Positions 1-64,000 of a stretch of DNA of 64,000 nt are shown piece after piece. A program made the position numbers and the translations under genes. Positions within the stretch are counted from its first letter, which is position 1; the number at the start of each line of letters is the position of its first letter. The notes under the pieces are model-generated. The model was not told the origin of the DNA. It did not search any database and saw only the letters and a program-made list of their open reading frames with translations. This stretch comes from Gracilariopsis chorda (Eukaryota; Rhodophyta; Florideophyceae; Gracilariales; Gracilariaceae): NCBI GenBank assembly GCA_003194525.1, contig NBIV01000058.1, positions 186,001 to 250,000 of the forward strand. Direction: 5' to 3'.

Positions 1-398
1 GCAGTCAGCTACTTTAATCTTCCTATTTGTCGGGAGTGGTTCCAGCGATAAGTCGTGTGTGAGGTTTGCAGACAGCATAATCGATATTGCTTCTGAGTCC
101 AGCAAAGCTTTTAATTCAGTTCCATACACCTTTACCGGGACTACTTTTAGCCGTCAGGTCTCGTTTGTGGCTTCAGCGTAGTTGACGCGCCCAGTGGACG
201 GGCTTCCCAATAATATGCGACGTAGATACTTCTTAGCGTCGTCACCATTACCACGAACAAGCTGGCTAAAGGTCATTCCAGAGGCGGTATTTGCAAGTTC
301 AAGAACATTGTTCGTCCCTGCATGTTTCTCTAGCTTTGATTTGCTGGAAGACTTTTAGATGGCATCTTTTGTTTCTTAGGGGGCCTTTTTGGACTTAC
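1..398 (-). mobile_element. E0, Ty3/gypsy-like fossil, protease end (partial)
   Basis: Read on the minus strand, this stretch gives a retropepsin-like segment (a VKVYGTELKALLDSEA-type core, hydrophobic-hydrophobic-D-S/T-x-A) downstream of a short linker. It runs off the left window edge. Its gag half lies at 10439-11361 on the same strand, so E0 was split by the later insertion of E1. It is broken and older than E1. The family is inferred only from the protease-like core and the gag zinc knuckle, and no RT is visible inside the window. Confidence 0.55.
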
Positions 399-467
399 TG
401 AAGTGCAACGCCCTCAGGGAGGGATTCTTGGTACTTGATCGTTTTCCCGTTTTAGGGGGGGGGGATA

Positions 468-1293
468 TGAAGTGCAACGCCCTCAGGGAGGGATTCTTGG
501 TACTTGATCGTTTTCCCAATATTATCGGTTGTGTAGTGTGTATATGAACTACGCCCCACAATGGTGGGTATGGACACGTGGGACACGGTTTTGGGCCAAT
601 TGGCGGTTGGCCACAGTAGTGGATGTTGCCACGAAATGTGGAGTATTTTAGTTGAGTTTATTTATTATTTTCACACCCATTTCTGTGAAGCTATTACTTA
701 GTGCCATGGCGCACTGCCGTCGCACCAGTAAACCTTCCCCAACAAAGGACCCCAACCTGGGTAATTGGCTCTAGTTGTTACCGCTTGCGCGCGTGCTCTA
801 CTCCTCCTTGGAGGGAAACACCGTGAACCAAGGGACATCTAACCCCCTTGCACATCTAAAGGGACCCATCACTGGGAGTATAATTGTTCCAATCACATTG
901 GTGTTTCGCCCTGTATAGGGAGTCCTGTCCACCAGCATTGCCGTATTCGTCCGTTGCTCTCGCGACTCACGTCGTCCTCCCTTCCTCCTCTTCGCCCTTT
1001 CTTTTCCCCTTTTCAGGGTAGTACATCCCGCTACCCGCGGCCCTCCTGTGTGCACCCGCTCACACTCCCCCACTTACGTGGAAACATACCTCTACTGAGG
1101 ATCACACCCCGCTCATGCGGATACCGATTCTTCGCCTTCACCTTCCTGCGCGAGTCGCGACAGGTGTCCCTGGTCTTACAAACCGGCTTCGCCGTGCCAC
1201 CTCTGGAAGGGCTCTACCCAAATGGGTTCACCTCGTGAGAGGAAGATCCCGAACGTCTTTCGGTGCTTTTCCCCTTTGGGGCATTGCACGACA
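468..1293 (+). repeat. E1 left LTR
   Basis: It begins TG and ends CA, and matches 9544-10371 and the reverse complement of 62609-63416. It ends with the shared ggggcattgcac block. The outer end carries an extra 69-bp direct repeat (399-467) made of the LTR start plus a copy of the polypurine tract, so the element boundary is at 399. Confidence 0.9.
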
Positions 1294-1296
1294 AAG

Positions 1297-1312
1297 TGGT
1301 CTCCCGACTTAG
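1297..1312 (+). other. E1 primer-binding site
   Basis: The bases tggtctcccgacttag start 3 bp after the left LTR. A TGG start is expected for pairing with a tRNA 3' CCA end. The tRNA species was not identified. Confidence 0.6.
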
Positions 1313-1399
1313 AATTGGTTTTTTGTTGTCCCTCTTACGAGGTTTGTTTTCATTCCCCGGAAGTTCCGTGATCGTTTCTCGTCTTAACGGTATTTTCTC

Positions 1400-3573
1400 A
1401 TGTCGAGAAATCCCTCCGATGCGGAGCCAGTGGTGACGCTTAGTCGCTCCCACGACAACGCGGACACTTCCAAAGTTCGGTTCGTACCCCGTATCCCTAT
1501 ACGGACAGTCCCAGCCGTGCTGGCGCCGCTTCATCGCGGAATGATACCCCCGACCGGGAACCCCGGAACCTCCTTTTGCTCTCGTTATCACCCCCGCAGG
1601 GGAATGCAGCATCGACTCCGGCTGTTGCCGCAGTGCCCCAGGCACCCCGGCCTGCTCCCGCTGTCGTGGCTTCAAGCCCCCGTGGAACGGGCGATAACAC
1701 CCCCCAGGGGACTTCCCTGGAATCCCAGGTCCGCGCTCTGTGGACCGCCCATGACACCCTTGTAGGGGAACTAAAATCCCTCCAAGAGGTGGTCTTGGCA
1801 ACCCCTGTAAAGGAGGTTGCCGAGGAACTCCGTATTTTACGGTCTGACGTCAACTCCGTGTTGGAGAGTTTGGGACAACCCGCCACCTTCATCGAAGGAG
1901 TTGAAGCCCGATTTGATCGGATTGGTGCCCGCCTGGAGACGCTGGAGCAGTTCGTCCTCATGGACAAACCATCCCCGGATGATCCAGTTAACGAGGTATC
2001 GCACAACGACCAGCTTGCTGGGAAGAAGAAACGCCGTCATCGACGGAAAAACCACCGAACATATTCGGACTCCGATTCTTCGACATCGTCGGACTCATCC
2101 CGAAACCATTCGGTTAGCTCGAGCTCCTCGGACTCCGACTCGGAGGACGAGAAGCGAGGCTACTCCTCCCGCTCGAAGCGGTCATCGGCCACTGAAGGTG
2201 TGGTCCGAACCCGCCAGAAGGGGAGAAGACACCCCGGTCTCCGGGAATTGAAACCGACAAACCCGGATTACCAGAAGCTTTTATCATACCGGTACTACCG
2301 TCTCGAAGATTCGTCACTTGGACGTACGCCCAGTGGTACGGGAAAGGTGCGAGAATGCATTAAGCGAATGCAGCTCTCGCTCCGCAACCAGTATTTTACT
2401 GGAGAGGACCCAGTCCTAGTACTGGATTTCTTACCCCGCTTCGTAGCGGAGGGCGATATCCTCGGTATGAATTAGGGACAAGCCTATTTGGCTTTACCGT
2501 ATTTCTTGCGGGGAGTGGCGGAGGACCAATACAACTCTGTCAGAGGATCTTCTCGTGCCTCCGAGGGAGGGTTTACTTGCTGGCCGGAAGCAGTGCAGTA
2601 TCTACTGCGTTCTTACGCCACAAACACTGCTATTCAGCAGGCTATCCTCGCTTTGCGAGATACACGCCAGCGTGCTGGAGAGACCGAGACCGATTACTAG
2701 GTGCGCCTTAACAAGGCTTTCCACAGATGTGGTAACGTATACCCCGCTGGGGAGCGCAGTGCCATGTTCATCGATGGTCTTGACCCGGCAATCCGTAGTT
2801 TAGTTACCCGTTATCGGGAGGACAAGCGGGGGATTACCTATCTCGAGCTGGTCCAACACGCTCGAGCGGAAGGGGATGCACTTCGTGCAAGAACTCCGAA
2901 CAATCGGTTTAAATCCGCCAAGGCGTTGTTGCTAGAAAGCAAAGCTTCCTCACTCCAACTGACCATGGATGGGAACCCTGGAAAGGGATTTGATACCGTG
3001 CATTTAGTGCAGGGGGATGGTGTGTCGATACCCACCAGTGATTTGCCGTCAACGACGGAGATGACCCGTGATACGGGAACGGAAGACCCCGTTTTGTACG
3101 GTGGTAACAGTCGGGTTCAACCCCAACGACTCCCGTTTTCAAACGGTCAATCCCGTTATCAACGGCCTGGATGGACTGACACCCGCCCTGCGGTTCGCTT
3201 TTCCGATACTCGGAATAATAACCCGCGTGTCGCGGTGCTGGCTCTCATTTTCCACCTGTGTTATGCCCATGGCCATACCTCTCCTCAGTGTATTTGTTCA
3301 CTGAAGGATATGGCCAAGGTGGTGGCAAATTATGAGGCCCTCACTCCAGAGGAGAAACGTTCCGTCCCGACGGCTTCCTACCTCCGTGCTAAAACGGACT
3401 TTTCTCCTGCCCTACCACAGACCCCGCGTGCGCGGCAAGCTTCATATACCCCGATTCGGGAGATTACGCAACCATCCGTTGCAACCCCCAATTATGCGGA
3501 TAGAAACCCCCGTCAACGGGATGAAGCACTCGTTGTCGAGGAACCCAACCCACCGCCAAAGGCGGAAAACTAA
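1400..3573 (+). pseudogene. E1 gag region (broken)
   Basis: This is the structural-protein region. In order it has a Pro/Ala-rich N-terminus, a Ser/Asp/Arg-rich tract (about 2050-2200), a conserved core around YRYYRL (2260-2480) that recurs in E2 at 24465, a second helical core (2700-2930), and a knuckle-like Cys/His cluster near 3260-3300. The likely start is the ATG at 1400, about 90 bp after the primer-binding site. The region is interrupted in more than one place. Confidence 0.75.
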
Positions 3574-3620
3574 CTGAGGGAGTCTCCCCTTTGGGAGAGG
3601 TGTCCTAAGACAAGAGGCTG

Positions 3621-6600
3621 TTGGCGCCCGAGGCGTCCTCGCCTCGCTCCCTGGTGAAAGTCCTCTCGAGGAAAGACACCGCTGACGCGGACTCTGCGCA
3701 CCTCGGTGTGTTGCGTCGCCCGTGGATACGGAGTAAAAATCCCCGGATTCCCGGTAGAGTCTTGGTCTTTGCCAAGCGCAACTATAAGGTCTATGCGGAC
3801 CTTGGCCTTGATCCCCAGTTTATGGTGAGGTTTCTCACCGTCCTGTATACAGGTGCAGGCCCCAAATTTGTTGTGGAATCATTGTTACCCCCGCTTGTGG
3901 GGTCTCGTATCCGCTCTGACGCGGTCCTCGATATTTCGGATGCGAACAACAATCCGTTACAAACGGTGGGCACAGTGGACCTCGTCGTGAGACTTGGTAC
4001 CTCTGTGGTGAAGTTGGACTTCATCGCTTGCCATTCATTGGCAACACCAGTCATACTGGGATGTGATTACTGCGACAGATTTGTCGACGCAATCAGGCCC
4101 TGCCTCAGGCGTGTAGAACTTGACGACGGATCGTCGGTTCCGATTGTTCGCCGCCCACTCAGGCGGTCCTCTGGAAAACAAGTTCCGCTCCCTGCTGCGC
4201 AGGAACCACCGCCCGCCTCCCGCGAGTCCACCAAGCTCCGCGTCGCTGCCTCGGTTTCTATACCGGCGGAGTCCCAACTCTGGGTGCAGGTAAATTCCCG
4301 TCAACACGGTCTTCGGGTTATACAACCCCTTGCCTCGTTGTACGAGAAATCCCAGCTGGCGCTGGCTAATGGAATTGTCTCCATTTCCCCGGATGTCCCT
4401 TTCCGGATATTGGTTGCCAACCTTGGCAAAAACCCCCAGTATCTGGTCAAACACCAAGTAATTGGGAGTGTAACCCCCCATCCTATGGGAATGCTGCCAA
4501 CAAAGATGACAGCCGCCGATGTACTCGGAGTTACCACCTCTTCTGAGGAGTTCGCCCCGCCGTCCGAAGACGTCAAGTCTAAGGAGGGGGAGGAAACCGC
4601 TACTTCAGCGTTGAACATACCGAGTAGCTCGGAATTGCGAACCACACCTGTTCCACAGGACAATGCTCCATCGAGCAACGACCGGATTGATCCGGAAAAG
4701 GCACTTGAAGCGCTGGACTTCAGCCACGTGCCAGAGTCGCACCGCGACAAACTACGTACAATGTTACGGGAACTCACCACAATGTGGGATGGCTCGCTTG
4801 GCGAGATTAATGCAACGGAACACCGGATCGATTTATTCCCCGGTGCGCAACCGGTTGCACAACCCCCTTACAGGGCAGGTCCGAAAGCTCGGGAAGAGGA
4901 GCAGTCCCAAGTGGACAAGATGCTCCGCGCAGGTGTGGTTGAACCCGCTCAATCACCCTGGGCATCCCCAGTTGTACTGGCTTTAAAGGCCGACAGAACC
5001 TGGAGGTTCTGTGCCGACTACCGCCGGCTCAATGCCGTGACTGTTAGGGACACGTACCCTATCCCTCTTATGGACGAGTGTATTGACTCCCTTGGAGACG
5101 CCACCGTGTCCACGGCCCTAGATGCCAATTGGGGATATTGGCAAGTGCCTTTCAGACAGGAGGATCGCGACAAAACCGCATTCACCTGCCACGCAGGAAC
5201 GTACCGCTTCAAGCGGATGCCATTTGGGTTAACCAACGCCCCGACCACCTTTCAGCGTGGAGTAGATATTCTACTCCACCGCTTTAAGTGGCGGAGTTGT
5301 CTGGTCTACCTTTATGATTTTATCATCTTCTCCAACTCATTGGACTACCATCTCACTCACGTCCAAGACGTGCTGACCGTACTCCACGATGCAGGAATTA
5401 CCCTCAAGTTGAGGAAATGCGAGTTTTTCACACATACTGTGAAGTATCTGGGTCACATTATCCGTCCTGGACGGTTAGCGATCGAGAAAGCTCGAGTCAA
5501 ATCCCTCTTCGAGGCGAAAGAGCCCCGTACTCAAACGGAACTGCGCTCCTTATTGGGGCTGGTCAACGTCTATCGACGGTTTATCCCGAACTTTTCGGAT
5601 ACCGCGGCGCCCCTGAACGCGTTGTTGCGAAAGGGGAACCTCCCAAAACTGGGAACATTTACGCCCGAGCAATCGGAAGCTTTTAACTCCTTGAAGGAGG
5701 CTGTCACATCAGCACCAATCCTACATCTCCCAAAACTTGGGTTGCCAGACTCCGTAGATACTGACTCGAGTGACTACCAAGTCGGGTGTGCTCTTTTTCA
5801 AACCACTCCCGAGGGGGAACGACACCCAATCGGTTATTGGTCACGCTCGCTCAATGTTCATGAGCGGAACTACTCCGTATCGGAGAAAAAGTGCCTCGCC
5901 GTCGTATGGGCGATTACCACTCTGCGCCCCTGCCTTATTGGAGTTCACTTCACCGTGTACACGGATCATTCCTCATTGAGGTGGTTAATGAATATCTCCG
6001 ACCCGTCGGGACGCCTCAGGCGCTGGAGACTCCGCCTCGCGGAATATGACTTTCAAGTCATTTATAAAAAAAGCGCGCAGAACACCCAAGCCGACGCCCT
6101 GTTGCGTTTACCCACAAGTGGGGAAGCACTCCCAACGGAGGATGACGAAGTCCCATGTTTCATGGCTATAGACCCGGATGATCCGGAATGTGCCGTCGAG
6201 GTTTGGCTAGAAAACTGGGACGAGGATGCTGACTTTGACGACCTACTCGCATCGCAAGATGAATCTGAGAACCAGTTACCGGGAAATTTTGTACCGGTTT
6301 CACCGGAAGAGATGATCCGAGAACAGTTCGGTGACCCCTTCTGCACGAGTATTCGTGCCCGTCTTAACGGTGGTGAAGATCTCCCTTTCGGGGTGGACGA
6401 CAAGGGCTACCTCGTCCGGAAGGTTGAAGCCCGCCCACAGATTGTGGTACCTCATTCCCTGCAGTCGCGGGTGTTACATCTATCACACTATGCCCCCATT
6501 GGAGGTCACCCAGGTGGGAGGAAACTCTACCTAACCCTGCGAAGGGATTTCTATTGGCCCACAATGGCGGTGGATTGCTACGCAACCGTGTGGTTTTGTA

Positions 6601-7500
6601 GCGAATGCGCGAAGAATCGCGTCAAACTCCGCAAAAATGCGAAGAAGATGAAACTATTCCCCGCAAGGGCGCCACTCTAGTTTATCGCAATTGATCTTCT
6701 CGGACCACTACTCACCACAAAACGTGGAAACAAGTTTCTACTTGTCATCACCGACCGCTTTTCTAAGCTGGTACGGACTGTCCCTCTTCGGAGGATAACC
6801 GCTCTCACGGTGGCCCAGGCTCTGGTGACGCACTGGATTTTTGTCTACGGTCCCCCTGTGGAGGTGCTCTCTGACAACGGGAAGCAGTTCGTGAGCAAGT
6901 TCTTCCAGGATGTTTGTGGCATCCTGGATGTCAAGAACTTGTTCACGACTACCTACCACCCCCCAGTGTAATGGGCAAGTTGAACGGTTTAACCGGACGT
7001 TACTCGCGGCGTTACGTTCCTACGTCGCAGACCACCCAACGAACTGGGACATGTACGCTGATGCGGTAACCTACGCGTACAATACGCAGGTAAACCGGAC
7101 TACCGGAGTTTCGGCATTCGAGTTGGTTCTATCTAGAACACCCCCGCCTGTGGCGCTGGAGCCCTGAGCTACCTTGGACGATTTCCCATCAGTGGGTATC
7201 TACCGGCAGCAATGGAAGCAATGGCTTTCCAAGCTGGTCCCCGCTACGCGGAAGTCTATGGCACGGGCCCAAGCTGCTTACAAGCGGGATTTTGGTGCTC
7301 GCTTGCGAGGGAAACCGTCCCCGATTCGGGCGAATAACTACGTCTTCATCAGGAAGGAGTACTACAACCCGGAACGGGAGAAGCGCCATAAACTCTCGCC
7401 TGTGGCAGATGGACCACTCAAGGTCATCTCTGTAAACACCGACACTGTCGTGGTAGAGATGGGCGACACGCACGAACGGATTTCCCGTGATCATGTTGTC
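3621..7500 (+). pseudogene. E1 pol region: protease, RT, RNase H, integrase (broken)
   Basis: The order is protease (about 3770-4150), reverse transcriptase (about 4840-5480, with WRFCADYRRLNAVTV, the MPFGLTNAP box and a catalytic-box region), RNase H (about 5740-6100), the integrase HHCC finger (about 6470-6620) and the integrase core (about 6680-7180, with PHCNGQVERFNR-like sequence). The order RT-RNase H-integrase identifies Ty3/gypsy. The region is broken, with a few interruptions. Confidence 0.9.
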
Positions 7501-9007
7501 CTTGCCCCTCCTCCCTCGTCAGAGATAGTCCTGCATCCAGGCAACCCCGTTTCTACGGGCTCTGCAACACCGGAATCATCCGGGAGTACTAGGCCTACGG
7601 CACTACCACACCCCAGCCGGGGACTCTCAGACCTACCGACCCTGTCGGACTCACTGGCTCAGCCGGGTAATTCGGGCCTCTCAGCGCCCGCCCCTACCAC
7701 GCCCGCCCCCGTGGCGCGAATTTATACCTGCCAGGCGGGGAATGTTATCCCTTATCCAGCCGCTTCGTTTAAGGAGAGGGAGGAGAACACTCGTTTTCAA
7801 GGAACGCTATCGCCATCGCAACGGGAAACACACCGTAACATATGGAACATTGAACTTGGAGCACGGAGTATGTCAAGCGACACTAATTCCCCGTTCTCGG
7901 GCAGTGCTGCGCAACAAGAGCCAGACGCGCATGCCCCGCAAAAGCGGCAATTATACCGTGCTACATGGGAGGTTGAAGCGCAACTACCGCACACCCCTGT
8001 CAGGGAAAAAGGCAGCCAAGCCGCAGTCGAAGCTTCAGGCCCTGGCGCGCAAGCGCTGGAAACGCCTCCCGTCGTCGACGGAATGGAAGCCCCCGCTCCG
8101 GGGAATAATTTGCGCCAACCCCTGCAACGCTGCGGTGAAGAACCGAGGAACTCGGGAAAAAACGCGCGCCATCGCACGCTCGAAACCGGTCGTACCAGGC
8201 GCTGCCCCTCCTCACAGAGACGGTGCACCGCGCTTAGCGGCAAGGCCCCTGAAAAGGGTGTCATCGGCACCTGCCCGGCACCCCCCAAAGGGGAATTTTG
8301 ACCAAAATACCGGTGTAGCGGGGTTAGCCACAGGCAACCTGTCAGTAACCGGGGACACCACGGCGTCGCCGAAATGTATGGTGCAGAGCGCTCGTGCACC
8401 TGGCAGGGAGGCGGAACGCTTACCAATCACCCTGTCGCACGGGACCCCGAAGGGGATGTCACAAACGCCGTTCCCGCATACGCGGCAAAGACCCCGCAAG
8501 CTCGCGGTTCTCGAAGAAGACCGCACTCGCGGAGTTCAAGTGCTCCGCCGACTGGCGGTTCGCCCGGCCTACCGTGATGACGGGAACAACGACGCCCCTC
8601 TGGGGAAGAACGTGGCGGTAAAAAGCGTGACGCCAAACACCCTCTTGAGGGATATCCTCCCGCACGAGCAGCGGCCGCCACCACAGCGCACGGCAACGCC
8701 GGATTTATCGCCGAACACCCTGCTAAGGGACATTATATTGCACCGCGGGCAACCCTCACAAGGGAATACAACCACCACCCGGCACGGCCGGCAGGTCTAC
8801 GAACGAGAGTTCGTAGTAGACCGACTTGTCGGACACACCTGGGACCAGGATGGAATTCTACAATACCGCGTCCGCTGGTACGGATATGACCCCAGTGGGG
8901 ATACGTGGGGGCCAGTTGAACACCTCCCACGATCGCAGGTCGTGCGATACCACCGTCAAACGGTAACTGCAGCCCCAGCCACGCTGGTTAATGCCCAAGT
9001 CGGGTAA
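7500..9007 (+). pseudogene. E1 Pro/Ser-rich linker and C-terminal chromodomain
   Basis: After the integrase comes a roughly 400-codon low-complexity Pro/Ser/Arg linker, followed by a chromodomain at about 8790-8960 (FVVDRLVGHTW, then YRVRWYGYDPSGDTWGPVEHL). Chromodomains at the integrase C-terminus direct chromoviruses to chromatin. The linker is unusually long for that family and is open in two overlapping frames for several hundred bases. Confidence 0.8.
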
Positions 9008-9190
9008 CGTTGCCGCGCGAGCGGAGGGAAATAAGAAAGGATGGCAAGGGAAAGTACGTCCAAGACGGGGAATCCTAATTGGAAATCACCGTCTGAGACG
9101 GGAAAGTTTACCTAGTGGAGCAGCAAGCTCCATACTACACTACACTAACTGGCATAGCCAGGGAAGGAACACCAGGGTGTTTTAGGTTGG

Positions 9191-9487
9191 CTAGTTGAAT
9201 GCCGGAGCGGTTCCGGAGGATCCCACCGAAGGTGGTAGTGCGAAGGGATGGTCGGCTGCAGCAGCCATATTCCCCGGTTGTACCGGATGTCGATCGCCCT
9301 GAGGCAGGGGAACTGACCGGAAACCGGTGGTGTATCGCCCGAGAGGCCTCGAATGTTGGCTGTGGTTGTTGTTGTTCATTTCTCCCTTTTCGAGGGTGGC
9401 TGTTGTTGTTGTTTGTGCGCTCGGTGACTCTGGTGCAGCGTGGTTTACCGGAGAACCGGAGACAGAGCACGCGATTTTGTCACCCAT
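9191..9487 (-). CDS. Antisense frame at the E1 3' end
   Basis: A 98-codon minus-strand frame that starts 44 bp inside the polypurine tract and reads away from the 3' LTR into the element. It begins MGDKIACSVSGSPVN. The same start and most of the same residues recur at 63475-64000 in E3, where the frame stays open for 175 codons to the window edge. The product is rich in Thr, Asn, Ser and Pro and was not recognised. Conservation of the frame in both copies makes coding plausible but does not prove it. Confidence 0.45.
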   Translation of the reverse strand: MGDKIACSVSGSPVNHAAPESPSAQTTTTATLEKGEMNNNNHSQHSRPLGRYTTGFRSVPLPQGDRHPVQPGNMAAAADHPFALPPSVGSSGTAPAFN

Positions 9488-9530
9488 TTTCGACTGAAAA
9501 TCCTCCGCGTCCGCGGTCGTTTTCCTGTCT

Positions 9531-9543
9531 TAGGGGGGGGATA
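9531..9543 (+). other. E1 polypurine tract
   Basis: A tag(8)-type purine run directly before the right LTR, with the same run in E3 at 63417-63430 (complement) and a copy before the left LTR at about 451-467. It is the plus-strand priming site of LTR elements. Confidence 0.7.
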
Positions 9544-10371
9544 TGGAGTGCAACGCCCTCAGGGAGGGATTCTTGGTACTTGATCGTTTTCCCGATATTA
9601 CCGGTTGTGTAGTGTGTATATGAACTACGCCCCACAATGGTGGGTATGGACACGTGGGACACGGTTTCGGGTCAATTGGCGGTTGGCCACAGCAGTGGAT
9701 GTTGCCACGAAATGTGGGGTATTTTAGTTAATATTATTTATTATTTTCAAACCCATTTCTGGGAAGCTAGTACTTAGTGCGACGGCGCACTGCCGTCGAA
9801 CCAGTAAACCATCCCCAAAAAGGTACCCCAACCTGGGGAATTGGCTATAGTTGTTACGGCTTGCGCGCGTGCTCTACACCTCCTTGGAGGGAAACGCCGT
9901 GAGCCACGGGACATCTAACCCCCTTGCACATCTAAAGAGGCCCATCCCTGGGAGTATAATATGTTCCAATCACATTGGCGTTTCGCCCTGTATAGGGAGT
10001 CCTGTCCACCGGCATTGCCGTATTCGTCCGTCGCTCTCGCGACTCACTTCGTCCTCCCTTCCTCCTCTTTGCCGTTTCTTTTCCCCTTTTCAGGGTAGTA
10101 CATCCCGCTACCCGCGGCCCTCCTGTGTGCACCCGCTCACACTCCCCCACTTACGTGGAAACATACCTCTACTGAGGATCACACCCCGCTCATGCGGATA
10201 CCGATTCTTCGCCTTCACCTTCCTGCGCGAGTCGCGACAGGTGTCCCTGGTCTTACAAACCGGCTTCACCGTGACACCTCTGGGAGGGCTCTACCCAAAG
10301 GGGTTCACCTCATGAGAGGAAGATCCCGAACGTCTTTCGGTGTTTTTTTCCCTTTGGGGCATTGCACCACA
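9544..10371 (+). repeat. E1 right LTR
   Basis: TG...CA ends, co-linear with 468-1293 with scattered differences. Like the left LTR it is full of tiny perfect inverted repeats, for example CCTCTACTGAGG, CCGCTCATGCGG and CCCCTTTGGGG. It is followed at 10372 by tttac, the probable target duplication. Confidence 0.9.
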
Positions 10372-10438
10372 TTTACTGCGTGTTGCTGCAAGCCATGAGG
10401 TTCCTACTCTATTATTATTGATGGGTTAAGAAGAGAGG

Positions 10439-11361
10439 TTAATCGTAGGAATTCTTCCGTTGAGGCTGCTCTGGTACTGGCGCACCGTCAGCTGTTCTCT
10501 TCGTCGTGGTCACGGATTTCTCATTACTTTCGTCTTCGACGACAACGGAGACATTACTTGTTCGTTGGCGGTTCTGCACGTTATCCCCCTGTTCATTCTT
10601 CTTGAGTCGAGTCTCACTTTCGGATTCTACACGGACGTCCTCGAATCCCACCCTGCACTCAACATCGACACCCTTCTTCCAACACGAGGCACTTGCGTGG
10701 CCAACCTTGCCACAACACCCGCATCGGGTACTGCGATGATGGTTGAATTTGCGACGAGTTGAGTAACGTCCTGGTTGCTGACAATATGCGCAGAGTTGAT
10801 CCTCTTCATTCCTTCTATCCATGGCTTGATTCTTCTTGACTAACAAAGTTAATTGTGCCAGCTGGTTTGAGATTTCATCTACTTTGCCTTCGAGAGGAGC
10901 ATGAGAGCTTGGCTTATCCTTCTGTAGAATCTTCTTTGGGGGCGCAAGAACATGTAGGGCACCATGGAAGCTGAGGACCTTTTTCCCAGCCAAAAAGGCC
11001 CTTACAAGATTTTTCAATGCTTGATATTCTGCAGCTCCCGAAAGATAACAAATTGAGCCAGATCTGAGAATTCTATCACAGCCTTCCAAAGCAACCCAAA
11101 CTGGGCCTCGGAGTTGAATTCTGCCTTCTCGAAACATTTTTCTATTCGTTTCAATGATCTCAACAAGTCACCGTAGTCTAACTTGAAGGAGACAGCCTGG
11201 CGAATGTACTCTTCGGGTTCCTCAGTCCCACCAAACCGTTCCAAGAATGTTGTCTTTACCGTATCGTACTTAAATTCATCAGCAGTTAAATCACCATTTG
11301 AAGCAAATTTGTAATAATATAATTCGAATGCCTCACCTTCGAGGTAGCCAAGAAACTCCAA
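10439..11361 (-). pseudogene. E0 gag region with zinc knuckle (broken)
   Basis: The minus-strand frames give an acidic helical gag-like domain (about 11361-11030: MEFLGYLEGEAFELYYYKF, then KTTFLERFGGTEEPEEY). This is followed by a linker and a knuckle region with CAYCQQPGRYS and CGCCGKVGHASASCW at about 10760-10650. It is the other half of the element whose protease is at 1-398. It is broken, and no LTR was assigned. Confidence 0.65.
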
Positions 11362-11399
11362 TGCCCATTCCTCTTTCGACCTTTTCTGGTAGCGACATT

Positions 11400-12225
11400 C
11401 TCATAAAAGAAAAGAAACTTGCGGAAGTCCGAAGAACATCCATCGAAAGAGACGACACTTGTGATTTCCGAGGAGTTTGACCCTGCTCAAGAGTGCTATT
11501 TGAGTGTCATGTTCCACGATTTCATGACATCGGACGACAACAGCCCTTTTTGTACCCTTTCTTGCTGGAGAGTAGCTTGAGAATATATTCGTAGCTCGAC
11601 CGTACCAGCACTGGCGTGCAATTCCAATAGATAGTAAACCGAAAAGGGTTAATAGCAACGTGAGTACTGCGGTGGCAAGCACAAGAAATGCACGGCCTAG
11701 ACTAAGGCAAGGCGGAAATAGAGGATGATAAAAGCGTACCCAGGACAGCGGCCCACTAGCAGCGGTAGAGAAGAACAGTGATGACAACAGATGCGCGACC
11801 AAAAACCCTAGGTCTAGCGCAATAAGGATACAGCTGTTTTCACTGAACACGCATGACCAAAAAAGTAGATCCAGTGCGTGTCTTGGAGCAAACTAGTACG
11901 CCGGCTGATCTCGTAACAGACCAAGCCACCCGAGTCATTCACGTTGTGCAGGATACCAAGCTGCACGGTTATCCAGGGAAAATGGGATAGAGTAGTGTTG
12001 GAGGCAAGGGGGACAGTGTTGCATACTAGGTCTATCCACGAATTCATAATCATTTATTGTGAGACACATCCCTGACATGAAAAACCAGCTTGGCAAAAGG
12101 TATTATACCTCTTAGGGTATTTTGTCGTCTGTATAATATCAGGTAAGGGCGCTAGATAATTCCATGAACACTGTTTCAGCCACCTCATCATTTCCGGGCC
12201 ACACGCAACTTCTATCCTTCGCGAC
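11400..12225. other. No convincing gene; possible E0 5' flank
   Basis: The only long frame (minus, 11401-11850) encodes hydrophobic low-complexity residues and has no recognisable motif. The DNA may be the untranslated or LTR region of E0. It has no second copy in the window to prove that. Confidence 0.3.
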
Positions 12226-12696
12226 ATGACAGACGATTCTAGTTCATCACAGCACTCCGCTTCATACTACCCGTTTATCGAAATGGAAGCCAAAGAGGAT
12301 AAATCACTTCCGTCATCGTCTCCGTAGACTACGCAGATGGTTACAGATGCAGTACTGGCACAGTTGGAAGTCTTTGGATTTTCTTCTTCCTTGTTAGAGG
12401 ATCTAGAAGAGTTACTCTGTCGTATTTCTGAAAGCGAAATGAAATAGGAAGACGCTGCTGTGGTACTGAATGACCTCATTGCCCAGGCACCTAATCATTA
12501 CGTGCGTGGGCTACTGCATGGAGTTGTGTTTTCTGCAATCTTTTTTCTTGTGAATAACATCAGCCCTATTCCACTCCTTCTCGCTACGGTTGATATCCGT
12601 CTACACAAATGGAGGATATCTCTTGTTCATTGTGTTACTGTGGTTGCTGCATTGTTGTTGTCGCTGTGCTTCGAGCATATGTATGTGCTGCTATAG
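12226..12696 (+). pseudogene. Unrecognised frame, interrupted twice
   Basis: One plus-strand frame starts at an ATG (12226; MTDDSSSSQHSASYYPF). It continues through an acidic helical stretch (LLEDLEELLCRISESEMK) and ends in a strongly hydrophobic segment (GVVFSAIFFLVNN, VVAALLLSLCFEH) that could span a membrane. Two in-frame TAG codons interrupt it, and the sense on either side stays protein-like. I do not recognise the family. Confidence 0.35.
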
Positions 12697-12783
12697 CCAC
12701 TTGGGAAGATGAACAGGGGTTTGTGATAGCAGAGAGAGGCGATGGTGGTTTGTGGCGTCGGCCACGACAAAAAACGGATGTTT

Positions 12784-12999
12784 TCAATTGCATGTGCAGC
12801 CGCCCTTTTTGCACTTGCAGTTGGTGCACTTGCAGCTCGGGCCGCACTTGCAGCAGCATAGTTCCTTGTTGATCATTTTGGGTAGGCGGGGGAGATGCTT
12901 CTGAATGACTGGATCTACGCGCGACATTAACGCGCCCATTGCGTTCTGGCGTGGTTGCGGACGGACATTTGACATCGGGTTGGATGGATAGGCGTACAA
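12784..12999 (-). CDS. Metallothionein-like Cys-rich peptide
   Basis: A 71-codon frame whose last 30 residues, from an internal Met, hold ten cysteines in CC, CxC and CxxC spacing (CCCKCGPSCKCTNCKCKK, then GGCTC). That arrangement is typical of metallothioneins, which chelate Zn, Cu or Cd in the cytosol. The upstream 41 residues look unlike a metallothionein, so either a short 30-residue product starts at MINKEL or this is a terminal exon. It has no neighbouring gene partner. A chance Cys-rich frame in a decayed repeat is the alternative. Confidence 0.4.
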   Translation of the reverse strand: MYAYPSNPMSNVRPQPRQNAMGALMSRVDPVIQKHLPRLPKMINKELCCCKCGPSCKCTNCKCKKGGCTCN

Positions 13000-13980
13000 T
13001 GCCTACGACATACTGTCACAGGATTCCTTTGGCAGGCGGGCCAGATTAAGACGTTGAGATGAATCAAGAGACTGGAACGCAGTGGAGAAAGCAGGGAAAG
13101 AATCCCAACGAGAGCCTTGTGGTGTTTGGGGACGACGGGATGGGGTAGGGTAGGTGGTAGCGAAGAGTGTCGTGGGAGCGGAGAGAGGTGGGGGACGTGC
13201 ATAACTTCTGCAATACAGTCCCTTTCCTGCCTTGATGGCGGGATTTGCGTCCACGGCTTTGCTCCTTTCCATCAAGGCAAATAGGGAACACTTCCCAAAC
13301 TCACAACCCTAATTCGGATGAACTATGGCAGTCACAGGCTGCGTGATTGACGAGGAAACTAGGTCTGACATGCACCTCGCCAGAGAGAAGGGATTAATCT
13401 AAAAATAAAGCCAAAGGTAGTCTCTTTGCCATTGCGGTCGTGTATTTTGAGTGGGTAGTCGCTACCTCTCAAAAATTCGTGAACGTACTATGGGAGCTCA
13501 CTACAAGTAACGCCGTACATCCTCGCATCAGTGTCTGGCCAGACAATGTTGGAGGGCAGTCGTTTTGAAAAACATGGGGTAGTGCCTGGCGGCTTGACGG
13601 ACACACGAGAACAGCCAGAGCCGCCAGCGGTGCTATATTTATAATCTGAGTGTCAGGTTCAGTGAAGCTTGTACGTCTACCCGTTTCACTGAACGGCCAG
13701 CACAGCCATTTACACCATCCTCGCAGTTATGAACAAATTATCATGATTGCGTACCACTAGTACCTATCTCGAAAAATTGACTAAGGGGGCCACTGCTAAA
13801 ATCCATTATGCGCAGCAAAACCTTCTATGAAAAACCTGCACCGAAAGTAAAAAGTATAGCAATCTGCATACTACCCAGATCCTTATAAAAGAACAACGAG
13901 TTCTTATTTCAGTTACAAAAACCTAAGAAAAAGCATATATCACAAATAGAAAACACAAGCGTTACAAAGTTTTCAAAAGA
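13000..13980. other. No gene seen; a shared 50-bp motif near 13576
   Basis: There is no protein-like frame. At 13576-13626 lies a GTGCCTGGCGGCTTGAC-type motif followed by a TATA-like gctatatttataat. The same motif returns at 19992-20040 just before gypsy C, so both may be remains of one repeat family. Confidence 0.35.
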
Positions 13981-13981
13981 A

Positions 13982-16900
13982 TTAGAATTGACGATGTACC
14001 CCAAACAACAAACTCAATATTTCCAGAGATTTTTGCCTTAACGACTTAGTACACACACCGGCAGACTGCATTTTAATTTGCATGTATTCCAAGCGAACAA
14101 TGACATTCGTCACCAAGTCCTTGGCATGGTGAAACTTCAGAGCAATATGTTTGTTACGCTCAGACGTCCGTGCATTTTGGACGATTGATAACGCGATGGA
14201 GCTATCAGAAGATACTGGTATATTATAAATGCTTTCCAGTTCATCTTCAACGATGGCTTCATTCAGCATTTCCCAAAAACATCTCCTTAGCAATATCACA
14301 ACTTTGCCACAGTAGGACAGTTCCACGTATTTACCCTCTCCAGTCAATAGCACAATTATCGTCTGCTTTTTTTGTATTCCAAAGAATGGATCCTTCGTTT
14401 ACCTTTACCAGTAAATCAGTTGTAGACTTTCTCGTTTCCTTGCAACCAGCACAGTCTGCATCGCAATAGGCTTCCATCGGTGCTTTGGCGTTTGATGATA
14501 AGTAGAGGCAATACTACTTCGTACCTTTCAGGTATGTTAGGACCCTTTTCGCGAGTCCAGCATGTCTCTTCCCAGAAGCATGCACTTGCCTCGCTAGCAT
14601 TGAAGGTGCGAACATGATGTCAAGCCTTGACGTGACAGCCAAATACATCAAATTCCCTACCAGTTTCCAGTATTGGGCGTGAAGCACAGTGGACAGGCCT
14701 TCGTCGTCGTTCTTTAGATCCATCAGATGGCAAGGGGTAGGCAACGGAGTTTGCGCAGGGTTCGATTTCACTAATCCATACTCCGCTAACGTCTTCATGA
14801 CGTACCTCTCTTGTAATACCCAAATGCCTTTGCTGTCGCTGTGGATGTCCATCCCAATAAAACACTTTGCTTCACCAAGAAAATTCACTTGAAAAAGTTT
14901 CTTCATCTCTTCCTTAAAGTATTCCTTGAGAGATCTTCAGTCCGACAACACTAATACATCGTCGAATACAACTACGAATATAATAAACCCAGTACTCGAC
15001 TTATAGGTATAAAGTCGGCTTTCAGTTCGCGACCGCCGAAATTTTAGCATTAGGAGCTCTAAATGGAATAGCGATCCCCAGATGTGTCCGGCTTCTTTTG
15101 CACCGTACATCGAATTTAGTAGTAGGCAGACCTTTCCGTGTTGATATGACCAGTCCGACGCATTGGAAGGCTGTTTCACTATTAATTGATCGTCCAGAAC
15201 TCCGTATAAGTAAGCATTAGTTATATACAAGGTTTCCATTATTAGCCCTTTTGCAGCCGCTTTTGCACCCCGATTCGGATGGTCTCGCCGTGCTACGGGG
15301 GGGATACAACTTTTACCGATCGTAATCCAAGTATGGCTCCTGTTTGTCTCCTCCGACTACAAATCGAGCCTTTGGCAGTACCTTCAGTGGCTTGCTGCTT
15401 GTCTGCTTCATGATAAACGTCCACAGCAATGGAAGTGGTTTCATTTCAGGTTTCCGGTCCACCAGTCTCCCCGTCTTTCTGCTAGTTAGAGCCTCATACT
15501 GTCTATCGATTACATCGGCTCACTCCGGAATGTTGCTTGCATCTTTAAAGGTGTTCGAAACCATGATTTCGTGTTCCTCGTTGTCAAACTTTGCCCTTGA
15601 TACCAAGCACTGAGCTGGAGATGCGTCCATATTTTCCTCGTTGGAATCTCGCATTTCACTCTCGGCTTCTTTTTATCTCAAAGAGGAGAAATCAATCAGT
15701 TGTTTGATTGAAGAGAGTCTTTTCTTTGTGACCGTGAAGTTATTGTCTACATTTCACTACTTTCCGTAGTCGAAGGAATGTAGATCTGTTACAGAGTGCG
15801 TAGGGTTTGCATTCCAACAAGCTGTCCGGGAAGTGCGCGAGGCAGGATTTTTTTTGCTTGGAACAGTCTCTGACCTTTAGATGAAGGCATGTTCTTTCGT
15901 CCAAACTTCAGAAGTCTCGAGAAGTCTGGCTTGCTCTTGAACCATAGTGTGTAAGGGATCTCCATACCTACACGGGAGTTTGGTACGCGGTTATGTATCC
16001 AGTTCGCGTGGGATATCGCCTCTTCCCATATTTCTAGATGGAGTTGTGAAGCGTGCAGAAATGTCCTTGCAGTTTTCCAAAGGTCTCAGATGATCTTTTC
16101 TGCTGCTGTATTCGACTGGTGACTGTACGGCGGAATGTACCCGAGGACGATTCTTTATCTGACGGGTATGCGATGAATTCTTCAGATCAGTTCTCAGCCA
16201 CCAGGTCAAGGGGAACACAGTGGAGTCTATGGCCCGGTAATTCGTTCTCCGCGCGGGCCTTGTACCATCTTATGGAAGGGAAGAACTGCATTTTCCTATC
16301 CATAAAGTATATAGACGACGATATTGTATTGTCATCAAGGAGAACCTGCATATACTTCGAGCCTTGTAAAGAAGGTGGGGTGCTTGGAAAAGTAAGGACT
16401 GTATGCACTATTTCTGAGGGGCTTCGTGGCCGTTGACGCTGAGGGTTCCATGGCACCCCGTTTTGTTCCAGCTTCAATGCAGTCTGGGCATGGGATGTTG
16501 TATAACTCGGATCGTAAGAAGTTTGGGATCCCTTTTGATTGTTCGGAACAGGAAAAGAGCTTATCCTTTCCTGTGTGACCAAGTATGTCGTGCCAGTCCT
16601 TGGCGGTGTCACCTAGGGACGGAGTTGCAGTTTGTGGTCATGGCGGGGGAATAGGGTTCGGAGACGGATATAGTCCGTCCCTCTCTTGTGACCGGTAGAG
16701 TACAGCACAAGAGTCCGGATGTTTGATGATGAAGCACGTGGACTGTGAGTTGTTTAAGAATTCTACCGGAGTGTGCTGTGCGAGTATTGAGAGGGAAATG
16801 AGGTTTGAGTCGCAGAATAGTTTGTGTTTTACGGGAAGAATCAATCCATCTTCCAAAGGGAGTCTTATTGTTCAGTATCATTCTATCCTAGACTGGCGGT

Positions 16901-18795
16901 CACATGTGCGAACTGTTTGGTCTTTAGTAAGGTGACAGTCTCAAAACAATGATTTGTCGTTGACAAAGACATGTGTCGCACCACAGTCAAGCCATGTGTT
17001 GACTTCACTATCAAACCAGGAATACAGAGCCTTAGCGATTGCCATGAAAACTCGTGGCTCTTGTTCGGTGTTATATCTTTGGCTATTGTTTCTGTTTGGG
17101 TTTTGTTCATGCCTGTTTGAGTCCCATGGTCCTTGCCGTCCCTACTTTCTGTTCTTGTTTCTCCTGAAGAAGCGATTTCTTCCAAGTTTCGGATGTCTGT
17201 TATTTCCGCGGTCAATCGTTCTTCTTACTCTGCATTCGGCGCGAATGTGTCCCAGTTTACCAGAGTTCTAGCATCTGACATTCTCGGATTTTAATGTAGA
17301 TTGTTTTGGTGAGGCGTGAGATATTTGGGCTGCAGGGTACGTATGTTGTCGCGCTTTATTTGTTTCTTGTGCACCAGAGGTAGTTGTGGACTTTCGATGC
17401 TTTCGTCTGTCCATTTCAAAACGTACGAGGGAAACGGCTTGATCGTACTACATATTATTGGCGTCGCAAAGGAGAGCGATCGCCATTAGAGAGTCGGGGA
17501 GTGTTCTCAGTAGGCAAGTGGCACGTTAGGGATCAGGTAGTCGGTCTTCTAAGCGTTCAAGCTCTAAGAAGATGGTTTCCATGTGTTGTAGGTGCTTCTG
17601 TATGTCGTCACCATCATTGAATACTATACCGCTTAGACGTTGACGAAGGTTCATCTTGGATTGGATGTTGTCCTTCCTATTGGTTGATTCCAACTTCGTC
17701 CATACTTCTAGTGAGGTGCAATTCTTTCGTTCTAGTAGACTTGAGACAGCGACGATGGGTTGTGTGCCTAACATTTTCACGGTAACATAACGTGCTTTCC
17801 TATCGGCATCATCCCAGTGCTTTCGCGCTTCAGCGGTACTTTGTCTCTCTATGGGTGGCTCTTCACCAAGCACGATGAGTGATTGTGAGGCATCAAGGCG
17901 CGAACGTATATCCGCCAAGTATAGTAGTCTGCGTTCCTTTGCAAGTGAGGGACGCGCCTTGTATCCGTAACTCGATCCCTATCCATATCTGGGAGACTGG
18001 TAGTGAGAGAAGAGAGTAGTACTTTGTTATCTTCACCGGTCCCTTACCTGGCGAGGGATTCTTCTTGGCGGGGCCATTGACAGGGGATGCTATCTCCGAA
18101 GGCCCGAAAGGTCAGATCTCTGACTCTGGGTTAGACTCTCCCAGTGATTTGTGAGTTGCTACGGCCTGGAAAGTTCTGCACAAACCAGACCTTGGTGCGC
18201 GCTTTCCTACGGAACGTCCAGAAGAGGTTACTAACTGGGGATATGTTTTCACCAGTAAACCTTTTCTAGTTTCTTGCAGATGCTTGTTTGGCAAGGGTTT
18301 CTCTGCTATCACTAACCACGATGTAGTCCGGCCTGAATGATGAGACACTCTGTCTCTGAGTATTCGCATAGCACACCCCAGCAGAACCGGTTATGCGGTG
18401 TGATTATTAGCCCTCAGATTAGTTCAAGTTCCCATTGGATTCCCCGCCGGCGCTCAGCTTCCGAACTACATCGTCGGTCAGAGTTCCAACGTCTACGTAG
18501 AGGTAATGGAAACAAAGGCCCTTAATCACAGACGCAAACGTCTCTTCTAGTGAATGCTCAACTCCATGCTGTTTCTGGTGGTGTGGCGGGACTTTTTTCT
18601 CAACCCACGTTTTTATGTTGGGGAGGTAGCGCCGAATCGCAATGAGTAAGCATGGCGGGGGTGTAGAGTTGTTAGTACAGCGCAGGGATGCAGAGCATGT
18701 AGTAGTAGGAAACAGTTGCAGCGTAGAGGCTCCAGGTGGTTGGTCCAGACCACATGTCAAAGCCAAGGGTTGCTCAACGACACGGAGATATTCAA
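13982..18795 (-). mobile_element. Copia A, Ty1/copia retrotransposon (broken)
   Basis: Minus-strand parts lie in copia order: gag (17918-17526, ALLDASQ-type with WDDADRKARYVTVKMLG, LEVWTKLES), a region around protease/pre-integrase (17215-16609), integrase remnants (16612-15990), RT (15239-14514, LLNSMYGAKEAGHIWG, FIGMDIHSDSKGIWVLQERYV) and the RNase H end (14353-13982). The upstream flank 18064-18795 matches the copia B leader/LTR. It is heavily broken with many interruptions. The left LTR was not found. It is older than copia B by appearance. Confidence 0.8.
18064..18795 (-). repeat. Copia A 5' LTR/leader
   Basis: Read on the minus strand it matches copia B 30816-31500 block by block (AAGCTTCTTGAA start, GTGTCGTTGA, then the ACCGGT block before gag). 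The LTR limits are approximate because the facing LTR is not visible. Confidence 0.55.
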
Positions 18796-18799
18796 GAAG

Positions 18800-20044
18800 C
18801 TTTTACCCTACACGCTTCAAAGCAGCGCGAGAGCTAGAGGAAGGGAACAGGAGTTACTTTCCGGGTGATCACACTTACGCAAGGTTCCCTCAGAAACGAA
18901 AAGCGGGAATAGAAACACAACGTCCAGTTTGTTCAGAGGTCACGTGGTTTTTGGCAACAAACGCATTAAGGATACGCAGCAAGAACCGAAGCAGAAGACG
19001 ATCATAGTAAGCGCAACGTATAACTGCGAAGATGAGAAGCGAGCGCGAGGGAGAGACTGCTTCACTTCCGCACCGGTGCGAAGAGCGTTTAGCATGTTTG
19101 GTGGTGCGCAAAACCAAAACTACTGGCGAAAACCAAGACAGTAATGTGCCAAACCGGGCGAGGTCTAAGCCAGGTAGATGCTGCGCAAGAGAGATAAGCC
19201 AGCGTCAGTGATTCAGATGGGCGACGGTTGCAGCGTCAGTGCTGTGCCAGCTCAAAGGGGAAAAAGAGTTAGGTAGTTAGAAGAGAAAGAAGAAACGCGT
19301 AAGAGGAAGAATGGTTTGCCAGATTATTTTCACGAATAGGTTCTTTGTTGATTAAATGTCACCCACTTCCTGAAATAAGACGAAGTCCGTAGTTTGCAGA
19401 AATGAGGGAATGTTTCCCCCAATTCTGCTACTGAGGTTATGATTCGGGAGCAAAATCCAAAAAAAGTTCCATTCGTAGAGTGCACCGACGCATTGAGCGG
19501 AAAACGGAAGCTGATGACTGCGGGGTTTTGAGGAGAGATTGCGCACAAATGCAGACGTGAGTTTGCTGTGCCACGCAAGCGGGAGCGCAGTGAGGGAAAT
19601 GGCGTTATTGCAAAGAGGTGCACTAGGGCGGGCGTAGTTTTAAAAGAGTCGTGAACGCGAAGTCTCCAAGCGTTGGTGAGGGCGGAAGGTATGCCCGAGT
19701 GCAGTAAGTAGTGCGTACTGTGTGAGAAGATCCGATGTTAAAGAAGGCTGGTAGGTGTAAGCACACTAGCACAAGCTCGAAGCGGAAAGAAAGCTTTTGA
19801 AAATGCGAGTATGTTTGCGAGAGAGATATACGCGCAGCGACGGCGCCACGTGTATGTATATTCAAAACGGGAGAAGGGATGAGGGTGCGTCGGTTGTGCC
19901 ACGTCCATGCTTTGCGAGGGGAGCAGAAATAGAAGCGCGGTGAGAACCCAGGGTGGGAGTTTTTCACCGCGATGCTACCATGAACAACATGTGGTAATGC
20001 CTGGCGGCTTGACCGACACACGAGGTCAACCAGAGCCACTGATG
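18800..20044. other. No gene seen
   Basis: Minus-strand frames of 97-138 codons exist (19623-20039, 19330-19623) but have no motif and unconvincing composition. The segment ends in the shared GCCTGGCGGCTTGACCGAC motif (19992-20040) directly before the left repeat of gypsy C. Confidence 0.4.
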
Positions 20045-20290
20045 TGTTAGACTTAGTTACTATTCTGCCTTTATTTAAGTTTAGTTGGCTCCGTGATCAG
20101 CTCTAACGTGTCTACTTTTCCTATTTTTATTTTATTCGATCTACTGAAGAGATCGGTTACCTATTTGACATGTCTACCTGGCCTCAAACCTGAGGTGACA
20201 TCTTTTGTGACATAGTGTTCATATACCACGACAACATGCTTATGTTTAAAAAGCCCTGACCTACCACGTGGACAACGCTGGCTCCGAAAT
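20045..20290 (+). repeat. Gypsy C left LTR portion
   Basis: Co-linear with 23545-23790, from TGTTAGA through the shared CTAACGTGTCTACTTTTC block to the GTGGACA block. Confidence 0.8.
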
Positions 20291-20291
20291 A

Positions 20292-21656
20292 GCGTAAGCA
20301 GCTCAACCAACTACTTCAACAGGGTTTCATCCAACCGAGCGCAAGTCCTTGGGGTCCACCTGTACTGTTTGTCACGGAGAAAGATGGGTTCTTAAGGCTA
20401 TGCATAGACTACAGAGGTTTGAAAAAACTAATGGGGAAGAACAATTATCCTATACCCAGGATTGATGACATATTCGATCAGTTGAGTGGAACTAGAGTAT
20501 TCCCTAAAATAGATCTCTGTTCAGTTTATCGTCAAATAAGGCTTTCTGTACGGTTGGCTCCTAGAACAGCCTTTCGTACAAGATATGGTCACCTTGAGTT
20601 CCTTGTAATTCCTTTCAGTCCTACCAATGCGCCAGATTCGTTCATGAGCCTGATTAATGGCGTATTACGAGACTACTTAGTTATGTTCGGTATAGTATAT
20701 CTAGATGGCATCCTTATTAATAATACAAACGAAGAGGAACGTCTCAAGCATCTCAGATGTGCACTTGACAAACTGCGCGAGCACATGCTTTATGGGAAGC
20801 TTTCGAAATGTGAGTTCTTGAAAAAGAAAGTTGGGTACCTAAGACACATTGTGAGTGCAGAAGATATATATGTGGAGGCGCAGAAAGTTGTTGCAATCTT
20901 GAATTGGAGCACACAGAAAACCAAAACCGACTTCCAGGCATTTACCGGGTTAGTAAACTACTACCAAAGATTAATTAAGAACTATTCGGCAATATCAAAA
21001 CATTTGACCAAACGATGCGGAAAATCCGAATTTGAATGGAATCAAGAACAAATTGAAAGTTTTGAGTCTCTGAAGAAAGCTGTAACGAGAGAACCCCAGT
21101 ACTCAAACACGTTGACCCAAAACTATCCATTATCGTTACTACCGACGCTTCTCAATACGCCATTGTAGCTGTCATAAAACATGTTGAAAAAAAGGTTAAA
21201 CGACCTGTAGCATTTTCGCCAAGAACATTGAACGCAGCAGAACAACGTTATGCAACCCATGTGAGAGAACTCTTGGGAGTCATAGACACGTTGAGAGTAT
21301 GGAGGGTGTACCTCCATGGCCAAAAGTGCACAGTATGTACAGACGACTACCCTTTGAAGTATCTTGAATGTCAACCGAACCTATCTCAAAGACAGGTACG
21401 CTGGCTGGACAAAATCGTAGAATTTGACATTTATTTTCAGCCGATCAAAGGGAAGTCCAACGATGTCGTAGATGGGCTTTCAAGATACCCAAAATATGCT
21501 GAAAGTCTTGAAGTGATGAACCGGTCATTACTCCAAATAGCAGTTTCCAGAACTTCCAAAGTCAATGGGGTATCTCAGCTTGGTGAAGTCTCCAAAAATG
21601 ATAGGCGCGCATTCATCAACGGGTATCTAAACAAAAAAGAGTTCAAAAACTTATAA
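20292..21656 (+). pseudogene. Gypsy C RT and RNase H (broken)
   Basis: RT landmarks include [40 protein letters not shown] and a GIVYLDG catalytic-box region. RNase H follows with a TDDYPLKYLE region and an end at DVVDGLSRYPKY. This is typical Ty3/gypsy pol order. The region is interrupted. Confidence 0.85.
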
Positions 21657-22966
21657 TAATATCCACAAGGCCCATTTCACAAACGAAATGGATTCTTGTA
21701 CAACGAAGGACATCTCTACGTACCGAAAGGCCAAGTACGACTAAAGATACTACAAGACCACCACGATAAGCCTGTATCAGGACACCTATCATTCAAGAAG
21801 ATATACGAAACGATTCGGAGGCTATACCACTGGAAATCGTTATGCCAAACGATTTAATAATATGTCGAATCATGTCTGAAATGTCAAGAAACGAAATCAC
21901 GAACCACTACTTCCGCCGAAAAGGAAGTGGGCACAAATTACAATGGACTTCATCACACCACTTCCGAAAACGAAAAATGGGAATAGTGCATTGTACGTAG
22001 TAGTACACCGCCTATCAATGTTGATCAGAATCATTCCAACTACATCGGATTTCACAGCCGTGCGAACCGCAAAACTATATTTCAAACACATACAGAGACA
22101 TCATGGGCTTTGCGAAGTTATTATCTCCGACAGGAACAAGAGTTTTATGAGCACTTTTGGAAAGAACTATTCCGTCTCATTGGCACTACGATAAGGACGT
22201 CAACAGCATATCATCCACAAACAGATGGTCAAACCGAGTTCATGAGGCGGAAAATTGAGGGAATTATGAGATCATACGTCAATCTCAAGCAACCCAATTG
22301 GGATGAGCACTTCATATAGTTCAAAGTCCCGTACCACTCGTCAGAGAACTCAAATACGAAGTTTACACTATTCTTCCTAGCGTATGGTGACAACATAAGA
22401 GTATACCCACTCGATGATCTCATCTCAGGGTATGATGCAGCTCTCAAGTTCGTATAAAGCATGAAGCAAGCATTGAAAGAAGCAAGAACACACATTGGAA
22501 GACAGAATCGTTACTCCAATTCATACACCGACAAGAATCGATCCCCTTGCACATTGAAAGTTGCGCAAAAAGTCATATTGTTCACAAAAATCTCAATGCA
22601 GACCACATGGGAAAGAAGTCCAAGCTACGAATCCGACACTGCGGGCCATTCATGATCACAGAAAAACTTGGCCCAGTAACATTTCGTCTGGACTTAAGCC
22701 ATACATTGAAGTCCAAGATAAATGATGTGTTCCATGCGAGCGCTCTCAAACCTTACCGAGAATACAAATCAATTCGCGCAGAGCCAGCTCATCTTACTCC
22801 AGTTACATTGAAGGGTGGGTCAGAAGAGTATGAAGTAGAGTGTATTGTCAACCACAGAAAAAAGAGCAAACTATTCGAATTTCCTGTCAACTGGCTCGGA
22901 TATCCAAGTCATGAGAACACTTGGATGAAAGAGAAAGACCTCACGAACTGCAATGCACTTCTCTAG
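21657..22966 (+). pseudogene. Gypsy C integrase and chromodomain (broken)
   Basis: The integrase core is recognisable from ISDRNKSFMSTF and STAYHPQTDGQTEF, then a C-terminal domain (KINDVFHASALKPYR). It ends in a chromodomain (YEVECIVNHRKKSKLFEFPV, then NWLGYPSHENTWM). The region is interrupted in several places. Confidence 0.8.
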
Positions 22967-23035
22967 CAGTATAAGAAGACTAACGGAATCCTACCGAGAA
23001 CCAAATAAGCATTACAGTATCAACGAACCCTCAGG

Positions 23036-23485
23036 ATGAATCAGAACACCGACATCCAAGGCGCAAGAGAGTTGTACACCAATATATATCTCGTTGGAAG
23101 ATCACTATATAACTGGATGGGGGAAATCTCTAGCATCGACTCAATTAGGCTACGTCTTTGTTGGGCAGCCTGCAATATATCCTTTTCATTTGCCCAACAT
23201 CGGGGACCTTTGTACAACGACGAAAACGACATACTTCAGCACCGACGTTTCTTCATCTGCGATGGCGGATTCCTGACGATTTTAGAAGATAAAATTGAAA
23301 TGCATCTTTTCTACTACATGGTCGCACGTTACGGACACCTCACTGGTGAGCGAAGTTTTACGGAGGAAATTGGTGAAATCTTAAACCGCTTGGAGGGTGA
23401 AAGTCAACTCCAATTCACCCTGGAACCTGACTCTCAACGAGACCTGTTCCCAGTTCCTCCAAAGTTTGGATTTTTAACATTATAA
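23036..23485 (+). CDS. Extra frame of unknown function before the gypsy C 3' LTR
   Basis: A 149-codon frame lies between the chromodomain and the polypurine tract (23530-23544). It has mixed composition, an aromatic-rich middle and no hydrophobic signal or motif I recognise. Extra 3' frames do occur in LTR elements, but nothing here identifies one, and it may be a chance frame. Confidence 0.25.
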   Translation: MNQNTDIQGARELYTNIYLVGRSLYNWMGEISSIDSIRLRLCWAACNISFSFAQHRGPLYNDENDILQHRRFFICDGGFLTILEDKIEMHLFYYMVARYGHLTGERSFTEEIGEILNRLEGESQLQFTLEPDSQRDLFPVPPKFGFLTL

Positions 23486-23544
23486 GGACATATTTGTTAT
23501 GATTACTGACGAGTCGGGTCGTCTCTACTGTTAGGGGAGAGTGA

Positions 23545-24208
23545 TGTTAGATTCAGTTACTATTTTACCTTTGTTTGGGTAAAGTTGGCTCCAGAATCAG
23601 TTCTAACGTGTCTACTTTTCTTAATCTTATTCTCCTCGATTTCCTGAAGAGATTGGATACATATGTGACATGTTTACCTGGCCTCAAAGCCGAGTTGAAA
23701 TCTGTTGTGACATACTGTCAATATGACATGCCGAAATGTCAGAAAAGACCAGACCGAGAACGTGGACATAGTGGGCTCCAAAATACACGTGGCGTACTAC
23801 TTACAACGTTGAAAAACACCTCACATGGTACAGCAATGATCAAATGATCATGGAAGATTCTCGAGAGATCCGTGTAAAGTCATCATGGGCACCCTGGGTT
23901 CATGGCAAATCTTCAAGACACTCTCTGTTGCTGATCTTTACCAATTCATATAAGACGTAATCCGCTGGGGAATTCGCCAAGTCATCAAACTGCTAGATCT
24001 GGCTCTGAACCCGGTAAATCACCCACATTTGGATGCCAACGAGAAGATCAAGCATAATTCCTTTAAACTGGGACGACGTATCATTGACTAGTGGCACTGA
24101 TAGAACTAGGCTAGAACCTCTATATAAACCCCGGTGGATGCTCCGAACTTCAATTCGGATCACCATCGACTACAAACAATATAAACCATTGCAAATGTGT
24201 TCCTAACA
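23545..24208 (+). repeat. Gypsy C right LTR
   Basis: 664 bp with perfect 6-bp inverted ends (TGTTAG / CTAACA). It directly follows a purine-rich tract, gttaggggagagtga. A TATA-like ctatataaac lies at 24118-24127. Confidence 0.8.
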
Positions 24209-24276
24209 CCTCATCGAATCAATTCGCGGCTCGAACAAACAACATGCTCGTTAAAACATAGTAGATTTCCACTACC

Positions 24277-27200
24277 ATGCTTCGAGTTTCTCAGATTCTG
24301 ATTCCGATCACCGGTCCGCGGATTCGTCGTCGGACTCATCGGATTACGATAATGAACAGAAGACGTACCGTGCTACGATGTTTAAGGACACTTAAAATAC
24401 GCAGGAAGTTATTCGCTCTCGCGAAAAAGGTAGACGTCACCTGGCACTCAAAGGGTTAGAGCCTATGAATGCACTTTACCGGAAATTTTTATCGTATCGT
24501 TATTATCGATTGGACGATTCCTCATCTACTTGGTCGGCACAAGGTACCGGCAGGGTTGGGGATTGCATCAAAAGCATTAATATTATTCTTCAATCGAGTA
24601 GTTTCTCCGGAGAAGATCCAACTCTGGTAATTGAATTTCTAGCCAGATTCGTTCAGGAGGCTGACATACTCTGCATGAGTGAGGCCCAAGCGTATCTCCC
24701 GTTACCATGATTTCTAACCAGAACAGCGAAAGATCAGTTCAATTCCGTTCGAAGAGGTTCGAGAGTTTTAGAAGTAGGAGTAACCTGCTGCCCAGAAGCG
24801 ATTCATTACCTTTTCAGTTCATACGCTACATGAAACGCCATCCACACGGAAATACTCGCCCAAAGCGATACGAAACAGAAGTCTGGTGAAACCAAAACGG
24901 TCTTTTCAATCCGCTTTAATACAGCATTTTACCGTTCTGGTAATGTATATTCCCCACAGGGGTAGGTTGATGTCCAAATTATGTACGAAGGATGCCCGAA
25001 ATTTGAAGTACGAGATCGATGAACGTATGTTGGACCTACGAAAGATGCCCCAACGATGTGTACAGAAAGATGTTCTCACGATGCACCATTGATATCCATA
25101 AGATGCCCGTTTGATATTCGAATGTTGTACCACAACATGCGCATTGGAAACCTTGAAGCCCCGAAGATGTGCAAAAGATTTTGGGACATAACTGAAACAT
25201 ATTGTGATGCGTCATTCGAAGGTCTGGGGTACAGTTTGAGGGTACCAGCAGCATAGGCTAAGAATATCTTTTACGCACCTCGTGTTTCTATCGTTCTAAG
25301 TTCCTAGTAGCACCCTAGATTTGCCACAGAGAGCCCGAAGGTGAGCAATAGATGTCCGAGAATTATATCTAATGTATATCTACGGCACATCCATTTACTT
25401 CACAGGGTTCGGCACAGAAGCGGTGTACGATGTAGGTTGATGGAATGGATCGCGCAAGACGATTGCTCGTCACGCGACACCGTGAGAATAAACGGAATAT
25501 TTCGCACCTTGAACTAGTTCAGTATGCCGAAGCCCAGGGGGAAACTCACCATTCACAGAGTCAACCGAAACGCAAGTCGGCGAGAGCTCTTTTATTACAG
25601 AAGTTGTCACAATCGATATTTTTGCTCCAGAGCAAAACCCCCCAGGCAAATATGGACAACGTCCAGTACGCTGGCAGCCGATTTGGTTCTTTTGGTACTA
25701 GGGACTTGCCGACAACATTGGCTCCGATTTCGTAGGAAGACCCCACTTTCCGCGCTGGTGCGGAACCGGTGCAGGCACCTCCGCTCGCTCACACGTCAAA
25801 TGCATTCCATCTCACCCGCCCTAGATGGGTCCTATTGCAATTATGGCGTCAAACTGATAGCAATCGTTAATAAGATAAAGCGAAATCGGCTATTTGTGTC
25901 ATAGATGTTACCATCGTGGTAATACCTACCTGAACTATGACTTCTCATTCCGGGAGGTGCCCAAGATTATCGTGATTTACGAAACATTGATCCCAGCTGA
26001 TCGTTCCCGAGTGCCAGATACTACCTACGAAGAGGTGAAAGCATTACTCTTTAGCGCCGTATCGGCACGGACGGATATTCCCATGGTTAAACTACCAATG
26101 ATGAACTAGAGGATGTGGTCGTACCCACGAATGGGATTAATTCTAGTTTTCACCATTTGATGGTGATACCGAGTTAGGTGAATCCCTTCTCGTGAAAATA
26201 AAATCGGGAGTCTCTCTCACCGGAGGGGCGTATTGGTAGCCGAAGTTAACGTTCGAGGCGGTACAGCTTCGTTCCCCAGCTGTCAGGAGCTCTACCACGA
26301 AAATGCCTGCAACCAACATGAGCTCGGAAACCATCTCGGTTCGAAGTCGTCCGTGGATACGTTCTTGCAGTTTGCATATTCGGACAGAGCAATGGTCATG
26401 TACAAGAGAAACTATAAAGTTTATGCCGATCTGGGCCTGTCCAACCAGTATATGGTTCACCAGTTATCTATTCCAGATACAGGGGCTGCGCCCAACCTTA
26501 AGAACTCTAAACTAGTAACTCCGGCTCTTCGGGCTCCCATCCGCTGTAGACAAGGCCTGCATATCGCTCATACGAACAGAAATACGCTAAAGACCATGGG
26601 ACACATTCCTCTCGTCGTGAGATTGGGTACCTCTATGGTTCAACCAGACTTTGTTGTTTGCGACAAATTCGCGGCTCCAATGATTTTTGGTTGTGACTTC
26701 TGTGACCGCTTTGTCGAAGCAGTTCGCCCCCGTGCGGAAACCGTGGAAATGGCAAACGGTTCTACCGTCCCGATTGTTCGGAAACTGAAGCGTGCTATGA
26801 AGAAGAGTGAACCGACAGCGGCCGCATAGGAAATGCAGAACACGGATGTTGTTTCTACCAAGCCTCGCATTGCTCATTCAGTTCCAGTACCACTGTAGTC
26901 TCAAGTCCGGGTCACAATTATATCCAAACTGAGTGGATACCATGTGGTTCAACTGGTTTCGTCGTTATACGACTAGCGCCAACTCGCACTTGCGAACGGA
27001 GTCGTTTTTATCAAACCTGATGTTTCTTTTACGGTCCTTGTTGCCAACTTTGGCAAAGCACTCAGTGGTTACTCGACAATCAAGTCCTGGGATCGGCTCT
27101 CCCAAGAAGGGGGGTAGTCGTGCCAACAGAAATTGCTGTGGCGGCGGTCCTTAGAAATGAAAAATCTAAGTGGTGGGAAGAAATGTGTGTAAACGCTGAC

Positions 27201-27560
27201 CATAATCCCGATTCTTAATTCGAAATTGAACGAAATACGGAAACCCGCAGGCCACCACCTGGTTTAGAACGAGGAAATTCGATAGAGGAACTCTAGAAGC
27301 TCGATAGGGACCATTTCTCTAACTCTCACCGTGAGAAACTACGGCAAACGCTTCGTCAGTTACCCCCATGTGGGTATGGTTCCCTTGAAGCAATAGAAAT
27401 AACACGGCACCGTATTAATTTGTTACCAAACATCCAGCCAATCACACGGTCTCCCTAGCGGGCTGTACCGAGTGCCCGTTAAGAGAAAATATTTCAAGCT
27501 GAGCAGATCTTACGCGCTGGCGTCATCGAATCCGCTCCGTCATCCTGGGCTTCGCCACTC
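24277..27560 (+). mobile_element. E2, diverged member of the E1 gypsy family (broken)
   Basis: It is co-linear with E1: the Ser/Asp tract (about 24290), gag core YRYYRLDDSSSTW (24490), second gag core (25440-25600, HLELVQYAEAQGE), the protease segment (26400-26800, NYKVYADLGLSNQYMV, PDTGAAP) and the very start of the RT region (about 27500). LTRs were not seen. It is much more diverged than E3 is from E1, hence older. It is broken, with many interruptions. A 460-bp block at 24973-25431 lies between two copies of GTAGGTTGATG and is absent from E1. Confidence 0.8.
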
Positions 27561-27928
27561 TTATAGTAGTGTTGCAAGTAAGTTTGGGTTTGCGCTTGGT
27601 TTTGAGGGGTGTCGGCAAGCGCTTGGTTCTGACGCAAAACGTTGAACGAGTGGTGGAATCGCTCTATGTACATTTTTCATGCCTTCAATGGATGACGAAG
27701 CGCTGTGCGCCGGTTATGAAACAAACGCTTGAGCTCAAAAAACCTGGCTAAATATTATAGAATGCTTGGTTCGGCTAAAAACCAAGCGCATACATCAAAA
27801 AATTAGGATTTGACATCGCCTTTTGCGCTTGGTTTTAGGCATATATGGTACATGCCGCGTGCATGTCGTGTAAGTAGCGTAATTGGGCGCATTTTTAAAG
27901 GTTAAGCGCGCCAATACAGGGTGCCCCA
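27561..27928. other. Spacer with isolated GCGCTTGGTT motifs
   Basis: No gene. Three scattered copies of the GCGCTTGGTT core (27593, 27617, 27827) precede the regular array, which suggests decayed outer units. Confidence 0.5.
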
Positions 27929-28600
27929 GCGCTTGGTTTTAGCCATGATTTGTCAGAACCTTGTAGGAAGGTCCTGAAAGTGCGCGCGCGCGCATATGTG
28001 CGCGTTGGAGGCTTTGGAAGGATTGTTTCTGAGCTGGTTGGGCAAGATTCGGTCGCATGCTCCATGCGCTTGGTTTTAGCCAGCTTTTCGCAGACCAAGC
28101 GCGTAGGATGTATTTTGGCTCATTTGCAAAATTTGTGAAAGCGCTTGGTTTTGGACTGCCTTGCAGGAACCAAGCATCACGTGAATATTTCGCACATTGT
28201 ACAAATGTACGAAAGCGATTGGTCCTGGACACATTTGCCCAAAGCAAGCATTTCGGGCATGTTTACGCACATTTTTGCAAATGATCGAAAGCGCTTTGTT
28301 TTGGGCACATTTACCGCAACCTAGCAATGCGGGGGTGTTTCCGCACATTGTAGAAGTATGCGAAAGCGTTTGGTTTTAGGCCATTTAGGTGAGACCAAGC
28401 AAGGCGTGGATTGCTTTGTGCATATTGTACAAAACTGCAAAAGCGCTTGGTTTTTGCAACATTTGCTAAAATCATGCAATGCGGGCATGTTAACGCACTT
28501 TGTGCAAAAGGGCGAAAGCGGTTGGTTTTTAGGAGATTTGTGGAAACCAAGGAATACGTTTCTTAGAATGTTTGAAAAATATTTAGGGGTTTGTGGTACT
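27929..28600 (+). repeat. Tandem array of about 75-bp hairpin units
   Basis: The core GCGCTTGGTTTT recurs at about 27929, 28067, 28141, 28213, 28290, 28363, 28443 and 28518, a spacing of 72-80 bp over the last seven. Most units also hold the reverse complement AACCAAGC about 20 bp later, so each can fold into a hairpin. Other unit words are GCGGGCATGTTTACGCAC and the complementary pair TTTGC/GCAAA. Because the period is close to 25 codons, both strands stay open over several units. Confidence 0.8.
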
Positions 28601-28679
28601 TATCATATTTGCCCAAACGAAGCATTGCGGGCATGTTTACGCACATGGAACAAATGTGACAAAGCGGACTTTTATTAGG

Positions 28680-29620
28680 GAGCCTCCGGGAAAGAATGAA
28701 GAGCCTTGGTATTAAAAATTAGGGGTTTATACTTTGATGTTCTTAGCATTAAGAAAGGTTTTAGGGTATTGTAAGAACTTTCATATTAAAGTTTAGGGTT
28801 TTTAAATGTAAGGGTGTTTAGGGGATTACATTAGCATTAGGAAACGTTCTAGGTTATTGTATTTTAAGGATATGGCAATGTTAGGAGGTTTTAGTTGTTT
28901 TTAGATGCAGTTGGAGAAAAACAGGAGAAGTACAAAATTTTATATCGAGGTACCGTGGGGGGGTGAATACTGGTAAGAACGTTTTCCGTATTAGGGGTGT
29001 TTTGGAGCTAGGATGTGGTTTTGAAGGTGTAGCGCTACAGGGTGTTAGGGTTGTATATTTGTTCGCTCGGCAACGTTTTAAGTACTTCCATTCTGGTAAG
29101 CTGTACTTTTCGTGATTATGGATGTGTCAGAGTATTAAAAGTTGGACTTTGCATAATGAAAATTGCAAGATCTAGAAAGTCGTGTATATGGCCTAGTTCT
29201 CTACACGTAGAAATATGTGAATAGAACGTCTTAGGGGTTTTTGTAAACTTTATTCTTCGTTTTAGTGTGTTTTGGTGATTTGTGTTGCGGGTAGAGGAGT
29301 TTGAATGTTTTAAAAAATTATGGTTAGCCGTACACTTAAGAAATGCAAGTTCTATTCTATTTTTGTTTAGGGGTTTTGTTTTTATGGGCGTTTTTGCGAT
29401 CGGGTCTAGGCGTTTTCTAGGGGGTGTATTGGTATTAGGGGTATTACTTCTAGACATTTTGGGGGGTTGCACTTAGATTCCTAGTTTTTATTTTATTAGT
29501 GTTTTATGGGTTTTTAAGGGTTTTAGGGGTTGCAGAATGTTAACCGAAACAGAATTGTCTTGCATAGCATGTGCTGTTGTGAAGGGCTTTTTTCGACTTT
29601 AGGGGGTGGGCGTTGTGTGC
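28680..29620 (+). repeat. T-rich tract with scattered TTTAGGG / TTAGGGGTTT motifs
   Basis: Words such as ttttaggg, tttaggggat, ttagggtttt and tttagggg recur irregularly. No gene is convincing. This may be degenerate telomere-like DNA or a decayed G-rich repeat. The clean version is at 39475-39640. Confidence 0.45.
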
Positions 29621-29789
29621 TGCAGAAGTGTGCAGTGGTATGCAGAGCACGCTTTGTCCTAAAGCGGTCTTTAATTGGAATGCTTTGTTGTGCGCCACCG
29701 TAGGCGGTGTGCATTAGGAAATAGTGCTGTTGTATGTTTAAAACATAGTGGCGTGGCTATGGGAAGACCGAACCCGGAGACTTTGGGGT

Positions 29790-29965
29790 GTTTTAGGGTC
29801 GCTCGACCTCCGCAGCGATGTACGTCAGGAAGTTTTTTGTCGTACATGAACGTAGTTGTCGCTCGACCACTGCAGCAAAAAAATAGTAATTTTTTGGAGG
29901 GTAGTGGTCGAGGGACCACTCTGTGAATGTACGACAGGACTTTTTCCTGTCGTACATGCATAACA
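29790..29965 (+). repeat. Palindrome array, left block (about 1.5 units)
   Basis: It holds TGTACGACAGGA-ctttt-TCCTGTCGTACA (arms of 12 bp) and GTGGTCGAGGGACCAC-type palindromes, with the two GTACG...CGTAC centres about 110 bp apart. The same units recur at 33165-33560 in the same orientation. Confidence 0.8.
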
Positions 29966-30815
29966 CAGATAAGAATACAGTAGAAGGAAGCGGAAGGTGT
30001 TTTTCGTTTTGGTCGCACATGCGCGTTTCTCAACGTGTGAGGATGTTTGGGGGGTTTTTATATGTAACGAATAGAAACACGTAAAGCTTGTGGCCACACA
30101 TTTATTGTTATCAAAATGATGTCACGCAAAGCTATACAAGATCAGTTGTAGATTTGTACCAAGTTATGACGCGTATGTGAATGGAGACACGCTGGCCACC
30201 AGTTGGGACGGGGTTTACAGTCGACTCGTTCCGACTGGAGGCACCAAATAAATGACCTCGCTGATCTGCCTTCACCAGCATGATGGGAAGGGGAACAAAG
30301 TGGAGAAGCGACAAAGCTAGACACAGCTACATGGTAGCATCGCATGCGGTTATCGATAACACCGTCGACGTGAGAAAGACGTATCGAGAACAATATCGAA
30401 AACGTAAGGGACACAGCAAACGCCAGCGCAAAAGCTGACACTGAATAAACCCTGCTTTAAGCTTCTCTCAAACGCAAGGCTTATCTGCACAAAAGAGTGA
30501 GAAACGCCAACGTTCTCCACTCTCTATAGCACTTGCGCCTTCGGCGCGCCTTGCGCCCAACCACTTTTTCCCGGACTTGCACCTACTCGTGTTGCGCTCC
30601 CAAACCATCTTCCGCCCCCCGGCAGCCCGTGCACACTCCGCCTTCTCCGCGCAAGACTTGCATTTACTGTTGTGACGCTCTCGAACAATCTCCCCCCCCT
30701 CGGCAGCCCGTGCACAATCCGCCTTCTATACGCCGGACTACCTTCCCCCGCCTGCGCCCATTGTTAAGTCGCTGCCAAACCCTCCCCCCCATATCCGGCG
30801 TTGCGTTAGAGCGTG
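29966..30815. other. No gene seen; short C-rich tandem repeat near 30560-30740
   Basis: CCCGTGCACA-C/A-TCCGCCTTCT occurs twice about 105 bp apart (30627 and 30709), within Cys/Pro-like low-complexity sequence. No supported coding frame. The stretch lies between the left palindrome block and the copia B leader. Confidence 0.45.
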
Positions 30816-33172
30816 CAAACTAGAAGCTTCTTGAAAGCCACCGTGTCGTTGAACAACCCTTGGCGCTGGCTTGTGGTCTGGACCGATCACCTGAAGCTTC
30901 TACTGGCGACACATCGCAGCTACTGCACGCTCCGCATAACCGCCTTCGCCATTGGACCACGAACACAGACGGTGAACCGGAACTATTATATAAAGTCCTG
31001 AATAAGGCCTCCGCCGCTATTAACCCTTCAGGGAAGTTACCACTTGGGTGAGCTAAGGTTCGCAAGCCGAATACCGGTTGGGAATCGACTGGGGACTTGA
31101 ACTAAGCCTGCGGATAGCGCACGTGCCGTATAAATAGCTCAGCTGGGGTAAGTGTAGCTGTTCGTAAGGGGACAGGGTGTCTCGTCGTTCGGCCTGGACC
31201 TTAGTGAAGACAAGGACGTTTCAAGGAGCAAGATCGCCTCGCAAATAGCCGTACGGAATCAGAGGAGGCCAACTGGTGAACACATATCACGTTGAAAGTA
31301 ACCTCTCCTGGACATTCCGTAGGTTGCACGCACCCTCGTTCTGGATTGTGCAGAACTTGGACGGGCAGCTGAAATCGCATCTCACCGAGAGAGTCTTACT
31401 CGGAGCCAGAGGTCTGACCTTTAGGGAACCGGAGATAGTATCTCCTGCCAGTGGACCGGGCTACGCAAAAGTTGTAGAAGGATCCCTCAACTGGTAGGGG
31501 ACCGGTAAAGAATTCTATCTGCCAGTCTCCCTTAGTCTCGCGTTGAGTGATACTCCGCGATGGACTGTGAGACTTACCAAGAAAATAAACGTATACCCCG
31601 TCTAAAAGGGGGCGCCGATTACTACATTTGGTGCATATACATTAGGGATCTCATGCACTCCCTCCAATCATTATTCGTGCTTTCGGAACCTCGTCCAAAT
31701 GAAGGACCCGCTGCAGCTCGAAAGAGATTGGACGACGCCGATCGAAAGGCAAGATCGGCCATCGTCCAAAACCTTGACACACAGCCGATTATCGCAGTTT
31801 CGGAACTACTCGAAAGAGAACACTGCTCTTCTTTGGAGGTATGGAATAAACTCGAGTCTACATATAAGAAGGACAACATACAATCCAAATTGAAACTCCG
31901 CCAAAAGCTAAGCACCTTGACATTCAAGGATGGCGACGACGTACAGAGGCATTTACTCGAGTTGGAGACAACCTATTTAGAACTTGCTAGACTGGGTCAC
32001 CCACTGACGGAAAAGGAGCAAACTGCGACTCTGCTCCGTACCTTGCCAGACTCACTAATGGCAATCACATTATTGGCGGACGCAACCAACATGGAATACG
32101 ATCAAGTCGTTTCGCTTGTGCGATCCGAAATGGACCGACGTGTTCATCGGGCATCGACATATACTACGAAGGCTACAGAACCCAAGAAAGATGGCATTCA
32201 CCCTTACCCTGCTGCGAGGAAGACTACAACCCGACGCAAGCAGCATGAAAAAGGGAACAAGAAGGGAGTTGTATGTTGTAATTGTGGACACATAGGCCAC
32301 ATCAGGGCCGAATGTTGGCGCAAGAAAAATAAAAACCAACAACAGCCCAACAATAAAAACTCCAATAATAATAAACATAACAAAGGCGAAGGATGCAATA
32401 ACAATCGAGCTTGGGACTCTAACAACTTCACCGACGCCCACCACCAAGGGCGACCAAACGCTAACCGCCACCACGGCGACAGAGACAGGAACCACTACCG
32501 CGGATTCATATCATTAGCTAATGCCAGTCTCCACCAGGACAACATAACCCCAACATGGCTGGACTCTGGGGCTAGTCATTTTTTTATCAAGGACAAATCG
32601 TTGTTCTGGGAATATCACCAAACACCTCCGCAAACAGTAAACAATTGCGACCACCAGTCAGAGATCGTAGGTTGCGGAAAAATAAAGCTACCCTTAGGAA
32701 CCGGACTCACGTTTCGGGCCAAACATACCCCAACATTCGACTTTAACTTGGTATCCTTATCTGTCCTGGTGAATTACGTCGAGGTGCAATACTCAAACGG
32801 ATTCGTAATTAAAGACCGCACAACGGGCCAAGTCATACAACACTCCAACCCGAAGGATGGACTCTATCCTCTACCGAGCCCCGTCTCACCACCACAGGTA
32901 CAAGCTGCAACACATGCACCTGACAACAGAGCCAAGGATTGGCACGAGAAACTCGGAAACTCTGGAAGAGAGAAACTCTTGACATGCATTAATTTGTGTC
33001 GAGGGGTACCTAAACTCTCCCCAGACAAAGTCAACAACGTCACATGCACTCCGTGCATTGACGCCGGCACCAAGCGTGCTCCACTTCAGCAATCAATCTC
33101 GGTAGTGCAGAGACCTTTGGAGTTAACGCACACCGACCTCACTGGACCCATAACCCCGACCTACAGCGCGAA
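30816..33172 (+). mobile_element. Copia B, Ty1/copia element, 5' part only
   Basis: A leader/LTR (about 30816-31489) with a TATA box (TATAAATAG, 31129-31137) and a possible primer site near 31491, followed by a long gag-protease-integrase frame from 31560. What remains ends at 33172, where the 111-bp palindrome array starts. RT, RNase H and the right LTR are not present. It is better preserved than copia A. Confidence 0.85.
31560..33172 (+). pseudogene. Copia B gag, protease and start of integrase (incomplete)
   Basis: The gag (about codons 1-200) has UBN2-type features (WNKLESTYKKDNIQSKLKLR). A CCHC knuckle follows (CCNCGHIGHIRAECW, about 32270-32320), then an Asn/His-rich linker, the protease site (WLDSGASHFF, about 32555-32585), the pre-integrase HEKLGNSGREK segment (about 32940) and the CxxC of the integrase finger (CTPC, about 33045). 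The gag aligns with copia A. The polyprotein is incomplete because the element stops at the palindrome array. Confidence 0.85.
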
Positions 33173-33570
33173 TGTACGACAGGAAAAAGTCCTGTTGTAC
33201 ATGGCAGTGGTGGTCGCTCGACCACTGCAGTCTAAAAAATTGTAATGTTTTGGAGAAATAATGGTCGAGCAACCACTGCACGCATGTACGACAGGAAAAA
33301 GTCCTGTCGTACATGGCCGCGGTGGTCGCATGACCACTGCAGTCTAAAAAATTGTAATTTATTGGAGCGCCAGTGGTCGAGCGACCACAGCGCGCATGTA
33401 CGACAGGAAAAGTCCTGTCGTACATGGGGGCGGTGGTCGCTCGACCACTGCAAGCAAAAAAATTGTATTTTTTTGAAGCGTCAGTGATCGAGCGACCAGT
33501 GCGGGCATGTGCGATAGGAACAACTGCCGTCCTACAAGCGCGCAGCGGTCGCTTATTCACGGATCATTAA
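33165..33570 (+). repeat. Palindrome array, right block (about 3.5 units of 111 bp)
   Basis: The palindrome with arms TGTACGACAGGA / TCCTGTCGTACA repeats with centres near 33190, 33302, 33411 and (weaker) 33522. Between these lie a second palindrome family (GTGGTCGCTCGACCAC; CAGTGGTCGAGCGACCAC) and A/T spacers around AAAAAATTGTAAT. Each unit can extrude at least two cruciform arms. Frames that run through it are artefacts of the repeat. Confidence 0.9.
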
Positions 33571-34190
33571 AACTTGTATGTAATGGGGACTTGTAGTGGT
33601 TAAGCGAGTACTTCGAAATGAGTTTCATCGTTCGGGCATTGTTGTGCAAGGCTCTTTCACCTGTTCAAAACTTAAGGTTCTCAACAGCGTGTGGTAGCGT
33701 TTTGGGGAGCGCGTCGTGTTTGCGAGCGCGTCGAACGTCTCGCTGTTCTCAATTAACCTCCTCGCACGCGTTTAAAACAATTCCAAATACAACGGTGTGC
33801 TTTGTCGGCGTCGAGGTATGTAAACAAAGCATCTGTGCGGAAGTATAGCCCCGCGCTTGTTGTTCGTGGCTTTTTCAGGTTTCGCAGTCGTGGGGTGTCA
33901 GCGGCAACCCAAGGGGTGTTGTTGGGTTGTTTTGGGTTATAAATTAAACATAAGCAGCTCATGGGAGCTTTGGTTGCCGAAAAGGCTGTACCACTATACC
34001 TGCCATAGGAAAGATTGTAGAGGTTTAAGAATAGTGTAGGGCTTCTATTTGTGTGGGTGTTATTCTTCGTAGCTGTACGTAAAGCGCTGCTACGCCGAAC
34101 ATTGGGTTGTATGGAGAACGGGTTTTGGTGGGTGTTTACGGTTTTTAGTGTGGGGCATGGGCCTGCCCCTCCACGGTTCTACGCTGTTGT
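33571..34190. other. No gene seen
   Basis: About 620 bp without a supported coding frame, lying between the palindrome array and the 3' end of the minus-strand Ulp1 gene. Confidence 0.5.
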
Positions 34191-34193
34191 TTT

Positions 34194-37100
34194 TTATTTC
34201 ATCCTGACAACAAGTGCTCGTGCTTTCAGCATACACGCCTCCCATTCGCCCTGTAGGTCTTCGTCCATTGTTTGCTTCACGAGATCATGTCCTTCCCGAA
34301 TGAGCAATGACATATTACCATCCGTTGCGTGTGCGGAGGTTGTAGATATACGACGGGGAAGTATGTTGTTGGGGTTCTCTTTGCGATAGGGTAGCGGAGA
34401 ACGAGCGTGTTGTTGTGGAAGCAGTTGTGGCGGTTGGTGCGATTAAACAGCATTAGTAGCAGGAGAAGGGTGCCTATCATTGGGCTTGTGCAGAGCTCTC
34501 CGAATACGAGGAAGCAAAATGGTAGTGAGGGCCGTTTTAACCCCTGCAAAGTCGCTCCCTTTGACAACGTCTGTCATCGCGTTGAATACCACAGGGTCTT
34601 GAAGGATGTTGCGTAGGGTTTTTTTTGTTATTATTGGATGTGGCGACGTGCTGTGTGAGCTGTGTAGGGTTACGTTGAAGTTATCGCTTCCCGTCATAGA
34701 AACCATCTCGCTTTGAAGGGGTTTTTGGTTGATTGGCTTCACCTCGCTGGTGTACGGTGTGCTGGGCGTTGAAAGCTTCTGGATTTATAGGGGTTTTTGT
34801 ATGTGGGACACTTGGATGGGTCGTTCCGGTGGCTTGCTTTAGGGGCTGCTGAGCCGAGGCAGTGAACATGTTGCATGGTACAGGTGCCTGTCCGTTTTCC
34901 TCGAATGTGTGCATGAGAGCTTCCATACGGTGCCGAATGCAATCGACGTAGTGGGTGAAGTGGAATTTGGTGTACCATATGTTAAAGTGCTTTTGCACGT
35001 CCATTTCGGAACCGTTTAGAAACGTTGAGATTTGTTTAGAAATGATCTCGATGTGGTAGGTTGTGAAGAATCCACACTCGAGGTGTTGCTGGATACTGCG
35101 GCGAAGGTGGTGAGTGGTGACAAGTGACGATAGGAGGCGGAAGGATACGACGTTCTGTCCTGGGTACGACGCGGTTAGGTAATGAACGATTTTTTGAGAG
35201 AGCAGAGCATGAGGAGAGTGGTTGGCCGACATGCTATCGACACAGAGCATGGTGGCTCTATATTGTTTCAATTGCTGTTTGTGCGATCGTTTTAGCATAT
35301 GAGGGGCACGCTCCAGCCTTTCAAGAAGGAGCGGCAGGTTTGCAAACGCAACTAGTGTCCAATGATTGTGCCCACACAACATCACAATGGACAGTTTTGA
35401 TGTCCAGATTTTGTCATGGGGATTGGATTTGCGTTTTGTTGATGTGTTGCGAAAGTCTCTGACTTTGGCGCTGAGACGATCCAACGTTGAACTGCCCTCG
35501 CGCAACACGGTATCCCACCATGCAGCCACCAGCTGAGGGTCCAGAATGTACATTTCTTTCTTTGATGATGGCTCAGTCCAGCTGTTGAGAAAGGAAAACG
35601 TGAACATTATAGTTTGGTCACTAGCCATGCTGCAATCGTGTATAGAACGCACCTCTTGCTGGGATAGCGAGAGAGTTGTTTGAAGGAAGCCTCTTGTGGC
35701 AGCCAGTACTGGCTTGTGTGGGTGGTTGGGCTTACCACTGCTGTTTAGGTCCTTGTTGGTTGTGTTGTTGTGCAACTGTGCGCAAACCTGTGAAAAAACC
35801 GACGCAAGATTGAAAACCCTGTTGGATGGATTGTGGTTGTTGATCTTGTTTTGGTTGTCGTCGTGCTCGGTGCCATTGTCGGCGATACTAGGGTTGTAGG
35901 GGCCTGAAAGAACTCGTTCTTTACCATGTTAACTATACGAATTCTTTCCTCCTGGCTGTAGGGTACTGTATGTTGCTGGGCCTGAACGTCGGTCTTCGCG
36001 ACGTGCTCGTTCTCTAAACGTCGTTGCAGGTTGTGTAAAAGGGTCATATTACCTTGCAGATCCCAGTTGACGTATCCATCCCAGCCTAGGGGAGGTAAAA
36101 ATGCGAATTTAGCGCGCTTAGGCGTTTGAATAGAACGCGTCGACCGCTGGGCTTTTGGCGACGGGGATGGCGTTTTGGTGTTGCATGCAGTGGCAATATT
36201 ACGCGTTGGTATTGTGGGGAGCGGTTGTTGTTGCCGCTCCAGCTGCACTTCATCGTTTGTTTCGTCCTTACCCTGCTGCTTCTGTTGTCTTCGCAAAGAT
36301 GTTATGGCAGACGGAGTTATCGTTGTTCTCCGTTTCTTGGCGGCAGGGTGCTCCAAAATATGCTTGGCGAGAGGACTGTCGCCTTTAGAACGTTGTGAGC
36401 CATTGTTGTCGTGATCCTCTTCGTTGGCACTGGGAAAGGGATCATAATCGTCAGAGAAGCGACACACAAAGTTACTAGCGCCGCTGCATTGGGATTTAGA
36501 CTTCCAGTACTTGACTGTTTTCTGGATTCTGTGAAGAGACCAGTTACGAACGGTATTAATAGAGACGCAAGAGAATCGGGTTCTTGCGTGTTTATCTAGA
36601 TAGCATAGATCAAGAAGCACGTCTGCGTGAAGCAATTTGTCCGCCCCAGACATGTAACCGCGGATGGAATTGGGTTTTAAGGTGACGTCTAGGAATTGTA
36701 TTGCATGGCGACTGTTAATACATGCCGACGTTTGAAGCACTTTATACAGATGTAGCAGCTTGTTTTGGGTCATGGAATGCGGTCTTGCACGTGTTGTGCG
36801 CGTCTGTGTTCGGCAGTTGATCTGCTGCAATGTCCAAAATTCCTTTAGTTTGCTGTACATGAGCACTTGGTGCATGATGGTGTACATTTGGGGTCTGGGC
36901 GCTGAGGACTCGACATGGTGCGCAATGATGCCGTCGTATCGTTTGAGCTGCACAATGATGTTGTCGGTACCCATCCCACTGAGATTAATGAGCCGGTATG
37001 GAATGAGAAGCATATGATTCAAGTGAGCGCTGACGAGAAGTCGGTGACTGCCGCCCACAACAAGTAGTTTTCCAAGGGCCAAGCCGCTGTAGCCCTTCAC

Positions 37101-37295
37101 CACGAGTAAAGCTTGCGACACATGAAAGTCCACGCCACAAACAATCTGGTTTGCGAGTGCAACAAGGTGGGTGTGTGATGTGCTTCGTCCTATCAATGGG
37201 CCGACGAATAGGTCTGCGGGGGCGAGACGTATAGTAGATGACTTCGCCGCTTGCGTTCTCCTGTATATCTCGGAGGAAAGCTCAGACAAATCCAT
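34194..37295 (-). pseudogene. Long gene with Ulp1-type cysteine protease domain
   Basis: About 1,030 codons from ATG 37295 to TAA 34194-34196. Codons 1-500 are unrecognised, followed by a Gln/Thr/Ser-rich linker (36400-36150). The protease domain, at about 35640-35060, has His in NHWTLVAFAN (about 35364), Asp in LCVDSMS (about 35238), and Gln and Cys in QQHLECGFF (Cys about 35076), the His-Asp-Gln-Cys order of C48/Ulp1 enzymes. The protease lies in a different frame from the two flanks (overlaps 35745-35775 and 34681-34742), and one in-frame TAA lies at 34443. The frame changes could be indels or introns. Ulp1 domains process SUMO-like tags and are common passengers of DNA transposons. It faces away from the 37667 gene. 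Confidence 0.7.
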
Positions 37296-37666
37296 GGGGA
37301 TCTTTTCTGTTTTGGAGGTCGATAGTAGGTTGAACGGTGGGTTATCTTTTGGAGGCGCGTTCTAGCATAACGTCGTGGAATGTAGCGGGCGTACGTACGT
37401 ACATATTTGGCGCTATAAACGTTTAGGCGTGTCTTGTAATAGGTGTCTGTGTGGCTGTTACGGTTAGGGTTTTATGCTGCTGGTCGGAATGTACTGCTGG
37501 AAGCAAGCTTTGTTTAGATTTTTTTAGGTTACAGGACGATTGGTGCGGTTTTAGCTTTGCACTACTATCCTTCTTGGTACGCCTGCTCCCGTTGCACGGC
37601 ACAAATGAGGGGTTTTTGGGAGAGCGCTTAAAGTGGGTTGTGTTGTGTTTTAGGGGTTTTCATAAT
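37296..37666. promoter_or_regulatory. Divergent intergenic region
   Basis: About 370 bp separate the two start codons of the divergent pair. It contains cgtacgtacgtacat (37390) and a TATA-like ctataaacg (37411). A shared bidirectional promoter is inferred from layout only. Confidence 0.4.
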
Positions 37667-39292
37667 ATGGGTCGTGGGAAAGAGCGTTCCGTACTAGGAA
37701 GCATGCAGTTGGTGGGGTCGGTTGACGTTCCCGTGGAGGTTATGGTGGATGAAGCTGTTTTAAGTGACTTTAAAGGCTTTACAACGGATAACGCAAAGAG
37801 TCGGGTTTGGAAGGTGGCTTACGAAGGGTTGGTGGGGGATTTTGGCTTTGGGATGGCCATTAGCACGTTTTCGGCGGAAGAGTACTTACAAATCGAACAG
37901 CATTTGCGATATAACAAAAGGTTGGGGGATTTGCAGAGCTTTCTCGGCGCCGAGCAATGCCCAGTGGCGCTGCGGCATAACTATGTAGGCCAGTCGGGGG
38001 TAGCGAGGTTAACGCGGCAGGCGAAGAGGAGGGTGACCAGGGGTGAACGATGCAAGCTACTGGACTCGATGATGGTCGCACAGCAGTACGTGATTCTGAA
38101 GGTTCTGGAGCGGGCGCTGGTGGAAGGCGTGCATGGAGCGAATACCGATCGGACCCCGAGATTCTACAATGTGCCGCTAGTGTGGAGTGTGTATTGTCAG
38201 TTCTGTGTGGAAGTTCCGATTGTGACAGGAATGGTGGACTTCATTCGGGTGTTGAACGAGCGGATGGACGAGATGTCCATCGAGGGCTCTCGCAGTGTAC
38301 TTTGCTCGAGGGCGAGCACGGTGAGTGGAAGTGGATGTAAAGCTTGGGATGGATGGAAGAGCAACAGTGCGCAAGCGGGCAGGTGGGTGGAGTATGGCGA
38401 GTACATCGTTTTGACCTTGTTTCCAAGCCAGGTGGTAGACATTGAAGGCAATTCTAAGGGCAGCACAAGCATCAAGCTCGCCAACAACGCAGCCCCAACC
38501 ACGACAACAACCGGCGAAGGCGTTATGGAAGAACCGGGTGTGCACGTAACTGTTACGGAGGAGATTGTGCGCTGCTACAGCGCAGAGGCTGACAATAGCG
38601 GCTTGTATTGTGAGTACGTTGCTCCACTGAATCCGCTGGATAAGGGGTGTGTGAAGACGTACTACATGAAGGTGGGCACTAGCATTGTGGTTCCAAGCAC
38701 GTATGCAATTCGGATTGGTAGCCATGCGACGCGGGCGGCTCGGATGTTTGGGTACATTGTGCGCAGAGAGCGGCTGAACAAGCAGAAGAAGGGGCAGGGG
38801 GTTTTCTACAAGAGAGACGGTGGTGTTGTACAAGCTGACCAGCTGTTTGAGTATGGGTGTGAGAGCAACTTTGTGAGGGAGGGGTACGCAAGCAACAGCC
38901 ACAAGGCTACGTTTAGAGGGTTTTTTGGGGAAAGCAAAGCGGATGAGAGGTTTATGGTGGGCACGATCCCGAGCATGCTAAACATGGAGCTGAATACACC
39001 ATTAGGTCGCAAGATTGTGGAGCCTTTATATAACGTACTGCCAGCGGTGGGCTCGATGATGGAAGTGTACCGGGCGAACCCAGTGTTGGTGCTTGAGAGT
39101 AGCACGCAGCGGCAAACGCGTGGGGGAAAGCGAGGTGAATGGGATGATGAAGGAGTAAGGACGATGGGTGTTAAAGGGGAGCAGGGATGGTTGGAGGGGG
39201 ACGTGCCATATCACTATTTTGAGTCACTCAGGGGGAAGGCGCTACGTTTTCCTTTCAACACTGCAGACATACGTGAGGAAGAGATCAGGTAG
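37667..39292 (+). CDS. Intact 541-codon gene of unknown function
   Basis: I chose ATG 37667 (MGRGKERSVLGSMQLVG) because the in-frame sequence upstream reads like leader and has low-complexity hydrophobic composition. There is no stop for 541 codons, unlike nearly every neighbour. The protein is mixed alpha/beta in character, with a basic patch (RLTRQAKRRVTRGERCK), a conserved-looking middle (YNVPLVWSVYCQFCVEVPI) and a C-terminal segment (LGRKIVEPLYNVLPAVGSMM). No catalytic motif, zinc finger, signal peptide or membrane span is evident. After the TAG at 39290 the same frame stays protein-like for about 36 more codons. It is divergent to the Ulp1 gene and is probably part of the same element. 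Confidence 0.65.
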   Translation: MGRGKERSVLGSMQLVGSVDVPVEVMVDEAVLSDFKGFTTDNAKSRVWKVAYEGLVGDFGFGMAISTFSAEEYLQIEQHLRYNKRLGDLQSFLGAEQCPVALRHNYVGQSGVARLTRQAKRRVTRGERCKLLDSMMVAQQYVILKVLERALVEGVHGANTDRTPRFYNVPLVWSVYCQFCVEVPIVTGMVDFIRVLNERMDEMSIEGSRSVLCSRASTVSGSGCKAWDGWKSNSAQAGRWVEYGEYIVLTLFPSQVVDIEGNSKGSTSIKLANNAAPTTTTTGEGVMEEPGVHVTVTEEIVRCYSAEADNSGLYCEYVAPLNPLDKGCVKTYYMKVGTSIVVPSTYAIRIGSHATRAARMFGYIVRRERLNKQKKGQGVFYKRDGGVVQADQLFEYGCESNFVREGYASNSHKATFRGFFGESKADERFMVGTIPSMLNMELNTPLGRKIVEPLYNVLPAVGSMMEVYRANPVLVLESSTQRQTRGGKRGEWDDEGVRTMGVKGEQGWLEGDVPYHYFESLRGKALRFPFNTADIREEEIR

Positions 39293-39442
39293 CAGTCGCG
39301 GATTGAATGTGGGGATGACAGAGGCATTGCGCAGGAGGAGTTCGATGATGAGGAAGTTCAGGCCGGTGGAGAGGGCGTTGCGAGGGAAGTGGGCTAGGGC
39401 TTTTCCGCGAAATGCAATGATGGGAATGTTGGTTTTGGCGGC

Positions 39443-39474
39443 GGTGGTGGTGGTGGTGGTGGTGGTGGTGGTTT
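39443..39474 (+). repeat. GGT microsatellite
   Basis: An uninterrupted (GGT)n run between the 3' end of the 541-codon gene and the TTTTAGGGG tract. Confidence 0.9.
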
Positions 39475-39640
39475 TTAGGGGATTTTAAGGGGATTTTTAG
39501 GGGTTTTAGGGGATTTTAGGGGATTTTAGGGGTTTTTTAGGGGATTTTAGGGGTTTTAGGGGATTTAGGGGTTTTTAAGGGGATTTTTAGGGTTTTTTAG
39601 GGGTTTTTAGGGGTTTTTTGCTTTAGGGGTGGGTGGGGGT
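39475..39640 (+). repeat. Telomere-like TTTTAGGGG tandem tract
   Basis: About 18 closely spaced units of T2-5 A GGGG with occasional gga insertions, all G-rich on the plus strand. The unit resembles plant/algal-type telomere repeats (TTTAGGG, TTTTAGGG) but has one more G. It is either an interstitial telomere tract or a G-rich satellite. Confidence 0.7.
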
Positions 39641-39933
39641 GTGCGGCGTCGCGGGGGTTTAGGGGGAGAGAGCGGCTTAGGGGCTTAGGGGAAGCCCCTG
39701 ATTTAGGGGAGGGTTATATAAGAGGAGGTTGAGAGAAAGAAGGAGGGAAGGGGAAAGAGGGAAGGGGAACGACTTAAGCTTGGCAGAGCGCTTTCGTCTT
39801 TATGACTCCTCAGTGCCTGGTGGGTTGACTGGGAGGAGAGAAGGGTCGGAGCGATTCCGGAGCCCTTATATACACTCCTGATCTACCCTAACACTAAGCT
39901 GCCGCTACCTCTTAACTACATGTGTATGATGAC
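39641..39933. other. G-rich spacer and putative Penelope 3' flank
   Basis: It continues the G-rich composition (gcttaggggcttaggggaagcccctg) to about 39720, then a TATA-like ggttatataag, a purine-rich run and a GTGCCTGGTGGGTTGAC block that resembles the motifs at 13576 and 19992. No gene. Confidence 0.4.
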
Positions 39934-41126
39934 TCACTCCAACGTTAAGAATTGTGGGCCATCTGCTTCGTTGGCTGCTGCGTTGGCTTCGCTGGCTTTG
40001 GCCCGTTCCTGCTTCTTCCAGAAGCGGTTCCAGTAAGCCACATACCTATGAAACATATTCTCTCGTGTGATCCTCCTCCGCGTGACATTACAACGAGTTG
40101 TCTTACGTGAGCGTGCTACACGTGCACCTACATCTGTACTTCCAATACGTGCATGTACACGTGCACTAATTACACCTTTCCTGACATTGTCACCTTGTGT
40201 AAACAGCATACTACGTGGCCATCTCTCATGTAACTTTGGATTCACAAACTTAGTGTAAACCCATTGTTCCAGCAGCTTCCACGTATCTCTCACAAGTGGA
40301 TGGTACTGACACTTGACGACTTGGTCTAGTTCAGGAGGATCCCTAGTGACGCCTCGCAAATACTTGTCACGATCACGGTAACTTACATAATCCAATGCGA
40401 CACGTAGCTGTTTTCCAGTATACCCACGTTGTGCCAGCATTTGAAATAGAAAGTGTACCTTGTGCACCCAGGTTCGTTCATCGCTGGTGTTTCTCAGGTA
40501 CCTGATTATTTCTCCTTTGATAACACCAGTGAAAACGTGGTCTGGGTGGTTAGAATTGCCGTGGAGATAAAGAAATTTGGAGATAGGTTTCGTGTACACC
40601 TTGATGTCCACAATATTCCTGAAGAGGAATCTCCTTCCTTTATAGATCTCCAGATCCAGGTAGATAGCTCGCTGATCACTGATATCCCATGTAAAGTTGA
40701 GATTTGAGCATGCACTTAACTTTTTCATGAGACTTTCAGCCGCTTCTCTGGATCGGAGGATCACGAAACCATCATCAATATATCTTCGGTTCATGATCAC
40801 ATCCTTGGCATAGTCCTTGAAGATCCTTCGGAACTTATAGAACAAGTACAAGTTGGCAAATGATGGAGCAACTGGTGTGCCCGTTGCTGTCCCAGTTACT
40901 TGTCTATAAACCCTTTCTCCTAGCTGTACTAAATTGTTGTTCATAATCAGCTGTAGGATACGACACCAGAAGCCATTGTTAGTCATGAATATTGAAGGTA
41001 GTTCACGAACCAACACCCGAATGGCATCTTTGATGTCGATTGCAGGGTAGCACCTTTCCACGTCGTACGTTAGGAATGTACAGTCGTTGGGAAGGTGCAT
41101 TTGTTCCAATTGCCTCACAGTCTGCC
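39934..41126 (-). mobile_element. Penelope-like reverse transcriptase, 5' truncated, no endonuclease
   Basis: The minus-strand frame has RT motifs in order: TFLTYDVERCYPAID (motif A), GTATGTPVAPSFANLYL (motif B), MNRRYIDDGFVIL (motif C, catalytic DD), YLDLEIYKGRRFLF (D/E) and the HGNSNHPDHVFTGVIKGEI thumb block, typical of Penelope-like elements. A basic C-terminal tail follows with no GIY-YIG endonuclease. Motifs before A are missing: from 41127 the same frame runs into antisense Helitron sequence. Endonuclease-lacking members of this class are known to attach at telomeres. The frame itself is open. A related group II-like or domesticated RT is the alternative. Confidence 0.7.
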
Positions 41127-41879
41127 GTACGCCAAGCCGATGATCCGGCATTTCCGTCACTGTTACGTTCCATTGCAAGCAACACAATATCAAACAACGC
41201 TCCAATACCACTCAGATCTACCCGTGGCGTGGAAACAACTTATCAATTCCTGTGGAAGTTGCTCACAACACGCCGCAAAGAGGATGTGGATCTTAGCAAA
41301 ATGCACATTGCGTCCAAAAATGAGTTCGTCGATGAACACAATGCAGCAGCGCTGGATCTGTTTCCTGGTGAAGGCTTCACTCTTCCGTCACCTACGACGA
41401 TACAACCTGACCGTGTACAGAACTTAGTGTCCGACGTCACCAATACCTTTGTTCCCGATTTTGCATATCAGTATGCACCTACTGGAGTACCACCTCATAA
41501 CTTGGATTTGACGATTAGTGTGCCAGTTATGGTCATTCGGAACGTGCTGCATCCCGCTGTGGTCCATGGAAAGCTGTTCTTAGTCGTGTATGTCAATCAG
41601 TTTACGATGCCGGTGGCTCGACTTGATGAGATCCGACAGGTGCTGGAACGATATCTCCTGCATCGTATCGACCTCGCGTTTTCTTTCGCAGACATTCGCA
41701 TGATTCGGAGGCAGTTCTCCATTCGTCTCGCGTTTGCAGCTCCCGTTCACAAAGGACAGGTAAAGATGTTGGATGGCTTGGTTGTGGATATACGATATGA
41801 CGTCTTCTACACCGGTCAGTCTTATTCAATGTCGCGCGTTCCAAGGAACGACGATGTGCTACTCCTGCATGACCTGTAG
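41127..41879 (+). pseudogene. Helitron A, C-terminal Pif1-type helicase fragment
   Basis: About 250 codons aligning with Helitron B from VRQAD to the end: NTISNNAPIPLRST, TTRRKEDVDLSKM, FIASKNEFVDE-like, VPPHNLDLTISVPVMVIRNV, IRRQFSIRLAFAAPVHKGQ and the final VPRNDDVLLLHDL. These are the later helicase motifs (PPH...L, LR.. IRRQFP..LAFA...K.QG) of Rep/helicase Helitrons. It is uninterrupted here although the start is lost at the junction with the Penelope RT. Helitrons transpose by rolling-circle replication. Confidence 0.8.
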
Positions 41880-43640
41880 CTTACATCCACGAATGCGCAT
41901 ACAACTCATCCTATGCCTGTGGCCATCGTCAACCCAGTGTTGCCTGAAGCAATTCAGTCGTGCACCCCTCCACAACCGTAATCATATTTCTTGCGTTCTT
42001 GATACAATGAATTAAACTACTTGCTTTTCTGCTTTTGCTTTCTCCACCCATTTTTTCTTCTCACCGCTGTTTATAACTCCTCCACCGCGGCGCAAACCGC
42101 CGCCCGCGGCCGAAGGCCGCTTTTTATTGTCTCAACACCACCCCGTACTATAATGATTTACACATGTATGAGGGGGGTGTTGTTGATTGACGGGAGGCGT
42201 TGCGCCGAAAAACCCCCTTGCATGCCCCCTTTAGCGCATGCAATTTTCACGCCTCCCCGCCGATTAAAACTTTCAGCAGCAGCAGCAGCAAAGCTCAGAG
42301 CTCATTGGCTGCTGCTGCCTGTTGACTGTCGCAGCTGCTAAGTGGCTGGCACTGCAGAGGTGTCAGCCACACCGCTGCACAGTAGCTGGAACTGCAGGTA
42401 TTTTGGCAGTAACAGCCAATTACAATCTACTGTACTCTATATACAAACCTGCACTGCCAGCCAATCACCAACGCGCGAGCACTCAACTGCAACTCTATTC
42501 CATATTCACTCTCAGCGCCGCAGCCCTCATTGGTTTGCAGGCCGTTTGCGAGCAATAGCGAGAAGGAACGGCCTGCCGCTCCCCCAATGTCACCCCTATG
42601 TAGCGACACGCAGCGCCGCTCGCGGCCGAAGGCCGCTTTTTCTTGTCGCTCCACGATTATGATTTACACGTCTTTTTGAGCGTGTTGTTGATTGATGGGA
42701 GGGAATTCCAAAACAAATGCCCTCTCAAACGCCCTTCAGTGCAGCGAAAAAAAGTCGTTTTGCGCAACGCCTCCCTTTCAATCAAATAATTCAGTAGCAG
42801 CAGCAGCAACAGCAGCAGCAAAGCTCAAAGCTTATTGGCTGCTGCTGCATGTTGACAGCCACTGCTGCTCAGTGGCTGGCACAACGACATTGCTACCCAT
42901 CCCACTGCACAGTGGTTGGCACTGCAGTCATTTTGGCAGTGCTGGCCAATTACAATCCACTGTACTCTCCATGTACAACTGCAGTGTCCGCCAATCACAA
43001 TCGCGCGTGTGCGAAATTGCTACTCTATTCTATATACAGTCTCGGCCCCGCGGCTCTCATGGGTCTGCAGGTCGTTTGCGAGCGTTAGCGAGCAAAAGCA
43101 ACCTGCAGATCCCCCAAAGTCACCACTATTCAGCGTCGCGCAGCGTCGCCCGCGGCCGAACGCCACTTCTACTTGTCTCAACACCCCCACCCTTAATGAA
43201 TTGCTCATGTATGAGGGGGATGTTGTTGACTGACGGGAGGCGTTGCGCAACAAATTCGCTTTGCACCCCCCCGTTTGCGCCTGGAAAACGCCCATTTGGC
43301 GCAACGCCTCCCTACCATTTAAAAAGTTCAGCAGCAGCAGCAAGGCGTGCAGTTGATTAGCTACTGGCGCTGCATGTTGACTGTGCAATGGCTGCTGAAT
43401 GGCTTGCAATTCAATCAAATTATAGTGTCAGCCACTCACCAGCAAAACCCTGGCTTTTCATTCGAACACGTGGCAAGTTGCACTGCGCCTGTGCAGTGTA
43501 CACTGAAGTTTCATAACAGACATGCCTGCAACAGATGTATATACTGCACTGGCGCAGTGCCAAATGCATCTCTCTTGCTGACCATAACCACTATTTTGCA
43601 TCCCATTTCACGCTTGGCCAATAGCACAGTGTCGTAACCT
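41880..43640 (+). repeat. Helitron A 3' tail with three units of about 525 bp
   Basis: After the helicase comes a tail shared with Helitron B (tgaattaaactacttgcttttctgcttttg). Units then recur with CGGCCGAAGGCCGCTTTTT-like blocks at 42103, 42622 and 43154 (spacing 519 and 532 bp), each followed by an atgtatgagggggg block, a GGGAGGCGTTGCGCC block and a CAGCAGCAGCAGCAAAG block. Several are self-complementary (CGGCCGAAGGCCG). Frames crossing it have no protein-like content. Confidence 0.75.
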
Positions 43641-44212
43641 TTGCTACTTTGGGCACTGTTTTCTGGCCTGGGACCTAGGCCAGGCCGAGCTTGTGTGCAG
43701 GTGGCCACAAGAGTAACCCACTAAGTACCACGGATCTGGGAAAGGTCAGGTGCTCCTCTGTGGTATACTGGTCGTTTGACGGCGATCAGGAAGTATGAGT
43801 GTTTCCCGGACCTAGTACCAGTTTGCTGTGCAGGTTGGGCGGTCCCCGTGTCGTACCTCTTGGGGCCGGAAAGCACACTTTAGTGTGTGAGTAAAGGCAG
43901 ACCAATCCTTACAACCAGACACAGGCTCAACATCAAACGGCTTAAAAACAGGCTGGGCACACTCGGCCGGTTATAATCCAACAGGAGGGTGTCGAGAGTG
44001 CCTGTGCTGCGCACGACTGCATCGGGTAAATATAAGTCTTGCAGCATTTTTTTAATTGCTCATGCGACTAGGCCCAGTGGGTGCAATGCAACAAACTGCA
44101 ACCAGTTCTTGATTTTCAACTTTGTGTTTTATTGGGAATTATTCTGGAACTCTGGCAAATGTTTTAACGGTTTAAGAACATAGAATTTTTTTCTTTTCTT
44201 TGATAAATCTAA
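43641..44212. other. No gene seen; one hairpin at about 43670
   Basis: The bases ggcctgg-gacctagg-ccaggcc form a 7-bp stem with an 8-base loop. It could be a Helitron-type terminal hairpin, but no CTRR end follows at the usual distance. The rest has no supported feature. Confidence 0.35.
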
Positions 44213-45290
44213 ATGACGAGAGGAGGGCAACGTCTCAACTCTGGTGGCGTCCAATCTAACTCGGGATGGGCCCGAGACGATTCTAGAGGTGCCAGGTTGA
44301 ACGCAGGTGGTGCAAGGCAAAACGCTGGTGGTCGTTGCGTCGGCAGTGGTGGAGCACAGGCCGGAGCTGGAAGACCCCGACGAGTACCAACTCCTTCAGC
44401 TTCAGATGAGTTGGGAGTACATGAGAGCGGAGCGAACGTTCAAGGACCTATTGTTCCAGCGGTAGAAGAAAATGAAGTTACTCCTGCACCTACTTCGATT
44501 GCAGCTGCAGATAGCACAAGCGCCGCTGGAGCCAGTCGGCTCGTTGCCACAGGTCTACCAACTTCGTGCCCAAGTTTTGGATTTCTGGAGTTTGTGAGAG
44601 GCCTTCCAAGTCACATTCCATCGCCTCCGATGCCTCCCCCTCTCCCACCAATGCCTGCAGAAAAGGTGCCCGTTGCGATGGAAGTGGAAGAGGATGAGGT
44701 CATCCCTGCTCCCTCATAGCCACTGCTGTCACCACCGCCGCCACAGCAGCCTACTCTGCCACAAGCTCAACAAGAGGAAAAACACATGCCAGTCCAGATG
44801 GAAGTGGAATAGGATGAGATCACCCCGGCTCGCTCACACCCGCCGCCGCAGCCTGCGCTGCCACAAGCTGAACAGGAAGAACAACAGGTGCCCATTCCGA
44901 TGGAGGTGGAAGAGGGTGAGATTACACCAGATCCCTCACACCAGCCGCAGCACCAGCCACAGCAACAGCTTGATACGACGATCATGCTACGTGCTGGACG
45001 TCCGGATCGAGGACTGTATCGCGTGTACTATGCGTGGGAAACCGCGGCTGATGAAGCTTGGAATGATCCATCCATCCGTGCAAGCGTTCCAGAGTTTGAA
45101 ACGCTTTCCAATGCGGGTCAAAAGCGATGCAGAAGATGCGGCGAGCACGCACACACGCTCTCCTCCTGCCCGTACCCGCACTAAACATTGAGAACTCATA
45201 GCTGCAAGTACTGTGGATGCGTTTTGCTTGGCAAAGAGACCAATGGAGTGTGCTGTGGAATGAAAAGAATGTCAGGGTGGGGCGTCACGT
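44213..45290 (+). pseudogene. N-terminal part of a Helitron-type protein
   Basis: From ATG 44213 the frame is Gly/Arg/Asn-rich (MTRGGQRLNSGG), then has acidic-Pro repeats (EVEEDEVIPAPS, EVEEGEITPDPS). It next has a CCHC knuckle (CRRCGEHAHTLSSC, about 45130-45170). Immediately downstream, past a stop, lies CKYCGCVLLGKETNGVCCG (about 45206-45262), which resembles the CxxCG...CC finger near the start of Helitron Rep/helicase proteins. The frame changes at least once within the repeats. The fragment has no Rep or helicase after it and breaks off near 45300. Confidence 0.45.
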
Positions 45291-45299
45291 TCCGCGTCG

Positions 45300-45645
45300 G
45301 TTTTCTGGGTATGCTAGTTTGGCATTCAAAAGGCAAAGAATTAAAATGAACGAATAACGACTCTTCGAACCCAATTTTGAATGAATCAAATTTCTCAAAA
45401 TAATTCCATACATAGCACAGAGCTAGTTTGCTTAGGACAAAAGACTAGCAGTATACTAGACATTTCCCACTTTCTTTGGGAGATAAAACTAGCGCCAGAC
45501 TCCACTAATACCTACCCTCTCAGGTGCACGTGGAATCCAAATCTTACTGGTCCTGAGCGAATGCCCCTTCAAATAGCAAAATAGAATAGATAGAATAGAT
45601 AGAGTAGATAGAATAGATACATAGCATTTACATAACCAAATAGTT
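45300..45645. other. No gene; AGAATAGATAG microsatellite
   Basis: A short (agaatagat)-type tandem repeat at 45585-45620. Nothing else supported. Confidence 0.5.
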
Positions 45646-47090
45646 TTGGCTTTCTATCACTCGTTGCCCGACCTGCTCCATGCATTGCATGCTCTACCCC
45701 ATGTCCTACTAAAAGACGCTCTGCATCACGTGCACCACCTCATCTACGTGCGCCATAATATTAGGCTCCCCGATATCCCACTCCGCCACCACCCTCCCTT
45801 CTCTGTTTCCAAGCATCCCGTTCTCCGTTCTCCTTCCCCCACCATGATACCCTGTTGCCATCCTCATTGCACCTTCTATGGCTGCACCGCGTTCTCTCTC
45901 CAGAGTCACCAACGCAGGTGCCCTCATGGACTCAAACCCGACAAACGCCCTTCCTCCTCCGCCAACGCTCCCGTCCAGTCCCCTCCAAGGACCAAGCGAC
46001 GAAAATCCGTTCCAAACCTCTCCACCATTCTTCCTCCCACTCCCTCACACCGCCCCTCCGACAACGCCCCCCTCGCCGAAGATGAACCCTATCACATCCA
46101 ACAGGCCTCCCTTTCCCTCCGAACACAAGACGCATGGCAAGTCACGCCCTCTGTTCAGTCTCCTCCTCAAACTCACCTCCCCATACCTCGTCCCAATCCC
46201 CCTTTCCTCTCCTCAACAACCCCCATCTCAAGCAACTCGTCCTCTGCATCTCCTCCATCGCTTCCTCCTTCATCACACGCAAATCCGACGAACTCATCTC
46301 CCTTCTCAATCACCCCGACTTCTCCAAGTCAGCATTCCAGAAATACATCTCCTCCGCAAAGCAGTGGCTCGCACTCCAAGACCACCTCGTCAAGGGACGT
46401 ATCAATTACACCAGTTTTCTCGCTCTCTCAATCTCCGACGAGCACAACTCCTTCTCCGCAACTCTCTTTCAAAAAGGCGCCATAGACGTCCTGAAGCAAC
46501 AACTCGCTTTCGCACAGTTCAACAACATCTTCTTACAATGCGTGTCCCAATCTTCACATTACTCTTCTTCAACCCCCGCCTTCGCCCATCCTATGGCCGC
46601 AGCTTTCGGAAACGAAGTCGTTCCTGTCTTTAAACAGGCCATCGCGCAGTGCCACATCAATGATATCGTCGGGCACACCCCCGAAAGAACCGGTATGGAA
46701 TCATTCGTCGGTCTCGTCCAGTTATACTCCGATACGTCTGTAACCTCACTCAAAGGTTCCCTCATCACCTCGTACCCCCTTCACATCACCCTTCTCAACC
46801 TCTCCGACGCATTCCACCGAACGTGTGCCTCCCAAAACCTCACCATACTCGGATACCTCCCAACTTTCTTCTCCCCCTCTTCCTTCCCCCAGCGACGGAT
46901 ACTCCATCCCACATTCTTCCTGCAACAACCCACGCGAAACAAGAACGGCCCTCACTCAACGCGTCATCTCCGCAATCTTCCGTTTCGAAGGTATCCGCAG
47001 TGCTACCTTCGCTTCTCTACTCCCATTCCTAGCTATAAAACGCGGGTCACCGTCATTGCAACCTTCATTCTCCAATTATTCATGATGTAG
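45646..47090 (+). pseudogene. Plavaka/CACTA-like transposase, N-terminal part
   Basis: A candidate N-terminal C2H2-like finger (CCHPHCTFYGC, then SLQSHQRRC, about 45850-45930) is followed by a Ser/Pro-rich linker. Then comes a helical domain in another frame (46134 on: RKSDELISLLNHPDFS, YISSAKQWLALQDHL) and the diagnostic block LVQLYSDTSVTSLKG, YPLHITLLNLSDA, LTILGYLPTFF (about 46710-46870). In Plavaka-type transposases the equivalent block reads like SDkT..., yPvyltlgN, lgYLP. At least two frame changes occur, and the C-terminal catalytic part is absent: from 47105 the minus strand is coding instead. The family call rests on that block alone. Confidence 0.5.
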
Positions 47091-47104
47091 TTCTCTCACC
47101 CTCT

Positions 47105-49175
47105 TCAACGCCACCCCAAGTATTCTATCCACCGCAAGCCGAAGATACTCCCCGTACAACTAGAGAATAATAACTGCCGTCTTCTTCCACGCCCCATATC
47201 TGTGTCCATTGCTGTCAAAACAAATCCGATCCAGGCATCTAAACGAGCCAAATGCATCACTGTCCCATCAACGTACTCTAACTTTCCCTCCCTATCTATC
47301 CCCACCTCATATCCCATGAATTCTTCCAACACTTCCACCGCAGCCCCATTCTTGAAGTATATGTCCTCTTCACTAATCTCCCTCAGCCGACCAGCAACCT
47401 GAAATCCAAAATACGTAAGATCCTCGATTGTTCTCATCCTCCAAGAACATAAACTACCGCTCTTCGCCTCCCCATCGCCCTTGAACTTCGTCTTTGCTTC
47501 CTCTAACTGCTTTTTCAACTCAATGTCTAGCCCCGTCCCCTCTCGCGGTCTCACACGTCAGGCAATCAAGTCATATCCAAGCAATGAAAGCATTTTGTCC
47601 GGTGCCGCACGCTTCTGAATCCCAATCACATCACTCAAATTCTGCTACATTAGTTGCCTCAAACACCTGTCCGCAACAACCTCTCGCATGAATTGATCCC
47701 TCCTACCCGCATCACTAATCGACTGCCATCTCTCTCCCTCAATCTCAACGCCAACCAAGTACTTCAATAGGTCATTATTTCCTCCTCGCGACGAAGGCAT
47801 GTACGACCTCATCTCAGACGCGATATCAAACGGACATCGAGGCACAAGTTCCTTTCCTCTGACGACAAACACACTCCACTCTCTTCCCTTCCCCAATACT
47901 TTGCATCGACTCTTCCAGTTTCTTTCCACACCCTCCGAAGTAAAACAAAACTCCTATACCTCCACCTTTGCATAGTACAAGAACCTATCATATATTACCC
48001 TTGCAATCCCATAAAAACTCTCTTGCACATCAACTACATACTTTCTATACCCTCTCAAGGCATTTTCACATTCAGACCCCTTTCTCTCCTCTCTTCCCAC
48101 CTTCATCCATTCCCGTAAGCTATCTATCAATATATTCTTCTCGCTCATCTCTTCTCTCATCCTCTTCAGTTCCTCTTGCGTCAGCTTCAGCGACCTCTTT
48201 AGGCTGCAGTGGTCCCCTTTGATCTGTCCGATTTCTGCCCTCAAAATATGGACCCTCTCAACTAGCGAAGATCAAGACATCACACCGATGTCGTCATTTC
48301 CTGCATCTCCCAAAACATTGACAGGCAGGCTTCGCGCTTCAGCAGGTTTACTTGGAGACCGATGAACAATTCATTTTCTCTCCCGCATGCCTTTCAGAGT
48401 CTGCGGCGTTCTGGTTCCTCTATCACTTTCAAAGTTTTCAGCCATTTGCACCTTTCGCGTCCGCACGGGTGTGATTGTACGGTCTCCGCTTTTCGATGCT
48501 TCCTGTATTCCATCCGTCGCTCTGAACACTTCTTTCACTTCTCGCGCTTCCTTTAAATTAGAGCGGCGCCCCACCCGTTTGTTTATCATATCTCTCGTCC
48601 ATATCTCCTTCATAGTGTGATCCTCTTCCCTCTTCGTCCCCATCACTGTGTACCAAAAAGATATTTACCTCTCCTACATCTCGGTTTCCACTTGGCGCCC
48701 CACCTCTCTTCAGCGCACCTTCCTCTTCTATTTGTTTCCCTCCGGGCATACCTTCATCCTTTTCTCGGTCTTCGACCGGCGCATTTGCTTTCAACCCTCC
48801 TTGATCTGTTACCTCTTCCGTTCTCCGAACAACCAACCCTTTTGTACACTCCACTCTACCACCCGACCTAGGCATAGATCGCTGTCCTAGAACCGAATCT
48901 CTCCTGCCTGCTATATGCGCATGGGCATCAGCCTTCAAATTCTCACTCGTCGTGCGCTCACTCGTCGTGCGATCGGATCCGACTTTTTTTGTCCCACCTC
49001 TTTCCCCTCTCTTCGAAGCACCTTTTTCTGACCTCCTCCCCAATAATCCGCTCCTGGGGACACATGATTTCGGTTTCGTTCCACTCGCGGATCGCTCCTT
49101 AATAGCCTTTCGCCGCGTCTTAGCCGCACTCGCCGCACTACCCCTTCCTGGGCTTCGCTTCTTTCCCTTCGGCAC
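47105..49175 (-). pseudogene. Basic/coiled-coil protein, decayed, partner of the MTase-SET gene
   Basis: Starts MPKGKKRSPGRGSAASAAK at 49175. The N-terminal 200 codons are Lys/Arg/Ser-rich and look nuclear. The frame changes once between 48646 and 48558, then a single frame runs to 47105 with in-frame stops (48371, about 48288, 47954 and 47645). That half contains a charged coiled coil (SLKRSLKLTQEELKRMREEM, 48200-48130) and a C-terminal globular region (RWQSISDAGRRDQFMREVV; LTYFGFQVAGRLREISEED). I do not recognise the family. It lies 300 bp downstream of the MTase-SET gene on the same strand and converges on the transposase fragment. Confidence 0.45.
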
Positions 49176-49475
49176 GATTCTTGGATTCTAAACTCTTGCG
49201 CAAGTGGCTGGTGACGCTCTGGGTTGGCGCACGCCGTGTGTTCTCCGGGAACACCTCGCCACCCGATGCGCACAAAAATCTTTGCTTTTTGTGAAATCTT
49301 GAAAATACAATCCTCGGTGGTACCGTAAATGGACGTTTCTGTATCACATCTATATCGCTTGGTATATTTTATCCCTACTGAAAATTAATATTGTTCTATG
49401 TTAGGATTAGACATCCACCCACATAATAAAAGACATCCTTTAGCCAAGCTGTGGAAAAAGGTTTATAACAACAAA

Positions 49476-52400
49476 CTAATCAATGACTATCGTTCCATCC
49501 TCCACATTCAAATGGGTTTGCCAGTCATAAACATCACCGTATCTGGCGAAGAGTTCCTTTCCTTGCTCTATGTCGGCTGTTGCCTCCATCTTAATAAGTT
49601 TGTAGTCCGTTATTCCCCCTGGTGTTCGTCCCACTCCCAGTGTCCGTTTCATTCGCACATTAGCCTCCTTTTTTTTCACGAGGCCATCCACCATTGCATC
49701 TAACTTTTTATCCCCTTCCACGTACTTTGGTTCGTTGATATACATCGCAATACAAAAAGGGGCAGGAACCAACCATAAAATGGGGTTTGCTTGTTTTCTA
49801 TGCCAATTCGTCAGCTTTTTTCGATGTGGAAGTGAATGGAACTGTTGACCGTAGACTTCTATCTCCACCGCATACTTCCGGAAGTGATCTTTCGTCACAC
49901 CCATGACTCCCTCCCCGTAGGTGTTGTGCACTTCTTTCCGATTCGAAAGGTCATGATAAACCAACGTCCCGTAGAAATAGCACACTACCTCTCCTGCAGC
50001 AATTCGACGAGTTGCAAACACTCCAACACCAGCCTTTTCGAGACTAATAGTAGACATGCCCACTTGCAACCCATATTGCACAGCCTCCATTGCCAATAGA
50101 GACTTCATGTTCTCCAGATTCATTCTTCCCTGCAACACCCTAGCCCATCCATCCATAGCTTTCTTCCTTCCCAACTTCCCTAGAATTAAACTTTGCCACA
50201 AAGTGGAGAGAAAGTCGACAAGGTGTGGGGGAAGAATTTTGTACGGTGCAAATCCGTCGACAGCCCTCCATAACACGGTGTGCCTGCATCTTCCCATTGG
50301 GAATGCAGAGAAAACAAAATGGGCCATCTTTCAAAGCTCCTGGCTCTGCTCAATATCCGTGTGTCCTTCCCGTAGTATGGAAGCGAAGCGAACAATAGTG
50401 GCATGCCTGGCGTGTTCAAAGCAAGCTTTGCCAGGTTCACACCCCACAAACTTCCGATGCTTGGGCAGTTCCATGCACGCCATCGCGGTCGAGAACGTTC
50501 CGGCAAACATGTCGACCACGAGGGCTCCTGGCTGACTGAACCTGCTAAACAGCTCTTTCAACAGTGTCCTACACTTCTGTTCCGGTCACACCTTACTTCC
50601 TCGTATACTTCCCATCCGGGTTTTTCACAGACCACATGAGCATCTCACTATTTGACATCGGCGGCACCTGAACCATGATAGCATGATAGGTTGGTTATCG
50701 TGAAGCAACATAATTGAAGTTCTCATAGTTGACCATCCGGTGCTGCTGTTTATAAAGAACTCCAGAACCAACAGCATGTACAGCGTATTCTGTCGTCTGG
50801 TGCACCCGGCAACTTCCTCTCCCAACGTTACCAGTCGTATTACCTAAAGACCGTTCGAAATGGAGGGGCTGTTCGTCGACGACAAAGAAGTAACGCATCG
50901 TATCCAATTCATCCATGTAGGTAACTTTCCGTAGCACATCCCGCCACAACGGTACCTGATCCCATGAGCAGAACTGTATAATATGTCAACCAGGACGTAG
51001 AAGCTTTGAAGATCTCCTCGCTGACCTGCGCATGCCCTTCTCTATCAGAATATCGTGTTCGCTGTTCTCCAAACGACGCTCAGAACGAGTCCCATATGGC
51101 GCATCGGAAAGCAGGAACTGTACCCTTCCTTCAATAGATACCTCGCTTTCGCCAGACTTGTTTTAGTCAACTTCGATGAGATTTTCGAACTTGCAGTTGT
51201 GGAAACGGAAGTTGCGGGACATCTCCTTCTCACAATACTTGTAAGCTATTACATCACTCAAAGTCGTAGGGTACGGTGGTGCACGAATCCCCGTGCCTTC
51301 GACATCATACGATAAGTTCTGCGACACAGCTGTTGTCTGCAGTCCTTTAGTGGCTTTTGGTGCAGTACCACGTTCCGCAGTACCACGTTCCGCATCCGTT
51401 TCCATCTCTATCTCTTCCACTTCTTCCAACTCACCCTAATCACCACCTTCGACATGCTCAGCACGTTCGTTCCCACCACCTCCCGTACCAGTTTCTACCG
51501 GCTCTATAATGAGGTCAACTTCTTCTGCAGGCTCTGGTTTCACAGCTTGATGTACTTTGACATTGCTTCCATGCAATGCAATAATTTTCAGAGGCTTTAT
51601 GGACTTTTGAACCGTACTAAAAAGAGATTCACTAAAGTTCTCAAACCGCAGAGGGAAAAGTCTCGTTCTCGTGATGATGAACCTTTTGAGGGCATCCCAT
51701 TTCCTGGGAGCAGAGATGTCGAACAGTTTCTCTTGTACCACCATATTACAAAGGTCACCAAGGTATTCTATAGCACAAAGGCGAAGTGCTTTATCCACTG
51801 GGTCCGGCAGATTCAATGACCATTTGGTAACGTTTTCTTCTACGGTGGTGACGTTCTTCTCCTCCATAAACTGTTTGAAACAATCTTTGTGTTCGAAGCC
51901 CATGGAGCGTTGTGCGATATCGTTGAAGACTACACTGATATAGTGGAGTCGAATGTAAGGCAAGATCATAACCTCAACGTTGGGAAACCAGAGGAAATGG
52001 GCGAAACAATCCCGAGCCCTGGTCACCAGCTGCACACCATACCCGACTTTCTGACTCTGGGTCTTGTCCGAAAAACTCACTTTCGAGAACTTCTTAGCTG
52101 CCATGCCCCTTTTCCTCTTCCTACCACTTCCTTTCTTATCCATGGCATTCTGTTGCACCATAGACAACCCAATGACCATTTCAAAGTCCTTGCGAGGATC
52201 CTTGTGGAAAGAGGAAGATTTCTTGGTTGCTCCCAAAACACGGGACTTGCAAAAGACAGATAACAACACGTTACGGGGAATTCCGTTAAGCCCTTCCCTT
52301 TTACAATAAACCTTCCAAAAGTCCCTTACACGCCTGTCTTCTTCACTGTCCTTTACGTCCACCACTCTTGCCATAAGATAGAGTTGACGTGGAGGGCCTC

Positions 52401-52644
52401 TGAGAGACATGTTACGGAGTTCGGAGTCCAAATACGAGATTTAATCCGGTCCGATGAGAGTGAGAAACATTTTCTGGGCAGAGTCATGAACGTTCCGACT
52501 TTGTACCGCGACCTCCACAAAGTCGGTGTGCTTCAAACTTCTTGGCTCATCCACATTTTGCCTCGTCGCTGCGGAGTCATCACGAACTGAAAGATAAGCA
52601 TCAACAAGCTCTTCTCCGGTTCCGTGCATCTTGAATGAATCCAT
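49476..52644 (-). pseudogene. Beta-class DNA amino-methyltransferase joined to a SET domain
   Basis: About 1,056 codons from ATG 52644 (MDSFKMHGTGEELVDAYLS). An N-terminal part has a nuclear-localisation-like GSGRKRKRGMAAKKFSK (about 52120). The methyltransferase has catalytic motif IV VQFLLSDAPYGT at 51088-51120 and then the SAM-binding motif I QPGALVVDMFAGTFST near 50513, so IV precedes I as in beta-class N6-adenine/N4-cytosine enzymes. Next, in the same frame past one TGA (50331), comes a SET domain (about 50030-49520): GVGVFATRRIAAGE, AMYINEPKY, EANVRM, ADIEQGKELFARYGDVYDW. In-frame stops: 52441, 51436, 51163, 50986, 50695, 50593, 50331, with one frame change near 50590. So it is dead, but the frame is nearly free of indels. 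Confidence 0.75.
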
Positions 52645-52650
52645 TTCCTT

Positions 52651-52935
52651 CGGATTATGTTTCTCTTCGTTTTGGGTCGAGGACCGTGGTCCGAGGTGTC
52701 ATGGTGCTCCATCACGAACACGATGGAGCGTCAGGACGCTAAAGTTTAATTAAAATTAATGCCTGGCGCTCCGTCTTGTTCGCGATGGAGCACCGCGACA
52801 CCTCGGACCATGGTCCTCGACCAAAAACGTACCAAATTCTTTTTGCAATGCAAGTAATTGGGAGTGGAATTGCAGAGATGCTACGTTGACGACAATGGAT
52901 GTCATAAAACGTTTTGAAACCTATATATAGTGCTT
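52651..52935. repeat. Fold-back repeat copy 1
   Basis: A near-perfect inverted repeat at 52670-52827 has arms of about 65 bp (GGTCGAGGACC, CCGAGGTGTC, GGTGCTCCATC...) around an AT-rich loop (tttaattaaaatta). The arms hold smaller palindromes (GGACCGTGGTCC). The following 100 bp are also shared with copy 2. Confidence 0.85.
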
Positions 52936-53138
52936 ACGTCCATCTCTATGGAACCAAGCAGGCGTGATCACATAAGCTTCAAAAGAAAGGGGTAACACTG
53001 TTGGAGACAACCACTCCCGTGCTTTGTTTAACAAGAAAAAGTTGTTCTTCCGGTTCAATAGCAGTTTTTAATCGCTTAAACCGACGCAACGAATGCGGTT
53101 GCGAACAATGCGCAAGTCGCTTTTGACTTCATTGCCAT
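52936..53138. other. Spacer between fold-back copies
   Basis: It begins with tagtgcttacgtccatctct, the same words as at about 54486, which suggests a shared target sequence or a larger duplicated block. No gene. Confidence 0.4.
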
Positions 53139-53420
53139 GGATTATGTTTCTCTTCGTTTTGGGTCGAGGACCGTGGTCCGAGGGGTCATGGTGCTCCATC
53201 GCGAACACGATGGACCGCCAGGAGGCGAAATGTTAATTAAAATTCACGCCTGGCGCTCCATCGTGTTCGCAATAGAGCAACACGACACCTCGGATCATGG
53301 TCCTCCACCAAAAAATTATCATTTTCTTTTTGCAATGGAAGTAATTGGGAGGGGAATTGCAGGGCTGCTACGATGACGACGGATGGATGTCATGAAACGT
53401 CTTGAAAACGATACATAGTT
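53139..53420. repeat. Fold-back repeat copy 2
   Basis: A direct repeat of copy 1, 488 bp away, with the same inverted arms at 53157-53314. The two copies look like a fold-back/MITE-type DNA element family that has inserted or duplicated in tandem. Confidence 0.85.
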
Positions 53421-53646
53421 GTGGGCGCCATCACGAGACGGTGACGCAGGGGGCCAAAACGTTGTAATAATAAAAGCCAAAAGGGTGCTTTTCGTAGCTA
53501 ATAGCCCCAAAACAAGTTGAAAACAGTGGGATCAAAAGAACTAAACCCACTCTATGAAATAAAACAACACTAGGGAGAGCAAGAGGCTCAATCCCCAAAT
53601 AAAACTTCTTAACTTCTTTGTTGAAACGGCGCGCAACCCAAGAATT

Positions 53647-54123
53647 ATGTCAAGGATCACTAAGGGTCAGACCCTCGGCTTCCGGTCAGACCATCCGGAT
53701 GTGAAGTGGATTCTGCAGCCTACCTACCTCAGCACTAACCAGGAGCAGGCGCATACAATCCTTACAGGGCTTCTTGAGGAGAGCTACTAACAGCGGGATA
53801 TGCTTTCACTCTATACCCAAGCTCTCCCTTTGCAGGAAAGGTTGCACGGCACGTCGCCTGCGGATAGCTTCCCGTCAAGTACTTCCGTCCGGAAATCACC
53901 AGGTCTTTCGACCGACACCGTTATCCGAGCAAAGCTCCGGTGGGGCTCACAGACGACAGAATCGCCTTTGGTACACACTACCCGTCTCCCGTCCACGCCT
54001 AAGGCGCTTCAACCGGTCTTAGTGACGGTACTTCCCCACCCTATTGGACAACTAGCGGCATACGCCTCACTAGAAGCCCTTTATCCAGTGGCGAACGCCT
54101 CAATGGTTGTTGATGATAGTTGA
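53647..54123 (+). pseudogene. Unrecognised 158-codon frame, interrupted once
   Basis: From ATG 53647 (MSRITKGQTLGFRSDHPDVK) a single frame runs to TGA 54121 with one internal interruption. It is helical at the start and Pro/Ser/Thr-rich later. It could be the start of an element polyprotein, but no diagnostic motif is present. Confidence 0.3.
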
Positions 54124-54520
54124 AGGTGGCTGAAGGTTGATAGGGGGTGGGGCTTAGATGTTGGTCGATTGTTGAGGTGAGTTCAGACCGAAGTCCGAAG
54201 CTCAGAACCTCTTTTTACAGTGTTTAGAGGTACTACAAACGAGCCAAATACGCATTTCTACTTGCTAGTTACTCATGTGTGCGTCTAGGTTACTCCATTG
54301 GCTTCTAGAGACCTATGGAGCTGCGCACTAACCAATAATAAAGCGACAATTTGCGCCAGCATCACTAAAATACTGTAGTCTTTGCTGGGCCAACAAAGCG
54401 TGCAATGTGCTAGACACTACTGGAACATTCTACACGTGCGTTCCAGCAATGTCTGGCACATTCCGCAACATTAGCGACCGACAATAGTGCTTACGTCCAT
54501 CTCTTTGGAACCAAACATAC
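54124..54520. other. No gene seen
   Basis: No plus-strand coding signal. A minus-strand frame (54717-54430) overlaps the next gene and includes SLITYVWFQRDGRKHYC, whose DNA is partly repeated at 52929-52972. Which strand once coded is unclear. Confidence 0.35.
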
Positions 54521-55631
54521 GTGATCAAGGAGCATTTGACGTCAGCGGGTGCCAAGAAAACGCAAGCGCCACCTTTGAAGTACTCAGCCATGGACTGCAA
54601 TGGGAATAAGATAAACGCGCCATCACAGAAATGGACTCCGAGGAAGCCTGTTTCGCCGATGAGACGTGTTATCGACATGCCGACCACGCGACGCAAAGCG
54701 AAGAGCCGAAGCGCCACCCGAACTGCCAGCCACCCTGAGCCATCAATTGGGGGCAGTACGGGTCAGGTGCTTAAGGGCGATGCGGAGGTCAATCTGTTCG
54801 TACGAGTTGGGAGTACTGATGCGAAGGTGAAGGTAGGAGAGGCAAAATTGCGCGGTATGGGGGTTGCTGGGGGGCCAGTGACGAGACTCTGTCGTTCTCT
54901 ACACAACCATCCCCTGTCCTCTACGCAGAGACCTGGAGAGGACTTGGTAATTATCCTTAAGACAAATATTTCGTCACAAAAAGATGAGAAGTACCCTTAT
55001 GTTTTTCGGGGTCCCAAGGAACCGCCCGCAACTTTGAAGGAGATGGTTTCAACGGGTTTATATGCATGGGACAATGCGATGATGAGTGTCAAAAATGAAT
55101 GCGAAGATGGGAATGACTCGGTTCCACAGCAGTCAGGAGCAAATGTGAAGACTGTCCACAGAAGTACAGCTTCCAGGACCACTGCAAGACAAGTCAAGCG
55201 CTGTGTGTGTTTCTGTGTTCATTGGAAGAGGGGATGTATTTCATGCTGGGGCTGGGTACAATGATGCAATAGCGAAAGGCTATTGCATGCGATACCATAT
55301 GTGCTTTTTACCTGAGGGATACAATCTCCTGGATGCGGTGCCTAGGCATAGCCGTTTCCGCCCTCCCTGTTTTAATGATGAAGATGACCGTGGCAATTTA
55401 TGTGAGGTGGGAGGAGGGGAAGAGGAGCGGGGAGATGAAGCTGACGATAGAGATGTATTTATGAAAGAAGCCGAAGGGGAAAACCCTTCGGATGAGGAGG
55501 AAGATGAGGATATACTGAAACCAGCGGTAATGAACACTGATGTAGATTATGAACAGGAGGATGACGATGAGGGTGAAATGGTTCCTAAAGTAGCAGAGGG
55601 TCTGATACGTGAGGACGACGAAAGCGATTGA
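54521..55631 (+). pseudogene. Decayed gene with zinc-finger-like motif and acidic tail
   Basis: One frame runs 54521-55264 (basic N-terminus, RRVIDMPTTRRKAKSRS; then DLVIILKTNISSQKDEKYPY). Another runs 55203-55631 (VFHAGAGYNDAIAKGYCMRY, FLPEGYNLLDAV, then a long Asp/Glu-rich C-terminus). Between them a third frame reads CEDCPQKYSFQDHCKTSQAL (about 55147-55206), a possible C2H2-like finger. At least two frame changes. The C-terminal acidic tail suggests a nuclear protein. The family was not recognised. Confidence 0.4.
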
Positions 55632-55639
55632 TAATGATA

Positions 55640-56283
55640 AGTAAACTAGTGATATACGTTTGTTAAATCTGATGATTGCTTTGTGATCTTTATAGTGAAT
55701 GTTTATAGTGAATGGGAGAGGTTTACTACGATGGCGATTAATTTTTATGCGGCTTCATTCGAATGATGCGTAATAATGAAGGGATGATGTCTGCAAAGAT
55801 TCCGCTAGGTTATATTCCCTAAAAAAGATCTACAAGTATGAGAAGAAACTTGGGATGGGTTTATTGGAGGGGAGAATGAAGGGGCAGCTCATATGAAACA
55901 CGAATGGATGTAAAATTGAGTATGGGATTATGTATGAGAATTGAACGTGATTGTACGGATGTGAAGGATCCCGTTGTTATAGCCAAATACCGCGATTGTC
56001 CATTCTGTTGACATATTAAGTACTGGTTCTTTTCAGACATGAATGTATTGTGGCGTGCTTGATGTATAAAGAAGAGTGAAGAGGTTGAAGGCATTTTCGT
56101 GTAGAGGTTCAAAATATTGTTTTATGTGTTGGGGAGGACAAGGGGTGAGCAAATGAAAAGATCATAAGCTGTGCATTTAAGCAGTGACAAAGTTGGTTCA
56201 AGTGAAGAGGTGGGACATTCAGTATCGACTTTTGAAAGTTCATTTACAACTCTTGAACATTCATTCACGACTCTTGAACATTC
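55640..56283. other. No gene seen
   Basis: AT-rich, with a short direct repeat cattcacgactcttgaacattcat-like block at 56235-56285. Nothing supported. Confidence 0.4.
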
Positions 56284-56784
56284 ATGTCATTTGAGAACAT
56301 CCACACGAACCATGACTACTATTTGCAATTTTTGGTCAGTGAGCTTGGGGTTGGGACGATGATGGGAGGGGATGGTTGGGAGGGAGGTGCGGGCGAGGGT
56401 GGTCGAGGAGAAGGGGTAGGGGGAGGTGGAGGGAGACGAATGGATGGGTTCTACCGCGATGTGAAGAAACTATTGAGAAGCAATGGGGGAGGGCTTAAGA
56501 AGCGTTGGGATGAGTGTATTGACGAGGTTGTCGTGGAGTTGGGAGGGATGGTTTTGAGTGCGTCGGAGGAAGGAATGCCCATGGGTGCTGTGGCTGAGTT
56601 GCGCCCGAGGGTGATGGAGGCTGGGGTGTGGGCAGAGCAGCACGCCGATGGGGTTGTGGCGTGTGTGGGAGAGGAGCTGGGGAGGCTGTGGAAGGAGAAT
56701 AAGGAGTTGCGAGGACGGATTTTGGAGTTGGAGAAGCGGCTTTTACTGGTGGACAGGGCTGTGCATCTAGTTGAAGATATGTAG
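56284..56784 (+). CDS. 166-codon Gly-rich/coiled-coil frame
   Basis: A Gly/Arg-rich segment (56365-56440) is followed by helices and a heptad-like stretch (ELGRLWKENKELRGRILELE) before a TAG. Protein-like content continues in frame for about 60 codons after it. No family recognised. It could be a fragment of a larger gene. It lies 385 bp upstream of a Helitron-like terminus. Confidence 0.35.
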   Translation: MSFENIHTNHDYYLQFLVSELGVGTMMGGDGWEGGAGEGGRGEGVGGGGGRRMDGFYRDVKKLLRSNGGGLKKRWDECIDEVVVELGGMVLSASEEGMPMGAVAELRPRVMEAGVWAEQHADGVVACVGEELGRLWKENKELRGRILELEKRLLLVDRAVHLVEDM

Positions 56785-57169
56785 AACAGATATATGGAGG
56801 TGGAGGGGAAGGTGGGGTGGGAATTGCTGTCGGGAGTTGGCCTCCGGTTACTCCTGGAGGTAGAGGGGGCGTGAAAAGAAGGTTGGAGGAGAACGACGAA
56901 GAAGGATTGGAGGTTAAGAGTCGGTTGAAGAGGAGGCATGGAAAGAGGAAAGAGAGAGAAGAAGGCTAGTGATGTTTAGGAGTGTCGTTGAGGCTGTTAG
57001 GACGACGGAATGGGTGGTATTGGAATCTGATGCGCGGTGCGTCGGGTTTGTGAGAACGGAGAGAGCTGCCCAGATGAGTTCCTGAGGATGAGTTGGAAGT
57101 CAATCTAGGGCAGTATGAAGTTTGAAACTCAAAAGATGGAAATAAAAATGTTAGTTTTGGTTGGGTGCT

Positions 57170-57222
57170 CGAAATGGCACTGGCCACTGCGCGGCCAGTG
57201 CCATTTCGAGACCTGCATCTAG
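57170..57222 (+). other. Helitron-like 3' terminus (hairpin + CTAG)
   Basis: A perfect 16-bp stem (57170-57185 with 57193-57208) and 7-base loop, then 10 bases, then CTAG at 57219-57222. A 16-20 bp hairpin about 10-12 bp before CTRR is the hallmark of canonical Helitron 3' ends. The next base is C rather than the usual T. It would close an element whose body lies to the left. Confidence 0.55.
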
Positions 57223-57467
57223 CTTTTAGTGGAGAATGAACTTGCTCCAAGCTTGAAACTAGTGATGCGCAGTGCAGGTGAGGGAAGGCTCTGTAAGATA
57301 TGGAAGTGTGAATTCCAAAAAAAAATTCTTTTTACCTGGCAAGCGCCAGAAACTAGCACAATCTATCTTTTACGTAGTATTTTTGAGCTTTTGCCAAAGA
57401 AACTTGCGATCTAGCACCTCTATCTAGCATTCGGAGAACACCGACGCGCAGAAGTCATAGCAGTGAG

Positions 57468-60400
57468 TTGGTTTGCAGTCTTTATAGCCTGAGAGTCTTT
57501 CACAGCCACTTCTTCAACTTAAATACGCTCTTCGCTACCACGCAAGCGTTCATGGACATGTCGTATGTGACGGGGGGTGGTCCCTCCTTTCTGATACTTG
57601 AGGCAAACGCAGCTCTTGCTCTGCCCACGCAGAACCAGAAAAACACGCGTTACAGCTTTCTGTGTGGTATTGGTCCGCCTCCTTTGGATCCCTCTCACTA
57701 TGCGCGTGCTAATTTGCGTGCGTTAATTCAAGAAATCAACGTACCAGACATCTTGCCCAAGTTGTACGATGTGATCCAGCCCAAGCCCGACGTGGTGCGC
57801 GAGCGGTACCGATCCATGCTTAGCACGCAACAACAACAACAACAACAAAATGCAGATACCGCCGTCGATATCAGCATGCAGGCATCAGAAGAGGGAGTAG
57901 TCGTACGTGGTTTGGAAGGAACCCGAAGTGCCACAGTCAGTGCTGCTCACGCAGGTGCTGGGCCTCTCCCTGAAGATGCTCCTGGTGTGGGGCGAACAAT
58001 GATGAGAATGCTCGTCGTGGATCCGACTGTCCTGTACCGAGTGGAATCTCAAGTACCGCACTTGGTAGAAGGAACTGTATTAACAGAAGAGCATGCCATA
58101 GTGACGGCTGCTGCTGCTGCTAATGCTCGAGATGGGGCGACTGCTAATGCGGCAAACAATGCGCAAGTGCGGTACTGCCTTCTAAAAAAGGCATCCAAAA
58201 TGGCAGAGAAAGGCACTTTCCCTCTGCTCTACCCGTACGGCGATCAGCACGAACCGTTTGACATGGGCGTGTTTCTGGAGGCAAAGAACTCAACACAGCA
58301 AATCTAAGGTCTCAGCTTCAACGAGTGGAAGCTTGGAAAGCTCACCTGGGCTGAGAACGTGAAGAGACGACTGTACTCAGACAACATCGTTCTGAACAGT
58401 GTACCGTTGATGCAGATGTGGATGCTTCGCACCCACACAAACATTGAGGACATGCGACTGCGTTTCCTGTAAGTAGAAAAACGGGCACGCATTGTATAAG
58501 AGTAGTAAATGCAGCAAGCCCAACAGCAAAGCGGTCAGGTGCCACATTCCCAGTTCGCGCAAATAGAACGCATCTTTCTGCCCCATGACTCGGTCAACTC
58601 AGCAGCACACTGGAAGCACAAGGGCATGGATGTACAGGTGATCGTGGCGCGGAGAGGACCGCCTTTTCTGTTCACTACAATCACCATGAACATATGGCGA
58701 GAGGATATCCAGCGCCTTAGGATGGACACCACCAATCGTGGTGCATTTACGGCACAAAGTAACCGCCTTTGACCGTTTGACTGACCGAATCTGATTGCAA
58801 AGGTCTACAACCAGTACGCCAATGACTTCATGAAGGACTTGGAGAAGAACTCGGAGCACATCTTCGGAATGAAGTGCCTGGGGCTTGCATCAAAGCTATA
58901 GTTTCAAGAGCGCAATGTGCCTCATCACTATACATGCTCGTGTGGCTCGAAGGAGGAGTGATTGAAGACTTTGATGTGATTGACGTGCTCCTTCGTGCAG
59001 AACTTCCTCTTCCAGGTGAAGACGACGCGTTGCGTGGCCTCATTTGTTCCATCCACAGGCACCGCCACGCCCCCTTTTGCCGGAATTGCGCTTGGCGGTG
59101 CAAGTTTGGATACGGCAGCAACATGATTGTCCCGGAGACGTACATTGAAGAAGGCAGGAATCGCGTGATCTACCGCAGAAGAAGGCATCAGGACCTCAAT
59201 ATTTTGCCGTAAAACCCAACTCTGAACAAGAAATACCGCTCTCATATCACCTTAGAGTGCACGCAAGGAAGGGGCGCAGTGGCTTATCTGATGAAGTACG
59301 CGTTTAAGCAGCCCAAAGCTCAGGAGGTGGTGCTCAATGTGAGTAGTGCTAATGATACAGGCACACAAAACAAGCAGCAACAAGAGCCACAGCCGCAGAA
59401 AGACATTCGTACAGACATGCGAGCGCGTGTGGTGGGCGCCGTCAACGCAGCTTGGAGAATTTTCGAGTTTCGACATGTTCACATCGTATCAAAAGTAGAA
59501 CGACTGGCCATTCACTTGGAAGGAGAGCGCACAGTTCTGCTCAGGTGTCCAAATCAAATCCATTCTGCATCACCGCTGTCTACGTCGGAGAGATACTTTG
59601 CAATGCCCGAGGCATATGCGAACCTCGACTACCTTTCGTACTTGGAAAGAGTTTGATTCTATCGCACGCTTCCAGCCTGGGTGCTTAGACAATACGACGG
59701 AGACAGCACTCAGGTGCCCACAGACTACTGCGATCCGCCCATGTACGTGGTAGAGCGCATGGACGACGAGCAGTGCGTCGCAAGTATAAGAGGTGTTTCA
59801 CCGTCCGACATTGAGCTCTTTGCTCTGCGCTTCCTGCTCATGAATCATGGCTCGAGCTCTTATGAAGACGCAAGGACTTTCAACGGGCAGCAGTATGGAA
59901 CGCGTGAAAATGCGATTGTAAGCAGACTGCTCGCGGACAGATCCGAGTTTGATATCGCATTTCAAGAAGCAGTGCATATCAAAAGCACAACCTCGGAGCT
60001 ACGACAGCTGGTTATCACACTATACCAACAAGGCGCAGAACCAGAGAAAATGTCCGTCGAAAACTGGGAGGCACTATGTAGCGACATACGTACAGGAGAT
60101 GAGCAGCAACGAAAGCAAGAAATGTATCGACGTGTGGCGGAAATCTCAGACCGGCACGGAGGATGACTGCTTCGCGGTCACAGCTTCTTCTCTCAACACC
60201 TACAGCAGGATCATACAGCATTGACTGAGGCGAATCGAGCTACAACAACTCGAGACGCACGAGTGCTGTGAAATTCGTCAACTTTGCAGTCAAGGTACGC
60301 CACCTTAAAACCTCGCCAAATACAAGTCATAGACACCGTCATTGCCACATTGCAACAACAACAGGCGCTGCAGGAGCGACCAGGCACTCCTGGAAACGTG

Positions 60401-61820
60401 TTCTTTGTGCAAGGATCCGCAGGAATCAGAAAGACATACGTGCTCAACCTCCTTCGTGATATTGCTGAGTCCGAAGGAGTGCTCGACGGAATGAATGCTA
60501 CAACAGGCGTTGCAGCTTCGTTGTAGGAAGGTAGCCGCACTTTACATAGACTGTTCGGACTGGGTGTAGCTGATAGGGACAGCACAAGAAGCACTACAGC
60601 CACTTTATCAAAGTACGGTCCCCGATCTCAACGGGCAGAACTGCTACGCGAAATACAACTGCTCGTTTTGGGTGAGGCTTCCATGCTCTCACGAAAGCTT
60701 TTCGAACTCATGGATGCGTTGCTCAAATATCTTCGCTGCAGTGGAATGGAAAATCCGCCTGCGTGTGGGGGCTTGACCTTCGTTCTATCCGGCGACTACT
60801 GCCAGCTGCTTCCAGTGGTGCCCCAGGTGTACATGGAGGCCGAGGTAAGTGGAAATGTGAGACAAGTGTACACAATCTACACAATCATTCTCAACGAATT
60901 GCCGTGGAATAGTGATCTGTGGACAGTGTGCTCGGTTGAAGTGCTGTACCTCACCGAACAAGTACGCCAAGCCGATGGTCTGGCATTTGCGTCACGGTTA
61001 CGTTCCATTGCACGCAACACAATATCCAACAACGCTCCAATACCACTCAAATCTACCTGTGGGGTGGAAAAAGCTTATGAATTTCTGTGGAAGTGGCTCA
61101 CAACAAGACGCAAAGAGGATGCGGATCTCAGCAAAATGTTCATTGCGTCCAAAAATGAGTTCGTTGATGAACGAAATGCGGCAGCGCTGAACCTGTTTCC
61201 TGGTTAACGCTTCACTCTTCCGTCTGCTACGAAGGTACAACCTGACGGTGGACAGAAGTCAGAGCCCGACGTCACCAATACTTTTGTTCCCCAGTTTGCA
61301 TATCAGTATGCACCTACTAGATTACCACCTCACAACTTGAATTTCAAGATTTGTGTGCAAGCTATGGTCATTTGGGACGTGCTGCATCCCGCTGTGGTCC
61401 ATGGAAAGCTGTTCGTAGTCGTGCGTGTCGGTCAGTGTACGATGCAGGTGGCTCGATTCGACGAGAACGGACAGGTGCTGAAATGACAGCTCCTGCATCG
61501 CATCGACCTCGAGTTTTCTTCCGCATACATTCGAATGATTCGAAGGCAGTTCCCCATTCCTTTCGCGTTTGCAGCTACAGTTCAAAAAGGACATGGAAAG
61601 ACGTTGGAAGGCTTAGTTGTGGATGTGCGATCCAACTTCTTTGGCACCGGTCAGTTGTGTGACACATTTTCGCGCGTTCGAAGGAACAACCATGTGCTGC
61701 TTCTGCATGACCTGGTGCTTATATCCGCGAATGCGCACAGAATTCATCCCATGCCTGTGCCCATTGGCAACCCAGTGCTGCCTGAACCCATTCAGTTCTG
61801 CATCCCTCCACAACTTTGAT
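57468..61820 (+). pseudogene. Helitron B Rep/helicase gene (decayed)
   Basis: Rep N-terminal domain (57468-58500: KGTFPLLYPYGDQHEPFD, LGKLTWAENVKRRLYSDN). Rep core (58509-59660: RRGPPFLFTTITMNIWREDI; then D-stop-P where the family has DRP; FQERNVPHHY; CRNCAWRCKFGYGSN; AYLMKYAFKQ; AAWRIFEFRHVH). Linker region (59681-60166: SSSYEDARTFNGQQYGTREN). Pif1 helicase (60284-61810: Walker A GSAGIRKTY with Arg where Gly is usual; GEASML in place of DEASM; FVLSGDYCQLLPVV; QFPIPFAFAATVQKGHGKTL). At least eight in-frame stops and two frame changes. The N-terminal zinc-finger part is missing. No intact copy in the window. Confidence 0.85.
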
Positions 61821-62608
61821 CATATTTCTTGCGTTATTCATTCATTGAATTGAACTACTTGCTTTTCTGCTTTTGTTTTCTTTACCCTTTTTTCTTCTCA
61901 CTGCTGTTTATCACTCTTCCACTGCAGCACGCACTGCCACCAGCGGGCGTAGGCCACTTTTACTTGTAACTCCAATCTCATGATTTGTTCATGTATGAGG
62001 GGGGCGCAACGCCTCCCTATCATTTAAATTAATATGCAGCAGTAGCAGCAGCAAAGAATACAGTGCCTTGGCTGCTGGTGCATGTTAAATGCCTGCTCGG
62101 TGCTGAGTGAATTGCACTCCAGAATTACTACAGTGAGAGCCACTCAGAAGCAGAAAAGTTTTTCCGCATGTCATACGCCATCGTCAGGGCTTTAGTGCAT
62201 CTGCACATTGCACTGGATATGTCAGTCAAGTACGGCTCAAAACCACTCTCGGCGCCGCCGCTCTCTTTTGTCTTCAGATCCCCCAAAGTCACCCCTATTC
62301 AGCAGCACACAGCGCCACCTGCGTCTGAGGGCCGCTTCTACTTGTCTTCCCACTCTTAAGCATATGCTTATGTATGATGGGGGTATTTCTGATTGAATAT
62401 AGGCGTTGCGCCCATAAAAGGCCTTGCATGCCTCCTACGCGAGTGCAAAACCCTCAATTGGCGCAACGCTTACCTACCAATTAAATTATTCAGCAGCAGC
62501 AAAAGTGGGACGCTTAGTGAGTATCACTCCAATAGTGACTGCAAATGTCGCCAGTGACACAAGACGACGTGTCACGCTTCAACCTCATTGGTTGGCATTG
62601 TAGTAATC
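61821..62608 (+). repeat. Helitron B 3' tail with two repeat units
   Basis: The same tail words as Helitron A (attgaactacttgcttttctgcttttg; GGCCGCTTCTACTTG; TATGAGGGGGGCGCAACGCC; CAGCAGCAGCAAA) occur at about 61945 and 62330, spaced about 380 bp. The tail stops where the E3 LTR begins at 62609, so the true 3' end is not certain. A small gtgacac...gtgtcac stem lies at 62553-62574. Confidence 0.7.
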
Positions 62609-63416
62609 TGTGGTGCAATGCCCCAAAGGGGAAAAACACCGAAAGACGTCCGGTATCTTCCTCTCACGAGGTGAACCCAGCTGGGTAGAGCCCTCCCAGA
62701 GGTGTCACGGCGAAGCCAGTTTGTAAGACCAGGGACACCTGTCGTGACTCGCGCAGGGAGGTGAAGGCGAAGAATTGGTATCCGCGTGAGCGGGGTGTGA
62801 TCCTCAGTAGAGGTATGTTTCCACGTAAGTGGGGGTGTGTGAGCGGATGCGCACACGAGGGCCGCGGATAGCGGGAGGTGCTACCCTAAAAAGGGGAAAG
62901 AGGAAGGACGAAGTGGGTCGCGAGAGCGACGAGTAGATACGGCAATGCTGGTGGACAGGACTCGCTATACAGGGCGAAACACTAATATGATTGGAACAAT
63001 TAGTACTCCCAATGATGGGTCTCCTTTAGATGTGCAAGGGGGGTGAACTTCCGTACACTACGGTGCTTCCCTCCAAGGAGGAGTTGAGAACACGCGGAGG
63101 CGGTAAAGCTCAGAGCCAATTCCCCAGGTTGGGGTCCCTTGTTGGGGAAGGTTTATTGGTGCGACGGCAGTGCGCCGTCGCACTAAGTACTAGCTTCCCA
63201 GAAATGGGTGTGAAAATAATAAATAAAATTAACTAAAATACTCCACATTCCGTGGCAACATCCACTACTGTGGCCAACCGCCAATTGACCCAAAACCGTG
63301 TCCCACGTGTCCATACCCACCATTGTGGGGCGTAGTTCATATACACACTACACAACCGATAATATCGGGAAAGCGTTCAAGTACCCAGAATCCCTCCCTG
63401 AGGGCGTTGCACTTCA
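62609..63416 (-). repeat. E3 3' LTR
   Basis: Begins TG at 62609 and ends CA at 63415-63416 on the plus strand. Aligns over its full length with the E1 LTRs on the opposite strand. Confidence 0.9.
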
Positions 63417-63474
63417 TATCCCCCCCCTTAAGACGGGAAAACGACCGCGGACGCTGAGGATTCCCAGACGAAAA

Positions 63475-64000
63475 TGGGTGATAAAAGCGCGTGCTTTGTC
63501 TCCGGTTCTCCGGTAAATCCCTCTGCACCAGAGTCACCAAGCACACAAACGACAACAACAGCCACCCTCCAAAAGGGAAAAATGAACGACGACAACAATA
63601 TCAACAACCACAGCCAACCGCCGATACTTCTCGGGCGATACACCACCGGTTTCCGGTCAGTTCCCCTGCCTCAGGGCGATCGAAATCCGGTACAACCGGG
63701 GAATATGGCTGCGGCAGCCGACCATCCCTTCACACTACCACCTTCGGTGGTGTCCTCCGGAACCACTCCGGTGTCCAACTGGCCAACTTACAACACCCTG
63801 GTGGGGCTCAACCTGATGAATCGGAATCACGCGTCGCGCCTGCGCCTTGCCCCGTGGTTTCACCCGGTCGCCGTCCTCAATGAGGGGTTGGTCACCGCTT
63901 ATGCGGATGGTTCGGACACCCTTCCGGGGGATCTGCCCAGAGCAGTCACCACATCGTGGGATTGGCGTCACCGGATTGCGATTCCGCGTCACCACCTCCG
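63475..64000 (+). CDS. Antisense frame of the E1 family, open to the window edge
   Basis: From ATG 63475 (MGDKSACFVSGSPVNPSAPE) 175 codons are open with no stop at the edge. The first about 100 codons match the minus-strand frame at 9487-9191 in E1 (TTTTATL, GRYTTGFRSVPLPQGDR, NMAAAADHPF). The rest (LNLMNRNHASRLRLAPWF, VLNEGLVTAYADGSDTLPGD, SWDWRHRIAIPRH) looks protein-like and has no counterpart in E1. It reads away from the 3' LTR, opposite to gag-pol. Function unknown. Confidence 0.5.

Follow-up and report, generated by a model that had tools for sequence, protein, structure and literature searches.

The locus studied here raises the question of whether a DNA amino-methyltransferase and a SET domain that lie side by side in the genome of Gracilariopsis chorda are parts of one gene, and whether that gene is a transposon's own. 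The window, meaning the whole stretch of DNA analysed, is 64,000 nucleotides long. We observed that the feature in the window is a Plavaka-type DNA transposon in a decayed state, and that the methyltransferase-SET gene belongs to the transposon itself, since the inverted repeats and target duplications of the element enclose it.

The window copy and its damage

Pfam searches of the window located both domains that the preliminary description had claimed, on the minus strand, with SET (PF00856) at 49476-50330 (E=1.4e-6, 29.1 bits, above the cut-off of 22.4) and N6_N4_Mtase (PF01555) at 50331-50585 (E=1.7e-8, above the curated cut-off), and the motifs named there (SDAPYGT, DMFAGT, GxGxFA, YINEP and KELFARYG) were found at their expected places. 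The parts of the element are as follows, C53 being an intact copy elsewhere in the genome.

45293-45294 and 57447-57448: 2-bp target duplication CG, flanking the window element
45295-45317, plus strand: left terminal inverted repeat, CGTCGG...GCTAG, found by the repeat pattern and pairing with 57424-57446
45713-46877, plus strand: truncated remnant of the Plavaka transposase gene (59-70% to that of C53 by tblastn)
46974-48625, minus strand: remnant of ORF2, an 821-aa frame in C53 (tblastn, 55-56% to C53 ORF2)
49476-50330, minus strand: SET domain part of the methyltransferase-SET gene (PF00856 and motifs)
49559-49536, minus strand: SET motif KELFARYG
49742-49728, minus strand: SET motif YINEP
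50030-50013, minus strand: SET motif GVGVFA
50331-51110, minus strand: beta-class N6/N4 amino-methyltransferase part (PF01555 at 50331-50585, motifs IV and I, alignment to C53)
50513-50496, minus strand: methyltransferase motif I, DMFAGT
51108-51088, minus strand: methyltransferase motif IV, SDAPYGT
51111-52638, minus strand: N-terminal part of the methyltransferase-SET protein (tblastn to C53 from residue 26; three in-frame stops)
52636-53419, no strand: duplicated inverted-repeat region upstream of the methyltransferase-SET gene (self-comparison)
56449-56948, plus strand: remnant of ORF4, a 276-aa frame in C53 (tblastn, 69-74% to C53 ORF4)
57424-57446, minus strand: right terminal inverted repeat, pairing with 45295-45317

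The window gene is broken by a frameshift near 50595, with five in-frame stops before it and two TGA after it, up to the gene end. The claim that both domains lie in one frame therefore does not hold for the window copy: DMFAGT and SET share a frame apart from the TGA at 50333 that separates them, whereas SDAPYGT lies in a different one; the single frame is a property of four other copies. Against the intact C53 protein, the window copy aligns over residues 26-693 at 62% identity and over residues 694-1065 at 72%, indicating that the resemblance is not due to chance. The DAPY of the window is a worn DPPY, since the intact copy of the same genome has DPPY and both prolines are present in all 42 relatives discussed below.

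The Plavaka fragment reported next to the gene is real, as positions 45295-46970 are 74% identical to C53 in nucleotides and the transposase of another copy, C14, matches PF18759 at E=1.6e-21; the remnant in the window itself reaches a Pfam E of 0.007, below the cut-off, in 46086-47090. The neighbouring coiled-coil gene turned out to be ORF2, the second gene of the same element; coiled-coil is an earlier label judged by eye, and the C53 ORF2 protein gave no match in Pfam or NCBIfam. Within 52636-53419, self-comparison disclosed a 297-bp match at 87% together with inverted arms about 160 bp long. C53 also has a palindrome some 300 bp long upstream of its methyltransferase-SET gene.

The element and its copies in the genome

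The ends of the element, a 23-bp inverted repeat, were derived by comparing copies, and with up to three mismatches this repeat occurs 140 times per strand, against 2 and 0 occurrences of the reversed pattern. Among the 100 repeat places listed, 22 inward-facing pairs within 16 kb were recognised, enclosing a Plavaka match in 18, a methyltransferase match in 13 and a listed SET match in 3. An exact 2-bp target duplication flanks all 23 elements (the 22 pairs and the window element), and a 3-bp duplication was present in 0 of the 20 tabulated. The window element measures 12.15 kb (45295 to 57446), against 11.85 kb in C53. Where the genes are present their order is constant, with Plavaka on one strand, ORF2 and methyltransferase-SET on the opposite one, and ORF4 towards the far end. 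Genome-wide, 114 Plavaka matches (PF18759) were obtained; an opposite-strand Plavaka match lies downstream within 12 kb of 71 of the 150 scored methyltransferase matches, while a same-strand match is nearby in 3 and an opposite-strand one lies upstream in 1.

In an alignment of 21 transposase sequences, D370, D486, C506 and E808 are invariant and C509 is kept in at least 90%; in our own reading, D370, D486 and E808 are the putative catalytic D, D, E. The available text of PMC12730594 describes a C(2)C motif between the second D and the E of Plavaka transposase, and fungal lineages that end in TGT..ACA (A) or CATCA..TGATG (B). The termini found here are neither of these but CGTCGG..CCGACG, which places the element outside the two named fungal lineages.

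The SET search of the whole genome listed 85 matches, and the N6_N4_Mtase search gave at least 150 (150 of 175 candidates scored). In 59 of the 85 listed SET matches, a methyltransferase match is found upstream on the same strand at a distance of 373-430 bp; the remaining 26 include several with the high scores of ordinary SET genes, and copies without a listed methyltransferase match. No listed SET match accompanies 91 of the 150 scored methyltransferase matches, which include internally deleted copies (C37) as well as copies like C332, whose SET is merely unlisted. The two domains as separate genes on different loci, the arrangement that the preliminary description had set against its proposal, were not seen.

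Both domains occupy one uninterrupted open frame of 1065 aa in four copies (C53, C241, C745 and C332), and C332 is 99.2% identical to C53 across the 1065 residues. In the C53 protein, as in the window, both profiles place their domains: N6_N4_Mtase spans residues 518-756 (E=3.6e-18), and SET spans residues 882-1044 (23.3 bits against a cut-off of 22.4; E=8.9e-5). Of the listed repeat-to-repeat elements, C53 combines the flanking repeats and a linked transposase with an intact gene. It is 99.8% identical to C48 across 9.7 kb and shares 99.5% identity with C241 across 8.6 kb. Some derivatives have lost internal sequence and measure about 8 kb (L032, at C37:52500-60560, and the like); in these the methyltransferase lies in a frame that stays open for 608 aa, which in C37 stops within SET; a 608-aa frame is found at ten methyltransferase matches.

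The fused protein, its relatives and a second carrier

The protein is one polypeptide made up of an N-terminal helical domain, a bacterial-type beta-class DNA amino-methyltransferase and a SET lysine methyltransferase, the activities being predicted; the single open frame, the matches to both profiles, the methyltransferase fold, the conserved catalytic motifs, the purifying selection and the place within inverted repeats were all observed. In the structure model, the methyltransferase part has the predicted fold of a beta-class amino-methyltransferase, and the model of the relative P0005 has helices over 27-370. Comparison of the whole model with known structures listed matches to the methyltransferase part and no SET structure, which says nothing against a SET fold; the best SET profile matches were EZH2, KMT2C and SETD8, all weak. 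In C53, motif IV (DPPY) precedes motif I (FxGT), as in the beta class. The DPPY motif points to N6-adenine, which is most likely the target of the predicted methyltransferase. As for the histone-lysine methylation claimed earlier, the SET domain is confirmed by profile, while histone is a supposition about a substrate that cannot be read from sequence. GATC depletion was considered as a hint of the target site (104 observed against 156 expected in the elements; background 202 against 224), and it was not upheld by synonymous-codon shuffles in five ORFs (z -2.4 to +0.6).

A protein search gave 42 relatives, one of them from Chondrus crispus, with precomputed PF01555 in 42/42 and precomputed PF00856 in 19/42; 39 align across at least 84% of the methyltransferase-SET region. 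The motif I glycine is kept in all 42, and the SET residues are kept in 33 (G877), 34 (G879), 33 (N973), 40 (N998) and 35 (Y1038). Every tested catalytic site is retained in 32 of the 42, and at least one is absent in 10. Five relatives of one clade (P0026, P0031, P0032, P0033 and P0034) keep DPPY and have lost GxG, N973 and Y1038, and in an OrsD-type subfamily of the genome (C637, C9 and C236b) DAPT or DAPA replaces DPPY and C637 and C9 retain the SET motifs, so that either half can be lost alone.

The gene displays purifying selection over longer divergence, as judged by substitution ratios: between G. chorda subfamilies dN/dS is 0.157 (C286) and 0.175 (C60) in the methyltransferase, and 0.289 in SET (C60, itself decaying). 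Pairs that lie further apart have saturated synonymous sites (pS above 0.75), and their pN in both methyltransferase and SET is about 0.25-0.47. Inside a subfamily the ratio varies between about 0.3 and 1.6 on small numbers of differences, so that constraint on recent copies is slight. The distances of the two domains are correlated (r=0.67 over 40 of the 42 rows; 0 of 2000 permutations as high). The tree row PLA_C249 was disregarded because it is misframed (25 X).

The module is also harbored by a second repeat family. Among the 20 copies first examined, seven (L012, L016, L018, L019, L026, L027 and L028) are without Plavaka, ORF2 and ORF4 in their 10-kb loci and carry instead, in the members scanned, an OrsD zinc-finger gene and a DEAD/RecQ-like helicase, and homology among such copies extends through most of the 10-kb loci, with no element ends located. 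Of the 25 genomic OrsD matches, 24 lie within 3 kb downstream of a methyltransferase-SET module on the same strand, and only one has a Plavaka match within 15 kb. The 150 scored methyltransferase matches are linked to Plavaka in 71 cases, to OrsD in 22, to both in 0 and to neither in 57, including the decayed window copy, and Plavaka-type and OrsD-type copies separate in the tree. A tyrosine recombinase in the OrsD/RecQ-type element, suggested by motifs seen by eye, was rejected, as no such match was obtained in Pfam or in the PDB.

We give an even chance to a broader reading, in which a class of dual-layer writers, sufficiently ancient to be common to Gracilariopsis and Chondrus and carried by at least two mobile families, would use one polypeptide to modify N6-adenine of the element and histones on the same chromatin, sometimes with one active half.

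A fungal host was considered and rejected in favour of the red alga G. chorda, with which a single partial phycobilisome match (E=9.8e-5) agrees. Two outside origins of the module were rejected. For a viral origin, a single protein found no match in viral contigs, and the 11 loci matched by the profile match within the methyltransferase only; for a prokaryotic source, 4 loci matched at 23-29% identity, in or beside the methyltransferase region. A methyltransferase-only profile retrieved 737 proteins, with stand-alone bacterial enzymes of low identity among the best 120 of the 737.

Known systems and the proposed role

With reference to the literature, SET genes, DNMTs, Dam-like methylases and TET/JBP enzymes have each been described in transposons already (PMC12730594, PMC5890265), and an anti-silencing role has been proposed for the transposon-borne TET/JBP enzymes (PMC12730594). 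The TET/JBP-bearing Plavaka elements of fungi, as described in the consulted part of PMC12730594, resemble the present element in the invariant D, D, E with C(2)C, the 2-bp target duplications and the DNA-methylation-related enzyme aboard, whereas the G. chorda element is red algal, has CGTCGG..CCGACG termini and carries predicted fused writers rather than an eraser. HarbingerS and MuDR of Phytophthora are likewise DNA transposons encoding a SET lysine methyltransferase, but they belong to other superfamilies, and the same portion of PMC12730594 mentions no DNA methyltransferase fusion for them. DIRS elements with Dam-like N6A methylases and LINE/DIRS elements with DNMTs also encode DNA methyltransferases, but they are retrotransposons with Dam-like or C5 enzymes, and the term SET domain is absent from the text of PMC5890265. 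The bdelloid N4CMT (PMC8885841; structure 8s9m) is a beta-class methyltransferase too, but it is a host gene, acts on N4-cytosine, is joined to a chromodomain reader and not a histone writer, and has no eukaryotic homologs according to that paper, where N4CMT is described as silencing transposons with SETDB1, and 4mC and H3K9me3 are proposed to act jointly.

The beta-class N6-adenine enzymes CcrM, M1.HpyAVI and RsrI are bacterial, without SET, and share 17-27% identity over aligned residues. SETMAR/Metnase, in which SET is joined to a mariner transposase with no DNA methyltransferase, also ties SET to a DNA transposon, but it is a host gene. Searches of open-licence literature listed no paper with a fusion of DNA amino-methyltransferase and SET in its title or abstract; an earlier report may exist elsewhere, as in Repbase Reports or subscription journals. 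Chromatin enzymes of transposons are known singly, and in the present element a predicted writer on DNA bases shares one chain with a predicted lysine writer. Such a chain would physically link two marks, providing a tool to test whether eukaryotic 6mA/4mC directs, or is directed by, histone methylation. It also represents a eukaryotic beta-class methyltransferase lineage beside the bdelloid case, in a seaweed amenable to methylation-aware sequencing.

The preliminary description had proposed a transposon's own chromatin-writing module; the gene is the element's own, and the writing of chromatin marks would proceed as follows. The fused enzyme would be recruited to the DNA of its own element, where the methyltransferase half would methylate adenines and the SET half histones or other chromatin proteins nearby, and the paired marks would keep the element expressed or accessible against host silencing. 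We favour this anti-silencing role on the model of the one proposed for TET-bearing transposons (PMC12730594). The whole reading, that of a decayed Plavaka-type copy whose element carries its own bifunctional writer with paired marks that counter host silencing, has in our judgement slightly better than an even chance of being right. Counting against it are the weak SET profile matches, the loss of at least one catalytic site in 10 of the 42 relatives and of DPPY in one G. chorda subfamily, the 57 of 150 methyltransferase matches linked to neither Plavaka nor OrsD, and the slight constraint on recent copies.

The main rival, which we consider unlikely, is that the element marks its own copies for self-restraint, remaining quiet except in certain tissues or stages and limiting copy number and host damage. 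The joint silencing by 4mC and H3K9me3 proposed for bdelloids (PMC8885841) and the presence of EZH2 among the SET profile matches suit it, but N4CMT is a host gene and a selfish element would presumably gain more by escape; moreover, copies 99.5-99.8% identical speak against it, and any self-restraint would be incomplete given this identity.

A further alternative, somewhat less probable, concerns the timing of transposition. With Dam, as in IS10 and Tn5, the transposase is controlled through ends that are hemimethylated once replication has passed; here the ends might act in the same way, with SET modifying a partner other than a histone, for instance the transposase or ORF2. The methyltransferase-SET gene and the transposase travel together in a fixed order, and the retention of a single catalytic site in one subfamily and one homolog clade would suit separable roles, but GATC, the sole palindrome standing out, failed the codon-aware control, and the same module occurs in a repeat family without Plavaka.

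It is very improbable that the gene is a passenger kept through hitch-hiking with no effect on the element. The many broken copies, the multiplication of internally deleted derivatives whose SET is truncated and the slight constraint on recent copies are what a passenger might show, but the purifying selection across longer divergence, the retention of all tested catalytic sites in 32 of the 42 relatives, the correlated divergence of the two domains and the recurrence of the module in two repeat families argue against it. Finally, a prokaryote-like methyltransferase fragment merely abutting a SET gene, to which the several breaks of the window copy could have pointed, is refuted by the intact fused copies in the genome, the fused relatives and the fixed spacing in 59 of the 85 SET matches.

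Other elements were also noticed in the window. A Ty1/copia-type gag with the start of pol lies at 31551-33245, and three long open frames at 34681-39292, on both strands, gave no Pfam match at E 0.01. Another fragment of reverse transcriptase was detected at 20293-21168 (RVT_1, E=6e-16), and a reverse transcriptase of a different type on the minus strand at 39934-41211 (RVT_1, E=2e-7), with a Penelope-like resemblance by eye. A Ty3/gypsy-type retrotransposon at 3609-9007 displays reverse transcriptase, RNase H, an integrase zinc finger and a chromodomain.
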